Shown here: positions 1-64,000 of the stretch, one piece after another
Numbering within the stretch: the first letter of the stretch is position 1
Layout of the letters: every line of letters begins with the position of its first letter
Source: Bryum argenteum
Lineage: Eukaryota > Streptophyta > Bryopsida > Bryales > Bryaceae
Length of the DNA: 64,000 bases
Reading direction: 5' to 3'
Assembly (NCBI GenBank): GCA_037043015.1
Contig: CM073322.1
Location: 16,503,601 to 16,567,600, forward strand
Translations under genes and position numbers: made by a program
Notes under the pieces: generated by a model
Seen by the model: the letters and a program-made list of their open reading frames with translations, nothing else
Database searches by the model: none
What the model was told of the DNA's origin: nothing

Positions 1-46
1 CTTCAAAGTTTAAATCTTCCATTCGATAAGCTTAGCAACGGCTCTT

Positions 47-136
<90 letters not shown>
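47..136. repeat. (GATA)n microsatellite
   Basis: About 22 uninterrupted GATA units. The array sits exactly at the end of a dispersed repeat whose other copies (25.7, 44.2 and 61.5 kb) have a short GATA/TATC run or none at the same point. It is therefore best read as the expanded tail of that repeat, not an independent microsatellite. Confidence 0.95.
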
Positions 137-137
<1 letters not shown>

Positions 138-485
138 GAATAAGAACTCCAATCTTCAATTGAAGATTGGCGTGAATACAGTGTCTGTTCGTAATGTCAT
201 TACCTCGATGGCCACAGGACAAAGAGGTAAAAGAACAAAACTACTCACCCCTCTCGGGAATAGACACTAACGACACACGTGGCAGAGGCTAGACTAAGTC
301 TAGGGTAACCTACATAAAACGGTTTGTGGTGGGGGTTGTTTAGGAGGTATGAATGCTTAAATGTGGTTTTAGGAATTTCGTGGTCACCAAGCCGTGCAGT
401 CCTAGGGTGGTTGAAGTATGGGACGTTTGTAGTCGTGCTGGTCCGAGTTCGAATCTTGTCGGGCTCGTTGGAGCAGTATGCATGG
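47..485 (-). mobile_element. SINE-like repeat, copy A, with GATA/TATC tail
   Basis: From about 137 to 485 the sequence aligns by eye with 61525-61865. Shared blocks include AGAACTCCA, GTTCGTAATG, GATGGCCACA and CGTTTGTAGTCGTGCTGGTC. The distal block (about 383-460) contains a tRNA-like module: TGGTTGAAG resembles an A box and GAGTTCGAATC a B box. The simple-repeat end (TATC on the minus strand) suits the 3' tail of a SINE read on the minus strand, whereas the A/B boxes read best on the plus strand. Because the B box is nearly palindromic, orientation is not settled. No reading frame here looks protein-coding. Confidence 0.5.
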
Positions 486-1876
486 CTTGGGGCTGTCTGT
501 GAGTTTATAAGGCAGGATGAACTTGGTGTACGGCTCTTGACAAACCATTCGACTGTCAGATGGAGAAGAAACTCTCTTCCAGGATATGCATTTCAATCTT
601 GTATTTCTTCCCAGAGGTTGACAAAGCTCTTATACAGGAGAAAAAGAGCTCTACAAAATGTAATGTATATTTATTTCGATTGGGAAAACCTCTTTTCTAA
701 TGTGAGTGCAACTTATAACTTGGATTAATGAACTATGTCTAAGCTTGCGTTGGTAATCAAGGATGAATAATCATATTGGAGTTACCCATATGGGAATTAC
801 TCAACGTGATTACGGCTGGCTAAGTGTAACAGCCAAGATTCTATCATTAGCCCCATTGGAATTCAAAAGAAACAAGAAGATGTTCTTTCCAATTTTAGCC
901 GCTTCAAGGAGTCCACCAAAGTATAAGTCAAGTGAAAATCCTGTAGCTCTTTCTCTCTTTTAATACTATCTGAGAATTGCTCCAAGATTTTGTGTACAAG
1001 CGTATTTCCACCAATTCTATGACTGTGTTCTTCTACCGAGGCTCTATACCTTAGTGTTACTTGTAATTGTGTGACTTGCTCTTCTACCGAGGCTTGTATT
1101 ATCTTCTTTTCTGTTTTCTTTTATATTTCTTTAAATTACCTCCGGATTCTTCAAAGTACGAAAGCTCAACATTAAAAGTTCTTGTCAAACTAGCAAAATT
1201 ATATTCTATTGAACAGTATGAGGGATTTTAGAACGGTATGTTTCTCTAAATTTTTTGAAACAGATTAATGTATTGATACGTATTTCTTTATGTTTTAACC
1301 CCTAAATAATGTTCCAGGCTTTCATTAGCCTATGAACACAAATTTTGTAAAAAATGCCAAAAAAACATGTGACAGTAAGCTATTAAGATCTCAACTGTAC
1401 AATTTTAAAATACACTTAATACAAGTCATGTGGACTGAAATCTTAGTCATAAGGTCTTATAATCTGCAAGGTCATGTTATATTAACACTAAAAGTAAGGT
1501 TTGAAAATCTCATTGCTCCAATTATAGCCTTGCAATGGTAAAACAATTCCCCAAATTTACAAAGTAAAATGTCCAAAGTCAAGTCCCACAAACTAAACTA
1601 TGTCCCGCAAATGCTATGTCTTCTCCACATCTTGAACTCAAAAAAGTTTGTACTCTCTCTGTCTTTGAAATAGACCATGATTTGTCAAAAATGGTTTAAT
1701 TTCTTCAATGGTCTAAATTACTCATCGATATAGTTGGATATGTTTTGGATGGTTTGGATTACTCATTAATATCAAATCTTGGAATTTTTCTCAAACAAGT
1801 GTTTGAATCGAATCATGGTGTTTTTTAGAGACATAGGAAGTACAAAAAAAACAAACCAAACTTAGAATTAATTCAA
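486..1876. other. AT-rich intergenic sequence, no gene seen
   Basis: Only short chance frames. Around 1528 the phrase AGCCTTGCAATGGT recurs, a word shared with other dispersed copies (about 16504, 26764 and 46510), so part of this stretch is an old repeat copy. Confidence 0.6.
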
Positions 1877-2464
1877 CCCCTAAAAGTCCAAGCATGTTTT
1901 TGAGCCTTCAGAACCAAAATTTGTGGTTGTTGACCACTTTGTGCAAGTTGAGGTATGATTTAAGAATTTTAATTTATTTGGTATTTTAAACCATAATATC
2001 TTCAAGATGACTACTTGCACTACCACTATGATAAGTTTCAAGTGTTGGATCTTTACCATCTGTGAGATCATAATGTTCAAAGGTGATGTGCCAAGTTTTT
2101 TGCAAATGTTGAAGCTTGCTATTGTAAAATTTGGAGGCTGCCCTTGCAAAATTGTTAAGGGCTTGGCCTTGGATTTTCAGAATATTTAAGTACATTAACA
2201 TTGTAAAAATATTTCTTTAAAAAAAAAAAAAAAACATAAAAACATACAAAAAATTAAAAAAAAACAAAAAATTTACTTTTTTAAGCTCCCAATTTTGGCT
2301 CGCAACTCAAGAATTGTTCGAGAAGACTCAAAAATTGAAATCTAAGTTTGCAGTATACGGAGCAACCAATAAAATTCTTAGGTAGACATATTACTTTAAA
2401 ACCCCTTCATCTAAGCTAGCTGAAATTGCAAATAGCACGATATGCTTTCTTGGACTTTTATGGG
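1877..2464. mobile_element. TTAA-type (piggyBac-like) MITE, diverged copy
   Basis: The left end reads CCCCTAAAAGTCCAAG and the right end CTTGGACTTTTATGGG followed by TTAA; the two are inverted complements with one mismatch. The left flank is TCAA instead of TTAA, probably a mutated target duplication. Interior words such as GGAGGCTGCCCTTGCAAAAT are shared with the 923-bp element at 62.8 kb. It has no transposase of its own. Confidence 0.65.
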
Positions 2465-3490
2465 TTAATATAACATGTATTGTTCAGATTAAAAATGTGG
2501 ATGAATGAAATATAGTATTCAAGAACCATGTAAGTTTTGAGCATTTTCGATGTATAAACATCATTGCAAGTTCAGTATTATAATTCTTTGGATAAAGATT
2601 CCATTTGGAAAGTTGATGGGGTTTATCTTAAAATTATACCTAAGTAAAGAATAATTTGAAAAATTAGTTTCAATTTCACATTATTGAAATGCAATGGGAA
2701 AACTTAACTCTAGAACAAAAGTTTCCTTCAATAAATGACATGCCCTAACCTCTTAGTAACTCGGATCGGTTTACATTATTTAAACACCCAAAGTATAATT
2801 GAATCGATTATTGATTTATTTTAATAAATTTTTCCAAAAATAGAATTCAAATGAAGAAGTTATGGTTTCCCAAAATTTCAGCCCTCCATCCAAATTGTCA
2901 TTTTTCAACATCAAGTTAAGTTTGTATATTTGCTTCAAAGGATAGTTTTAAAAGAGTTAGGGAACTCATATTTTTTATGACATCTAAGTTTTATACAAAA
3001 CGATGTGACAGTATGATTCACAAATCAAATTCTTACATGTCATTTGGTTTTATGCCTTTAATTTATATATTAATTGTTTTCAATCCAATTTTGATTCTTG
3101 TACTTGACAAATCACATTCAAAGTAACTTTAAGTCAATGTTAGAGTAACTTTAAAACTAATATTTAGATAAAGTGGTAATGGAATACATTTTGAGAAATT
3201 ACAATGACTCTTGTGACATCTGAACTGTATATTAAACATGTATTTCGTTATAATGTGAATATTCAAATTCTCATTATAAAAAAATACTAAAATATCATAA
3301 TTTTTTATGCTATGGTTATAAACTATCTCAATTGTTAGTCAAGTTCAAGAGAATCACTTAAATCAGAGTTGATACCATTTTACCCTGTGCTGATTATGGG
3401 CAATAAAAGAAATAAAATAAAACTGAAAGAATTTACCGTTTTAGGCGTACAATTACATTGTAAGAGGTGGAGTATACGGGTTGTGATTAC
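2465..3490. other. AT-rich intergenic sequence, no gene seen
   Basis: No frame with family resemblance, no RNA gene and no clear terminal repeat was found here. Confidence 0.6.
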
Positions 3491-3499
3491 ACTTTATGA

Positions 3500-3690
3500 A
3501 CAAAAATTTACAAGGCTAGACCAACTGCCCGCGTGGTAAAGGACAAGCTCGGTCGCTAGAGCCGCAATCCAGCCGACAACAATCGGAAGCATACGGTACC
3601 TATTAATAGCTGGTTGGGCCGGGCGCCCCCATGCTGATGTGCAAGGGCCATGAATGTGTCTTATCAACTTAGTATGAACACAAGTCAAGT
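3500..3690. other. GC-richer island with weak tRNA/SINE-like features
   Basis: A segment richer in G+C than its surroundings. The words GCGTGGTAAAGGAC and GAGCCGCAATCCAGCC loosely resemble A- and B-box positions of a tRNA-derived SINE. No clover-leaf can be drawn convincingly and no second copy was found in the window, so this is a weak call. It adjoins the hairpin that follows. Confidence 0.2.
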
Positions 3691-3693
3691 AAC

Positions 3694-3789
3694 AAAGCAC
3701 ACCATCACTTGTACGTAAACAACTTTATAATGGAGGATTACATGATCCTCCACTATAAAGTTGTTGACGTACAAGCGATGGTGTGTTTT
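3694..3789. repeat. Long near-perfect hairpin (45-bp arms, 6-nt loop)
   Basis: Arm 3694-3738 and arm 3745-3789 are reverse complements at 41 of 45 positions, separated by TACATG. A transcript would form a nearly uninterrupted RNA duplex of about 45 bp. It could be a fold-back MITE remnant or a precursor-like small RNA locus. The sequence alone cannot distinguish these. Confidence 0.85.
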
Positions 3790-4760
3790 ATTCATACAAT
3801 GGCCTTAGGGGCCTTCACCTTACTACATGTTGTAAATTCTTGATCATGGAAGATAAGTATGTAATAGAATGTAGGATTTGTGTTGTGAACTTGCCAAGAT
3901 ATAATAAGCTCGGTTACGTTTCGAGAATATTAAAGAAAACTATTTCTTTATATACAAAAGAAAATCTAAACGAATGAAAAATAGTCTTCCACTCTTGTTG
4001 TAGGGCACTAGTATTTAAAGATAGGACTATGACTAATCTCTAATTCCTAAAAGACAACACATGTCACAAATGAGCAATATGGATTTGTCTACTCCTCTCG
4101 ACAAGTTATATCATATGTCAAGTTCCATCAAAATAATGACGGGGTTGGGATCATTTTGTGAACATAGAAGTGGCCTAATTCCCTTGAAATATTCCAAGTG
4201 GTGACCCATGAAAAATAAATCTAAGTAGTTACTTACAAAAAAATCACACAACTTTTAATTCCTACTTATAAACCATAATGACTATTAATTAACTCAATAA
4301 TCATATTAGTAACACAATCTCTACAGATGCAACATGCTTGATGGTGTGAGGAAGTGATCATGTTGAACAGACAATAAAATAAAATTGTTGCCAGTTAGAA
4401 AAAATATGGTAAACTAGCTAAGCTGAAATTCCAAATATCTTCATGTAATGATCATGAAGACAATTATGGGAACATGGCTGATGGAAGCCCAAAAGAGTTA
4501 TTTGACATTTAAAATTTTTTTACAGTGTCATACAGAAAATTACAACTAAAAGCAAAGATAAACTTTGTGCATTGTGATTTGGAGTAATAAGCTAACTCTT
4601 CACTATTTGTAAATGGCAATTGGAGCCAAGAGTGAAAATACAATTTATAGATCCTCGTGTACAACGCCAAGTTGACTCACCCCACTTAAAGTTATGTTGG
4701 TTTGGTTGTTTTGTAAACTCACCATTAGAGCTCACGGTGGAGATAGAATTCACGCATTGT
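3790..4760. other. AT-rich intergenic sequence, no gene seen
   Basis: Nothing recognisable on either strand. Confidence 0.6.
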
Positions 4761-4764
4761 GATG

Positions 4765-4895
4765 TACAATGCCACCGTCCACCACCAACCTCCCACCGCC
4801 CACGACCGACCGCTTATACCCACCATCAACCTCCCATGACCGCCTACCGCCCACCAACGACCACCTACCCACCACCGCCCACAAGTTACACAAAA
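4765..4895. repeat. CCACC/CCGCC-rich imperfect short tandem repeats
   Basis: A strongly pyrimidine/C-biased run of irregular units such as CCACCAACCTCCCACCGCC. It opens proline- and threonine-rich frames in one direction and glycine/tryptophan/valine-rich frames in the other. These are products of composition, not genes. Confidence 0.7.
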
Positions 4896-7378
4896 TTGAT
4901 TGTTTGTATATGACAATTGAAGTTGGCGGTGGAGATAAAATTTGTTGACTCACCCATTGTCCACTAGTTACACTCTTCTATAATTTTTTGTGGACAACGA
5001 TTTGAGACAACACTAAAGCTAGATACATGCATTTGGGTGTAACAAAGCAAGTTATCCCTCCTACTGCAACCAGTATTTGTACTTTCTCAAAAAGCAATTG
5101 CCACTGACAAGAAGTTATTAGTGCCAACTTAGCAAACATCAAGCATTTCAATTGGAGATGAAGAGATGCAAGTTCCAACATCAATAATCTCTACATGTCA
5201 TGTCCAAAAGAATCAATAGATTTTTCAAATGCAGGTGTTGTCATTAAGAAGATATTGGGTTTGAAAAAAGAAATTGACATGTTTGTATCAATGAAATCCA
5301 ATATAACATAACAAGATTTTTTTGTTTGCAAAATCTTATCTCTCAAGTGTTGGTAACTTGGTTTTACAAACGCAAAAAACAAGCTAATTGGAAAAGTTAG
5401 TAACAGTTTATCAATTTCTTCTTTCTTTCTTATTGCACTTTACATATGTGATCGAATACTACAAGATTGGTGAATTAAATCTTAGGAGAAAAAGAAACTA
5501 AAATCAAATAAGTTAGACTTCAATAGTACTTAACCCTTGATAGTTTCTCAAAAGCCAAAATAACACTTTGTTGTTACAAGGCAACCTAGATGAAGAGTCA
5601 AACTTTAAGGCTATAATTTGGCGCGGGTCTAGTATTACATGTTTGGTGGATTTTCATAGTAAAATTTCAAATATTGAGCTTTTAGAGTACTTTTAAAAAA
5701 AAGGCCCAACTCAGGTAAAAATTTCTTTTTTATCACTAATGTTTTTTCAACTACTACTCTAACAACATGTACTTAACTAGATTTTTTGATAAACCAAGTT
5801 GAACTTTTTATAAATCTCACAAGATCAACCCCCAAAATCTACGAAAGCAAGACTATTTTGAAGATAATTTTTACATTATGCAAATTAAGGTAATTATGTT
5901 GAAATCCACTTAGTAAAAAGGTAATAGGAGTGATTACCAAAGCTCTAGAAAGATTCTAGTTTCAACCCTAACATCTAATGTACCCAAAAGCTATAGATTA
6001 AACACCCTTATTGATTTTCCTTCATTAAGAACTTCAACTCTTTTTCAAAAAGGCTCCAAAAAAATATGATTCTACCATCATGAGCCTTCCATATACTTTG
6101 CACATTCCCCTAAAAACTATATCATTCCCCAATTCTGTTAAAATGGCGTTATGCCGCTAAAATGGCACACCTCAACTTTCTGAAGTGCAGTCTAAAAACC
6201 ATGTGATAAAACAGAATTGGCGTTGAAGGGTTAAGTTATTGAAGAAAACAATCGAAATCTGCATGGTTTACTTGGAGCGTGAATTCCGTGAGCTGCCCGT
6301 TGGGACTTGGAATAGTAGTAGTTGGCACCACCGACACCATCGATCAGGTTCGAGTGTAGTACCGACAGCTTGCAGTAAGTTGCATTGTTTGCGTGTCGAG
6401 GGAGGGGCGACTTCCGGCGACTTCCGGCGCTGACTTGTTGCTATTCTCGGCTCATTTATCAAATAAAAGTTGTACAGTATGCAAATTCATGCGTACCTTG
6501 CCTTGTGGTGACCGTTGTATGCATGCCATTTCGTCCCTTTCTAGACGTTATGGATGCACAGATTCAATTCTGATTTGACTCGGCAGGTTTAGACGGGCAG
6601 CCACAAATATTCGTGCCTACCACCCTTTCACTTTCTACTCAATTCACTCAAATGTAGCTTACAAAATTTTGGGATACTTGTAATTTTCTAGCAACATTTC
6701 TAGTAGTCGCACCTCTCCTCAACTTCTCTAGAGTAGCTTCTTCTACTTGCTTTCTACTAGCAGGAGAGAGATCTTAATGAAACCGATTTGCTTTATTTGC
6801 ATACTTGATGAGCACTTAATGGACAGACATTATAAATGTGAAGGCCAAGAACATGCTCACCCAAAAAATCAGACCACTTATAAATGTCATACTTGTAGCA
6901 TTTATTGCTTGATCCAAGTGTGAGTATAAGTGAGTTGTGGAGCTTATTTACTTTCATTTGGATCTTTCTCAAAGTTATTTGCACTGGTGGACTTGTAATT
7001 TGGTAATCACATCATTTACATGCATGCATACTTGAGCCGTCGACTTATCTATTGATTAGTACTTTCGTGAAATAAAAAAATTGTAATGAAATCAAGAGAC
7101 AACCTCTAGGCCATGAATTGGCCTTTCATTCTTGTATCTCTCAACTTTAGGAGCAAGGGTCGTGTCATAACTTGTCCCCCACCCAATTTGTTATAATTTC
7201 AGTAAATTGGCTTTGACTCCCGTGTAAAGCCCTTCATGCCAATTTCAAAAAATAAAACAATCACAAGAGAAGATTTTGCCATGTATTCGGCTCATTAATG
7301 ACTTAGCTCGTCGTGTAAAGCTGCCCCAATTGTGCTTGAGGAGAATGCCGGACAGTTTCTGTGGAATCAAAATCTGCT
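4896..7378. other. Intergenic sequence, no gene seen
   Basis: Mostly AT-rich with no recognised family. Around 7200-7226 a short segment, read on the minus strand (GCTTTACACGGGAGTCAAAG), resembles the end of the small inverted-repeat elements at 37.0 and 46.2 kb, but no partner end was found. Confidence 0.5.
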
Positions 7379-7432
7379 GAATGTTGTTCGTTTCTGGGTG
7401 TAGGTGAATGTTGTTCGTTTCTGGGTGTAGGT
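7379..7432. repeat. 27-bp tandem duplication (2 copies)
   Basis: Two identical 27-bp units lie directly side by side, each starting GAATGTTGTTCG and ending GTGTAGGT. The duplication lies about 400 bp upstream of the glucanase start codon. Confidence 0.95.
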
Positions 7433-7831
7433 GGGGAGCTTGCTCTACCGTTGTCATCTTGTGAGGTGCTGGTGAAAGAGACGATCGAGCTCGCATGAAA
7501 TGCGGAGACAAGAAGCTAAAATAAGGATTCCACAGGAATGGACGCCGCGACAACGTCTTCATCGCCAACGGCAGTCCGTTGCCACCGCTGACTTCACCTC
7601 CGCCCCGATTGGTCATATACTCTCGCCCGTCTCAGCTCCATAACATCTTTCGCTCTCGATCACAATTCACCAATCACATTGCCTGTCAATTGCATTTTCG
7701 ACATACTCAGCTAGAATCATAAACTTTGCTTGCTCGCATGTGGTCACGTCCAGTAGATTTGTAGACACGCTTGGGATCCTTTCCGTTTTTGCTTTCTCTG
7801 AATTGTCCAGAGTGGGATTGTTTGGATTGAG
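7433..7831 (+). promoter_or_regulatory. Presumed promoter and 5' leader of the GH17 glucanase gene
   Basis: Gene-proximal DNA leading to the ATG at 7832, with mixed composition instead of the AT-rich background. No convincing TATA box or transcription start could be fixed, so only the location relative to the gene supports this call. Confidence 0.35.
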
Positions 7832-9824
7832 ATGGCGGGGGGATGGTTTTTCCTAGGAATGCTGCTATGTTTCATGAGCGTGCAATCAGCGAGTGGTCTT
7901 GGAGTGAACTGGGGCACCATTTCGCTGAATCCGTTGCCGCCTACGAATGTTGCGAGGTTGCTGGTTGCCAACGGCATCAAGAAAGTGAAGTTCTTCGACG
8001 CAGCATACGATGCGGTGAGTTCGTTGGCAGGGACGGGCATCGAGGTCATGGTCGCCGCGCCGAATGAAATGCTGAAATCCCTTGCCGTTGACCCTGACTT
8101 CGCCAAGAAGTGGGTGAAGCAGAATGTCACAGGCTTCCCTTCTGTCGATATCAAGTACGCCCTGACCCTGACATGCTCCTTCACAGTGCCGGATACAAAT
8201 TCAGTCTGTTAGGTCCCTAAACGTCACTCCAGAGAAATTTGGGTGTACTGGTCTCATGATGCAGCCAGGCTTTCCATTTTGTTCAATCTTGAATCCATGA
8301 GATCCGTTATGTCCAATTGTGCGTACTACCTCCTATGAACATGATTTGGAAGTGTGACAAGTTCGCGGCAAGGAATCCTTAGAGGATACTCATGTCGAAT
8401 AACATAATATCAATGTTCACTCTGATTCTGTTCCGACGTTCGCATCTCCACTAACTCGTGCACAAATTTCTTGTGATTCGGTGTTTGCTACCTCTGAGAT
8501 TGGCGGATCTTTTGAGCCGTAATATTGTGCGAAACTGTGGAATGTCTAACAATTCTGCTTTGTCGATGGCAATAATGAATGTGCTTCGAGAGTAGTACAT
8601 GTAGGGTAGATCGGAGTGCGCATTCGACTCGATGTCTAATTGTGACAGGCGGTTAATCGAATGCTGTGGTGCAGATGGGTTGCGGTGGGGAATGAGCCAT
8701 TTTTACAGGGCTACAACGGATCATACGTAAACACAACGCTACCGGCTCTGCGAAACATGGTCGCGGCGCTAGCGGAGGCGGGTTTGGGGAGCTCCGTGAA
8801 GGCACTCATCCCGTTCAATGCCGACGTTCTGGACGGTGCAGCACTGCCTTCCGCAACGCGGTTCAAGGCGGAGTATCGCAGCCAAATCCTGCCCATGTTG
8901 CAGATCTTCAACAACACGGGCGTGCCTTTCTGCGTGAACCTGTATCCGTTCATCAGCAAGTACCAAGATCCGGATTTCCCATTAGACTACGCGTTCTTTG
9001 GTGGGACTTCCTCTACTCTGATCGATGGACCGCTTACTTACACGAATGCGCTCGATGCGAGCTTGGATGCGTTGGCTTCAGCTCTCGCAGCAGAAGGGTT
9101 CCCGAACATGCCGATTGTGCTGGGTGAGATAGGTTGGCCTACGGATGGAAACCTGTACGCTACGCCCGCACTGGCCGGGAAGTACAATCAGCAGTTGATA
9201 AACCACTTGCAAAGCAATGTGGGAACTCCGCTGCGCCCCAACACCTTCTTCGAGTTTTACTTGTTCGGCCTCTTGGACGAGAACATGAAAAGTATTCTGC
9301 CCGGACCGTTCGAGCGCCACTGGGGTGTGTTTTACTACGACGGCGTTGCGAAGTACGAGCTGAACCTTGCGGGTGGCACCAGTGGCCCTGCGCAGCCGAT
9401 TCAGAACGCGGAGTTTCCACCATACATGCCTGCGCAGTTCTGCGTGTTGAACGAGCTCGCAGACCAGACTAATTTGACCCAGAACGTGAACTTCGCGTGC
9501 TCACGCGCAGATTGCACCGCACTCTACCCGAACTCGTCGTGTGGAAGCCTGACGCCAGCGCAGAGCGCCTCGTACGCGTTCAACACGTACTACCAATTTC
9601 AGAACCAGGATCCCACGGCTTGCAACTTCCAAGGCCTGGCCCGGGTCACGAAAGAGAATCCTTCTATAGGGAACTGCCGCTTCATCGTGGGGCTGGTGAA
9701 GTGGTCGCCCTCGAAGAAGATCAACCAGGATTCGGGCCGACAGGACTCGAGCTCTGTCCATCACGCCCCGACTCGCGCTCTAATTCTCTTTGGGCTCTTG
9801 TTGAGTATTCTTCTCTTACACTAG
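7832..9824 (+). CDS. GPI-anchored glucan endo-1,3-beta-glucosidase (GH17 + X8/CBM43)
   Basis: Hydrolyses 1,3-beta-glucan (callose-type polymer) at the cell surface or wall, by family knowledge. Exons are 7832-8154 and 8675-9824. The donor AA|GTACGC and acceptor GCAG|A rebuild a lysine codon and join the conserved motif KWVAVGNEPF. The product is 490 residues, normal for the family. An N-terminal signal peptide (about 1-27) precedes LGVNWGTISLNPLPP. The GH17 acid/base is E115 in VGNEP and the nucleophile E259 in VLGEIGWPTDG. The X8 domain starts at C364 and shows the expected cysteines and SYAFNTYYQ. The tail is Ser-rich and then hydrophobic (ALILFGLLLSILLLH), typical of GPI addition. It resembles the Arabidopsis E13B5/E13B6 clade. 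No break is visible. The 520-bp intron is the only part not directly supported by coding signal. Confidence 0.95.
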
Positions 9825-11323
9825 GCTGTGCAGAGGAGCTAGCATTGTACATATAGAGGTGGATTGCAGGTGTACGAACAATAAGAAAGAGTGTTCTGGT
9901 AGCATGGGTGCTCATTTTTCGTTGCCAGGCATATGAAGCTGTGAGGTACAACGTGATGTTGAACTCCCAATAAGAGGAAGATAAGTAGGAGTAAGAGCAT
10001 TGGACAGGCTAGCTATGGAACTGTCCGCGATGCAATTGCACACAAGTGGTGAATTCTCGCGCTCTAGTTCAGTTTTGCTGTACATCAATCTGATGAGTTT
10101 TCGAAACTACATCAATACTGATCGGATGAAGCTGGAATGGTTGGTTTAGGAAACATCGATATGCTTCAGGCTTCTGTAAATGCATGCGACTTTGAACTTA
10201 AAATTAATGGTATAAATCCTGTTTTACAAATCTAAGACATGATGCTCGTTTTTTTATGATATGTCAAGAAACACTTAAATGAAAAGCCAGTTTGTTATGG
10301 AACTCTTGCGGTAGTGACGGAAATTATAAGCTTGCTATTGTTTGTTAGAGTATCGATCTTTCCGATTGATGGGATTTTAAAATTATCATATGGAATTGTC
10401 ACATTAATGCTAAAACTGGAAACTTTTAAGGTGTAGATTCAAATGAAAAGGATCAAAATAGCATGTGCTAACATTATAGATCAAGTGTTACGACCAAAAA
10501 AAATTCGAATTATTTACCTGGACAAGATATCGCCTCTGCTATCACCATAGTATTATTGTGTGCTGTTCGAATAAATCTTTTGTACCTACAGTAATTACAG
10601 TAAAAGCTTTTTGACATAGCACGCCCAATTTTGTTCCATTTCATGAGTTTTGTTTATGTTTGTTGATTTGATTCATTTGATGCAAATTGAGTGACTGTAT
10701 CAATTATCTATATTTAATGTTGAGTGCCAACTTTATTCTTAAAATTGTTCTTCAAATACATGTTTTACTTTATGGATTGCTTGTTTTTATTTCATTTGGA
10801 ATACTTGTTATATACATGAGATTGTAAGTTAGATAGGTTTACTTTGTTGATATCAATGTAAAACATTTTCTACTAGTTATTTTCAAAATCAATTCCAATA
10901 GATTAGTTGCATGCATGATTTAGTTTCTTATAATTGACTACAGGTACGTCTGTTGGGATTTTGCTAACCTCAAGCATCAACGTTGAAGTTTAGCCATGTA
11001 TTGACGCTAAAACGGAGTTCAAATATACTAGATCTCTTTTTCCTTTTTGGTTTATAATACTTGATTGTGTGTTTTGGCTACACATCAAAGAACCATGACA
11101 AACATGCTACTTAGAGTTGGAGGTTCTAGAGAGTTTTTAAACTCACTGATGCTTTTCCATCCACCCCTACTCCCGTTTATCAAGTAAATCATATGCAAAA
11201 AGTATTAAAATTTTGAAAGATGTTGTGTATGAAATATATGCTAGGGTGGAATATAATAAACAACAAAAAAGAGTATTTTGTAAAACATATAGAAAGGGTG
11301 CTGATAAACTTGTATTTAAACCG
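9825..11323. other. 3' flank of glucanase gene and AT-rich intergenic sequence
   Basis: The glucanase 3' untranslated region must begin here; an AATAAG-type signal lies near 9880. Beyond about 10.1 kb it is AT-rich with no recognised gene or repeat. Confidence 0.5.
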
Positions 11324-12030
11324 GAAAGTTCAACCAATCTCAAGGTTTCAGCCTTACATATCACTCTAAGAGCCAAAAACACATAATATTATCATGGGCT
11401 AAGGATGGTGGAAAGAAAGCTATAGAAAAATGTGTAGCCCAAGCCAATAGAGTATGTGATGAGTTTATATTGTCTTTGTTTAAAGTTGTTTACTTTTTGG
11501 GTAAGGAGTCGATTCCAAGTCACAAATTTCCATCATTGAGTGAACTTCTTGTTTTCTGTAAGACACAAATAACTGAAAAATTGTATCATGATGAGAAGAA
11601 TTGTGTAGAGATGACATCCGTGATATCTAGTATAATTCAAAGACAATTTTTATATAAAATTAGAGACTGCAGGCTTTTTGGGATTATGATTGATGAGAGC
11701 ATGGATATTGCAACTTTGAGCCATCTTATTGTTTTTCCCAATTTTTTAGAAGGTGGTATAATCGAGACTTGTATTCTTGGCTTGTGAAGGATTGTTGATA
11801 GTCAAAAGAATCATAGTCAATCATATTTCACCAATTACTTTCGGCTTTAAAGACTTGGGCGTTGGGCACGAGAAAATGGTTCAAATGGTGCATCTAATAT
11901 GGTAGGAACAAAAAGTAGAGTAGCCGCCCTACCCAGAAAGGTATACTTGTTTCTAACCTCTACTAATTGTGTTGCTCATAGAAAAAAATTGGCCCCTTTA
12001 GAAGCTTTTAAAAGAGAAAGTTGAAAACAA
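11324..12030 (+). pseudogene. hAT-superfamily transposase, N-terminal/central fragment
   Basis: An open frame runs from about 11324 to 11787 without a start codon and reads in part SKSQKHIILSWAKDGG, then LFGIMIDESMDIATLSHLIVF. This is the catalytic-core block seen in hAT transposases of the DUF4371/ZNF862 type; the aspartate of MIDES is the expected first catalytic residue. After a stop and frame changes, 11860-12020 still yields NGASNMVGTKS and NCVAHRKKLAPLEA-like peptides, matching the next conserved hAT blocks. Further pieces of the same protein lie at 14290-14580 and 15525-15700. The gene is dead: no ATG, several stops, and interrupted by younger insertions. Confidence 0.75.
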
Positions 12031-12239
12031 TAGTCTTTTGATGTTGAACTTTATACATAAAAGAATAAAGTCTCTCTGTCCTTGGTGATCCATACATCCA
12101 TGGTCATGGTCATAATCATTTGGTCACGTATACACGCCATGAAGAGTTTCAAAGATTTTAAAGAGTTTCTGTGAATGGAATTTGTTTGTTGTTAAGAGTT
12201 TAAAGATCCCAATTATATAACAAGGAGTCAAAGGACAAG

Positions 12240-12870
12240 GAATCTGGAACATGAGAATAGGTGCAAATAAGAAGTGAACGAAAGATGAAGGGAACATCTG
12301 AGGGAAACTAGGAACGAGGAATAATGATAAGAATTGCGAACGGAGGATGGGAACTAGGAGCAGATGATGAGAACCAAGAACAAATGATGGGAACCGGGAA
12401 CAAATGATGGAAACTAAGAAAAGGAGTTGGGGCACAAGGAACTCGAAACAAATGATGGAAACCAAGAAGGGGAGTTGGGGGACAGGGAACTGGGAACCGG
12501 GAACAAAGAATAGGAACTTGAAATGAGAGTTTTGAGATAGGGAAACATTAACAAAAAATTGGAGAATGGGGAATTAAGAACAAGGGAAGAGGGAATAGAG
12601 GACATACTATAAAACTTAAAAAGCACGGGGGACTGAGAAGAAGGAAACAGAGGACATGCTATAAATCTTTAAAATAGGGGGCCATCAACGAGGGAACCGG
12701 GAATGAATGATGAGAACAAAGAACAAATGATGAAAACCAAGAAGGGGAGTTGAGGAAGGGAATAAAAGATGAGAACTAGGAATGTGAGTTTGGAAATAAA
12801 GGAACCCTTAACAAAAAGATAGAGAATGGAAAACGAGAACGGAGGAGGGGGAACTAGGAACAAGAGAATG
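12240..12870. repeat. ~630-bp purine-rich (GA) imperfect tandem repeat tract
   Basis: The plus strand is almost all A and G, built from irregular units such as GGGAACAAATGATGG and GAACTAGGAACAA. The minus strand gives long S/P/F/L/V-rich frames that follow from composition alone. Strand asymmetry of this length is unusual in the window. Confidence 0.85.
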
Positions 12871-12894
12871 AGGTCACGGAAGACATGCTATTAA

Positions 12895-13154
12895 CCCCTA
12901 AAGGTCCTTGATACAAAATTGTTTAAATTATCAAAAAGAACCTTCTTCTACTTCAGGTGCAAAGAAACTCAATCTAAGCATTGATTAGAAGATCCAACCG
13001 TAGGATCTTGAAGTTAACTTGACCCTTTTTTTGAATGTCAAATTTGAACCGTTAATTTTTCTCCAGTTTTGAGATTATAATGGTCAAAGTTGGCTGAATT
13101 TTCTCCCTGCGGAATTTCCAAAAAGCGATTTCCGCTTTCTTGGACTTTTAGGGG
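12895..13154. mobile_element. TTAA-type (piggyBac-like) MITE, 260 bp
   Basis: Flanked by TTAA at 12891-12894 and 13155-13158. The ends are CCCCTAAAGGTCCTTG and CTTGGACTTTTAGGGG, inverted complements with a few mismatches. It has exactly the same length (260 bp) and a similar interior as the copy at 26917-27176. Non-coding. It sits inside the hAT remnant, so it inserted after that element. Confidence 0.85.
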
Positions 13155-13516
13155 TTAATCTTAAAAAGGACGGGCGGAACCGAGAAGAAGGGAACGGAGA
13201 ACGTATTATAAATCTTTAAAGTCAGGGGAACCATCAACGAGGAACCAAGGAGAGGAGGTAGTTTCTAAAAAGCACCAAATAAAGAGCATACCAATCAAGA
13301 CACGGGCATCCTTACTCACAAATTAATAAAGATTATTTATTTACTTTTTGTCGAGAGGACAGGAGTATATGTACCACTACAGTAGTAAATGCATTGGTTG
13401 GTCATTTAACAAATCTTTTCAAAGGATTACAATCTCTAAAAATGAATTAAATGGTGCTCAAAGAACTCTAAAGAGGTATCATAAAATACAGGGGCTTCCT
13501 AGATTTCAAGCCATAA

Positions 13517-13862
13517 GAGCATTCCGACCCATCGCAAACTGAATTGAATACCGAATGTACAGTTCAGGGCGAAAATGCCCCACCAACCGGCAAAACCCTT
13601 GCATTTTAGTAAGTTTTAGTAGTTCAGTGCAAAATCAAGCCCTTTGCGGGGAAGTGCACTGACCTGAACTCACAATAAGACAAGGCTGATCTATTTGCGG
13701 AGAAAACTGCGAGGCTTTGTCACCCACTAGAAGTCACTCACAGAAACTCAATCACGAGTTCATGGGTGGGGCTGCAATTGCAAAATGACTATTCAGGTTG
13801 ATGACATTCAGGTTTGCAAGTTGCAAGTTTTCAGTTCGGGGCGCCTACGGGTGGTGATGCCC
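13517..13862. mobile_element. PIF/Harbinger-like MITE, 346 bp, TAA target duplication
   Basis: The ends GAGCATTCCGACCC and GGGTGGTGATGCCC are inverted complements at about 10 of 14 positions and are flanked on both sides by TAA. A 3-bp TWA duplication and GAGCATC-type termini are typical of PIF/Harbinger-derived MITEs in plants. Non-coding. Confidence 0.55.
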
Positions 13863-14289
13863 TAAGCACAATGTTTGTGTAATTTTTCCTCTTCTTTCAG
13901 TGTTGATGGTACCCCTCCATCACATGGTAAGTTGAGGGAATTACACTTTCTCTATATCCTATATTTTTAAGCACACATCTCACAAATGCTTGAATAATTA
14001 TCCAAAATCATTTAATGCAAATTGGTAGACACTTCTTCTTTCGGAGCTATCGTAAAAATGAGATAGCCACAATTAGTATGTGTTTTTTGGTTGGTTCTTG
14101 TAAATTGAATCAAAATACTTTCAACCCATCTCTTGGATATCACGTGATTCCAAAATTTGGACTGTTAGGTGGATTTCCAAGGCGATTGCCAAGTGAAGTA
14201 AGGGGGTCTAAATTCCATAGTTGGTTATGCTTTGGGATCCTAGTGGCGTTCATTAAGAGTTAGGACTCTCACTTGAAAAATATATGTTA

Positions 14290-14580
14290 AGGTTGTTTGT
14301 ATTGGATTCAAAAGTAGGTACATTGACAACGAAATAATTGATTGTTTGAAAATTTTGCGCTCTACTAGTTTGCCTCAAAGGCAAGTTGGCTTGAATTCTT
14401 ATGGTGTGGTGCACTTAGATGTGCTTTTGAAACAATATAGGGATAAGAAGTGAATTAGAGACACAGTTTTTCCTCCTTCACTGAATGTTGTCACTTGTAA
14501 GCAAGAGTCTCTTGCTTTCAATATACAAGGTATTTGTGAATGGTTGGATCATACATGTGATGATTTATGGTCTTCTATGA
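14290..14580 (+). pseudogene. hAT transposase, middle fragment
   Basis: Reading through one TGA gives YIDNEIIDCLKILRSTSLPQ and then NIQGICEWLDHTCDDLWSSM. This is the region of a hAT transposase between the catalytic core and the C-terminal dimerisation domain. It ends abruptly where the 932-bp TTAA-type element begins and resumes on its far side. Confidence 0.6.
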
Positions 14581-15512
14581 CCCCTACAAATCCAGGCGTT
14601 TCCTCGACCTCCCGAACCAAAAATTGCCATTTTTCACCTTTGTTGGGAAATGGGGAAATGGAGAAACTTTTCTTTTCTGGTTTTAGACTTTGAACCGTAA
14701 GATCTTGTACCTAACTTGTATACAAAGGACGGGTCAAAATTTCAACGGTTGGATGTTTGTCATTTGTGAGATCGTAACAACCAAAGTTTCTCCACCACTT
14801 TTTTTTGCTGCTGCGTGAGAGGCATTGTCTAAATGGTGCCAAGGGCAACTTGATGATTGTTACTCCAAACATTTTTCTGTCATTTTTTTTCATGTAGGTG
14901 ATCAAGTTGGGTATGCTCATGCAAAATTTTAGAGACCAATTCCACTTTTTGACCTTAATGTAAAATATTTTATGAAAGAAGGTCTAAAAACATCCATATA
15001 GTAAAACAAGCACCATGTATGATATATTTAGTTTGAGAATAATCTGGACAATGAGAAGGTGCATTTATGATGATGTGAATTTTGAAAAAAAAAAAATGGA
15101 AAAAATCCAAAATCTCGAATTTTGGCAATTTTTGAAAGAAAAAATTGTAAAATTACTAGAAATTGTGAAGATTGTTTCTGAAAGTTTTGGAGGCTGCCCT
15201 TCTAAAATTGGTAAACTTTTTGACTTCGAATACTTTGGAATTTGAATAGTAATTTGGTAATGAATATATTTCTATAAAAAAAAATTAAAAAATAAACAAA
15301 ATTATTTTAAACTGCCCGTTTTGGACTTGAAACCTAAAATTTCTAGATGAAGGTTATAAAATTAAAATTTGGCTTTACAAATTTTAGAGCATACACATTA
15401 CAGTATGGGGAGCATCCAGTAAAAATTCTAGGCAATAATATCAATTTAATTCCTTAAAATCAGCTGCCCGAAATCTCAAAAAACCGAATCGGTTTTCTTG
15501 GATTTTTAGGGG
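14581..15512. mobile_element. TTAA-type (piggyBac-like) element, 932 bp, inserted in a hAT gene
   Basis: Its ends CCCCTACAAATCCAGG and CTTGGATTTTTAGGGG pair as inverted repeats. Almost the whole length aligns with 62815-63737. The flanks (ATGA and ATAA) have drifted from TTAA. It splits the hAT reading frame between the middle and C-terminal fragments, which gives the order of insertion. No transposase is encoded; the interior frames share no family resemblance. Confidence 0.8.
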
Positions 15513-15524
15513 ATAAGTTAGAGT

Positions 15525-15700
15525 CTCTCTTTAAGCTTACAATATCCTAATCATCTAAATGTTGCTGATATTGCAAGATGTCAATGTGTGAGTAGTGCCA
15601 CTTGTGAGAGAGTTTTTTTTGTGCGGAACAACATCAAGCAAAAGACTAAAAACCAAATGACAATATCACACTAAAATCATGTGATGTGGTTGGCGATTAA
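15525..15700 (+). pseudogene. hAT transposase, C-terminal dimerisation domain fragment
   Basis: Translates in part as YPNHLNVADIARCQCVSSAT and CERVFFVRNNIKQKTKNQM. This is the signature of the hAT C-terminal dimerisation domain (consensus CVSTATCERGFS...IKTK.RN). It belongs to the same broken element as 11324-12030 and 14290-14580. Confidence 0.75.
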
Positions 15701-15828
15701 AGAACGAAGTACAAATATTGAATATATTTTGAATATATATAGCTTTATGGAAGGACCTAAGAAAGTATAGATATTTGTATAGTTATCCTGAGAAATATCT
15801 TGCAGAGGCAACAAAAGTTTGGGCACTT

Positions 15829-16074
15829 TTAAATGAGTGCTACCAGCGTTTCTCGGAGCCTCATTAGCCAAAGGGATTTTTGGTTTAGAATCCTTGGGAA
15901 TTTTTAATTGACCTTCCAAAGACCGTTTTTGATAATTTTGAATTCAAAAATGGGAACTCCCCCTCCAAATTACTCTCGAAGCCTACTCCTTGGTATTTTA
16001 AGCCTAAACATTAAAAATTTAGGGGGCTCATTACCCCTCCCGTTCTCTTGCCCCCAAAAAATGCTTGTAGCACG
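15829..16074. mobile_element. Small MITE, relative of the one at 17449-17665
   Basis: The termini GTGCTACCAGCGTTT and the complement of GTGCTACAAGCATTT form an imperfect inverted repeat. The core (TTTTGAATTCAA, GAAGCCTACT, TTAGGGGGCTCATTACCCCT) is shared with 17449-17665 in the same orientation. No clear target duplication was found. Confidence 0.5.
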
Positions 16075-16142
16075 TATTTACTGTGATCCCAAAAGTTCAA
16101 TGTGAGGACGGTGAGGATCTCAATATTGATCTAATTTGTCTT

Positions 16143-17000
16143 TAACCTCTAAATGATTTGACTCATTGTTAGAAAAAAGAGCACATTCTCAAGAAAAGTG
16201 TTACCAATGAAAACCAAGGTAGCTTATTTAGATCTCACCCGTACAATCTTGTAGTAGACATACTTTACATCATGTGTGTCAAATTTTGACTCATGAGGCC
16301 TCAAACTTGCAAGATCGTAACGTATTAGTAAATAAATATATAAACATCACAAAATCTCAACATTTTCACTTTGAAGTGAAAATGCTACCAATTTACTTAT
16401 TGCAATCAAAAAATCACCAACTACAAAGATGTTAACCTTCATCTCAATGACACCCTAAAACAACAAAAAACCCAAGAGAAAATTCTTTTGCCCAAATATT
16501 GACCTTGCAATGGTGAAAACTGCCAAATTTTTTATAAAAGGAAAATAATCCAAACCTTAACTTTGTGAACTCAAATCTATGCGTTATCTTCAATAAATCC
16601 TTGAATTTTTCAAGGTTTCTATCACTAAAACAAGACCCTAATTTGGACCTAACCCAAAAAATCAAGTCAAAATCCAACCGTGGATGAGGGAGATATAGCT
16701 TCTAAAAAATCATCCATTTATTCACTTTCTTTCAAGATAGAAACATTTTTGCAAATCCAATACCTAAACAATTCAAAAAAAAAAAATCTTACTACTAGAA
16801 ATTTTTTAGCATTCCTCTTAAGATTGTGATTGATCAAAAAAAATTCATGAGAACATCTTTTTGATTTCCTATAATTGCCTCCCAATGGCAAAACATGCTC
16901 CATGTTTGAAAGCTCAAAAACAAAAGTTGCCTTCACTAAAATGCATGCCATTAATTCAAAATTCATTGTGTGGGTTTGAAATTCTTATCACACAAACTAG
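16143..17000. repeat. Dispersed repeat family (paralogue of 25930-26900)
   Basis: Shares ordered blocks with 25930-26900: a stretch on transcribed-looking GTACAATCTTGTAGTAGAC, TGACTCATG, CCTTGCAATGGTGAAA, AAAATGCATGCCATT and CACACAAACTAGACTTGAT. In this copy the tetranucleotide position holds only TAAATAAATATATAA. Partial relatives occur near 1528, 45200 (inverted) and 46510. No terminal repeats or coding capacity were identified. Confidence 0.6.
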
Positions 17001-17448
17001 ACTTGATTTGAGACGCGATCCAAGTGATTTCATCTAAAACGGACTCCAAATGAAGGAGCTTTGGCTCTTCAAATTTGTTGCTGTAATCCAAATGTCAAAT
17101 TTCAAATTTCAACATTCGGCCCGGTTAAGGGTTGAGAAACTTCATACATTTGTGATCAAACTCTCTCAAAAAAGCAATTGGATAATCTTGGCTTTGAAAT
17201 TTATATTGTATTTGTATTTGATTGCTTGTGTAGATGAAAAATCCTTCTAATATACTATTTTCTTTAATATAGAAGATGGTATGTTGGAGGGGAGAATCCT
17301 TGGCTGCAAGTGGTTGATGGGCTACCATGTTCAATTCCAAGGATGCTATTTAGTGAAGTAATATATAAGGTTTTCAGCCTACAAATATTGATCATTGTAG
17401 GATGTACCCTATGCTCTTGGGAAAATAGCCTATGCCCTTTGCTAAAAG

Positions 17449-17665
17449 GGGCAATGGTTCGTGGCAGCTACCAAGGAGGCACCCTAGAATCCGTGGGGAC
17501 CTCTCAAGGCCGTTTTTGATCATTTTGAATTCAAGTTTGAGGTCTGCGACCCCAAGTTACCCTTGGAAGCCTACTACTTGGCATTTAATGTCTATACATC
17601 AAAAAATTAGGGGGCTCATTACCCCTCCTCCATCCTCCTTGGTAGCTGCTACAAACGCTTACCCC
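17449..17665. mobile_element. hAT-like MITE, 217 bp, with 8-bp GCTAAAAG duplication
   Basis: Flanked by GCTAAAAG at 17441-17448 and 17666-17673. Terminal inverted repeats of roughly 30 bp include the inner block GCAGCTACCAAGGAGG on the left and CCTCCTTGGTAGCTGC on the right. An 8-bp duplication points to hAT-type transposition. Non-coding. Confidence 0.7.
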
Positions 17666-17673
17666 GCTAAAAG

Positions 17674-18460
17674 AAGGCAATTAACCTTTCTAATTCAAAA
17701 AACTTCCCAAACGCTGGTGGTGACCATTTTGTTCAATTGAGAAAATAGAAAAAATTGACGGCACACCCGGTCAAAGGATCACAATGTAAGCGAGACAGGC
17801 ATAGGGCAAATATAGCTGGTCCAGCAGGAAGCAAGCGCATCCTGTTGCCGTGCCTGGTGCCCGGCTGTCAGGTCAACCAGCGGACGACTCTCAGTGGTGG
17901 GATGCGGTCCTTTCTTATTTGGGAACTCACTCAGATGGTTGCTCGTTTGTCAAGGCAACAAAATCCCCCTTGACCACTTCCATCATCCGCATCCAGTACT
18001 CCTATGCTTACTCATTATCATGAGCTATTTTTATTTTTTTCTGAGGACTGTGTAAAAATTGAGCAACCCACTGTAAATCCTATGCAATACCTTTTTAAAA
18101 ATTTCTTCACACAACAACACACGAGAAAGTGATACAAATCATGCATCAGGCAAGAGCTCTAGTATCTGAAGAACACGTGTAAACTCATTTCAGATTTGTC
18201 CGCTAGAATGAACATTCAAATTGAACCAAAGAATGGTAACACTTATTCATCGACATTGTAGTGTATGTAGTATTTGTATTATTTTTATATTACATTCATT
18301 GATAAATGCGTAAACTTGTATTGAAGATGTAGTAGACTCTCATGTGATTGTAACGCACTTTACCCGGATCATTTTCGAGTGCACCGGCAATGTTTATATT
18401 CGATTGAGAAATTGCCCTCGTGACAACTGAATTCGTAAATCATCTGGTGGAGGGTACTGT
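17674..18460. other. Intergenic sequence, no gene seen
   Basis: A short GC-richer patch (about 17800-17960) resembles no family I know. The rest is AT-rich. Confidence 0.5.
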
Positions 18461-18534
18461 ACATGTACCCCTCGTGGCATTCTAATGTGCAGTCAATACA
18501 TGTACCCCTTGTGGCATTCCAATGTGCAGTCAAT
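18461..18534. repeat. 37-bp tandem duplication
   Basis: Two units of 37 bp with two mismatches, each starting ACATGTACCCC and ending GTGCAGTCAAT. Confidence 0.9.
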
Positions 18535-18907
18535 ACTCAACACACCAAGAGCTCTTGTGGCTTCACAATCAATATACAGTACACATGCACACAAGTTGTG
18601 AGAAGCTACCGAAGTAGAGTTCCGACCTTACTCAGTAGTACTTCCTATCAATTCTGTTTGTAAGATGCAAACTATAGAATTGCAGCTTCAGAACAGAACG
18701 AAAAGCAACTGCAAAGAGTCCCTGGTGCTCTGGATATGCTCATACATAATTAAGCTCTTTCCAGCCCCCACAATATAATACTGTATTTTAAAGTCACAAT
18801 GAGCATGTCCTGACAGCAGCTCATGGCGGCTGTGCTTGGTGGCATTGAGCAGTCCACCACGCCATCCTACGTGGATCAAACCTCGTTTCCTTTGGCATCT
18901 CTTCTCA

Positions 18908-19418
18908 GTGTCGCTTTACACTATGGACCACGAAGATTGATCTCAACCTTTGAAAACATGTGATTGGAGAGTAAAGTGCTCTTGGTCCCATTTGGCTTTA
19001 CACTACCTTCGAAAAAGGTGAATGACCATTAACTTTGAAGTCCCCCAAGTATGCTAAATTTTCCATGATGGATAATGTTATCATGGTCTCCTTGATTCGA
19101 GTTGACTTAAAGCAAATGATTGACTTAACTACATTGAAGGAGACCATGATGTTTAAAGATCACTGATTGGCTAGTGTTCAATTATTTAATGAGAAAGGCG
19201 GGAAAAAGGAGATGGTAAAAGAGAGAATTTATGAGGATTCTTATTAGAGAATTGAGCTTAAACTTGTCCCCGGTCCAAATCCACTTTACACTACAAGAGT
19301 GACTAAGCCACTCAAAAATCCAATTTTGATTTATCATGAACATGACCAAGAGCCGTGACCATGAAAATGATTTTTCTTTTCTTGGTCATGGCTCGTGGTC
19401 TATAGTGTAAAGGGACCC
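18908..19418. mobile_element. MITE, ~511 bp, GGGTCCCTTTACACTA-type ends
   Basis: The inner 20 bp of the ends pair with one mismatch (CTTTACACTATGGACCACGA against the complement of TCGTGGTCTATAGTGTAAAG). TCA flanks both sides (18905-18907 and 19419-19421), a possible 3-bp duplication. CTTTACACTAC recurs inside at about 18995 and 19283, suggesting nested or rearranged copies. Superfamily uncertain; PIF/Harbinger is possible. Confidence 0.6.
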
Positions 19419-20982
19419 TCAGACAACAAATTTTAAGAGGAGGAAAGCCTTTAATATCCTTGCCAAGCAAAGCTTTGGCATGGTTCCTAGAAGAAAACGG
19501 TGTTTTTTACAACTTATTCGTTTGCTATGGCTAAAATGATTTTGATAGTCATAATTGAATCATGGATTAGTCATTTAGGATGATCGTAATTCCTATATGA
19601 AAATGGTTTACTTCATGCTGCAACTAAAATGCCTTTAATAGAGGCAATCAAGTCATAAAGAAGTCATTGAGGATGAATCTTAGTTATAAAAAAACAAGGT
19701 GTAAAGAATACTATTCTCTACACCTTGGAGTTTAATCACAACACACAACATACTTGAGTTAATGTGAATACAAAGAGTCTACAAGTAAGAAATAACCCCT
19801 CTTCCTTACATGGTCATGTTGTTGAAATATAGGAACAAACATGTGACTCAAATTTGGCCACTTCACATGAGATCTTCTTTTTGCTTGAGGCAATCAATGT
19901 AATCGGTTCAATTTGGCTACCGAAAGTTTAGCACACAACCAAACAACAAACTTTCTATGTAGTATGTAGTAATATTCCTATCTAATTATTAGTAAAGAAA
20001 GTCAAAAGTATGAGACTAGGACTGGGAGTTTCTTTAATGTGGGTCATGCATTTAAGGGTTGAGCTTTTTGAGATGGGGCAAAGGCAAGGATCTTGTTGGA
20101 ACAATATGCCCCCGACACCAGCATACAGATACGTTTCTAAATACAGCCATCGACGACGTGGTCCGCCATACGGAGCGGCGCGTGCTTTGCTTCCCGGACG
20201 GCCACACCGCTGCCTGCTTTAAAAGAAACGTCGCGTGCGCCTTCTAATTTCTTCCACGCCGCTGGCGACGAAATTCGTCCACCGGAATCCAGCTTACGAA
20301 CTAAGCTTACCACCCCACATTGTTTCCCATTCAGTTGACGCTCAGGAATTTGATAAGATTCGAAGCAGTTGGGAGGTGAAGAGTTTGCTCAGTCTACCGT
20401 TTGTTTACTATTCATGGGGATTCGAGTCGCTTCTCATTCTGTTACCCATTGCGCATCCTTTGGAGTTGGGGTCACGTTGTCGTCGTCGGTGCGGGAATAT
20501 ATTTGAGTGATTCCTCGAGTGCAGAGTACGGTAGTTGCGCGCATTTCCATCTCCCGTAGTTTGATCCAGACTGTAGCCTCGATTCGGGCTTGAATTGGGG
20601 CGAATTGGACTGAATCCTGAGAGGAGTTTTTGAGTTGGTCGGAATTCTCGAGGGAGCGAGCGTGTAGAATCGTTTGTTCAGGAAAATTCTCTGCGTCGTT
20701 GTTGTGTTTACGAAAGGATATTGTTCGCCGACCATCCTTCGCATTTTTGACGAACTTGCGGAAGTCAAGAAGGCGCAAGGATTGTGCATTTTGTCTGCTT
20801 TTGTTATGATGGCGCTTTCTGATTGAATTTCGGGGACAGCGAGTGCCGTTGTCGTCTCGCAGCTGTACGTATCTTGTCTGCGCCGACTGGTACAGAACGC
20901 TTGGACAGGGGTCGCTCTCTGTGGGTCTTCAATTTAGAGTTTACTGCACAGTATCCGAGAAGCGCGGGTGTTGGGAGCGATC
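19419..20982. other. Intergenic DNA grading into promoter and 5' leader of the KASH-like gene
   Basis: AT-rich up to about 20.0 kb, then richer in G+C from about 20.1 kb to the start codon at 20983. A TATA-like AATATATTT lies near 20494. Frames in this stretch show no family resemblance and are read as leader or promoter. Confidence 0.4.
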
Positions 20983-23853
20983 ATGAGGGAGGAAGAAGGT
21001 GCACGCTACTTGAGTCCGCTGGTGAAGCAGGACTTGGCCAAACTTGACACTGATGGCGACACTCGCCGATTGGCCGTCAAGTCCTTGAGGATGTTTGTGG
21101 AGCAGCTGGACGCGACTGCCTTGCCCCGCTTCATCTCTCAGGTTAGTCATTTGAACGTGACAACAATGTAGTCTCTATGATTGTAGAATTCTTGGGAATC
21201 GGTGACGGGCTTGTGCTGCAGTACGATTTATTCATCCACGTTTTGGCTCCCCAGATTGCAGATTCTCGAGAGCCTGGGGCAACACGATGCTACGCCATTT
21301 CTTTGTACGAGGAGGCGGCGCGGGTGCATGGCAAACTTGTAGTGCCCCACATTTCGAAAGTTATGGCCGCGCTGGTGCGCTCTTCGTCTGCGAGCGGGAC
21401 ATTTCCGCAATTGCAAGTAGCTTGTGCGAGAGTGACTGCCGCACTTGCGCGGCACGGCATTGACGCCACCACGTCGTCGGAGGAGGCAGAGCGAATTATG
21501 CGGGAAATTTGCAATCCTCTCATTGACGCTCTGGCAGGGAAATTGGAGCCCGTGGCCTCCACGGCAGCTGCATGCCTCCACGCCCTCGCTGAGACCGACA
21601 AATGGAAACATGCTCGGGAAGAGATTGTACACGAGGTTTGCCAACGCACTACGGTGGCGTTGGGTGAAAAATCAACTCGTACTGTCGCTCACATGCAGCT
21701 CATTCGCGTCTTGGCGTCAGTGAATCCCGACGTCCTCTGCCTCCATGGCGCCAGTCTCCTGAGGGCCGGCGAGCAGATTTTGAAGAACACTTCCAATTCC
21801 TGGCAGCTTCGCAAAGCTGCCGCTCAGTTGCTGCAGTCCGTGCTGACCATCCTTGACAAGGGGACACTTCAAACGGAGCTCAATTCTGCTTTGCATGTAA
21901 GACATTGTGAATCCTCTTCATTTGAAAACCAGAAACAAGATGAATGTGATTGCATTGACTGATTACAATATATGAAATGTACGTGTAGAAAGCTCCAGAT
22001 TTCAGTGATTGGGCTCTAATTCCTCAATTGACAATCATCGCGATGCTTCTGCAGACTTTGGAGGGTTATCGTCTTGACAGGATGCCGCATGTAAGGACTG
22101 CCGTTAGCGAGGCCTTGCACACAGCGAAGATGTTAGCTTCTGGAAACACGGGAATGCACACATCGTTCGGCATGGCGGCAAGTCCCATACGGAAGTCACC
22201 AGGCTCTGATCGGAGTCCGTGGCTTCACGACATGCCAATGTCGCCAGCGACATCGAAGCGGGGGACGAGCCCCACGACTCCTGGAAGAGCAAGCCCGAGA
22301 GGTGCGAGTCCGACGTCCCAAGAGTCACGGCATTTATCCTTTTCGTCAACTTCTACGTCAACTTCGGAATCAGCGCATGTGCGGCGCTCCCCTGCGAGGA
22401 GTGGTAATAAGAGCGGGACGAGGGCGAGGCGAGCTCCGGTTTACCCTACTCGAGCTTCTCTTGTCCATTCCCCAGGCACGTCTTGTTCGAGTTCTACTAC
22501 CACCGTCGAAGAGTGCGAGTCACCGTCACGTCGATGTGAGATCATTGCCCCCATTTTTTCACAATTGTCCCCATCCATTCCCTATTGCATGCATTTGTCC
22601 AGCGTACTCTGTCTTCACGTTCAGATTGTAGCTTTCTTATCCTGAATGCTGATTGGAGAGAATTTCAGATTGTATGCGTGCTAGCCTTTTAAACTCTTGA
22701 GCTACCGACGTCATGAGGGTTCTCGCTACCTAAAATCAGCTCTGTGTCGGTTCAGATCATTCTGACATGTGAATGTCTGCTCATGTGCGCAGTTAGCATG
22801 AAGGAGTTCAATGTTCGCACGGTAGCGAACGGTCTCGTCTACTCCAGAGAAGATGAAAACGGGCATGGCCAAGGTCGCCTTAAGGTTCAAATCGAAGAAG
22901 TAGACGTAGCAGTTCCCGTTTCCAGAGATTCCAGTCCGAGAATTCGCGCTTCTGGGGAGGAACATGAGTTGGCACGATCGAAATCCTCCGTGGAGGTGGT
23001 CTTGCCTCGGTTGAAGCTGGGAAGTTTAAGCAGCTTGAATCAGCAGCTTCCAGAAACACCCATTTTGAAAGCTTCCAGCATACAAACAGACTCCGAAGCT
23101 GAAATACGGAGAGTACCTTCACAGGAGATCGAACCTGTTACACCAGATGTGGAAGTGGAGAAACGGCCGATTGTTTCGTCAGTTGAATCTGAACCGAGCT
23201 TATTACAGCACTTTTACAAGCCGTCGTCGCTCGACGTAGAGATTCAGGAGAAGAGCACAGAGTTTCTTCTTCCGACACGGATGGTGCGCTCGCTGTCAAA
23301 TCTTTCCACGCCGAGAAGTGTACAGCTCGCTCACGATGACGAGGGAGATGCCGAGACGGCAAGCGAGACGGGGTGGAGTGTACGCGACAATCCTATCGCA
23401 TCGGAGGATTCGTACCCATTGGACAGCTCCGACGATGATGACTGCAGACGAATGCGGGGAAATTCCTGCAGCCCTCGCGACATTCGCATGCTTTCACCCA
23501 TCAAAGCACCGATAACCCCGGACGACGAAGGCGACCACCCATGTCCTACCTGCGTCGTGGCTGATCCTGTGAAGGTGCTGTGCACAGATGACGCACCGAA
23601 TGGATTGTCAAGCTTGTTACACGAGGACGAACTCAATCCTTCTAAGAGTAGCCCTCCAGAAGAACAAGACGCGGGTTCAAAAAACAGCGGATGCCAAATG
23701 ATGTGCAAAGTGAAGCAATTCTGGGGATTCGCCGAGACTGCACTCGGAGGATCACTCTGTCTGATTATTGCAGTGCCGCTGGCCATTCTTTTTGTCAAGG
23801 GACTGCATGGCGGGCGTCAAGATGAGATTTACGATCACCTCGTGCCCACATAG
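20983..23853 (+). CDS. SINE1/SINE2-like ARM-repeat KASH protein of the nuclear envelope
   Basis: A predicted outer nuclear membrane protein that binds SUN proteins to form a plant LINC bridge; Arabidopsis SINE1/SINE2 act in nuclear positioning with actin. Exons 20983-21141, 21255-21896, 22055-22535 and 22793-23853 join in frame (phases 0, 0, 1) into 780 residues. Residues 1 to about 300 are helical ARM/HEAT-like sequence with family motifs: LSPLVKQDLAKLD near the N-terminus, then YAISLYEEAARVHG, LARHGID and EGYRLDRMPHVRTAVSEAL. A long Ser/Pro-rich acidic middle follows. One membrane segment spans about 747-765 (LCLIIAVPLAILFVKGL) with a short tail ending LVPT at the stop, matching the plant KASH terminus. 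The start ATG gives MREEEGARYLSP, close to family starts. It is longer than Arabidopsis SINE1 through its middle region. The exon 2 acceptor could be 33 bp earlier. Confidence 0.9.
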
Positions 23854-25682
23854 TCGTATCAGTGAGTTGTACCATAGGACACCCCGGAAGTGCTCTTCTT
23901 TATTTTTTTTCAAGATTGTTCATACTGAAGAGCTTACCATTTAGAATAGAGATTTATTGGAAATTGGCAATGGCAAAATCCATGGCTCTTAATGTAATTA
24001 TGCTTTTGACAATTGGCACAGCCTCAAACTCGTTGTGGTCTTTCTGAGCTTGCGAAACTCCATTGTGTTGTGCATGTCATATGCGCAGTGATGATTTCAG
24101 AATCCACCGGTGGATTTCTGCTCCGGTTCAAATCGTGTAGCTTGCAGTTGATTAATGCATTGATCTAGTGATTACGATCAGTGATATTAATGAGGTCCAC
24201 GAGTACCTTGGTCTGCTGCACAAATCTCAACATAAAACATGTTCAGAATCACATTCTTACAGTGTTTCATTTAAGTGCTGATTAACATATAACTGTGCTA
24301 ATCATCACACTGCAGTTAAATAACTGATGATTAACTGTGTGTAAATTTACTGCGGAATCATTGTGGCCTGTTGCACAAAGTGATGACTGATAGCCACCGT
24401 ATATTGTACCTTCACAACGAAGGTTTGGTGAGGTTTAATAAGTGGACATGTCTTTAATCACCCATTGATTACAGGGATTAATTTTTGAGTAAATCCTCAT
24501 TCAAAATTCAGATAATGGCTTTTGCATAGCTTCTTGAAGTATTGCTCAAACGAATCTACTGCCGAGATTCATATAGGTTGAATTTTGTGATTTGGTTATA
24601 GTCATTCCTTCATCAATATCTGAAGGTTTAGAAATCAAAAATTACTTCTCGAATTCTCCTTGTTGAGATGCATTCAAAAATATAGATATTTTTTCTGATT
24701 GGGTTTATGAAGAGGCACAATATTATTTTGAAGTTGATGTTGGGATTTTATGGGACCCCGGGGCCCTGCCATACAATTCAAATGACTAATACATTATTCG
24801 GTTCCTCTTATTGTTAAGATAATTGTCAAGGTAGATCTTACCTCTGCCGCTCTGTGTATGCCTCAGGCATTTTACACTTCACAATTTACCCGAAAAAAAG
24901 AAGAGGGACTCTTGCTGTTCACGAATCAATCAAGATAGTCCTCCTTCCACAAACAGTAATTACTTCGTATACCAATTTATGTTACCAAGTAAATTGGAGG
25001 TAAATGTACCACTTTTTTTGCTGGTTCAACCGCTGAATTTGATTGGACATTATATTTCAATCCTTCTTCACCTAGACCATTCAAGTGATTAGGCACTCTA
25101 CTATGTAAACACATGATTATTGGACTCTTACCACACAAACATATGTGGGGGGGGGGGGCTAAGTTAGGGTACGAATGAGAGGCCAGTTCAAATTTGAAAA
25201 AAAAAACAACGTTTACACGTGAGAACCACACATGGTTGAGTACAATCATATTCAAGTGCAGGACTCTGACGCAATAGTGAAAAGCATTTTACACGGCTTC
25301 CCAGAGGAAGGTGCCTTGCTTGATCGTTGAAGCCCCTCTGCTGGGCGCGCCAAAGCCCCCACTGGCAATTCTTAGAATTATAATTTTTAAACCCTTCCAA
25401 TGAGCTACACTAAATAGGTAGATTAGTGTTAGATACACTAATTTATATGAACATGTTATAAGTTTTTACTTTTGGTCAATATTTTTACCCTCTACATCCG
25501 TCAAGATGGGGATCCTTCCACAATATCGGAATCAATACTCTTGGTAATTTTTCTTTATCAAAAGTAAAGACTTATAGCATTTTCAAATCTTATAAAAAAT
25601 CTAACACTAATCTACTTATTCAGTGTAGCATAAAACACCACGTATTCATCGAACAATACTGTAATTGTATATGTATAAATAA
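23854..25682. other. 3' flank and AT-rich intergenic sequence
   Basis: Follows the KASH-like gene. No other gene seen. A homopolymer run of G lies at about 25145-25158. A few inverted words around 24.2-24.4 kb were not convincing as an element. Confidence 0.5.
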
Positions 25683-25815
25683 TAGATAGATAGAAACTCC
25701 GGTCCCTTTTGAGGGAATAGCGTGAATGAAATGTCCGCTCGTAATGCTAATAACCCGATGCCCACGGGACAAGGGGAAATTGGAACAATACTACTTCACC
25801 CTTTTAAGGGTGGAC
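25683..25815 (-). mobile_element. SINE-like repeat, copy B (truncated)
   Basis: Begins with a short GATA run, then matches copy A in order: AGAAACTCC, GTCCGCTCGTAATG, CCCGATGCCCACGGGACAA and CTACTTCACCC. The tRNA-like block seen in copies A and D is missing. Confidence 0.65.
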
Positions 25816-25929
25816 ACTTAAAGATCATATTGGTCAAAGTTGGGTGGTGTTATTTCTTGCAAGAACGCCAACAATCCATTTTGACTTCCTTGAACCTTTC
25901 GTCTCTGGGGTATTTTTGGCCAAAACTCA

Positions 25930-26900
<971 letters not shown>

Positions 26901-26916
26901 AAGCAATATTGTTTAA

Positions 26917-27176
26917 CCCCTAAAGGTTCTTGATGCAAAATTGTTTAAATCACCACAATATACATTCCCTTATTTCAGGCCTAAAAACTCTCAATCTAAG
27001 AATTAATTGGAAGATCCAACCGTACGATCTCAAAGTTAACTTAACCTTTTACTCACCAGTAGAATTTGAACCGTTGATTCTTTTTCATTTGTGAGATTAT
27101 AATGGTCAAAGTTGGCTGAATATTATTTCAACGGGGACGTCATAAAGCGATTTCCGCTTTCTTGGACCTTTAGGGG
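26917..27176. mobile_element. TTAA-type (piggyBac-like) MITE, 260 bp
   Basis: TTAA at 26913-26916 and 27177-27180 directly flanks CCCCTAAAGGTTCTTG and CTTGGACCTTTAGGGG, which pair as inverted repeats. Same length and interior words (GATCCAACCGTA, ATAATGGTCAAAGTTGGCTG) as 12895-13154. Confidence 0.88.
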
Positions 27177-27180
27177 TTAA

Positions 27181-28756
27181 AACTGAGTTCGGAGGAAGAA
27201 GTCAGACTCTTCAAAGTTTTTGCCCTTCATACAAAACGTCGTTTTTCTGACACTAGAGACGTTGAGGGGTCAAGAGTTAATTCTAGGTTCTTCTAGGAAC
27301 TTGTATGGTATGGTGGTAGTAACAAGCGCCTTATAATCATACTCATTTTTCCACCACTTGATCCAAATATCTGATGAAAACTATGCATTTATCCTCGTTC
27401 GCTGGGTCCAAACAAAGTGGGCCTAGTAGTATTTGAATAAATAATGTCCACCGAGATGGGGTCAGTAGTCCTATATCATTATTGTTATGTCCCGTGGGCA
27501 TATCATCACGGGTAGATCAAACGGGCATTTTATTCAAGCCAACCCACAAGGGATTGATGTTCTTATTTATTTATATAAACAGGGTGTGCACACTTGGATC
27601 AATTATAACTTAATGTTGGGGGCGGAAAAGGGAGGAGGCTTCCTATAATACAGCACCAAAGGGCATCCCTGCATCGGGAGGGACAGACGTACGTAGGCGC
27701 CAAAGATCACTGTCACTGTCACGGTTCAAAACCTTTTCCCAACTCCCAACGCGCCCGAAATTTGAATTCGATCTGATGCCTCCATCGGCAACGTAAACTG
27801 GCGCCCATGATCTGACGCTCGCTTATTTAATGGCGTTGTCGGCACATCCTCGTCGTCTACACATTTCGCTACTTTCAAATACCCCCCCGACGCTCCTTTC
27901 TGGTTTCATTTCCCAACTTTGTATTCGCATTTTGGAGCCGCTACGTACCTGTAACGGCCCCTGCTACCCAAGGTGCCATTGTAGCCGAACCCTTTCGTTG
28001 ACCTTCGTGAGGCATGTGAGGAAGCTTTGGTAGCTAGAGGCGGAGCTGGGAAAGTTGTTCCTTTGAGTCTTTTTGTAATTGTAAGCTCAGCTCGCAGTAT
28101 TGGTCATGCTGTGTGATTTGGTGAGGAACTGTGGGAGGTTGGACTTATCGCAGCTGATAATTTAGGAGTAATGTGGTGAAAACTTAGCTTCTTAGCTGAA
28201 GGCAGAGAGTGGTGTGTATGATAACAAGTGGATTGAGTATCACGGCGAGCGGAGGGAGCAGGTACAAGATGTGATCAATTTTTGTCAGGTACCCAATTTC
28301 TATTGGTTTGTTAGTTTGCAATTGTGTGCTGTACCCGTCGTTTGTGTGAGCCGGTTTGTATGACTTTCTGATGTACAATTGGAATGTTATTGGAACACTC
28401 CCTTCATATGGCAGTTGTGATATGGTTCTCTTCAAATTAAACCTGAACTTAGAAGTATGCAGCTGCCTTCGAGGTGCATATTTTGATGGGTTTCTTCTTC
28501 CTAAGCTGTTGAATTGATGTTTGTGGATTGATACGAAGCAGGCGGGATCGCAAGATGAAGTATTGTCTTCAAGCCGGGCAGTTAAGCGTTGCCGAAGGGA
28601 CGGGTAACATTTCTTTGGAGTTGTCGCTGGCAGCTGCAATTGGGAGTTCTCTTCCGCGGGCAGTGTTCCGTACACATTGCTCGATGTTTTGCAAGAATTG
28701 ATGCTCACTTGACGGGGGTGTTGACACTTTCAAGTAGGCACAAGCAAGCGCACTCG
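27181..28756 (+). promoter_or_regulatory. Upstream region and probable 5' untranslated exon of the coiled-coil gene
   Basis: Composition becomes richer in G+C from about 27.65 kb. A plausible leader intron runs from the donor at 28289 (GTCAG|GTACCC) to the acceptor at 28541 (GAAGCAG|GC). These splice sites are inferred from consensus only. No protein-coding signal precedes the ATG at 28757. Confidence 0.35.
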
Positions 28757-31112
28757 ATGGATATCGCTAGAAGCCCTATCTTGATGGGGTTGTCGGATGT
28801 GCTGGATGGCACAGCAGACTGGCTCAGTGGCGAAAACGGGAGTCTTGGGGGACTGATCGGGAAAAAAGCGACGCCAAGACGTGACAGCTTAAGAGCTTTG
28901 AAGCTTGCGGAATGCTTGAAGGAGCTTGCATCATTTCAAAGAGCTGTTTTAGAGGAGGATGACTCCCTGGTGCCGAAAGATCTCAATAGCACTATGTTTA
29001 TGGTAGGGTCAAGACGAGAGAAAGATACCGCATTATCGTCTTCCGAAGTGAAGAATGGCAGACGACGCGAGGTGAAAGACGTTCAACAGAAGCCATGGTC
29101 TATCTCTACGAAATCTGTTGCGAAGGGCGATGCAGGCATGTGCAAAGGAGACTCAAAAGTGATCAGAGTTTCTAAAAAATCCCCCGTCGCGGCTGCAAAG
29201 CCTAGACAGTATGTTATACATTCCAATCCTCTTGCAAATGGTCGGAGGTTGTCCGGAACCTCGTCGAAGAGGAGAGAGTCCATAGAACGACCACCTTCCA
29301 ATTGCCAGCGCTTGAGTAACTCCCCATCATTCAAGACGAAGTCGATCGAGAGGAGGAAGAATGGTGGGAGCGTACAGGCGTCGGAACGAATGAAGGCCCT
29401 GGAACGAACTCCAATCTCTAAGGGCGACGGGAAGGCAGCAAAGCTCACGGACAGGCAGAAAGTGCTTCTCAAGAGAGTGATGAATAGCCCTATGAATAGT
29501 CCATTGTCTGGGTTGAAACGGATTCACAGAGACAAGGCTGGTGGCATTACTTCGAGCGTGGATCTTTCTGCCTCAGCCCGTAGAGCACGTCGTTTGTCTA
29601 GAGTTCTCAGAGACGAGCACGAAGTTAAGCACCAGAACGAGCAATATGCGAAAGAGTTGCAAGAGCTACGGCGACTTTACGCCATTAAGGAAGACGAGGT
29701 AGTTTCCTAAGCTTCTGGACTTGATGTTTCTTTGTATTGCATTTAACATATAGGAGGCAATGGCACATGTCACGCTTTCAGTAGCGCAATGCAGATTACA
29801 AGCGTTTGACCATCTTTGCATTCCTATATATTTGGCACCTCCTCGCCAACATTAGACATGGTGCAAAGAGTGCTTTCTTGCAGCAAGATGAGCACCTTAT
29901 ATATTTGTCTTTGAGCATTATGCAGGCTGATAGGGCTCAATCGGCGGGCATGCTGCTGCGGCAAGTATGTGCAAACCAGGCGGAAGAGCTCAAGGCTTAC
30001 AAAGGAGCATTTCCAAACATCATGAAGGATATGTCTGATCTACGAGAGAACTACTACAAGCAACAAAAAGAGTTGCAGTTGGAGCAGAGCGCTAAACTCA
30101 GCCTTCAGGAAGAGGCCTCCAAACTTCGAGACCGTGTCGACTGTCTCACGAATGACATCAAACAGGTAACTCTCCATACTTCGCATGTTTTAAGGATGGC
30201 TGAGATCATGCTTTCTGATTGTCGAGTTATGATTCGTGGTCATTTTATGTTAACGGAGGTAGATGCTGCAGTTTAGTTCTAGCGGTTTGCATTTTATCAA
30301 TGGTTTTGATTATACTAACTTCTTTGCGATGCATGTGTAGACAAGAACGTTAAACACCGTTCTGGCAGAACGTGTCCAGCAATATGAGAAATCTCAGTGC
30401 ACTGGTTGTCGACTTCATTCCAATCAGAAACCGCTGAAAAAGGAGGTTTGTGATCGAGGCCTTATTCTCCTCCAAACTCAATGAAACTCACCTTAAATTG
30501 AAGGCTGAGTGGATTGGCCCTTTTACTCCTGAATTCTCACAAAGTGAGGGTGTTTGCAGGTGTCCCCGTTGTCTGGGAAGCCAAAGGCTGGTCAGTCGTT
30601 TAAAACACCACCACGGCCCCGCTCAGATTCGAATCTTGGGAGGAGGAACAGTCCAAGGGCTGCGGTGTCGTCAATGAAGGAGGTAGCCTACTATCCTACT
30701 CTTCGTCAATGGTTCTGCAAAGATACATGGGCAATGAATACCGTGTAAAATTTTGCATCCCCTTGAGAGCTAGTTATTGAAACTGCGTGGCTACCCGTCT
30801 ATGATGAAAGTCCTGCAAATTTTACTCATAGCATGCGTTCTAATTTCACTGCTGTACCAGGTGGAGAATGATTTCCAGCAGGAAAACAAGAGGCCATCCC
30901 TCAAAGATGCAGGGGAATCAGTCTGGAACGATTGTGCACTCCAAGCAAGGTGTGAAAATGTATCACAAGGTCATTCAAACACAGACAGCCTTCCAATCGA
31001 TGCGCTCAAGAACAGAATGAGTAGCCTCATGCTCACTGCTTCTCAAGCTCTAGAGAATCAACACCGAACCATGTCAACTGTTGTATATGAGAACGACTTT
31101 AGATCACGGTAA
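28757..31112 (+). CDS. Basic serine-rich coiled-coil protein of unknown function
   Basis: I do not recognise the family. Exons 28757-29698, 29926-30165, 30341-30445, 30560-30682 and 30861-31112 all join in phase 0 with GT-AG borders, giving 553 residues. Residues 1-60 include an acidic/hydrophobic segment (LSDVLDGTADWLSGENGSLG). About 110-285 is Lys/Arg/Ser-rich and low in structure, with repeated basic patches such as SSKRRESIERPPS and SPMNSPLSGLKR. About 285-400 is strongly heptad-patterned (QYAKELQELRRLYAIKEDE, then KQQKELQLEQSAKLSLQEE), a likely coiled coil. A small Cys pair (CTGC) follows, and the tail is again Ser/Arg-rich. The layout suits a cytoskeleton- or chromatin-associated structural protein, which is inference. 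Exon 4 could instead read on to a stop at 30748, giving a shorter isoform. Confidence 0.75.
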
Positions 31113-32060
31113 CTAGCACCAGGTTCCACAGGCTGAATGATGATAGGTACATTATGTGTTGTTCGAGGTCTTAGCCTCCGTGGATGTGTAAACGTATCGG
31201 ATATGTGGCTTGGGTTCAAGACTGATGCTCGTGCATAACTTATTTGGTGATGGCTCATTTGAATCTTGCTGAGTGAAGGATAAAGCTAAAGTGTCTATTA
31301 ATTTGACTTGCTTACTTCGATGTAAGAATCGTGTGAACCTGCACTGGAAAGACTGCCTGTGAATCACTCGATCGATCTTAAACGACACACATGGAGGTCA
31401 ATGCCGGATTTGCTATACTCTACCGATGTCTCCTAGTTTGAGTCCGGTGAGCTTGTCTATTGCTGAATGTATGAGAAGCTTGCTTTAGGCAATAAAGATT
31501 TGGAGGATTCAGTACAGTATCGCAACTCCTAACAATTTAGCCTTTTACTGTCGTGCATTTGTTATGCTCTGAGATCCATCTACGAGCACGCGCTTGATCA
31601 ATGTACAACTACAATTCGGAGTAGTTCTAACTTGTTACAGTATATGCGGTTTCGCGTAGAAAAGTTTTGAATATCATGTTGTATACTAATCAACTCTCTA
31701 ATCCTCATCGGATGCGATCTCGCGTAAGAAGTCGTTGGGTTTCAATCATTTGAAACAAGGACGGTTGGCCTGAAAAACCTGCAGGTCAAGTGGAAAGCTT
31801 ACAAATAAGTCTGGGAATATTGATACTTATGACACATAACGCCTCAGTCAGTCAGAGGGTCCATAGAGTGTACATATCAATCATCAAAATGAGAGATGCA
31901 AGCTGTGGTGCTGTAAGTGGGTTCGTATTATGAAAATTTCGAGGTTCAGAAATACGGCAAACTTCAGGCTCATAGGTCCCTTAATCCCTAAGCTTCATGA
32001 TTGTATCGTGAATTTTTATGCGAAACTAGTAATGTCCCCGTCGCCTCGGAGGAGAAGCTA
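31113..32060. other. 3' flank and intergenic sequence
   Basis: Downstream of the coiled-coil gene; AATAAAG near 31490 could serve polyadenylation. No other gene seen. Confidence 0.4.
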
Positions 32061-32510
32061 AAAAAGTATCCCGTGCCTACCATTTTCTTGAACATTATTA
32101 TGTTTATTATTTTTATTTAATTTTCTTTTGTTTTATTATTATTATATATTTTTATACATAATCCGAAAAGCATAGAAAAAGAAGGTAGGTAGGTAGATTT
32201 GTATGTTGATAGGTTGGTATGTTGGTAGGTTGGTACGCAGGTGGGTAGGAAGGATCGCTGGATCGATAACCCAATTCTGTTATATATAGACTAGTATGAT
32301 TCCCATTGTCCCGACGGGAAAGGTCTTTACATGGTACTTTTAGAAGAGTATCCCGTGTCTACCATTTCCTCAAAAGTTATTTTTTCTCCCTTCTTCTCTC
32401 TCTTTATTCACATTTTTTTGATACATAAAAGAAGGTAGGTAGGTTGGTAAGTTCGTAGGTTGGTAAGTTCGTAGGTTGGTAGGTTGGTACATTGGTGGAT
32501 AGGAAGAATT
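32060..32510. repeat. Two diverged direct copies ending in GGTAGGTAGG runs
   Basis: The segments at about 32060-32260 and 32345-32510 share GTATCCCGTG, CTACCATTT and AAAGAAGGTAGGTAGG, then degenerate GGTTGGTA/GGTAAGTTCG repeats. They look like a tandem duplication of one simple-repeat-tailed unit. Confidence 0.65.
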
Positions 32511-32536
32511 GCCGAACAATATTTTAATATAGAAGT

Positions 32537-32540
<4 letters not shown>

Positions 32541-32618
<78 letters not shown>
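32541..32618. repeat. Compound (AT)n(GT)n microsatellite
   Basis: About 27 AT units followed directly by about 11 GT units. Confidence 0.98.
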
Positions 32619-32826
32619 ATAGTTCTCGGACCCTCGTTCACGTTGTCGAAGCTCATCATATCCTCACATGACACAAGTAAGCCTTTCTGCTCATTGGAAA
32701 CGAGTTTTGTATTTCATCTTGACGATTGGTTGCAAAGATGAATATAGTAAAACATTTATAAATCTAGTGCGTCGTCGTCATCACCACTTTTTTTCAAGCC
32801 TCCCCCCCTCTCCTCCCTTCTCCTAC

Positions 32827-32922
32827 TTCCCTCCCGTCCTCTCGGGCAGCATGTCAAATTCCCTCCCGTCCTCTCGGGCAGCATGTCAAATTCCCTCCCG
32901 TCCTCTCGGACAGCATGTCAAA
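32827..32922. repeat. 32-bp tandem repeat, 3 copies
   Basis: Units begin at 32827, 32859 and 32891, starting TTCCCTCCCGTCC and ending GCATGTCAAA; the third has one internal change and a diverged end. Confidence 0.95.
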
Positions 32923-32929
32923 TAATGGT

Positions 32930-34440
32930 TCCCTTCCCTTTGGAGGGAGCCCCTTGTGCCCCCTTCCTCAGCCTGCCTACTTTTCGCTGCATCCCAAACC
33001 GTCCCACACCCTTAACAATTTCCTTTTTTTCTTCTTCTTGTTGATTATGTATAATCATTTTGACACCTTTGTAGTTTAGCAATCTTTTGAAAGACGTTTT
33101 GCAAAAAAATAAATTGAATGCAACATTTATTACTATGGTTTCTTAATGTCTCATACGTGTCAATGTGTCCGTTGTAAAGAAGTGTGAGATTGTACTTTGA
33201 CATTATACTGTATATGATTGTTAAAGGTGATTTATTCTTTTTAACTTTGTTGCAACATGCATAATGATATCGAATTGATGCAAAGATTAATAGCAATGCA
33301 GTGGAAGGTTCCAAGCATCGGAAGGTAATAGTAAAGTGGCTTATATTAATTGTTTATAATTGATATGAGCAAATTTTTAATGTGGTTTTTGTGAAATATT
33401 AAATTGTGACTTTGCTAAAAGTAAAGTGTTTGAAAAATCATGCAACCCTTGGAGACTATAAAAGGTTGAAAAAAGGTTGATTTTCAGATGGTCGTGTTTT
33501 CAAACTTCTTACCATAAATGTGCGACCGTAGTAGGTAGTAGATTGCGTACTGGTGATGGAATCAAATCACCTCAAAATCTTTTAGGTAGTCGACCATATC
33601 TTTTCTACCTTATATTATATTATTAAAGTGTAGTAGAGACACTTTGATCTGGTTGGTAAGGTCTTAAATCCTCGATGGTGGTTGCATATAGCTTTAAGCC
33701 ACAAAGATGCACTAGTATCAGTCGATTTCCGACACATTGAACCTTGAAAAAAAATAGTGTAAGTACAAGTTGGTTGGTTGGTTTCAGATAAGATTTTTAA
33801 TCCTTACAAGGTGGTAGGAAGTAGTTTTCACAATTGGAAGAACAGTCATGTAGTGTCTCCAGCACGCTTGAACGTGAAAAAAATAATGCAAGGTACAAAG
33901 ATTCTTGAGGTGATTTTATTGCAACGTCTCTTTACACTATTTGTTGTAGCGTTGTTGACCATCTAAAAATCAACATTTTATTCAACTTTGAGAATTTCCA
34001 AGAATTGCATGATTTTCCAAACCCTCTACATGAAGCAAAGCCATAATTTATCATATCATCAAAACCACATTGCTCACAATAGCAATCATACGCCAATTTA
34101 CTATTGCTCTTCAAAGCTTGAACACTTCGAAAGGTCTTTTAATACATCGCGATTATTTTGCATCAATTCAATATCAAATATCCTGGTTGCAATTTAAATG
34201 TAATAATGTCAGAAAGAATAACTTATCTTTGAAATCTTAATTGAAATCATAAAATTCAAATGCATAATGTTGAATTTCAACCGCACTATACTTCACAACG
34301 GACCCTTTGACGCTTAAAAAAACCAAAGTAATAATTGTTAAACTAATGTTAAAAAGATTTGTAAGATGTCTTCTCAACAAAGCAAGAAATTGGAACGCTT
34401 TAAATAGATCTTGAATCTTCACAGGTGTTAGCCGGTAGTC
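32930..34440. other. AT-rich intergenic sequence, no gene seen
   Basis: No family resemblance on either strand. Confidence 0.55.
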
Positions 34441-34453
34441 GTAAGCTAACAAA

Positions 34454-34760
34454 AGTAAGAACCTGTCACAAAGTAAGAACCTGTCACAAAGTGTCTCAGC
34501 GCACTTCGCTTGATATAAGATCTTAAATTCGTGCGTCTCGTACCATGCTATTGTCAGTTACCAAGAAGTGTAAAAATCAGTCATAGTTGCCTTCAGTACG
34601 CTCGGCTTCACACGAGACCTCAAATCTTCGTGCTTGGCACGTAGCTGAGACCTACCAAGAAGCATAAGAACTTGTCAAGAAGTCTCTCCAATACACGTGG
34701 CTTCACATAAGATCTTGAATTCTCATGCGTGGTAGCTGGTAGTTGTTAGTTATCAAAACG
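34454..34760. repeat. 18-bp tandem duplication inside degenerate ~100-bp repeats
   Basis: An 18-bp unit (AGTAAGAACCTGTCACAA) is exactly duplicated at 34454-34489. Around it, three diverged units of about 100 bp share a GTCTC...CACTTCGCTTGAT / TACGCTCGGCTTCACA / ACACGTGGCTTCACA core followed by GA[TC]CTTGAATTC-like words. Confidence 0.7.
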
Positions 34761-35216
34761 GGTAAATACTAGATTCTATAAGACGCGTAAATACAATGAC
34801 TTCATTCTTTTTTTGGGAAGGCATGAAAGCGGAAATCCTTCGTACATACCTATATTCAAAGTGAAGTAAATGATTAACGAAAAAAAGAAAATCTTTATTA
34901 CTAGGATAGTGGTCATTCTTTTAATATTCTTGTAGAGATCTTGAGTCTAATGATACTATTAAACAATTGCAAAATTGTTTGCATTGCATATACCTTAAGT
35001 GTATATAACTTTTATACACAAATAATAATTTAAGAGGGGAAATGAGACACTTGCCATTCTATAGTTGGTTACATATACATGAAATTTTAAATTTAAATAT
35101 AGAAACTTGAATTCGATAGTAACTTGTTGAAATTCATAGACAAGGAGGGTTCAAGTATGGTACAAATCTTGTGCAAAATGGTTAAATAGTGTTGGCCACA
35201 TGATATATGATGGGAA
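34761..35216. other. AT-rich intergenic sequence, no gene seen
   Basis: Nothing recognisable. Confidence 0.55.
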
Positions 35217-35670
35217 GAGCATCCTCAATGTATCCCTAGGAAACACTCATGAACAAAACTTTTCAGGGCCTGATCCGAAAAGTTGCCTCAACCTACTCTA
35301 GTTGAAACTCTCGAATTCTGAGGACTCCATACATTAAGCCTCCCACTCGCTACATTTGAGTTCTTTTCTTAGCCTTGGACATCTCCCTAAAAAAAAAAAG
35401 GTGGAGTCAAATATAACTATAGAAAAGCACAAGTTGACTAGTTTTGGCCAGAGTTGAGGCAAAATTTGGAGGGAAGTTCATTAATAGCCTATCTAATTGT
35501 TGCCACGTCACTTTTATTACCATTTAAGGGCACAAAGGGACTCAAAAGCTTACGATGGGTGAGACGGCCTACCCTGGATATCTCTCGTCATTTGTATTGG
35601 GCTTATTTGTATTGGGCTTGCTACAACTACCTCTACCTTTTTTTTTAAGGGCAATTCAGGGAAGATGCCC
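35217..35670. mobile_element. Possible PIF/Harbinger-like MITE, 454 bp
   Basis: The ends GAGCATCCTCAATGT and the complement of GGGCATCTTCCCTGA are PIF-like. TAA follows the right end, but the left flank is GAA, so the duplication is imperfect. Weaker than the element at 13517. Confidence 0.35.
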
Positions 35671-36019
35671 TAACATTAAGAATAATAATTATAAAACATA
35701 GGGACTCAAGTCAACTCAAGTCTTTTTACTTTCTTCTCTCAAATTGGACTTAGCTTATGAATATTTTAAACCAACAACCCTTTTTTGTCCATGAAGGCCC
35801 GAGGGACTAGGACTTCAACGTTTCATCAAATAGAGTAAGATGATGAATGATTTCAAAAAATTTAAACAAGATGATTTGAAATTTTCAAGTATAGGATCGT
35901 ATAAATTCCTAGTATGAAAAGTCGTACAAAAATTTCACTACAAAAATTTGGAAATCCATGCATCAGATAGAAAAGGGGGACTCAACCAAACATAGAGGAG
36001 CTTAATTTGACCAAGCATT

Positions 36020-36461
36020 AGTACCGTAACACCATAGCTGGTTCGTTCTTAAATAATTCCAAAAATAACAAACGAAAAAAAACGGAAATTCCATGCCTTC
36101 AAGAACGAATTTTAGGAAAAATTATCTCAATGTAATCCGAAATTTGAGAAAATAGAGTTTAATGATTCTGGAGGATTGTGGACTTATTCTGCCGCCCTCC
36201 AAAAATGGGTAAATGAAAAAACTATGCGCTGGCCCCACTAGTGTAGCTGCCAAATCTGCTGATTTCAAGTCTTGCTTAGTCTTGTCATTATGAAGCTCCA
36301 TCCACAAATAAACCTCCTTCTCTGCCCCGAATTTTTTTTTTTCTCTAAAAATATAGAGACGAATTTTTAAAAATTCGATTTGCAAGAAACGAACCTTATT
36401 TTTTCAAAAAAAATAATTATTCGTTCGGCAGAGAACGAACCAGCTATGGTGTTACGGTACT
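36020..36461. mobile_element. MITE with perfect 30-bp terminal inverted repeats, 442 bp
   Basis: 36020-36049 and 36432-36461 are exact reverse complements (first 20 bases AGTACCGTAACACCATAGCT). Perfect ends suggest a recent insertion. If the true end is GTACC, the flanks are TTA and TTC, near a 3-bp duplication. The interior is AT-rich; a short minus-strand frame inside has no family resemblance. Confidence 0.85.
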
Positions 36462-37044
36462 TCATACAAAGTCAAAAATGTGACCCCTCCATAAAAGAAA
36501 TTACACAATAGAGTTACCTGCAATTCATTTATACATTCTAGATCCATTTGAGTTCAAAATAATCAATCGTGAGGCTAGCAATGAGCAGAGGTACGCAACA
36601 CCTCAACACATTATCAAAAAATTAGAAAACATGTTAATGATTTGTGCAAGTGTAAATCAAAGAGATGCTTAAAGGGACCCTTCATTTGATTGATACTTTG
36701 ACATATAGTGAACTAAAAAGCAAACACCCATAGCTACCATATCTATTTGACAACACATCACTACATAAAATAACCTTTGTAAACCAAGAATATTTGAGAT
36801 TGACTAAGAGAATTACGAGTGATTCTCACGTCATCCTTGCCCATGTAATCATTCTCGATGTTGTGGATTTAGAGTTACTCCCACCTCATTCTAAAGCCCG
36901 ATTTCAATTGGCTGAGGATTGGTGCCTCAAAACACCATAAGAAAAAGATATATTACCCTCGTTGTGTTTGACGACTTATCAAAAATAATCTACCAACCTA
37001 CATATAACTCTCAATAAGATCAATTGAACGCATTGGAGTAAGGA
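36462..37044. other. AT-rich intergenic sequence, no gene seen
   Basis: Nothing recognisable. Confidence 0.55.
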
Positions 37045-37208
37045 AAGCTTTACATGGGGAGTCAAGCTAAGCATGGGGCCAATGGAGAGCAAAAATCCTC
37101 TTGGCGTGATTGGTTCATTAATTAAACTACAAGTCATGAACGAATCGCACTGCGAGAATTTTTACCCTCCTTCGGCCCAAGCTCGGCTTGACTTACCATG
37201 TAAAGCTT
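37045..37208. mobile_element. Short inverted-repeat element, ~164 bp (copy 1)
   Basis: The left end AAGCTTTACATGGGGAGTC pairs with GACTTACCATGTAAAGCTT at the right with two mismatches. The interior matches 46246-46408 block by block (CAATGGAGAGCAAAA, ACCCTCCTTCGGCCC, GCTCGGCTTGAC). Confidence 0.75.
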
Positions 37209-37659
37209 CCATGAGTACACCTACCAAGTTTTGAATATTCGACCGTAGAGATCTTGAGTCACATTCAGTCAAAGATCCACTTTTAGTCAAAACAAGCCAA
37301 TTGGGGCCGTTTTCGACTTTAGAGGCTAGTGTGAAGAGAGTGTTGGTTTTTGGAACACATTTTTCAGAAGGCAACAAGGTAGCTTCTGAGGAAAATGCAC
37401 CGCTGAACTGCAAGGTGAGTGTGAAGAGGGCAGTTGTATATAAAAAGGGAGGAAGTCAATGCGGTTGATTGCTTACCCATCTCTTTTTAGTATTAAAAAC
37501 TATTATTATATTGTTACTGGTTCCAACATCATGACCTGACGCTTGTGGAATGAGCACACATGCACATTCAACCAGTGCTGGACTGACCCCATTGCAGTAC
37601 GCCCCCTTCCCTTCGTGAAATTGATGTCACTTTCCAAGCAACACGTTTATGAAGTGTGT

Positions 37660-37692
37660 AACACCATATTCGCTTAATTGGGACTATTCCTT
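37660..37692 (+). repeat. Left 33-bp terminal sequence, Tigger/pogo-like
   Basis: Starts AACACCATATTCGCTTAATT. It is an exact inverted match to 62772-62804, 25.1 kb away. Both are directly flanked on the outside by GTGT. TTCGCTTA-type motifs are characteristic of pogo/Tigger terminal repeats, by family knowledge. Confidence 0.9.
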
Positions 37693-38922
37693 TAATTGGG
37701 GACTATTTTGGTTGTGTGTACGTAAAGGTTTTGAAGTTTTCAGGAGGAAAAATCCCGCTATCAAAATCCAACGTCCAAGTTTTCATTTGTAAATGTAGTC
37801 ACAGGTTATGGAAGTTACGGAAGTTGGACATTTATATACTTGAATTTGGTAACACTATTTTATGATAGAGGTTACTTTGGAAAGAGTTGCAAAAAATTAA
37901 CAATGCTGTATCATGCTCTTATGCTCTACAGTGAAGTCCAAGCTTCCCTCAAAAATAGGAAACTCATGGATTTCTTTATTACATTTTTTAAAATTTTTAT
38001 TAACCTGGCTCTCTTGTAGCGAGGTAAATTGTATAACTACTTTAAGAAATTTGTGAATGTGTGACATGATTGGTCTTCTGCTATGATATTATTTTCTTCA
38101 TGTATGTGACGTTCCATCCTAGATAAACTGCAGTATTTTTATAATATATAGAGAGCAAGTTCGTAACTATACAGTCTAGTTTTTTTTTTCTAGTCTCGGC
38201 TTATTGTTGTTTCCAATATTTGGCATATACAAAATTCACTTCCAACAATCAATATAATGAACACATTCATGCTATATCTATTTATGCATTCACTCTCTGA
38301 CCATATTCTTTTGACAAATGTACTTTTGATTATTTTTTGCATTAACTTCATGTTCCAATGTCACATAAACAAATATATGTATTATTTGATTTCACTTATT
38401 GGCACTCGTAACTATAAAAGCAATGATCTCTACGCACATCATTTGATAAATTCATACACTATTGAGGTTTGTACCATGTTCTCACTGCTAATCTCGGATA
38501 AGGTTGAGAAGTCATACATTTTGTGATCGAGTATTTATGATAAAGTTGTTTTAGTTGTTTGTATTGTATACCACCTCCGTGACAATGTTCATGTGTTTTT
38601 AAGAACATCGTAACGTAGTTTGTGTCCAAATTTAATTTTGTTTATTATAGTTAGTATGATACATTGTATACTCCACACTAATCTTTTGTACTACCTCTGA
38701 ATGTTACAGTGTGAGTATATTCATAGAACATGAAATACCAATTGACGGAATTGGATATTCAATGGTAATTAATGTCATTAAAGAGAACAGTTATGAAACT
38801 ATTGTTTTTCCATGTACATATATATTTTTTATAAGCAGAGTTTTTCAATACATAATGTAGTACGTTAACAAGTACGATTGTCTTCACGTTAAACGTACTA
38901 ATAAGTAACCATTCATATAAGC
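37693..38922. other. AT-rich sequence, no gene seen
   Basis: Lies between the terminal sequence and the DUF7869-type pseudogene. No other feature recognised. Confidence 0.5.
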
Positions 38923-41900
38923 CTATTCACTATCCTCGGACGAGCTAGCTACTTCGGGAGCATTTGGGGACGCTCTGATGCTAAGAGCTATTCTAGCTAA
39001 AGCTTGAAGAATGTGACGCTTTGGAACGGTCACACTTGTTGATCCTTCTGCTCGTTTCGGCATCCACGCTGTTAATATAGAAATGACACTAGTCATTTGC
39101 TCCTCGTATGTCTCATCAATCTCCCATTTGAAATTTACCGCAGTGTCCCAATTGTCATAAGGACATGACTCTTTCCCTCGCCGTTTGCAAGGCTTGTACC
39201 ACTGCACTTTTATCATCCTCTCATTCACATCACCGAATGTAAGTATTGGGTCTGAACGAGCTTCTCCTAGCCATATAGGTGCATCACTGTCTACAGCTGC
39301 GCGTACAAGCAACAGATATCCAGCCCGACAGTCTCGGGCTACCCGAAATGATGGTTTTGGTTTAAGGCTTCTTGGTCCGATATAGTGATCGTCCTCCGCA
39401 AATTCGTCACGCAGCTCACCATTTGCGTTGTATAATGTTTGTACCTCAAATGATTGTCTAGTTCGTGGCCAAAATCCCATGCAAAGTACATCCACCGCTT
39501 CCATTTCTGGTTCTTTCAATGCTTCATTCACTCTACTCCAATCTTCCACAACGTGAGCAAATTTTCGCGTATACTCTCCCGATTTGTCTGCATCACCTAC
39601 TGTTTCCAATGTTGTATGAAGCCTTTAATGCCTCTCACAATGTCGTCTTGCCCCTTCATACCACGAGGTAACACTGCACGTGGGGTGCCCGGCGGCAACT
39701 TGGGCTTCCCTTCATGGTCTGCTTTCCATAACTTGATACCTTCGGCAGGGCACCATTTCTCATCAAGACATCGCAGACTTATATTGCATCGTAGGCCATC
39801 CACTACCATCCCCAGAAAACCGAAATTGTCGCCCCTTGGAATGTCCGATGAGTTCGTCATCGCTTATATATCCATCAATGAAGGATTTAAAATCGGAACT
39901 TCTTCGATGAGGGCGTACAAACGGTTCGTCATCTAAATCCATGTACGATTTCATCAGGAGGGGAATTGTTGGATAATCATTCTCCCGTAGTTTCATGCTC
40001 CACCGTCCAAATGATGCATCAACATCGTCATGAGTATGTCCAACCAATAAAAACGATACTTGAATTTCCTCAAAAATACCTTTGCCAACCAGCAGTGACC
40101 AAAAGCATTTGATATGTCGACTTTTGTTGTCTTTCCAACAATTGTCAAGCTGTACGTGTAAGATGGGAGGTAACGATCGGATCGAAGTTGCAGTGAAAGG
40201 TTTTTTCAATATGGATCTAACACATTGCTCTGAACCTCCAAGTATTGCTTCGTATAACTCGGTCGTACCTGCACCTAAAAATAAAGATTCTGGTTGTGCT
40301 GACTTTGGCGGGTTTTCGAGATCGCGGAGTAGCTTCGCGATAGACCCAATTGTTTGATTGCTATCTGCTGGATACAAGTCCAAAGCATAGTGAGCGTATT
40401 TCTTGTCTCCGTGTCCATGCGCCAACATTCCTGTCACTGAAATCGGAAGCTTCATAAGTCCATCCACAGCTTTGTTCTTTGCCGCAAAACATGGAGATGC
40501 TGTTTTTGAATGGTCCACTTTGTCATGCATAATACACAACACTTGTTCAGGGCGATAGCATGATAAAGCTCGACTAAAATAGTAGTGCGCACGCGAGGCT
40601 TCTTGTTCCCGAAGGTGAAATGTGAGAAGTTGGTTCGCATGTTTGTACCCAGGGGAACCATGAGCGTGGACATTACGCAATGCAGTTAGTTCGTCACACC
40701 TCCCACACCGCGCAAAATTATCACCTCGTCGCTTAATTTGGTACTCCGAAAAGTGTTCTTTGCGAATCTTACTACAATCGGATCATATATGGGTTTCTGA
40801 CCACATTCTTTTTGTATCTGCAACACAGTCCCCATTGTTTTAGAATTGTAATCCATCAATGTCTCATATTCGAACTTACCATTTTCGTCCAAATGGAGAT
40901 ATATGTCATGATAAAGCTACCAATTGTCCACAACTTACTCACATCATCTAATTCAGTGCTATATTTCATGTTCCCAATATACCCAAACGATTTTATAATA
41001 GGATCAAATATCGGATAGTTTAAATTCATCCTACATAATCCACTCACTTCTTTTTTTTCATACGCAACCTCACATTATAACCCTTTTTTTTCTAGCAACT
41101 TCATTATTCTCGGAAAATGATGATACTTATGGAAACATACCTTATTAATGTCCTCTAGTATATTCTTCCACTTTGTACCGGTTGGAAGAATTCTCTGAAC
41201 CACCTTCTCACCTTTCGTTAACCCTGATGTTTTAGTCCGTGTCTTGTGTGGCATCGACTCAGCTGTATTTGTCAATATCATTGACATTGTCTGCACTGCT
41301 TGAGCTGTGCTACTCGAAGTCTTCCGTCTACCTGACAATCCATGATATTGTGCACGGCGCCCACTCGCCGCGTATGCACGATACCTATAGAAATCTGACT
41401 TGGACACACCGTGGATCATACGCCATGCACCCATGCAGATGACCTTCCCTTCTATAACACATACTTTCTTTGATGTGTTTGGTATATAGTGGAAGTTTTT
41501 ATGAACCGCCAATTTAATACTATCTTTTAACTTACTGTCTACGTGGTGCAACTCGTAGCGCAATGTCTCAATAAGAGCTGGGCTAAACTGCGTTATGCAT
41601 TCTCGCTTGCAGCAAGACTTCGTCAATGTATCTACGATCGACTTTTTGTCAATGAGAACATCCTTTCGCTTCTTGTTGGGAGGACATGAAGTATTACGAA
41701 CAGAGAAATACTGCCGACTTCCTCGACGATCGCCCAGGCGAGCTGCTCGTGCATCTAGACCTTCGTTGTATTTACGCTCATGGTCGTAAAGACTGACTCC
41801 TTCGTAAAGTACACGTCTTGTAGGCCACCGCTGAAGTGTACGAGGTGTTAATGTTGTTTGCATTTCAGCAACTTCACATACGACAACTCCCACATACTCC

Positions 41901-42605
41901 TTTCCGAGTTCCGTTCGACCGTTTATAGACTGCCACTCTTTTGAAAACTCTACAAACGCATACCCCACCACCAATCCCTTCTCGTCTATAAGGGATACTT
42001 CTTTTTTACACCAATCATCTCTACCGATCCCGATGCAAATGGGGATCCGCCTCTCTTCGTCGCCGATGTGATACACGGCATTAGCATCATCTGAATCTGA
42101 CTGTTTTCCCTGCAATTCAATCCAAATAATTTCAGTAAGGGATCCGGTATAACAGTGCGGCTTTAGTTTATTATTCCTAATTATCCCAAGCACATTCTTA
42201 TCATTTTCAAATCCAAATTTATATCAATACCACTGGTAGATTTCAGAGATCCCAATCCAAATATTGGATACATCATCATTTAAACAAATATGGGTATACA
42301 TTGACATTGAAAGTAGTCATAATCTTTGACTACAATCTCACAATGTCGCTTGCAGATGCATCACTCTCCATAATTGCTTGACTGATTTTGTACTGTTTAT
42401 GCTCCACAACCACGTTCTCTGCACATTCTTCAAAAATCACCATCTTCTGACTCATGATTCCAGCAAGCAATATTTCCCAGTCCCGGACGTTAACGAATTC
42501 AGAGATAGAATGCATGACCGCTATGTTCACAGTTGGATTGGTATACTTGGGTCTTCCTTCCAATGGGCAACTGCCTTTGGAACTTCTATGTGATTGCAGA
42601 TTCAA
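38923..42605 (-). pseudogene. Decayed DUF7869-type protein gene (transposon-associated family)
   Basis: Read on the minus strand. 42193-41075 gives CCKRECITQFSP, then GKVICMGAWRMIHGVSKSDF and a HGLSGRRKT motif, the Cys-rich front part of this family. 40770-39775 gives FARCGRCDELTALRNVHAHG, PPILHVQLDNCWKDNKSRHI and VSFLLVGHTHDDVDASFGRW, the core block (DN...VGHTHDDVDA) that suggests an RNase H-like fold. 39860-38923 holds the acidic C-terminal third. The full length is broken by apparent frameshifts near 40900, 40770, 39773 and 39605 and by a disrupted N-terminal part (42605-42330, containing a palindrome). Such proteins occur in multicopy in plants and invertebrates and are probably transposon-encoded; that role is inference. 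Some breaks could be unrecognised introns. Confidence 0.65.
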
Positions 42606-43360
42606 CGATTCTTATATTATACATATTCTACAATTTCGACATTATTAGAATGTGCCACTTCTAACAGCGTCCTATACATCAACATCGTTTCCTTCATGAT
42701 TTACTTTTACCATGTTTCAAAAGTGTGCATTACATGGACGAGTTAAGTCACGAATGCAGTGGGCAATTGCCAAATGTCTCTGTTATGCTTACCAATGACA
42801 CTATTCTTACTTAGTACTCGATAATGTAATAATAAAATAATGATAATCATGATTTCTCAAGTAAATTACTTCAGAACTCAAAGTGTTGATAACACGCATC
42901 CTATTATTAAGCTCAAGTTTGTCGTCGCACCTCTGCATATAAAAAGATCTACGAAGGCAGTAGGGGTTGGTTGTAAACCGCTCGCGATTCCTCCACTGCG
43001 CCCGTCGTAGAGAAGAACCTAGCAAGCTTTTATGAGTACACTTACTATTCGGTGCCCGAGAATCCTACCCGATAATGAATTTAGAGGAATAAGTATGCAC
43101 AAAATTGGATTGGCATACATGGGTAGTTCACCAATAGGTAAGTGCCTACTGGAACTTTACTCCGCTTTTCATTGCAACCTCTACCATTCTCTACACTATA
43201 CATATTGAACAACCATATTGGCATTTTCAAAAGGGGCCACATGTAACACCTCTACATGCATCAATACGGTTTTCTTCACATAATTTAGGTGTAGTAAGTC
43301 TCCAAAGATGCATTACTCTCACTTGTTACCGATCCAGTGGGCAATTGCCCACTGGTCGTA
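42527..43360. repeat. Diverged ~575-bp tandem duplication with four palindromes
   Basis: Blocks at 42533-42777 and 43105-43355 correspond (TTGGATTGGTATACTTGGG against TTGGATTGGCATACATGGG; later CATCAACATCG against CATCAATACGG). Each block starts and ends with a copy of the palindrome: 42560-42580 and 42757-42772 in the first, 43131-43152 and 43334-43355 in the second. Only the last is perfect. Confidence 0.7.
43334..43355. repeat. 22-bp palindrome, perfect copy
   Basis: CCAGTGGGCAA followed directly by its reverse complement, with no mismatch. Degenerate copies lie at 42560, 42757 and 43131. Identical to the copy at 53766-53787, more than 10 kb away. Confidence 0.95.
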
Positions 43361-43663
43361 AGCTCGGTACTGGCACCCTACTTTCACTTCTTCGATACTC
43401 AACGTTTTTACCCAATCCCAGTGGACTTCTGTAATTCAACATCAAACATTGCTCGTCAGTCGTTTTCATTTATACTCCTATTTTTGTACAAGATTAATTA
43501 TAACTCGAGGTTACTAGTAGAAGCATACCTATTATCAAGAGTTCAAGCGGCATAACGCACCTGAAATGGTGAGGATGCAAAGCAGTCTCGGTTCTAATCC
43601 GCTCTCCCAGATCTTCACAGAGCCCGATGTTAACCTACATAGGGCATGATATTACACTATCAA

Positions 43664-43763
43664 NNNNNNNNNNNNNNNNNNNNNNNNNNNNNNNNNNNNN
43701 NNNNNNNNNNNNNNNNNNNNNNNNNNNNNNNNNNNNNNNNNNNNNNNNNNNNNNNNNNNNNNN
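43664..43763. other. Assembly gap, 100 N
   Basis: Exactly 100 unknown bases, a conventional placeholder length, so the true gap size is probably unknown. It lies between the DUF7869-type pseudogene and the pogo-like pseudogene. Confidence 0.99.
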
Positions 43764-44166
43764 ATTGCGAGCTCCACATCGTAGATGCTCAGGAAGAGTG
43801 GTGACAGTGAATGCAACCACCGCCAATGCGCCGCCGGCCCACGTCATCCCACTCCTTAATTTCAAATCGGCCGCTTTGATTGGAAGTTGGAATTTACGTT
43901 TCTACTCATGAAATTACCATGATGTAACTTCTCCTAATTAAGAATTGTTGTTCGGAAGTTTTTTGATGAGAATCTAGCTAGTTTACCCTTCTTCATAAAC
44001 TTATTCGATAATTCTATTTGATTCTTGCATGGTAATTGGGTAATATACATGTGATACTTTGGTAATATTTAGAATATAAGTCGGAATAAAACTAGTCTTT
44101 CAAACTAAATGGGTAATTTGAAAACTTCGTTCAGGTGATTTTTATAAGATCTTATGGTAAAGTCTA

Positions 44167-44256
44167 GTGGCCATCGAGAATATTAGCATTACGAACGGAC
44201 ACTTCATTCATGCCGGCCCCCTTAGAAAGGACCGAAGTTTCTATTTATCTATCTTT
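44167..44256 (+). mobile_element. SINE-like repeat, copy C (inverted, truncated)
   Basis: The reverse complement matches copy B: GATGGCC, GTCCGTTCGTAATGCTAAT and GAAACTTCGGTCC, ending in TATTTATCTATC. The only copy in this orientation. The tRNA-like block is absent. Confidence 0.6.
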
Positions 44257-44262
44257 GTTTTT

Positions 44263-46245
44263 GCCAATAATTTTTATTGTTATTACAAACTAAGTCTACT
44301 TTGTGTTGTTAAAATTGAGACTTTTCCAAACAAGTATGAAGGATTATTTAGCATACATTTTAGTCAAGGTAGGTTTTACCTTTGCAAGCTAATTATCTGA
44401 ATTTCAAATTCCTTTATCATGATTATTGATACATTTATATGAACGGAAGTTGAATTCCAACAACTTTCTAATTGGAAGGTTTTTGATTCTAATAGTTTTG
44501 GTATGTGATTTGCAATGTTTTACACCAAAATAATTATTGAATGACATGTTTCTTGAAGAGCCATATTCTCTTTACCAATTGTTACATATCAATTTTTGTG
44601 AAGATGGATTGCAATTTGAATTTAGATTTAGGGTAGATTTTTGCTCAATCAACCATTGAATACCAGTTTATAATAATTTTGGTGCAAGTAATCTAGTTTT
44701 GATTTTTCTTAATCTAAAAATTTGGGGGTATTTTTACCAACGCAAGGTTACCAATTAGCACACAATTAATTTATAAAAACTTAATTACAAAATCACGAAT
44801 TTTGATAAATTTTGAATGATTAATATGAAGAATTACTCAAAACTCAAAGCCCTTGCTCAAAAAATTTAGAGGCTACCCTCGTTAATTACGTAAATCAATC
44901 AACTTGGGTAATTCAGAATATTAGTGTGAAGATGTTAACATGTTAGTGGAAAAAAATTTGAAATAAATGTCAATATCAAAAGGTTTTTTTGAAATCTAAC
45001 AACTCTCTAGTGAGAAGATTTTTAACCAAATACTTCGGTATTAGATTTGCAATGATGTACACCATGATGAAAACAATGAAAAAATGGTTGTTTATTAAAG
45101 ACCTATATCTCGTTCATTTACCGTTGGATTTTTAAATTTTTTTTTGTAGTTAGGATTTTAATTAGGACTTTTTATGTGTAGATATTTGATTTGATTCACC
45201 ATTGCAAGGCTATTATTTGAGCAAATAAATTTTAGAGGGTCAAAATCAATTTATTTTTTTATTTTTATTTATCTATTTATTTTTGGATGAGGCTCTACGG
45301 ATCCAGGTTACTACTTGAGTTTCGAGTAAGCTTAAAAAAATTTGGAATTTTTATAAAATCTTAAGTGTAGTAAATGTGAAATTGAGTTGAAGGAGGTAAG
45401 AAAAACATGCATACAAAGGCACGCTTTTGACTCCATATTATTCACACATAACCATGAAATTTTCAAAATCCCAACGGTGGATGTAGTATTTGGTAGTCAA
45501 TAAACATAGTTTGAAAAAAATTTAAAAATTAAAAAATCCCATCGAAATATGAAGTCCCCACCACAAAGTAATAAAATAAGAGATGGGCATGCTCGAAAAA
45601 AGGGTTGAAAAATGAACCCTTGATTCCTCAACTCGATTCCAACTGTCAACGGACAGAACGTGCGGATGAAATTCACATGTTTATACATCCATGACTGACA
45701 GGATTTAAACGTGTTCTCAAATGAGTATATAGGATAAAAAAAATAAAAAAGAAGGCAGTCTGCCATGCCACCTATTCCCCCAGCACGTACTGTGCCCCTC
45801 CTCTTCGAGCAATCTGGTTGGTGGCAAAAATAATAATTCAACATCCTCGATCAGGCTCATAGAAGGGAGAGATTGAATATAGCTCGAATTTCAGATTTCA
45901 CAATCTATGGTGAAGTACCTAGTGTAAGCAATTTTCGTGCATGCAGAAAATAAATGAAAGTAGATTCATGAATTTTGAAGGCTCATATGTGTTTCTAAAA
46001 TGGTCCCCTAATTTTGCATCCTATAATGTTCATTGTGAGTGCATGCTACTGCTGAGTGAAGAAGCTATCATGCATTTCTAAGTGAAGAAGATTATGTATC
46101 TTTGAGTAAGGATGCTATTATGTATCTCTCAGTGAAGAAGTTATTGCATATCTCTAAGTGAAGAAGCTATTATGTGTCTCTCGAGTAAAAAGCCTAGTCT
46201 TTGCATTGTTGGTGTCGCTCTAGTTTTGAGCAGTCTCCCTTAGAA
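44263..46245. other. AT-rich sequence with old dispersed-repeat fragments, no gene
   Basis: Around 45190-45300 an inverted fragment of the 16.1/25.9-kb family appears (ACCATTGCAAGGCTATT). Around 46045-46200 a unit of about 35 bp recurs imperfectly (GTGAAGAAGCTAT[TC]ATG, TCTCT[GA]AGTGAAGAAG). Confidence 0.5.
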
Positions 46246-46408
46246 CCGCCTTACATGGGGAGTCAAACTATCTATGGGTTCGATGGAAAGCAAAACTCTT
46301 ATCAATGCAATTGGTCCATTTTTGAACTACGAGTAGTGGACTAACCGCATTGAGATGATTTTTGTCCTCCTTTGGCCCCATGCTCGGCTTGACGCTCATG
46401 TAAACGGT
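46246..46408. mobile_element. Short inverted-repeat element, ~163 bp (copy 2)
   Basis: A paralogue of 37045-37208, with ends CCTTACATGGGGAGTC and GACGCTCATGTAAACGG and interior words ATGGAAAGCAAAAC, TCCTCCTTTGGCCCC and TGCTCGGCTTGAC. More diverged ends than copy 1. Confidence 0.7.
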
Positions 46409-47434
46409 CCCTTATTCTCGGTGCAATCAAATAATACCAAACAAGAAAGGTGTGTATTTTTTTCTAACATGCTTTTCTACCAAGAAAAATAAAACAACTC
46501 TCTTAATTCAATAATTGCCTTGCAATGGTGGAACCCCAAAACTTGCAAAAATAAAGAAAAATAGACCCTTTCACCAAAATAAATGTTCTCTCTTAACGAC
46601 ATTGAAGATAAAGTTAAGTTATTCTTCAAAATTACAAAATTTTAAATGGAATCTAATCCAACTAATAAATTTGAGAGTTAACATCTAAGCACACCAAATA
46701 TTAAGTTGATAATATTGGATGACAACCCAAAACATTGAAGAGGCATATTGTCTTCATATAGACTTTAATTCCTTCCGAATCACACACTATCACTTCCGAT
46801 AATGTCACAAGCACTTCATTCAAATGTGCTAATAAAGAAGCGCCACACTGTGTGTCTTAATTAGCCGACTCACATTGAATGTAGTGCTTCCTCTTACGGC
46901 GTTTGCTCTCTCAAGCACCACTTCCTTGAGCGGAATTGTTGCTTAAGCTTTTCATGCAAGTGTTGCAAAACGTAAAGACAAGCTTGAAGAAATTATGTTA
47001 TTGTAAGGTTTGAGTGAGTGTTGCAAGTATTGGAGCGGACAAGATTCGTAGCATTCGAAGTCGCAGGATTTGAACAAGTACCGAACGTCGCTGGAGTGGC
47101 GGACACGCAATTTGCCAACTTTGTAAGTCTATTATTCTCTCTTCATGATCATATATCACTCCAACGCCGTTTCTTATTCCGCGCTTGAACTGTCTCTTAG
47201 CAACCCAAACCTTGTCAATACCGAGAATATGACAATAAAGGGTGCAAAGTGTTCCATACAATATGTATAACCATTCTCATTTCTCTCCGTTCAAGATAGA
47301 GTGCAAAAAACACATGTCATTTGTGTGCGGTGATATTGATTGTGATGTGTTTGTCTCATTCTTGCTATTAGTAGTTCCCCTTCGAATACTAATGATAATA
47401 ATTTGTACGTGTAGGTACACCACTTACTTCAAAG
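46409..47434. other. Sequence upstream of the pogo-like pseudogene
   Basis: Contains a fragment of the dispersed family near 46510 (TTGCCTTGCAATGGTG) and probably the 5' part of the transposon. Its terminal repeat was not identified. Confidence 0.4.
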
Positions 47435-49530
47435 ATGTCTAGTTCTTCAAAAACAAGACATCGTGTGGATTTGAGTGGATCTGAGAAAAGAAAGATTTGT
47501 GAAGTTCATAAAAAATTTCCTTCTTTGACATTTCGAGCTTGCACAAAGATATGGTGGAACATCATGGTTTTAGATTGGTGAATCGAACTACAATCACCAA
47601 ATTTTTGGAGCATTCAGAGAAATGGCTTGAGTTTGAACCTGAAATTCATCAAGGTGAAAGAAAGAGGTCTAGGCATTCTAAGTATCCTCAACTAGAGAAA
47701 GCTTTGATGCTATGGTTTGCACAGATTCGAGCGAGAAGAGGAATTCTAAATGATGCAATGCTTTATGAGAAAGCAGCAGAATTCAGAGATGCTTTTGGCA
47801 TCTCTGCAGAAGACTTCAAGCTTTCTCCTGGGTGGTTGTGGAAATTCAAGTTAAGGCATGGAATTGCATGTCATAACCTTCATGGTGAATCTAGCGATGC
47901 GGATGCTCATGGTGTTTGTGTTTCTCAACACAAATTGTTTGCAATAATTGGAACTTATGACATGGAGGATGTTTTTAATTTTGATGAAACAGGTTTGTTT
48001 TATAGGGCTCTCCCTTCAAAAACCTTGAATGTAGGTCGTCCAAGGGGAATGAAGAAATCAAAGGATCGTATCACTTTGGGGCTGTGAGCTAACATTTCTG
48101 GAAAGGAGCAGTTCAAGATGGTATTTATTCACAAATCTGCTCGGCCAAGGTGTTTCCCTAAAACTTTTGATCCTAATGTCTTTGTGCACTACTACAACAA
48201 TAGCACAGCATGGATGACCAAAGACATTTTTACAAACTTGGTGATGTATGAAAATATAAGGATGCATGCACAAGGGAGGAAAATCTTGATTTTATTGGAC
48301 AACGCTCCTAGCCATCAAGTTGAAGGCATCCAAAAGACATTGATTGGTGAGTTTGAGGCATATGTTTTGTCCAATATTACCCTTTTATTTTTTCCAGTAA
48401 ATGTGACTTCGGTAGTCCAACCATTGGATCAAGGGATTATAGCTTCCTTGAAATTGCGTTATAAAAGGAAGCTGGTGGCTTGGACAATAGAGCAATATTC
48501 TGCTACCGATGTAACACAAGATTTGGGATCTATCCATACGGACCTGTTGCATTCCATGGTATGGATTGTTGGAGCATGGAGTGAGCTTGATGGTGAAACA
48601 TTTCGTAATGCTTGGAGAATCTCCAATATTTTGCCTCGAGATTGGAATGCGGATATCATCAGAAAAGGTGAAGAAGAGGATAGAACTGAAATTGGTGAAC
48701 TTGAAAAGCTTATTGGAAGTTTGGATCTTGGCAAATCGAAGGATGGCAATCTTATCCAGAAGCTTTCAGCTTCTGATTACATTGCTATGGTTGCTGAAGA
48801 CAATACCGAAGGTGAATACTCTACTTCAGAAATTATAGAGTTAGTAGAGAATGGTGAAATATCATCACCAGTGTTGGAGAACCACCAAGAAGAAGATCAT
48901 GAAGATGAAGCAGTTGATAAAAACAACATGGAGCGCTCAACAATTCAAGTGGTTGAAGCTCGTGTTCTTTGCCTGTGTGTTTGGATTATATGATAGGAGA
49001 GGGATCCTCAAGTTTTACCTGTGCAGAGTTGTTGCAGATGGAACGAATTTGTGACAAGTTCTCGAAGTTGTGTGTTGCACATGTGACTTGTACAAAGTCA
49101 TCTGATATCAGAAGTTTTATGCTAATTGATTGAAACTCAATAGGGCTCGCAAGTAAGGTAAGTCTTTCTATCATTTTGCTTCTATGTTCATCATTGTAAA
49201 GGTTGCAACTTGTAACATTGATTTGAGTTTGCTATTCCAATTTATATTCTACTTATTAGGTTCAATAGACAATTAATTGGAAAGTATGATTTCTAATATG
49301 CTCTCTGGTAGTTAAGTGCTAACTTATGTTTTTTCCTTGGAAGGCTAGGAGGAAATATGATAAGTTTGGCAAATGACTACGATGTTGATTGATTTTTTCT
49401 TGTTATGTAGGAGTTTGAAGTATAACAAAATATGCAATCCACTTTGGAAGGGTTCATGGTGAATGCAAGAGCATCACAGTCCAACAAGCATCGAAGAAGT
49501 TTACCTCACAACAAACAAACTAGAAGAGTT
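47435..49530 (+). pseudogene. Pogo/Tigger (CENP-B-like) transposase, one frameshift and one stop
   Basis: Would bind the ends of a Tc1/mariner-pogo element and move it by a DDE/D mechanism. ATG at 47435 begins a helix-turn-helix (LSGSEKRKICEVHKKFPSLT). The frame then shifts by one base near 47545 into HHGFRLVNRTTITKFLEHSE, the second part of the CENP-B-type DNA-binding region. The catalytic triad is visible: FDETGLFY, ILLDNAPSH and VTSVVQPLDQGII, with 42 residues between the last two aspartates, as in plant pogo-like proteins. A TGA at 48085-48087 interrupts ITLGL|ANISGKEQ, where the family has cysteine. The frame continues to 48993. A likely C-terminal piece (MQSTLEGFMVNARAS) lies at 49431-49530, probably after introns. 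With only two lesions it is a fairly young wreck. Confidence 0.85.
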
Positions 49531-50229
49531 TTATTTTATCTCGTGCATGATGATGCAGCTTAGATTGTTGTCACTTCAAGACATATGAGAGGTGATCTAT
49601 TCCTCAGAAAGTTGTAACAAAGAGGATACAAAATATGATTAGAGCTCAGTTTATTGTTGTCTTATCACATGTTAGAATATTGGCATGTGACTCTTTACCT
49701 TGATGTCAACAGTCCATGTTCTTATACCATTTAGATGGTGATGATTGGCACATACATAAGAAACTTGAGCATATGAGTCTGAAGAGATTGAAAGTGTAGT
49801 GAATTTTTTTTTAGTAAATCTCATATTCTATACCTATGCATGCTAAAAGTATTCTTCATTACATTTCTAAACACTTCCATAATATCACACTTACAATTAA
49901 TTCTTTACAATCACAGATCGAAATTAACACTAGAGACCTCTTCACTATCACATGCATTTTGGTCACCCAAGGTGTGACAATAAAAAGTGCAGAGTGTAAT
50001 AGACATATCATTAACCATTTGGACCAAAATTTCAGATACGAGTTGGCATAGATTGTCGAGACTTACGTAGAATGTTTGGGTGCAAAAATAGAAAGTGAAT
50101 TAGTGCTTACAACTAGAAAGTTTTTGCATAACATCCATATATTGCAATCGTGGAATATAAGGGATTCCCGGAAAAATTTCTTCATTCAAATTAAGCGCAT
50201 GAATTAGTGAACCATGCCACATGTTGTAG
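49531..50229. other. AT-rich sequence, no gene seen
   Basis: The terminal repeat of the pogo-like element would be expected here but was not identified. Confidence 0.45.
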
Positions 50230-50470
50230 AAAGCGGGTACCACTTGGGCGCGGGTACCACCTGCGCGCGGGTATCACCTAGGCGTGGGCGATGGGTATCA
50301 TGCGGGCGTGGGCGATGGGTATCATGCGGGCGTGGGCGATGGGTATCATGCGGGCGTGGGCGACGGGTATCACCTAGGCGTGGGCGACGGGTATCACCTG
50401 GGCGTCGGCGAGGGTATCACCTGGGCGTGGGCGACGGGTATCAAGTGGGCGTGGGCGCGGGTATCACCTG
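50230..50470. repeat. GC-rich 24-bp minisatellite (~10 units)
   Basis: Unit about GATGGGTATCATGCGGGCGT plus GGGC. The middle three units are identical; the flanking ones vary (ACCTGGGCGT, ACCTAGGCGT) and some have lost bases. Because 24 is divisible by 3, the plus strand reads as a repeated Gly-Asp-Gly-Tyr-His-Ala-Gly-Val frame, which I do not consider a gene. Confidence 0.95.
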
Positions 50471-50594
50471 GCCCGATGTGTTTTGGTGGCGCACCTTCTC
50501 TCCCCTCCCATTTCGATTTCCAGGGTTTCGTTGTGAAGTACTGAAGTTCTCGTGTTTTTCCGTGTCGTTGCTTTCTATGTCGTGACAGTGTAGA

Positions 50595-50755
50595 GTTTTT
50601 CCGTCTCGGTTGCTGGTAGAGTTTTTCCTTTGCGCTTGCTGGTGGGGTTGTTCCGGGCGCTTGCTGCTCGGGTTTTTCCGGTGCTTCTTTGGTGGGGTTG
50701 TTCCGGGCGCTTGCGGTGGGGTTTTTTCCGTGGCGCTTGCTCGTCGGGGCGTCAA
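50595..50755. repeat. Second GC-rich imperfect tandem repeat
   Basis: Irregular units containing GCTTGCTGGTGGGGTTGTTC or TTGCGGTGGGGTTTTTTCCG-like variants, about 30-60 bp each. With the 24-bp array it forms a GC-rich island of about 500 bp in AT-rich surroundings, possibly the 5' end of the gene that follows. Confidence 0.75.
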
Positions 50756-52780
50756 CAACGAACGCCCGGCGAAAATGGGGGCGGCGTCAATAGCAAGTGA
50801 ACGCCGACATCAAAAATAATGCCAACGTGAATCTCAAGAATCGGTATGTGGCCGCCCATCATCGCTGCGTTGCATGAGTTTTGTATTTGATTGCGGACTT
50901 CCTCATATCTTTGCGTGTGTGTTGCCACTCAATAATTGTAGCACTTGCTTGGTCTGATTTGCGCACGTTAATCACAGTTAGGAGATTGCTGTAGTGTAGT
51001 AATACACCTGACTCGGCAACGAAATCACATACTTGCTATCTTTCAAACGGAAACTAACTTTTCTTGTCCTCAAAAGTCTTTTCAGTTTTCGTGTGATTTC
51101 CCTTTTGTAACGATTCCAGCTGATGTAATGCATGTGAGTGCGCCAGGAAATCACATACCCTGACGGTTGCAATCTAGCTTTTACTGTCGATGAACCATTT
51201 TCAGTTTTCGGATGATGTCACTTTTGTGAAGACGGTAATTGATTTGGAATGCACCTAGATTACATACACACTTTTAATCTCATCAAAGAGTGTATGGGAA
51301 GCATGTCTTACGACTTTACTCAAGTACGTGCAGTAGAGACATGCTCCCAGGTTGTACACTGCCAGTATTAGCTCAGCTGCAACGGTTTGTGATAGTTTAC
51401 AAATCTCACTTCCTTTAGATAATGATGATGCTCAACATTACTGTAAAATTACTAAGAACATGCTTCCCGAACGAGCTTTGTGTCAGAAATACGATTAATA
51501 TTGATTCATAGACGACAGAGCTTTTTCTTCTAAAATAATTATTTGGCTCGCCAGACTACTTCATCGATGTTACGTTACAAATCGTTTTCCCTTTCGTACT
51601 TTCTTTTTCTCTTTAGCTAATGATTCAGGTTGAATAAAAATTGATCTCGCAGTTAGATGGTCGATGATTGTAAAAGTATAGGAGACTGTAAGGAGGTTAT
51701 TTCTTAGTGGTGCACCAGTCGGAAATGCTTTGTGTAGAGATGATGCCCAGTTTGTAATAGGCAAAGCATCTTGCATGCTCCTCGTCACACTTTGCGCTCC
51801 CACCTGCTCACATACACCAGATGGCTACTAAATAAATTTGTATACTACGAAGGCTACTGAACCATAAAGGATAATGATTGAACTCTCTCAAGGTTTCTAA
51901 GAGGTATAAGTATGTTGTCGTCAAACATGAGTAATATGCTTAGTTTCAGAAGCCTGTCGGTAAGCATCAGATTGTGTACTTTAGGCTACATGTGTTGGTA
52001 TATTCTTAGTCCATCGATTCCACCACATCTTGATTTTTTGTACTGATTTCAAGAAAGGAGATCAGTTTTTTATATGCTTTGAAGATGAGTGGTATGGACT
52101 TCGCGTGAGTGGTGTACAGACACCTTGCAATGCCTTCGAAGGCTGTCGTAAGCACCAGATCGTGTAGATAAGGTTACACTTTGTATTCATGAGTTTATGA
52201 AGGTCGACTAACTGCACGAAGAAAGAAATCTTATCATGGTGGTTGTGGTTTCCAGGACACAAAAAGGAGTGAATGCCAAGGATCTTTTCGACTTGTATAT
52301 TGTTTTGTGGATTCGAAACAAGGCATCTGTTGGATCTTTGCAAGTTTGAAAAGGTAATACACTACTCCCATTGAAAGCTCGTACATTCGTTTTATGATTG
52401 TCCTTTGATGATGATTACTAAAAGCTTTATTGGATTGAGTAGTTGTTTTCCTTGTGACCGAGGAAAAGCTGTTTTCTTGTCTGAGAATGAATCTGTGCTT
52501 GCATGCAGTGGTTCCGTGACTTGAACCGGTCCGTATCAGCGGTGTGTTGAAGCGTGCCAGTTGCAAGCGACGTATTCTTTAATCTTCTTTTACATATGTG
52601 ATGACCTAATTGCAACGGTGAGTGCTTTCTTTTGAAGCGTACATTGTTCGTCTTTGAGTTCACGAGCTCGTATTTCTTTTGATGTAAATATTTTTATACA
52701 CTGTATTCTAAATGTATAATTATGGTATAAAAAATTGAATTCGACGTCGTATAGTACAACTTGTACAAAATTCGTACACT
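50756..52780. other. Duplicated non-coding sequence, possibly leader/introns of the downstream gene
   Basis: Two diverged tandem units of about 125 bp lie at 51020-51270 (AAATCACATAC, TTTTCAGTTTTCG, GATGT[AC]A...). Another pair lies at 51952-52005 and 52138-52190 (GTAAGCA[TC]CAGAT[TC]GTGTA). No coding frame recognised. Confidence 0.55.
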
Positions 52781-52781
52781 T

Positions 52782-52803
52782 CCAGTGGGCAATTGACCAC
52801 TGG
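52782..52803. repeat. 22-bp palindrome copy (one mismatch)
   Basis: Matches the consensus except A for C at position 15. It is followed by GGAAGGGCGTTTA, the same flank found after the decayed palindromes in the 85-bp tandem units at 52981-53140. Confidence 0.9.
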
Positions 52804-52980
52804 GAAGGGCGTTTAGAAAAAATCGACTGACCGGGCAGCACTTGTATGTGATGCATATGACTAATCCAGAATTAGTTCGGGCAGTGAGGAATTTGCAGCA
52901 CGAAGGAGTTCTGGTGCAGATTAGTCTCGTAGGCCATAGCGTTTCTTAGTATCATGGTTATTGGTCGGCCTGACTCAGGG

Positions 52981-53140
52981 AGGGAGCGAGTTAGCAATTT
53001 AGTAATTGAGTACTCGGAAGGGCGTTTACGAAGATGAGGGTGATTAGGTCGCACTAGTGTGTGGAGGGAGCGAGTTAGCAATTGACTACTGAGAAGGGCG
53101 TTTAGGAAGACTAAAGTGATTGGGTCGCACTAGTGTGTGG
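52981..53140. repeat. ~83-bp tandem repeat, 2 units (third relative at 52782)
   Basis: Units start AGGGAGCGAGTTAGCAATT at 52981 and 53065 and end GCACTAGTGTGTGG. Inside each, AGCAATTGACTACTGAG-like words are eroded palindromes, so the palindrome was part of the ancestral unit. Confidence 0.85.
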
Positions 53141-53173
53141 TGCACAGAATTCAAGTTCAGTCTGAAACTGCAT

Positions 53174-53195
53174 CCCGTGGGCAATTGCCCACTGA
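53174..53195. repeat. 22-bp palindrome copy
   Basis: CCCGTGGGCAA plus TTGCCCACTGA: mismatches only at position 3 and the last base. Confidence 0.9.
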
Positions 53196-53571
53196 AGCTT
53201 GTTAGTGACATTGTTAGACTGACACTGTGACTTTCAACATTTCTTTTTTGTTGAATACGTACCGTTCTGTAGATATTGACCATTCCAACTTTTCATGTGC
53301 AGAAATCTAGCACCATCAAATAGGACTTTTACCAGCAGAACTTGGATCTCTGTTTCGCGGACATCTTCAACGACTCTGTCAGTTGTAAGTTTTTACAATA
53401 TAAGCTCCTAATTCCCAAGTTTGTAGAATGTTTTATCTTAATGCCGTAAGTAGCATTTTAGAAATTGGACAGGTCCTAACTTTACTGGTTCTAACTTCCT
53501 GTTAGGGAAGTAGATTAATTAACAGCCAGGAATTAACTTTTTGTTAGAGGAGATAGTACAAGAAAATGCAC

Positions 53572-53593
53572 CCAGTGGGCAATTGCTGACTGG
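53572..53593. repeat. 22-bp palindrome copy (two mismatches)
   Basis: CCAGTGGGCAA followed by TTGCTGACTGG. The right arm carries two changes, so pairing is broken there. Confidence 0.9.
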
Positions 53594-53660
53594 AACTTGC
53601 GGCATTGTTAGTGTATTTTACGTGCGAAAATTCCTTCACTGGAATGAAAATTCCATCAGA

Positions 53661-53682
53661 CCAGTGGGCAATCGCCCACTGG
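53661..53682. repeat. 22-bp palindrome copy, extended to 26 bp
   Basis: CCAGTGGGCAA plus TCGCCCACTGG, one central change. The flanking GA and TC extend the symmetry to 53659-53684. Confidence 0.9.
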
Positions 53683-53765
53683 TCATAACTTCTTGTTGGG
53701 AAGTAAATTAATTAATAGCTGGAAATTAACTTTTTGTTAGAGGTAGATAGAACAAGATATTGCAC

Positions 53766-53787
53766 CCAGTGGGCAATTGCCCACTGG
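53766..53787. repeat. 22-bp palindrome, perfect copy
   Basis: An exact consensus copy, 55 bp upstream of the first coding segment of the following gene. Confidence 0.95.
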
Positions 53788-54684
53788 AACTTGCGACATT
53801 GTTAGTGACTTCAAGTATCTTTGTAAAATTCCATCGGGGGGATGAAGAAGCGAAAGGAGACGGAGAGGGTGCTTTTTGACATTCCATACACAAAGTGCAA
53901 TGCCCTGAAGAAGTTGTTCGATGTAGTTAGAGATGTGAATGTCCGTGGAGACCGCAATGTGGGCAAGAAGTACCAATGAAGTACCAAGCTGCTTTAGCCA
54001 CTCCTCGGCAATGGTCGATGGAGTCACAGAAGATGCCCAAGGACAGTGGAGTGCTGCTCTACGAGTTGTGGTGAAACAAAGACGCTTTCCCGATCTTCAA
54101 GTGGCGTATACGACAATGGCGTCCGTGAATCGTGACGGATGTAAAAGTGCATGGCGACAACCTCATTGTATGGCTGGTCAATGCATCTGGTAGCGTTGCC
54201 AACCTCTATTTCTTCAAGGAAGACAAGTTTGAGCCGCGGCCACTTTTAGACAGCCTTTTAGTCCACGGCGAGGGAATATCCGAGTTTCACCGCGGTCCTA
54301 TTCTACCCCAGGACGAAACGCGGGCTTTGAATCGATCGGCAAGATTACAGAGGAAGAAGGGACACTAGAAGCATTCTTTGAGAAGAATTGCTGAAATCAA
54401 CAAGGCGGTAATCTTGAAAGCCACTGCTGAAGCCACACCCCGAAGTCGAAAAAGGCCCTCCGCACCAACGATTGCTTGTCCTCCAGCAGGCAGCCGCAAG
54501 AAGAAGGACAAACAAAAAAGAATAGATGAGGAAAAGGAAGCAGAGGCGGAACCTAGCATTGTCGTTGTCGACAGCCAAGTTGTGGGCAGCGGTCTAAAAG
54601 GAGAAGAAGTGGCGATGGAGGATGATGAAGACGAAGTCGGTGAAGATACGACCAAGCCTCTTAGTGCTGAAGGTGATAATACGC

Positions 54685-54706
54685 CCGGTGGTCAATTGCC
54701 CACTGA
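54685..54706. repeat. Palindrome copy inside a reading frame
   Basis: CCGGTGGTCAA plus TTGCCCACTGA, read as Gly-Gly-Gln-Leu-Pro-Thr-Glu in the acidic region of the unknown gene. The frame stays open through it. Confidence 0.8.
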
Positions 54707-55557
54707 GAATAGTGAGGAAGAGGAGGTAGAGGAGGTCGTCTCAACTAAACATTCCAAAGGCCAGAAGAAAGCAACTCCGAAAACCAAAAGGAAGTGGACC
54801 GGACCAAGCGTCATGAAGAAGTCCGAGAAGCGAGTTTCGGGAAGAAAGCGGTTCATCAATGGAGGTACAAGAGGAAACTAAACCAAAGAAGCCAAGAGAA
54901 GACAAAGAAGAATCCAAAGAAACACCCCACGAAAGTACCCGAAGGCAAGGAGATAGACGTGAAAACTTTCCAGGAGGAGCTGATTGAGTTCAGGGACCGA
55001 GTCAAGCCCATGTACATTTGGGGACAATCTTTCACGGCCGAAGTGGACGTGAAACGTATGAGACTCGCGACCGAAGGAAATGAAGTACCGCCCATTTCAC
55101 AAAGACTGCAGACAACTTGTTCCAAGTCTTCTTGACGTCTGTACACCCACGGAAGCAGACACTTACACTCATGCCCATTTGTGATGAGAAACCGGAAACG
55201 TTCGAAGCTGCTTTGAATCTGCCGTTTTATATCATCAATGGGCGGCGATTCGGCGGCGGCGTCGCCCTCATCAAGGCGAGTAAGGACGTCGATTCAACTG
55301 TGAAGGACATATACAGAACGTGGACATGCGATTTTGTATGGACGGATGACAACCTCTTATTGTCAGAGCTTTCAAGAAGGGTGAACAACACAAATCTCTT
55401 CCATCGGGACTCCCAGTACCTCCTCCACATTCAAGACGCTGGGCGGGACCTATGGGTGCACTACGGTAACCCAACTTCCGATGGCAAATCCAAGTCAAAC
55501 TGGAAGGTATGTCATCTATCATTTTCTTGTTCGTTATTGGATTAAGGTTTTTGCAAT

Positions 55558-55581
55558 CCAGGTGGGCAATTGCCCACCTGG
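55558..55581. repeat. Palindrome copy, 24 bp, perfect, with symmetric insertion
   Basis: CCAGGTGGGCAA followed by its exact reverse complement. Compared with the 22-bp consensus, one G is added on the left and one C at the mirrored position on the right. It lies inside the intron 55507-55640. Confidence 0.95.
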
Positions 55582-57074
55582 CTAAGGTGTATATCAACGT
55601 TAATAATTGAGGATCATCTTCGTTGCTATTGCTTGTGTAGGAGTTCCAATTGAAAGCAGTGGAGACTTTAAACGCAATGACAGTGAGGAATGCGAACAAG
55701 ACTGCAAAAGAGTATCCGGGCGAGTTTCGAGTTATTTGTGCGCTGATGATGTTTGCACAATCGAATTATGGATGCCTTCCACTGGTACGAAAGTGGCGAT
55801 CTTATTAATCCGGACACGGGGAACAAATGGAAGGAAGATGTCAAGCCATGGGAACGCAAACACACCGTCGCGTACACGTTCAAGTGTATCCGTGGTATGG
55901 GAACGTATAGTTTGACCGAGCTTGTAGCACGAATAACACAGGGCCTTGAGATTAACGGTGAAAGCGACGCCAACGCCGGAAAATGAAGAAGTAGTTCTTC
56001 CGCCCAAAGTATACATTGGGTCGAACAGACCTAAGAACAAATTCTGCTACAGTCTGAAGGAGTGGACTGACAGAAAGAAGCAGAAGAACGCCGTGATTCG
56101 CTGGATAAACAAGTACTACCCGGCTATGCTTTGGGTAGATGATGACGTAAATCCGGAGGCGTGGCAACGCTTCAAGACGGAGATAGGTTTCAACTCCGCC
56201 CACATGGACGAGTTGATCCGGAGGGGTACTAAGCTCTACCTGGCAAAGTTCATGAAAGCTAGTGACAACCCGAGGCGCGAGCAAGAGAGCCCTCCGCTTG
56301 GGTTTTTAGCGGAGATCGATCGTGTTCAAAAAAGAAACCCCTTCTCCGACCCGACGTTGCACCCCTGTATGGCGTATTGGAGAAAACTCGGAATTTCACG
56401 AAGTTCTCGAAGGTTATCCATGTGGAAAACCAAGACGTATGGGGTGAAGTATATCAGGAGGATTGGCAAACCGAACTGTCATCGAACATCGCGGGTGGCA
56501 TTTTAGACTTCCGTCCCATCGACGAATTCGCGGAAAGAGGAGGATTTTGAGTTTGATGCTATGGGTGGGCGATTCTTCAAATCCATCTTGGACGTGCTAC
56601 TGAAGCCAGCAGATTTGTTACATCCCCCGTCACACTGGTTGGTGATCTCGCACTGTAACAAATCAAAGGAAGTGCAACGCGCGTTGACAGCGTATTTTCC
56701 GAACTATACAGTGCAAGAATCTCAATACATAGCGGCAACGGTGGAGAAATATTTTTTCTTGAATAGCACGATCAAGAAGGGAAATGGGGTTGTTGTGCTC
56801 ATCTATTCGAAGAACGGTTGCCAACCCTTGGCTTGGAAAGAAGTTCTCCGTAGTGAAGAGAAGTTCAAGAAGATTGGCTCTGTGCGAGAGTACCCATCTC
56901 ACGAGGATGAGTCGCGCATGGAGGTCTACCTAGACTTCATTGAGCGACTTTCAAATAACTCCTGAAGATGACATCCCCCCCAAGATTATCTCGCATTGCA
57001 TCTTTGGTCGAAAGGCGATGATCGCCTGCAGCTGGTGAGGGCCGCACACATTTTTTTTATTTCGGTTTGTAGAT

Positions 57075-57096
57075 CCACTGGGCAATTGCCCACCGT
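57075..57096. repeat. Palindrome copy, degenerate, in an intron
   Basis: CCACTGGGCAA plus TTGCCCACCGT. The core TGGGCAATTGCCCA is intact and the outer arms have drifted. Confidence 0.85.
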
Positions 57097-58414
57097 CGGG
57101 GAGTCTTGACATATATCGGTTTGCGATTCTGAGTCCTATTTGTATTATTATGGTTCGAACATTTGTAAATTCCAGGGGCTATGGCCCAATGGGCGGATTC
57201 CTACACTAACCGGTTTTGTTTTGGGCGAGATGAATGGTTTGAAACCTATAGCCGTCGCTCTGCAGGAGATTCGCTTGATATGTTAGCCTTGATTCTGAGT
57301 TCGGATGTAACTTAACAGGTTTTGCGCACTTTTTCCACCCCGAAAATCAATCGCCGATGTCTCGCATCATCATGGCCTCGAGTTGGAAATCTAAAGATAC
57401 TGAAATTGAATCCCGAGAACTCGGATGAGAGTGCCTCAGCTGGTTGCCACGAAGACATCACGACAAATTTCGATGCTGGTATTTTGGCTAGGGAGGACGC
57501 CGAAGCTGCAGAAGACGAATGTGCAGATGATGAAGTGCACCAAACATTCGAGGATATCTGTTCAGAGTCTGGTAGTATTTCCCACTTCATATTTCGATTT
57601 CTATAATTATGCTCTTCTGCTGCTTTAAGTTTAAGTTCTTCTGCTTACCTAAGTATACTCACTCATTCGTGAATGTAAAGGCGAAGATGAGGACGATGCG
57701 GATGAAGGTGAGGACGGCAAAGACTCTGCCGAGTATTCACCTGCGACTAAAGTGACTTCAGTCTTCGAAGGAGATCTCGCATATCCGGAGAGGTTTGCAA
57801 CATTGCTCGAGAGTTCGAAGAATATCCTGCCAGACATTGAGGATGGCCATAGGACGGCTATGGAGATGGCAGCGGCGGAAAGGTCCTCTCTGATGATGGG
57901 ACGCATTCGTGGCTCAGGTGATTTTCTTCGCTGTTTTCTCCCAAATGCGCCTCTGATGCCAGCACGAGCGCAGCCGGAGAACTTTGGCGTAGCGGTTTGC
58001 TCTTGTGATGATGGATATAATCATGAAGACCCGGTAACTGAAAGTCGGGATTTTGTAGGTTCCGATTATCAGACTGCATCTCAGGAAGGTCCTGTTCGTC
58101 AGGGACGGTCTCGGGATGGCTCTGAACCGCTAATTGGTGGGGTCCCAGTCGCAGCGACGACGTCATTTGATATCCCAGTGGTCCCAACACCGGCATGTGA
58201 AACTTCAACGGATGGAACTCCGTCTTTTGGCTTTCCAAGGCTTCAACCTATTGAAGGGAGCTTGGTTGACCCAGTCGATCAATCGTTTGCTGAAATCACC
58301 TCTGCCGTTCCTACAGCCGATGACGTTGCTGCCGTTCCTACGCCCACCGATGATCCTTCTCCCAGTGGCAACAGCCATTTGAACACGTTGGGCGCTGAAG
58401 AGCACCCAAATTTG

Positions 58415-58436
58415 GCTGTGGTCAATTGCCCAGTGG
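58415..58436. repeat. Palindrome copy inside a reading frame, degenerate
   Basis: GTGGTCAATTGCCCAGTGG core, read as Val-Val-Asn-Cys-Pro-Val, a different frame from the copy at 54685. The frame stays open. Confidence 0.7.
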
Positions 58437-58972
58437 CAGAGAATGCAGGATCGCAGGGAGAAGACCATCGTATTCTGGAGACCCAGATCTCCATTCCAGA
58501 AGGTGTTCAGGCTCCTATCGAACAAGATTGTGCCATTGTCCAGTTGGCTGTACCTGTTGACGCCGTGAAGCAAAGACCATTACCTGCACTACGGGCAGTA
58601 AAGGAGGAGATTTCTGGCCCAAAACCTTCAAATATTGAGAATCCCATCTTAATCGATAGTGACGAGGATGATCTTCATTATAAGAAGACAGTTGTGGAAT
58701 ATCCCACGGACCGATCTTGAGTTGTCGGAAGTCTTCTGATGACAAAGATCGACAAAAAAAACATAAGAAGTTGTCGCAGATATAAAGCTTTGAGGATTCA
58801 ACTGAGGGCAATTAGCAAGAAGAAGCTCGCCGTGAACAGAGCTAACCGCCTGAAAAGCCGTGAGCTTGAGATGCAGAACAGGAAACTGATGCGGGAGCTT
58901 GAGTTGAAACAGAAGGAGCTCGAGGAAGCGGAGAAAACTATCGAGTGCTGGGTTGAGTCACGTCATCGGTGA

Positions 58973-61524
58973 GGAGAGTATCTCGACACCCTGCCTACTC
59001 CACTTCCGGGCCAAGCCACCACCTCCATTGCATCGGCACCAGAGTTGTCGGGGTCCGAGGTATGCCCACCGAGAATTCGACCAGCTGCAGAAGAGGTTAT
59101 TCCATGTACCAAGGTGCGTTCAGTTTTTACATGTGAAATTTTCTTTATATCCTCATTGTAGCAATTTAACTTAGAAAACAACGTGGAATGACAGAATCCA
59201 TACTACGGGGACGAGATGACTCATTGAATGCGTAGAATGTCCTTGAGGTTAGTTCCATTACCATATCCCTCATTTACTCGCCTTAACCACACGTTCTCAT
59301 TGTTCTGAGTCATGTTGCCCACATTAAATGAAAGGGTGGGGTCTGCCTACAGAGAAATTGAAAAACTTCAACCCGATGCGTCTTATGAAGCTGCAGACAG
59401 GCCTCAAAGACTATGAAGATCTGCGTATACCCATAGCCTTTTATAGCGTATTTGAGCTATTCATAGCATATGTGAATAGAGGGTAGTCACTTTATAGTAC
59501 TCGGACTTTACCCGATAAAACATTTTTTATGGACTTATAATTTTATATTTTCTTTGGGTTTCTCTTTGTTAAAAAATAATGAGGAATATTTTTGAAGACA
59601 GACAAGACCGTGGAATGGGTCACATGAACCAAACATTTCCCTGAGGGAAATATGGAACATGTAGTGGACACTAATAATGATTATATTATTTGCAATGCTC
59701 AGGGCCATAGAGCTGATGACGATGAACGGTACCATCATCGCAAGGTAAAGTAGAAAAAAAACTGTAGTTAACTCTTTAACTGCAGTCTACTTTTGTAATT
59801 TCTGTGTACAAAGTTGAGGTTTATGATGTGATATGGTGAAAAACATTACACTGGTGTTTAACTTGCATTGCATGACTGTGGATTGCATATATGCAGCGTG
59901 TAAAACCCAGTCCTGACGTTTGGGTAATGCATAAACGTCGCAAGCGCAAGGTCATTAGATATATCTCAGACATGGAGTCATCGTCGTAGAGCTGTACATG
60001 CTTGTCAATCATCGTACATGCAGAAGTCAACCATGAAGAGCAGTGGACATTCTTAGCGACTCCCACGATACAAAATTTAAAATAAATGTACTAATAAGTT
60101 GTAGAATCAATAAGTGAGAATATTGCGCACTCCCTTAGTATAGAACTGTAGATGTATTGTACTAGATTTAATAATATATACAAATTACATGAAATTTATC
60201 ATCTTCAGTTTAGTGTAAGAAATTTTAGATCCATTCGTCTCAAGATTTGGGTAGTGCATTACAATACGAGTATACATGTAGACCATCTGGCATTCTGCTG
60301 TATAATGTATCCCTTTGGGAATTGATTTAAATAAGAAGTTATAGAACATTTTTTGACATCATACATGCCAAAAACCGTTTATGGTACTACACTAACACAG
60401 GTGATTTAGAGCTACTAAAAATCTCAATTTTCTTGCTAAGTTCATGAACTACAGTTTACTATGAACAAAGGTGCAAGAACTTCACTATACCCGGCCTTCG
60501 CCAGGCCCACATTCCCTAATAATCATTCCCGCTCTACGTCATAATGATTGAACCATCAACATTTGACAAACAATTACCACATAAGAATTGTTACAAAAGA
60601 CAGGTATAGTTGGCATATTCGATTTCAGAATAATGTATATTACGCATTTTCTTGAGAAAGAATTTACGAGAAAATGGACCTATCTCAGTATCTTGATGAG
60701 AAGACAAGTCTCAGTGGATCGCAATGGGAACCAAAAGCGAATACTACTCATGAGAGTTCCTAGAGATACTACAAATGTAATCAGTCACTTTCGGTGTTGA
60801 CCACTAGTCTCCACGTTACGATGAATTAACAACACTTCGCTATGATTTAGTCCAATATTATAATTATAAGATTTTTCACAAGTACCATATAAAACTGTTT
60901 GTAAACGTTAAATTTCTTCTACTCCCCACATATTGCACATTATGAATGTTGACTATTAATGAAGATTCCTCCCTTCTTTGTAAATTTGACTCTAAATGTT
61001 AATAATGAAAGACATCCTACAAAACTACATCCTCAATGGAATTCTCACATGAACTCTTCACAAACGCATGAATTTATAAATATTAATATTTGTAAATTGC
61101 TCAAAAAAGTACTTTTATAGCTATTAACTAATAACCTCTATATAATTATGTTAACTTTGATCTATTCTCGAGAGGTAACAATAGAGGGTAGACTGTACTA
61201 TATAGTGCTGGTGTATCATAAAATAATAGTTGAGAAGAAAGGCCTATTAATACGGATTTGAAAAATACAAATTTGTGTCATACTAAGACCACAAAATCTA
61301 CAAACTCACAAAGATTCAAAAAAAGACAAAGTGAGAATCTTCCAATAAGAAAGAAATTCACATAGCAATGTACAATTACGGAAACTATGATTTGTATAAA
61401 TCTTTTCTTGAAATTGATTGGAAGTCTTCGTATGCTATGAGTATATGTCGGCAACCAATACAATAGTAATAAACTCCGAATGAACCAAGATGATATCGTT
61501 TTCAAAAGTCTGCAGATGTATTAA
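58973..61524. other. AT-rich intergenic sequence, no gene seen
   Basis: No frame with family resemblance and no clear repeat ends between the unknown gene and SINE-like copy D. Confidence 0.55.
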
Positions 61525-61865
61525 TGGATAAGAACTCCAAGATCCAAATCGAAGATCGGCTCTTCTACATCCTGTTCGTAATGTATTTACCTCAATGGCC
61601 ACAAGACAAAGATGTTTAAGAAAAAAACTACTCATCCCTTTCGGATATAGACACAAACTCTACACGTAACTGTAACTTAACTATAGAAACCAAGATATAC
61701 TATCCATTTGTGGTGCGATTTGTTCAATGGGTGTATAAATGTGATATTGGTGGATACGTCGTCATCACGCCGTTCAGTCCTACGGTGGTTAAGGTGTGAC
61801 ACGTTTGTAGTCGTGCTGGTCCACGTTCGAACCCCAACGGACTCGTTTCAGCAGTACGCAACCAC
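61525..61865 (-). mobile_element. SINE-like repeat, copy D with tRNA-like module
   Basis: Aligns with copy A throughout but has no GATA array. The tRNA-like block at about 61775-61850 is the better preserved one: GGTGGTTAAGGTG (A-box-like) and ACGTTCGAACCCC (B-box-like), bracketed by complementary CCGTT and AACGG. Confidence 0.6.
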
Positions 61866-62285
61866 TAGCATCTTACCCAGAAGCTGAGACTCAAGCACTG
61901 CGTTGATACTATTTTCTAATTAGTCCATAATTAGTTAGATATTTTTTAAATTGGCTCTACCTTTGTAGAGTAGACATCTTTATACGGAACTAAAAGAATC
62001 AGACCTCATGTTTGAGTGCAACTTGATACATGAACTCAATCTTCTGAAACACATTCTGGTAGAACAATACATGAAAAACATAAGTATTAGGCTCACATCT
62101 AGAATAAAGAGGATAGGAAGTCTACTACAAAAACGTGTTGTCATATTTCCATCTCACCATCAGCCCACGGTAACATTCAAACTCATGTGGAAGTACCTTG
62201 AACTTTTACATTAAATTTTATTGCACCAATCAATGTATTATCAACTTCATCTTCTGCAATGTCATTGGAAAGAGTAGCTTTTGTA

Positions 62286-62420
62286 CACTTTAAATGGTCA
62301 TATTCGTTACATTGAGACAATATGTGCACTATATATTGAACATGTTGAACCTTTTTTCTTTATCCCCAGATCGAATATGACTCCAAATCGTCTCAATGTA
62401 ACGAATATCGCCTTTTAAGT
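62286..62420. mobile_element. Tiny Tigger/mariner-type MITE, 135 bp, TA duplication
   Basis: Flanked by TA at 62284-62285 and 62421-62422. The inner terminal block ATATTCGTTACATTGAGAC is exactly complementary to GTCTCAATGTAACGAATAT, and the outer 18 bases pair imperfectly. ATATTCG..TTA.ATTG.GAC resembles the 33-bp terminal sequences at 37660 and 62772. Confidence 0.75.
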
Positions 62421-62771
62421 TATTTTCGTTGCAAGGGTGCCCAATTGCAAGAGCAGTTTTTGGGAGAACGTTTATTGGCCCCATATCAATCATGCCTGAA
62501 ATTGTCTAAAGGGAGGTAGGTACCGCGCGTTGCAAATGTTGAGTTAAACCCTACACATGGTTACTGCGAAAAGCCCTGCACTGGTGGAATTACAAGCGCG
62601 AACGCACATCGACTTTATTTTTGTTTTACGGTTTCCGGTTTAAATTTCCGAATCATAATAGTAACTAGATAAGTATTGACAATGTCGCATTTTATAGGGT
62701 GAGAGTTCGAACAGCTAGCAATTTTATAACTCTTTTACTATGAATTTCGATATAAATTTAGTCCCAAATTT

Positions 62772-62804
62772 AAGGAATAGTCCCAATTAAGCGAATATGG
62801 TGTT
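62772..62804 (-). repeat. Right 33-bp terminal sequence, Tigger/pogo-like
   Basis: The exact inverted partner of 37660-37692, followed outside by GTGT. Similarity continues inward with mismatches for about 20 bp more. Confidence 0.9.
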
Positions 62805-62814
62805 GTGTCCTTAA

Positions 62815-63737
62815 CCCCTAAAAATCCAGGGGTTTCCTCGACCTCCAGAACTAAAAACTGCCATTTTTCACCTTCGTTGGGAAATGGGGAAATGGAGAAA
62901 CTTTTTTTTCCGGTTTTAGACTTTGAACCGTAAGATCTTGTACTTAACTTGTATACAAAAGACTGGTCAAAATTTCAACCGTTGGATGTTTGTCATTTGT
63001 GAGATCATAACAATCAAAGTTTGTCCAACACTTTTTCTTGCCGTTGCGTGAGAGGCATTGTCTAAATGGTGCCAAGGGCAACTTGATAATTGTTATTCCA
63101 AATATTTTTCCCTCATTTTTTTTCATGTAGGTAATCAAGTTGGGTATTCTCATGCAAAATTTTAGAGACCGATTCCACTTTTTGACCTTAATGTAAAATA
63201 TTTTATGAAAGAAGGTCTAAAAACAACCATATAGTAAAACAAGCACCACGTATGATATATTTAGTTTGAGAAAAATCTCGACGGCGAGAAGGTGCATTTA
63301 TGATAATGTGAATTTCGAAAAAAAAAATCTTGGAAAAAATCCAAAATCTCGAATTTTGGCAATTTTTGAAAGAAAAAATTGTAAAATTACTAGAAATTGT
63401 GAAGATTGTTTTCGAAAGTTTTGGAGGCTGCCCTTGTAAAATTGGTAAACTTTTTGACTTTGGGCACTTTGGAATTTGAATAGTAATTTAATAATGAACA
63501 TATTTCAAAAAAAAAATTAGAAAAAATTATTTTAAACTGCCCGTTTTGGACTTGAAACCTAAAATTTTTAGGTGAAGATTATAAAATTAAAATTTGACTT
63601 TGAAAATTTTACCACATACACATTACTGTATGGGGAGCACCCAATAAAAATCTTAGGCAAAAATATCAATATATATGCTTAAAATGAGCTGCCCGAAATC
63701 TCAGAAAACCGAATCGGTTTTCCTGGATTTTTAGGGG
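62815..63737. mobile_element. TTAA-type (piggyBac-like) element, 923 bp, intact ends
   Basis: TTAA at 62811-62814 and 63738-63741 brackets CCCCTAAAAATCCAGG and CCTGGATTTTTAGGGG, a perfect 16-bp inverted repeat. It aligns with 14581-15512 over its whole length. TTAA-specific insertion with CCC-starting ends is the hallmark of piggyBac. No transposase frame inside, so it must have been moved in trans. Confidence 0.9.
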
Positions 63738-63741
63738 TTAA

Positions 63742-64000
63742 TCCCTAAAGGAGAAGCTCTACAAGACGGCCATATCTGAAATCTGCGCACAATTTATTTA
63801 TTTTTAGTTTAGAATTTATGGGAAATCTAATCGTAGGGTCTTGTTTACAATAATTTATTGAGTCTACCCTCCAATTTTTATCAGATATCATTGTACAGAT
63901 CTTGAGTTATATGGAGTCAAAGTTTTAGTTTCTGCCGACCATAGTGTGTCCGATTTTTTGAATTCAGGGGTTAGCCTCTAAAGGAGAAGCTCTTTTTAGC
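63742..64000. repeat. Start of further TTAA-associated repeat units, cut by window end
   Basis: TCCCTAAAGGAGAAGCTCT at 63742 and CCTCTAAAGGAGAAGCTCT at about 63976 are related and about 233 bp apart, each preceded by TTA(A/G). This looks like head-to-tail copies of another TTAA-type element beginning right at the target site of the previous one. The second is truncated by the window edge. Confidence 0.45.

What the first reader, a model, noticed from the sequence alone, without database searches (positions are those of the whole stretch)
42560..58436. A dispersed 22-bp palindromic element confined to one region
Thirteen copies of CCAGTGGGCAA plus its reverse complement, or close variants, occur at 42560, 42757, 43131, 43334, 52782, 53174, 53572, 53661, 53766, 54685, 55558, 57075 and 58415. 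I saw none in the first 42 kb or after 58.5 kb. Two copies more than 10 kb apart (43334 and 53766) are identical and perfect, while unique flanks differ. Chance cannot explain this. It resembles in kind the small palindromic elements known from bacteria, such as Rickettsia palindromic elements, but here in a plant nuclear genome. I know of no named plant element like it.
Basis: partly seen in the sequence, partly recalled or inferred. Interest (0 to 1): 0.9.

Follow-up and report, generated by a model that had tools for sequence, protein, structure and literature searches.

The report
Palindromic docking sites in giant transposon
A 22-letter DNA palindrome recurs inside a family of giant plant jumping genes, in their control regions and introns, kept nearly unchanged while its surroundings drift, so it is probably a docking site for a protein, perhaps one the jumping gene makes itself.

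Summary
The palindrome is real and far above chance. It is not a free-living element. The 50 genome matches that were listed, of 275 counted, form 12 clusters: 10 lie between paired ends of one family of giant DNA transposons, the other two near a single end. The window copy is 37660-62804, with inverted ends and a 4-bp target duplication. Two genes point outward from its centre: a DUF7869 gene and a gene with a ParB/sulfiredoxin-fold domain (predicted model).

Palindromes lie 5' of both genes and in introns. Information is confined to the 22 bp. In non-coding groups the motif differs by 5.1% between copies against 12.9% in its flanks; the two exonic groups show no such protection. Peptides that translate the motif appear at the same introns in database homologues, down to 46% protein identity.

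Best reading: a dimer-bound regulatory site, comparable to VANC motifs or bacterial parS, possibly bound by the element's ParB-fold protein. Conservation is shown; ligand and function are inferred. ParB-like accessory proteins in giant algal transposons are in print (PMC12477816); conserved palindromic sites for them were not found in my searches.

The parts
37656..37659 (.). target-site duplication GTGT, left
   Evidence: same 4 bp follows the right end
37660..37705 (+). left terminal inverted repeat, AACACCATATTCGCTTAATTGGGACTATTCC... (inner limit approximate)
   Evidence: genome-wide 58 ends, control 0
62759..62804 (-). right terminal inverted repeat (inverted copy; inner limit approximate)
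62805..62808 (.). target-site duplication GTGT, right
38926..42611 (-). left gene, open pieces 42611-42333, 42223-41078, 40782-39766 (DUF7869), 39624-38926; presumed transposase
   Evidence: PF25273 E=1.1e-43; 337 homologues, 120 listed; joining of the pieces and catalytic role inferred
42560..42581 (.). palindrome, degenerate (core 3 mismatches), at the 5' side of the left gene; deleted in copies D and H
42756..42777 (.). palindrome, 4 mismatches, upstream of left gene
43131..43152 (.). palindrome, 5 mismatches, upstream of left gene
43334..43355 (.). palindrome, perfect, upstream of left gene
43664..43763 (.). 100-N assembly gap; in F, I, G about 2.6-2.85 kb with further palindromes and an inverted copy of part of the right upstream region
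47512..48990 (+). nested pogo/Tc5-like transposase (not part of the palindrome system)
   Evidence: HTH_Tnp_Tc5, DDE_1
52782..52803 (.). palindrome, 1 mismatch, upstream of right gene
53174..53195 (.). palindrome, 2 mismatches, upstream of right gene
53572..53593 (.). palindrome, 2 mismatches, in the duplicated array 5' of right gene
53661..53682 (.). palindrome, 1 mismatch, in the array
53766..53787 (.). palindrome, perfect, about 55 bp before the right gene's likely ATG (53842)
   Evidence: start codon inferred
53842..55506 (+). right gene exon 1 (frameshifted in the window; open in copy G, L024:5059-6744); C-terminal ParB/sulfiredoxin-fold domain, about 54960-55480
   Evidence: exon limits read from GT-AG and homologue ends
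54685..54706 (.). palindrome, 3 mismatches, in exon 1 (reads PGGQLPT); not conserved beyond its flanks
55507..55640 (+). right gene intron 1 (GT...AG), inferred
   Evidence: homologue exons end and start here
55558..55581 (.). palindrome in intron 1, symmetric 24-mer variant
55641..57034 (+). right gene exon 2 (frameshifted in the window; open in L024:6839-8260); no Pfam match above its cut-off
57035..57175 (+). right gene intron 2 (GT...AG), inferred
57075..57096 (.). palindrome in intron 2, 3 mismatches
57653..58717 (+). further right-gene reading frame; open for 500 codons in copy K (L020:3787-5286 minus)
58415..58436 (.). palindrome, 4 mismatches, in an exon; not conserved beyond its flanks

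Best explanation
The palindrome is a conserved cis-acting site of a giant terminal-inverted-repeat DNA transposon family. Each element has two outward-pointing genes; 11 to 18 copies (up to 4 mismatches) were seen in the window copy and the seven large stretches fetched around other copies. They lie 5' of both genes and in introns of the right gene. A symmetric protein dimer most likely binds the sites and through them controls expression or chromatin state of the whole element. The best candidate ligand is the element's own right-gene protein, which carries a ParB/sulfiredoxin-fold domain. It would work like bacterial ParB/KorB/VirB on their sites and like the VANC anti-silencing proteins of VANDAL transposons. 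Shown: transposon, site positions, sharp 22-bp unit, conservation beyond flanks, motif-coded peptides at the same introns in relatives, ParB/Srx fold (on a predicted model). Inferred: protein binding, identity of the ligand, and the regulatory or anti-silencing role.
Confidence: 0.6

Rival explanations
1. The sites are bound by a host dimeric transcription factor that the element exploits as promoter or enhancer input.
For: Sites lie 5' of both genes and in introns. No element protein has been shown to bind DNA here.
Against: The 50 listed perfect sites all fall in 12 clusters in or beside this family, whereas a host factor would be expected to have sites elsewhere (inference; 225 of 275 matches were not placed). 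Two distant DUF7869 elements of the same genome lack the motif (up to 5 mismatches) in the 8.5 and 8.1 kb examined, which include 7 kb or more upstream of that gene.
Confidence: 0.2
2. The sites are transposase-binding or synapsis sites, like the subterminal repeats of CACTA elements.
For: They are repeated, palindromic and element-specific, with clusters on both sides of the centre.
Against: In the window the outermost sites are 4.9 and 4.4 kb from the ends, and some are in introns. Two short elements of about 150 bp with similar ends (one end with 1 mismatch in 24 bases) show no such site in their printed sequence.
Confidence: 0.08
3. The palindrome acts as a hairpin or cruciform in RNA or DNA.
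For: Perfect palindrome; seven complementary two-arm changes, two of them from the symmetric 55558 variant.
Against: Among 50 distinct 22-mers, 110 one-arm changes against 7 complementary and 3 non-complementary two-arm changes: pairing is not maintained. The count is not corrected for relatedness.
Confidence: 0.05
4. It is an independent mobile palindromic element (Rickettsia-like or MITE-like) that happened to land in these transposons.
For: Sharp edges and mostly unique flanks.
Against: The 50 placed matches are in or beside one family; positions are shared between copies and with database homologues. Target duplications around single 22-mers were not tested for.
Confidence: 0.03
5. The copies are a neutral by-product of internal duplications and gene conversion.
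For: A duplication of about 194 bp and an internal inverted repeat (about 1 kb in F and I) spread some sites.
Against: Across 102 distinct 62-mers little is shared beyond the 22 bp; non-coding motif conservation; same introns in homologues of 46-86% identity.
Confidence: 0.04

Closest known systems
VANDAL transposons and VANC anti-silencing proteins, Arabidopsis (PMC5735166, passages read)
   Same: Short motif at many non-coding places of the element (introns, intergenic, terminal), read by an element-encoded protein there; local repeats multiply the motif.
   Different: The VANC21 motif is YAGTATTAY, 9 bp, arrayed in one orientation, and targets vary considerably between related elements; here a 22-bp palindrome kept in relatives. 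The left gene here is DUF7869. No binding shown here.
Sola1-1_Ec32 of Ectocarpus, 21.5 kb, with a ParB-like plus DNA methyltransferase protein (PMC12477816, passages read)
   Same: Giant DNA transposon; ParB-like accessory gene on the strand opposite the transposase; the authors suggest that such proteins bind and epigenetically modify their own transposon.
   Different: No target site is described in the passages read ('palindrom' occurs 0 times in the main text). No methyltransferase domain was found in the frames scanned here.
Bacterial ParB/KorB/VirB and their sites (PMC11790492 passages; PMC8494293 and PMC10653881 listing with start of abstract only)
   Same: ParB/Srx fold in the candidate ligand; KorB silences at a distance and VirB offsets silencing.
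   Different: 16-bp sites for KorB and ParB; CTP motif G-x-x-R absent here; no ParA or helix-turn-helix identified (not tested).
CACTA/En-Spm subterminal repeats (recalled)
   Same: Short repeated transposon-internal sites.
   Different: Not subterminal here.
Rickettsia palindromic elements (recalled)
   Same: Dispersed short palindromes.
   Different: Those are mobile in themselves; the placed copies here are parts of a transposon.

Membership tests
ParB (CTPase partition proteins) | ParB/sulfiredoxin fold of the N-terminal domain | tested here: met
ParB (CTPase partition proteins) | CTP-binding G-x-x-R motif (recalled as defining; seen in 7 of 7 plasmid ParBs) | tested here: not met
   N-G-[QT]-H-[ST] in 9 of 9 homologues
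ParB (CTPase partition proteins) | helix-turn-helix domain that reads a specific site | not tested
ParB (CTPase partition proteins) | dedicated binding site | tested here: inconclusive
   Conserved 22-bp palindromes next to the gene; binding not testable here
VANDAL/VANC system | element-encoded protein binds motifs repeated in the element's non-coding DNA | tested here: inconclusive
   motif placement and conservation as expected; binding not testable
VANDAL/VANC system | MULE-type transposase (VANA; recalled) | tested here: not met
   left gene is DUF7869; no MULE model among the Pfam matches
VANDAL/VANC system | VANC protein family | not tested
   no VANC sequence was compared
Sola superfamily | 4-bp target-site duplication | tested here: met
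   GTGT/GTGT in the window copy and AAAA/AAAA in copy H, the only two copies with both ends in hand. Of two related short elements one has TCAA/TCAA, the other a 5-bp CCACT or a shifted 4 bp. 4 bp as a Sola2 feature from PMC3627910 passages.
Sola superfamily | Sola-type transposase sequence | not testable with these tools
   no Sola model or Repbase at hand; the founding paper is not held
Rickettsia-type mobile palindromic element | independent insertion at unrelated loci (recalled) | tested here: not met
   for the 50 of 275 matches that were listed: 12 of 12 clusters in or beside one transposon family
CACTA subterminal repeats | location within a few hundred bp of the ends (recalled) | tested here: not met
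   in the window nearest sites 4.9 and 4.4 kb from the ends

The most novel reading that the evidence does not exclude
A plant transposon runs a ParB-parS-like system: its own ParB-fold protein loads at dispersed, deeply conserved 22-bp palindromes and spreads along 20-50 kb to keep the whole element out of silencing or to control its genes at a distance.
Probability: 0.3. Interest if true: 0.9.

Novelty: new variant of a known kind. Interest (0 to 1): 0.72.

Why it matters
How giant transposons keep 25-50 kb of genes expressed in a genome that silences transposons is open. ParB-like proteins have been noted in algal giant transposons; I found no DNA target described for them. A conserved palindromic site next to a ParB-fold gene gives a concrete, cheap test (does the protein bind the 22-mer, with or without a nucleotide?). 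It would suggest that the VANC-type strategy arose from unrelated proteins in another element lineage. In contrast to VANC targets, which vary between related elements, this site is stable across relatives of 46-86% protein identity, which would say something about how such arms races can stand still.

Tried and rejected
Mobile palindromic element: the 50 placed copies are transposon parts. RNA or DNA hairpin: arm changes are mostly uncompensated. Subterminal transposase site: wrong places. Viral origin: 50 stretches of viral contigs matched two peptide patterns, none encoded a DUF7869 relative by tblastn; no exact 22-mer there. Bacterial occurrence: no exact 22-mer in genome contigs. DUF7869: no PDB sequence match; model poor (pLDDT 58.6) and its fold search uninformative, so the transposase role stays inferred. 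ParB by sequence: not found, only weak by hhalign; found by structure. Right-gene sequences against the PDB: nothing significant (best E 0.04). Literature: 'DUF7869' is in 0 papers; searches on bryophyte giant transposons, palindromic plant elements, Sola and ParB in transposons gave only the Ectocarpus paper as a close case; VANC. Papers seen as passages: PMC5735166, PMC12477816, PMC11790492, PMC9033089, PMC4455052, PMC3627910; the rest as listings. Search of the own genome with the exon-2 protein did not complete, so I cannot say which other element families carry the right gene. The species was not identified.
Full report
OBSERVATION. The palindrome is present at all 13 places named, with two degenerate ones (42560, 43131) and one symmetric 24-mer variant (55558). 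The 22-mer with up to 3 mismatches has 8 matches in the window against 0.00 in 100 shuffles; the 14-bp core has 15 against 2.75. Genome-wide (258.8 Mb, 25 contigs; the window is C2:16503601-16567600) there are 275 matches with up to 3 mismatches and 0 for the pattern read backwards. The first 50, all perfect, were listed; they fall in 12 clusters. The other 225 were not listed. Neighbouring frames with GH17+X8 and TORTIFOLIA1-type domains fit a plant; the species was not identified.

WHAT IT SITS IN. I fetched stretches around seven clusters. All seven match the window between about 37660 and 62800 over long stretches at roughly 78-98% identity, A and K on the right-gene side only, since their other side was not fetched. 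Smaller stretches of clusters E and B also match. The edge at 37660 is shared by D, H and I. There the sequence begins AACACCATATTCGCTTAATTGGGACTATTCC, and its inverted copy ends at 62804. Outside lie GTGT and GTGT; copy H has AAAA and AAAA: 4-bp target duplications. These are the only two copies with both ends in hand. Genome-wide the end sequence with up to 3 mismatches has 58 matches (30 plus, 28 minus), control 0. Nineteen neighbouring plus-minus pairs lie within 60 kb, spanning 11.7 to 56.4 kb, median 34.1 kb. Ten of the 12 palindrome clusters lie within such a pair; the other two (C1:37.10 M and C2:3.60 M) have one end nearby. So this is a family of giant terminal-inverted-repeat DNA transposons, and the window holds one copy of 25.1 kb.

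ANATOMY. Two genes point outward from the centre. The left one, on the minus strand, has a DUF7869 domain, with 337 homologues in the protein database (120 listed) and 121 matches in this genome from 119 scored of 1772 candidates. I presume it is the transposase; the structural model was too poor to test that. The right one, on the plus strand, begins at about 53842 and appears to have at least three exons with GT-AG introns (inferred). Its frames are broken in the window, but stop-free runs of 562 and 474 codons stand in copy G and of 500 codons in copy K. In F, I and G the two upstream regions form an internal inverted repeat (pieces adding up to about 1 kb in F and I, 0.7 kb in G, 85-96% identical); D and H have weaker pieces of 149-262 bp at 71-74%. 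In the window the left arm is missing: a 100-N gap at 43664-43763 stands where F, I and G have about 2.6-2.85 kb with three or four further sites. Palindromes lie 5' of both genes and in introns 1 and 2 of the right gene; two lie in exons (54685, 58415). In the window none is within 4.3 kb of the ends, and in the window, F, I, G, D and H a central stretch of 9 to 17 kb is free of them.

THE 22 BP ARE A UNIT. In 102 distinct 62-mers around 128 sites (up to 4 mismatches), information is 1.0-1.9 bits at each motif position and 0.06 bits at the base next to it; within 20 bp of flank it reaches 0.49 at one position, as expected from related groups. Local duplications of about 200 bp multiply some sites.

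CONSERVATION. I grouped 138 sites by their masked flanks into 23 groups of two or more, leaving three single sites aside. Two large groups mix array copies from the same element. In 21 groups counted as non-coding, copies differ by 445/8754 = 5.1% in the motif and 5971/46446 = 12.9% in 60 columns on each side; the motif is lower in 19 of 21 (sign test 1e-4, Wilcoxon 4e-4). One of the 21, the degenerate site at window 57172, overlaps a splice acceptor and may be partly exonic. In the two exonic groups it is 158/1782 = 8.9% against 801/9323 = 8.6%. Pairwise counts are not independent, so the per-group test is the one to trust. A third subfamily (T, C1:37.09-37.10 M), 77-81% identical in the left gene's coding DNA and mostly unalignable outside it, keeps five sites, one of them perfect.

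RELATIVES. The right-gene exons have 12 and 8 homologues in the protein database. Their organisms are not named; they are unlikely to come from this genome, because the best is 85-86% identical for exon 2 while unbroken stretches of copies in this genome are mostly 88-97%, and likewise 80% against 93-97% for DUF7869. In several, the predicted frame runs into an intron. The palindrome read in its three frames gives PVGNCPLG, QWAIAHW and SGQLPT. These peptides occur with at most one mismatch in 8 of 20 right-gene homologues (11 hits, 6 exact), against 0.10 (exact 0.0) for shuffled peptides; in the 120 listed DUF7869 homologues there is none. A looser scan had 13.7 control hits per set and is not used. 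The strict hits lie where intron 1 or intron 2 starts or ends (P0121, P0123, P0127, P0132, P0133, P0134, P0135; 46-86% identity) and at the exonic site (P0133-P0135 and P0137, 42%). Of homologues that extend 15 or more residues into one of these introns (counted by eye), 4 of 4 at intron 1 and 3 of 5 at intron 2 show it; P0122 has a 2-mismatch form and P0126 none. P0133-P0135 are close to each other. Two DUF7869 elements from the more distant families of this genome (54-57% identity) have no such site with up to 5 mismatches in the 8.5 and 8.1 kb examined.

HOW IT MOST LIKELY WORKS. A symmetric site with sharp edges, multiplied 5' of genes and in introns and protected from drift only in non-coding DNA, is what a dimer-bound regulatory site should look like. 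The 22-mer contains no CpG (direct reading), so CG methylation would not touch it. Placement and local multiplication resemble VANC targets in VANDAL elements (PMC5735166, passages). A ParB-fold protein encoded beside the sites suggests a second parallel: KorB silences at a distance from 16-bp sites (PMC11790492, passages), and VirB offsets silencing (PMC10653881, listing only). Algal transposons carry ParB-like accessory proteins that were proposed to bind and modify their own element (PMC12477816, passages). I put 0.6 on the whole statement: about 0.97 that the site is part of this transposon, 0.85 that it is a conserved protein-binding site, 0.4 that the ParB-fold protein is the binder.

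LIMITS. 225 of 275 matches were not listed. The search with the exon-2 protein did not complete. Homologue DNA could not be read; the palindromes there are inferred from translated peptides.

Noticed in passing
window 43664-43763: 100-N assembly gap where sister copies have one arm of an internal inverted repeat and more palindromes; probably an assembly break.
   Followed up: partly
L018 (copy A) and L022 (copy G, 3083-3234): Two MITE-like elements of about 150 bp with ends close to those of the giant transposon (one end 1 mismatch in 24), one with TSD TCAA, the other 5 bp or shifted; no palindrome seen; possibly mobilised by the same transposase.
   Followed up: partly
genome contig C1 (44.1 Mb): About half of the 121 listed DUF7869 matches (61 by my count, a capped list) lie on C1, all of them from families 50-58% identical to the window's, many with open frames of 600-980 aa; unusual loading of one chromosome, perhaps a sex chromosome.
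   Followed up: no
window 47512-48990: Nested pogo/Tc5-like transposon; the surrounding stretch is shared with copies F and I at 96-98%, so it was inserted before this subfamily spread.
   Followed up: no
L015:3250-3935 minus; similar frames in copies A, D, K: Subfamily 2 elements carry a C2H2 (zf-met/jaz-like) zinc-finger frame in the centre, not seen in the window copy; cargo or another DNA-binding candidate.
   Followed up: no
window 50233-50749: Minisatellite arrays of 17, 24 and 26 bp units in the central part of the element.
   Followed up: no
window 26000-26761: Long simple-sequence tract giving (YLFI)n reading frames.
   Followed up: no
window 62811-63000: 190 bp just outside the element match (90-93%) the inside of copies A, D, H and K: a separate repeat.
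   Followed up: no
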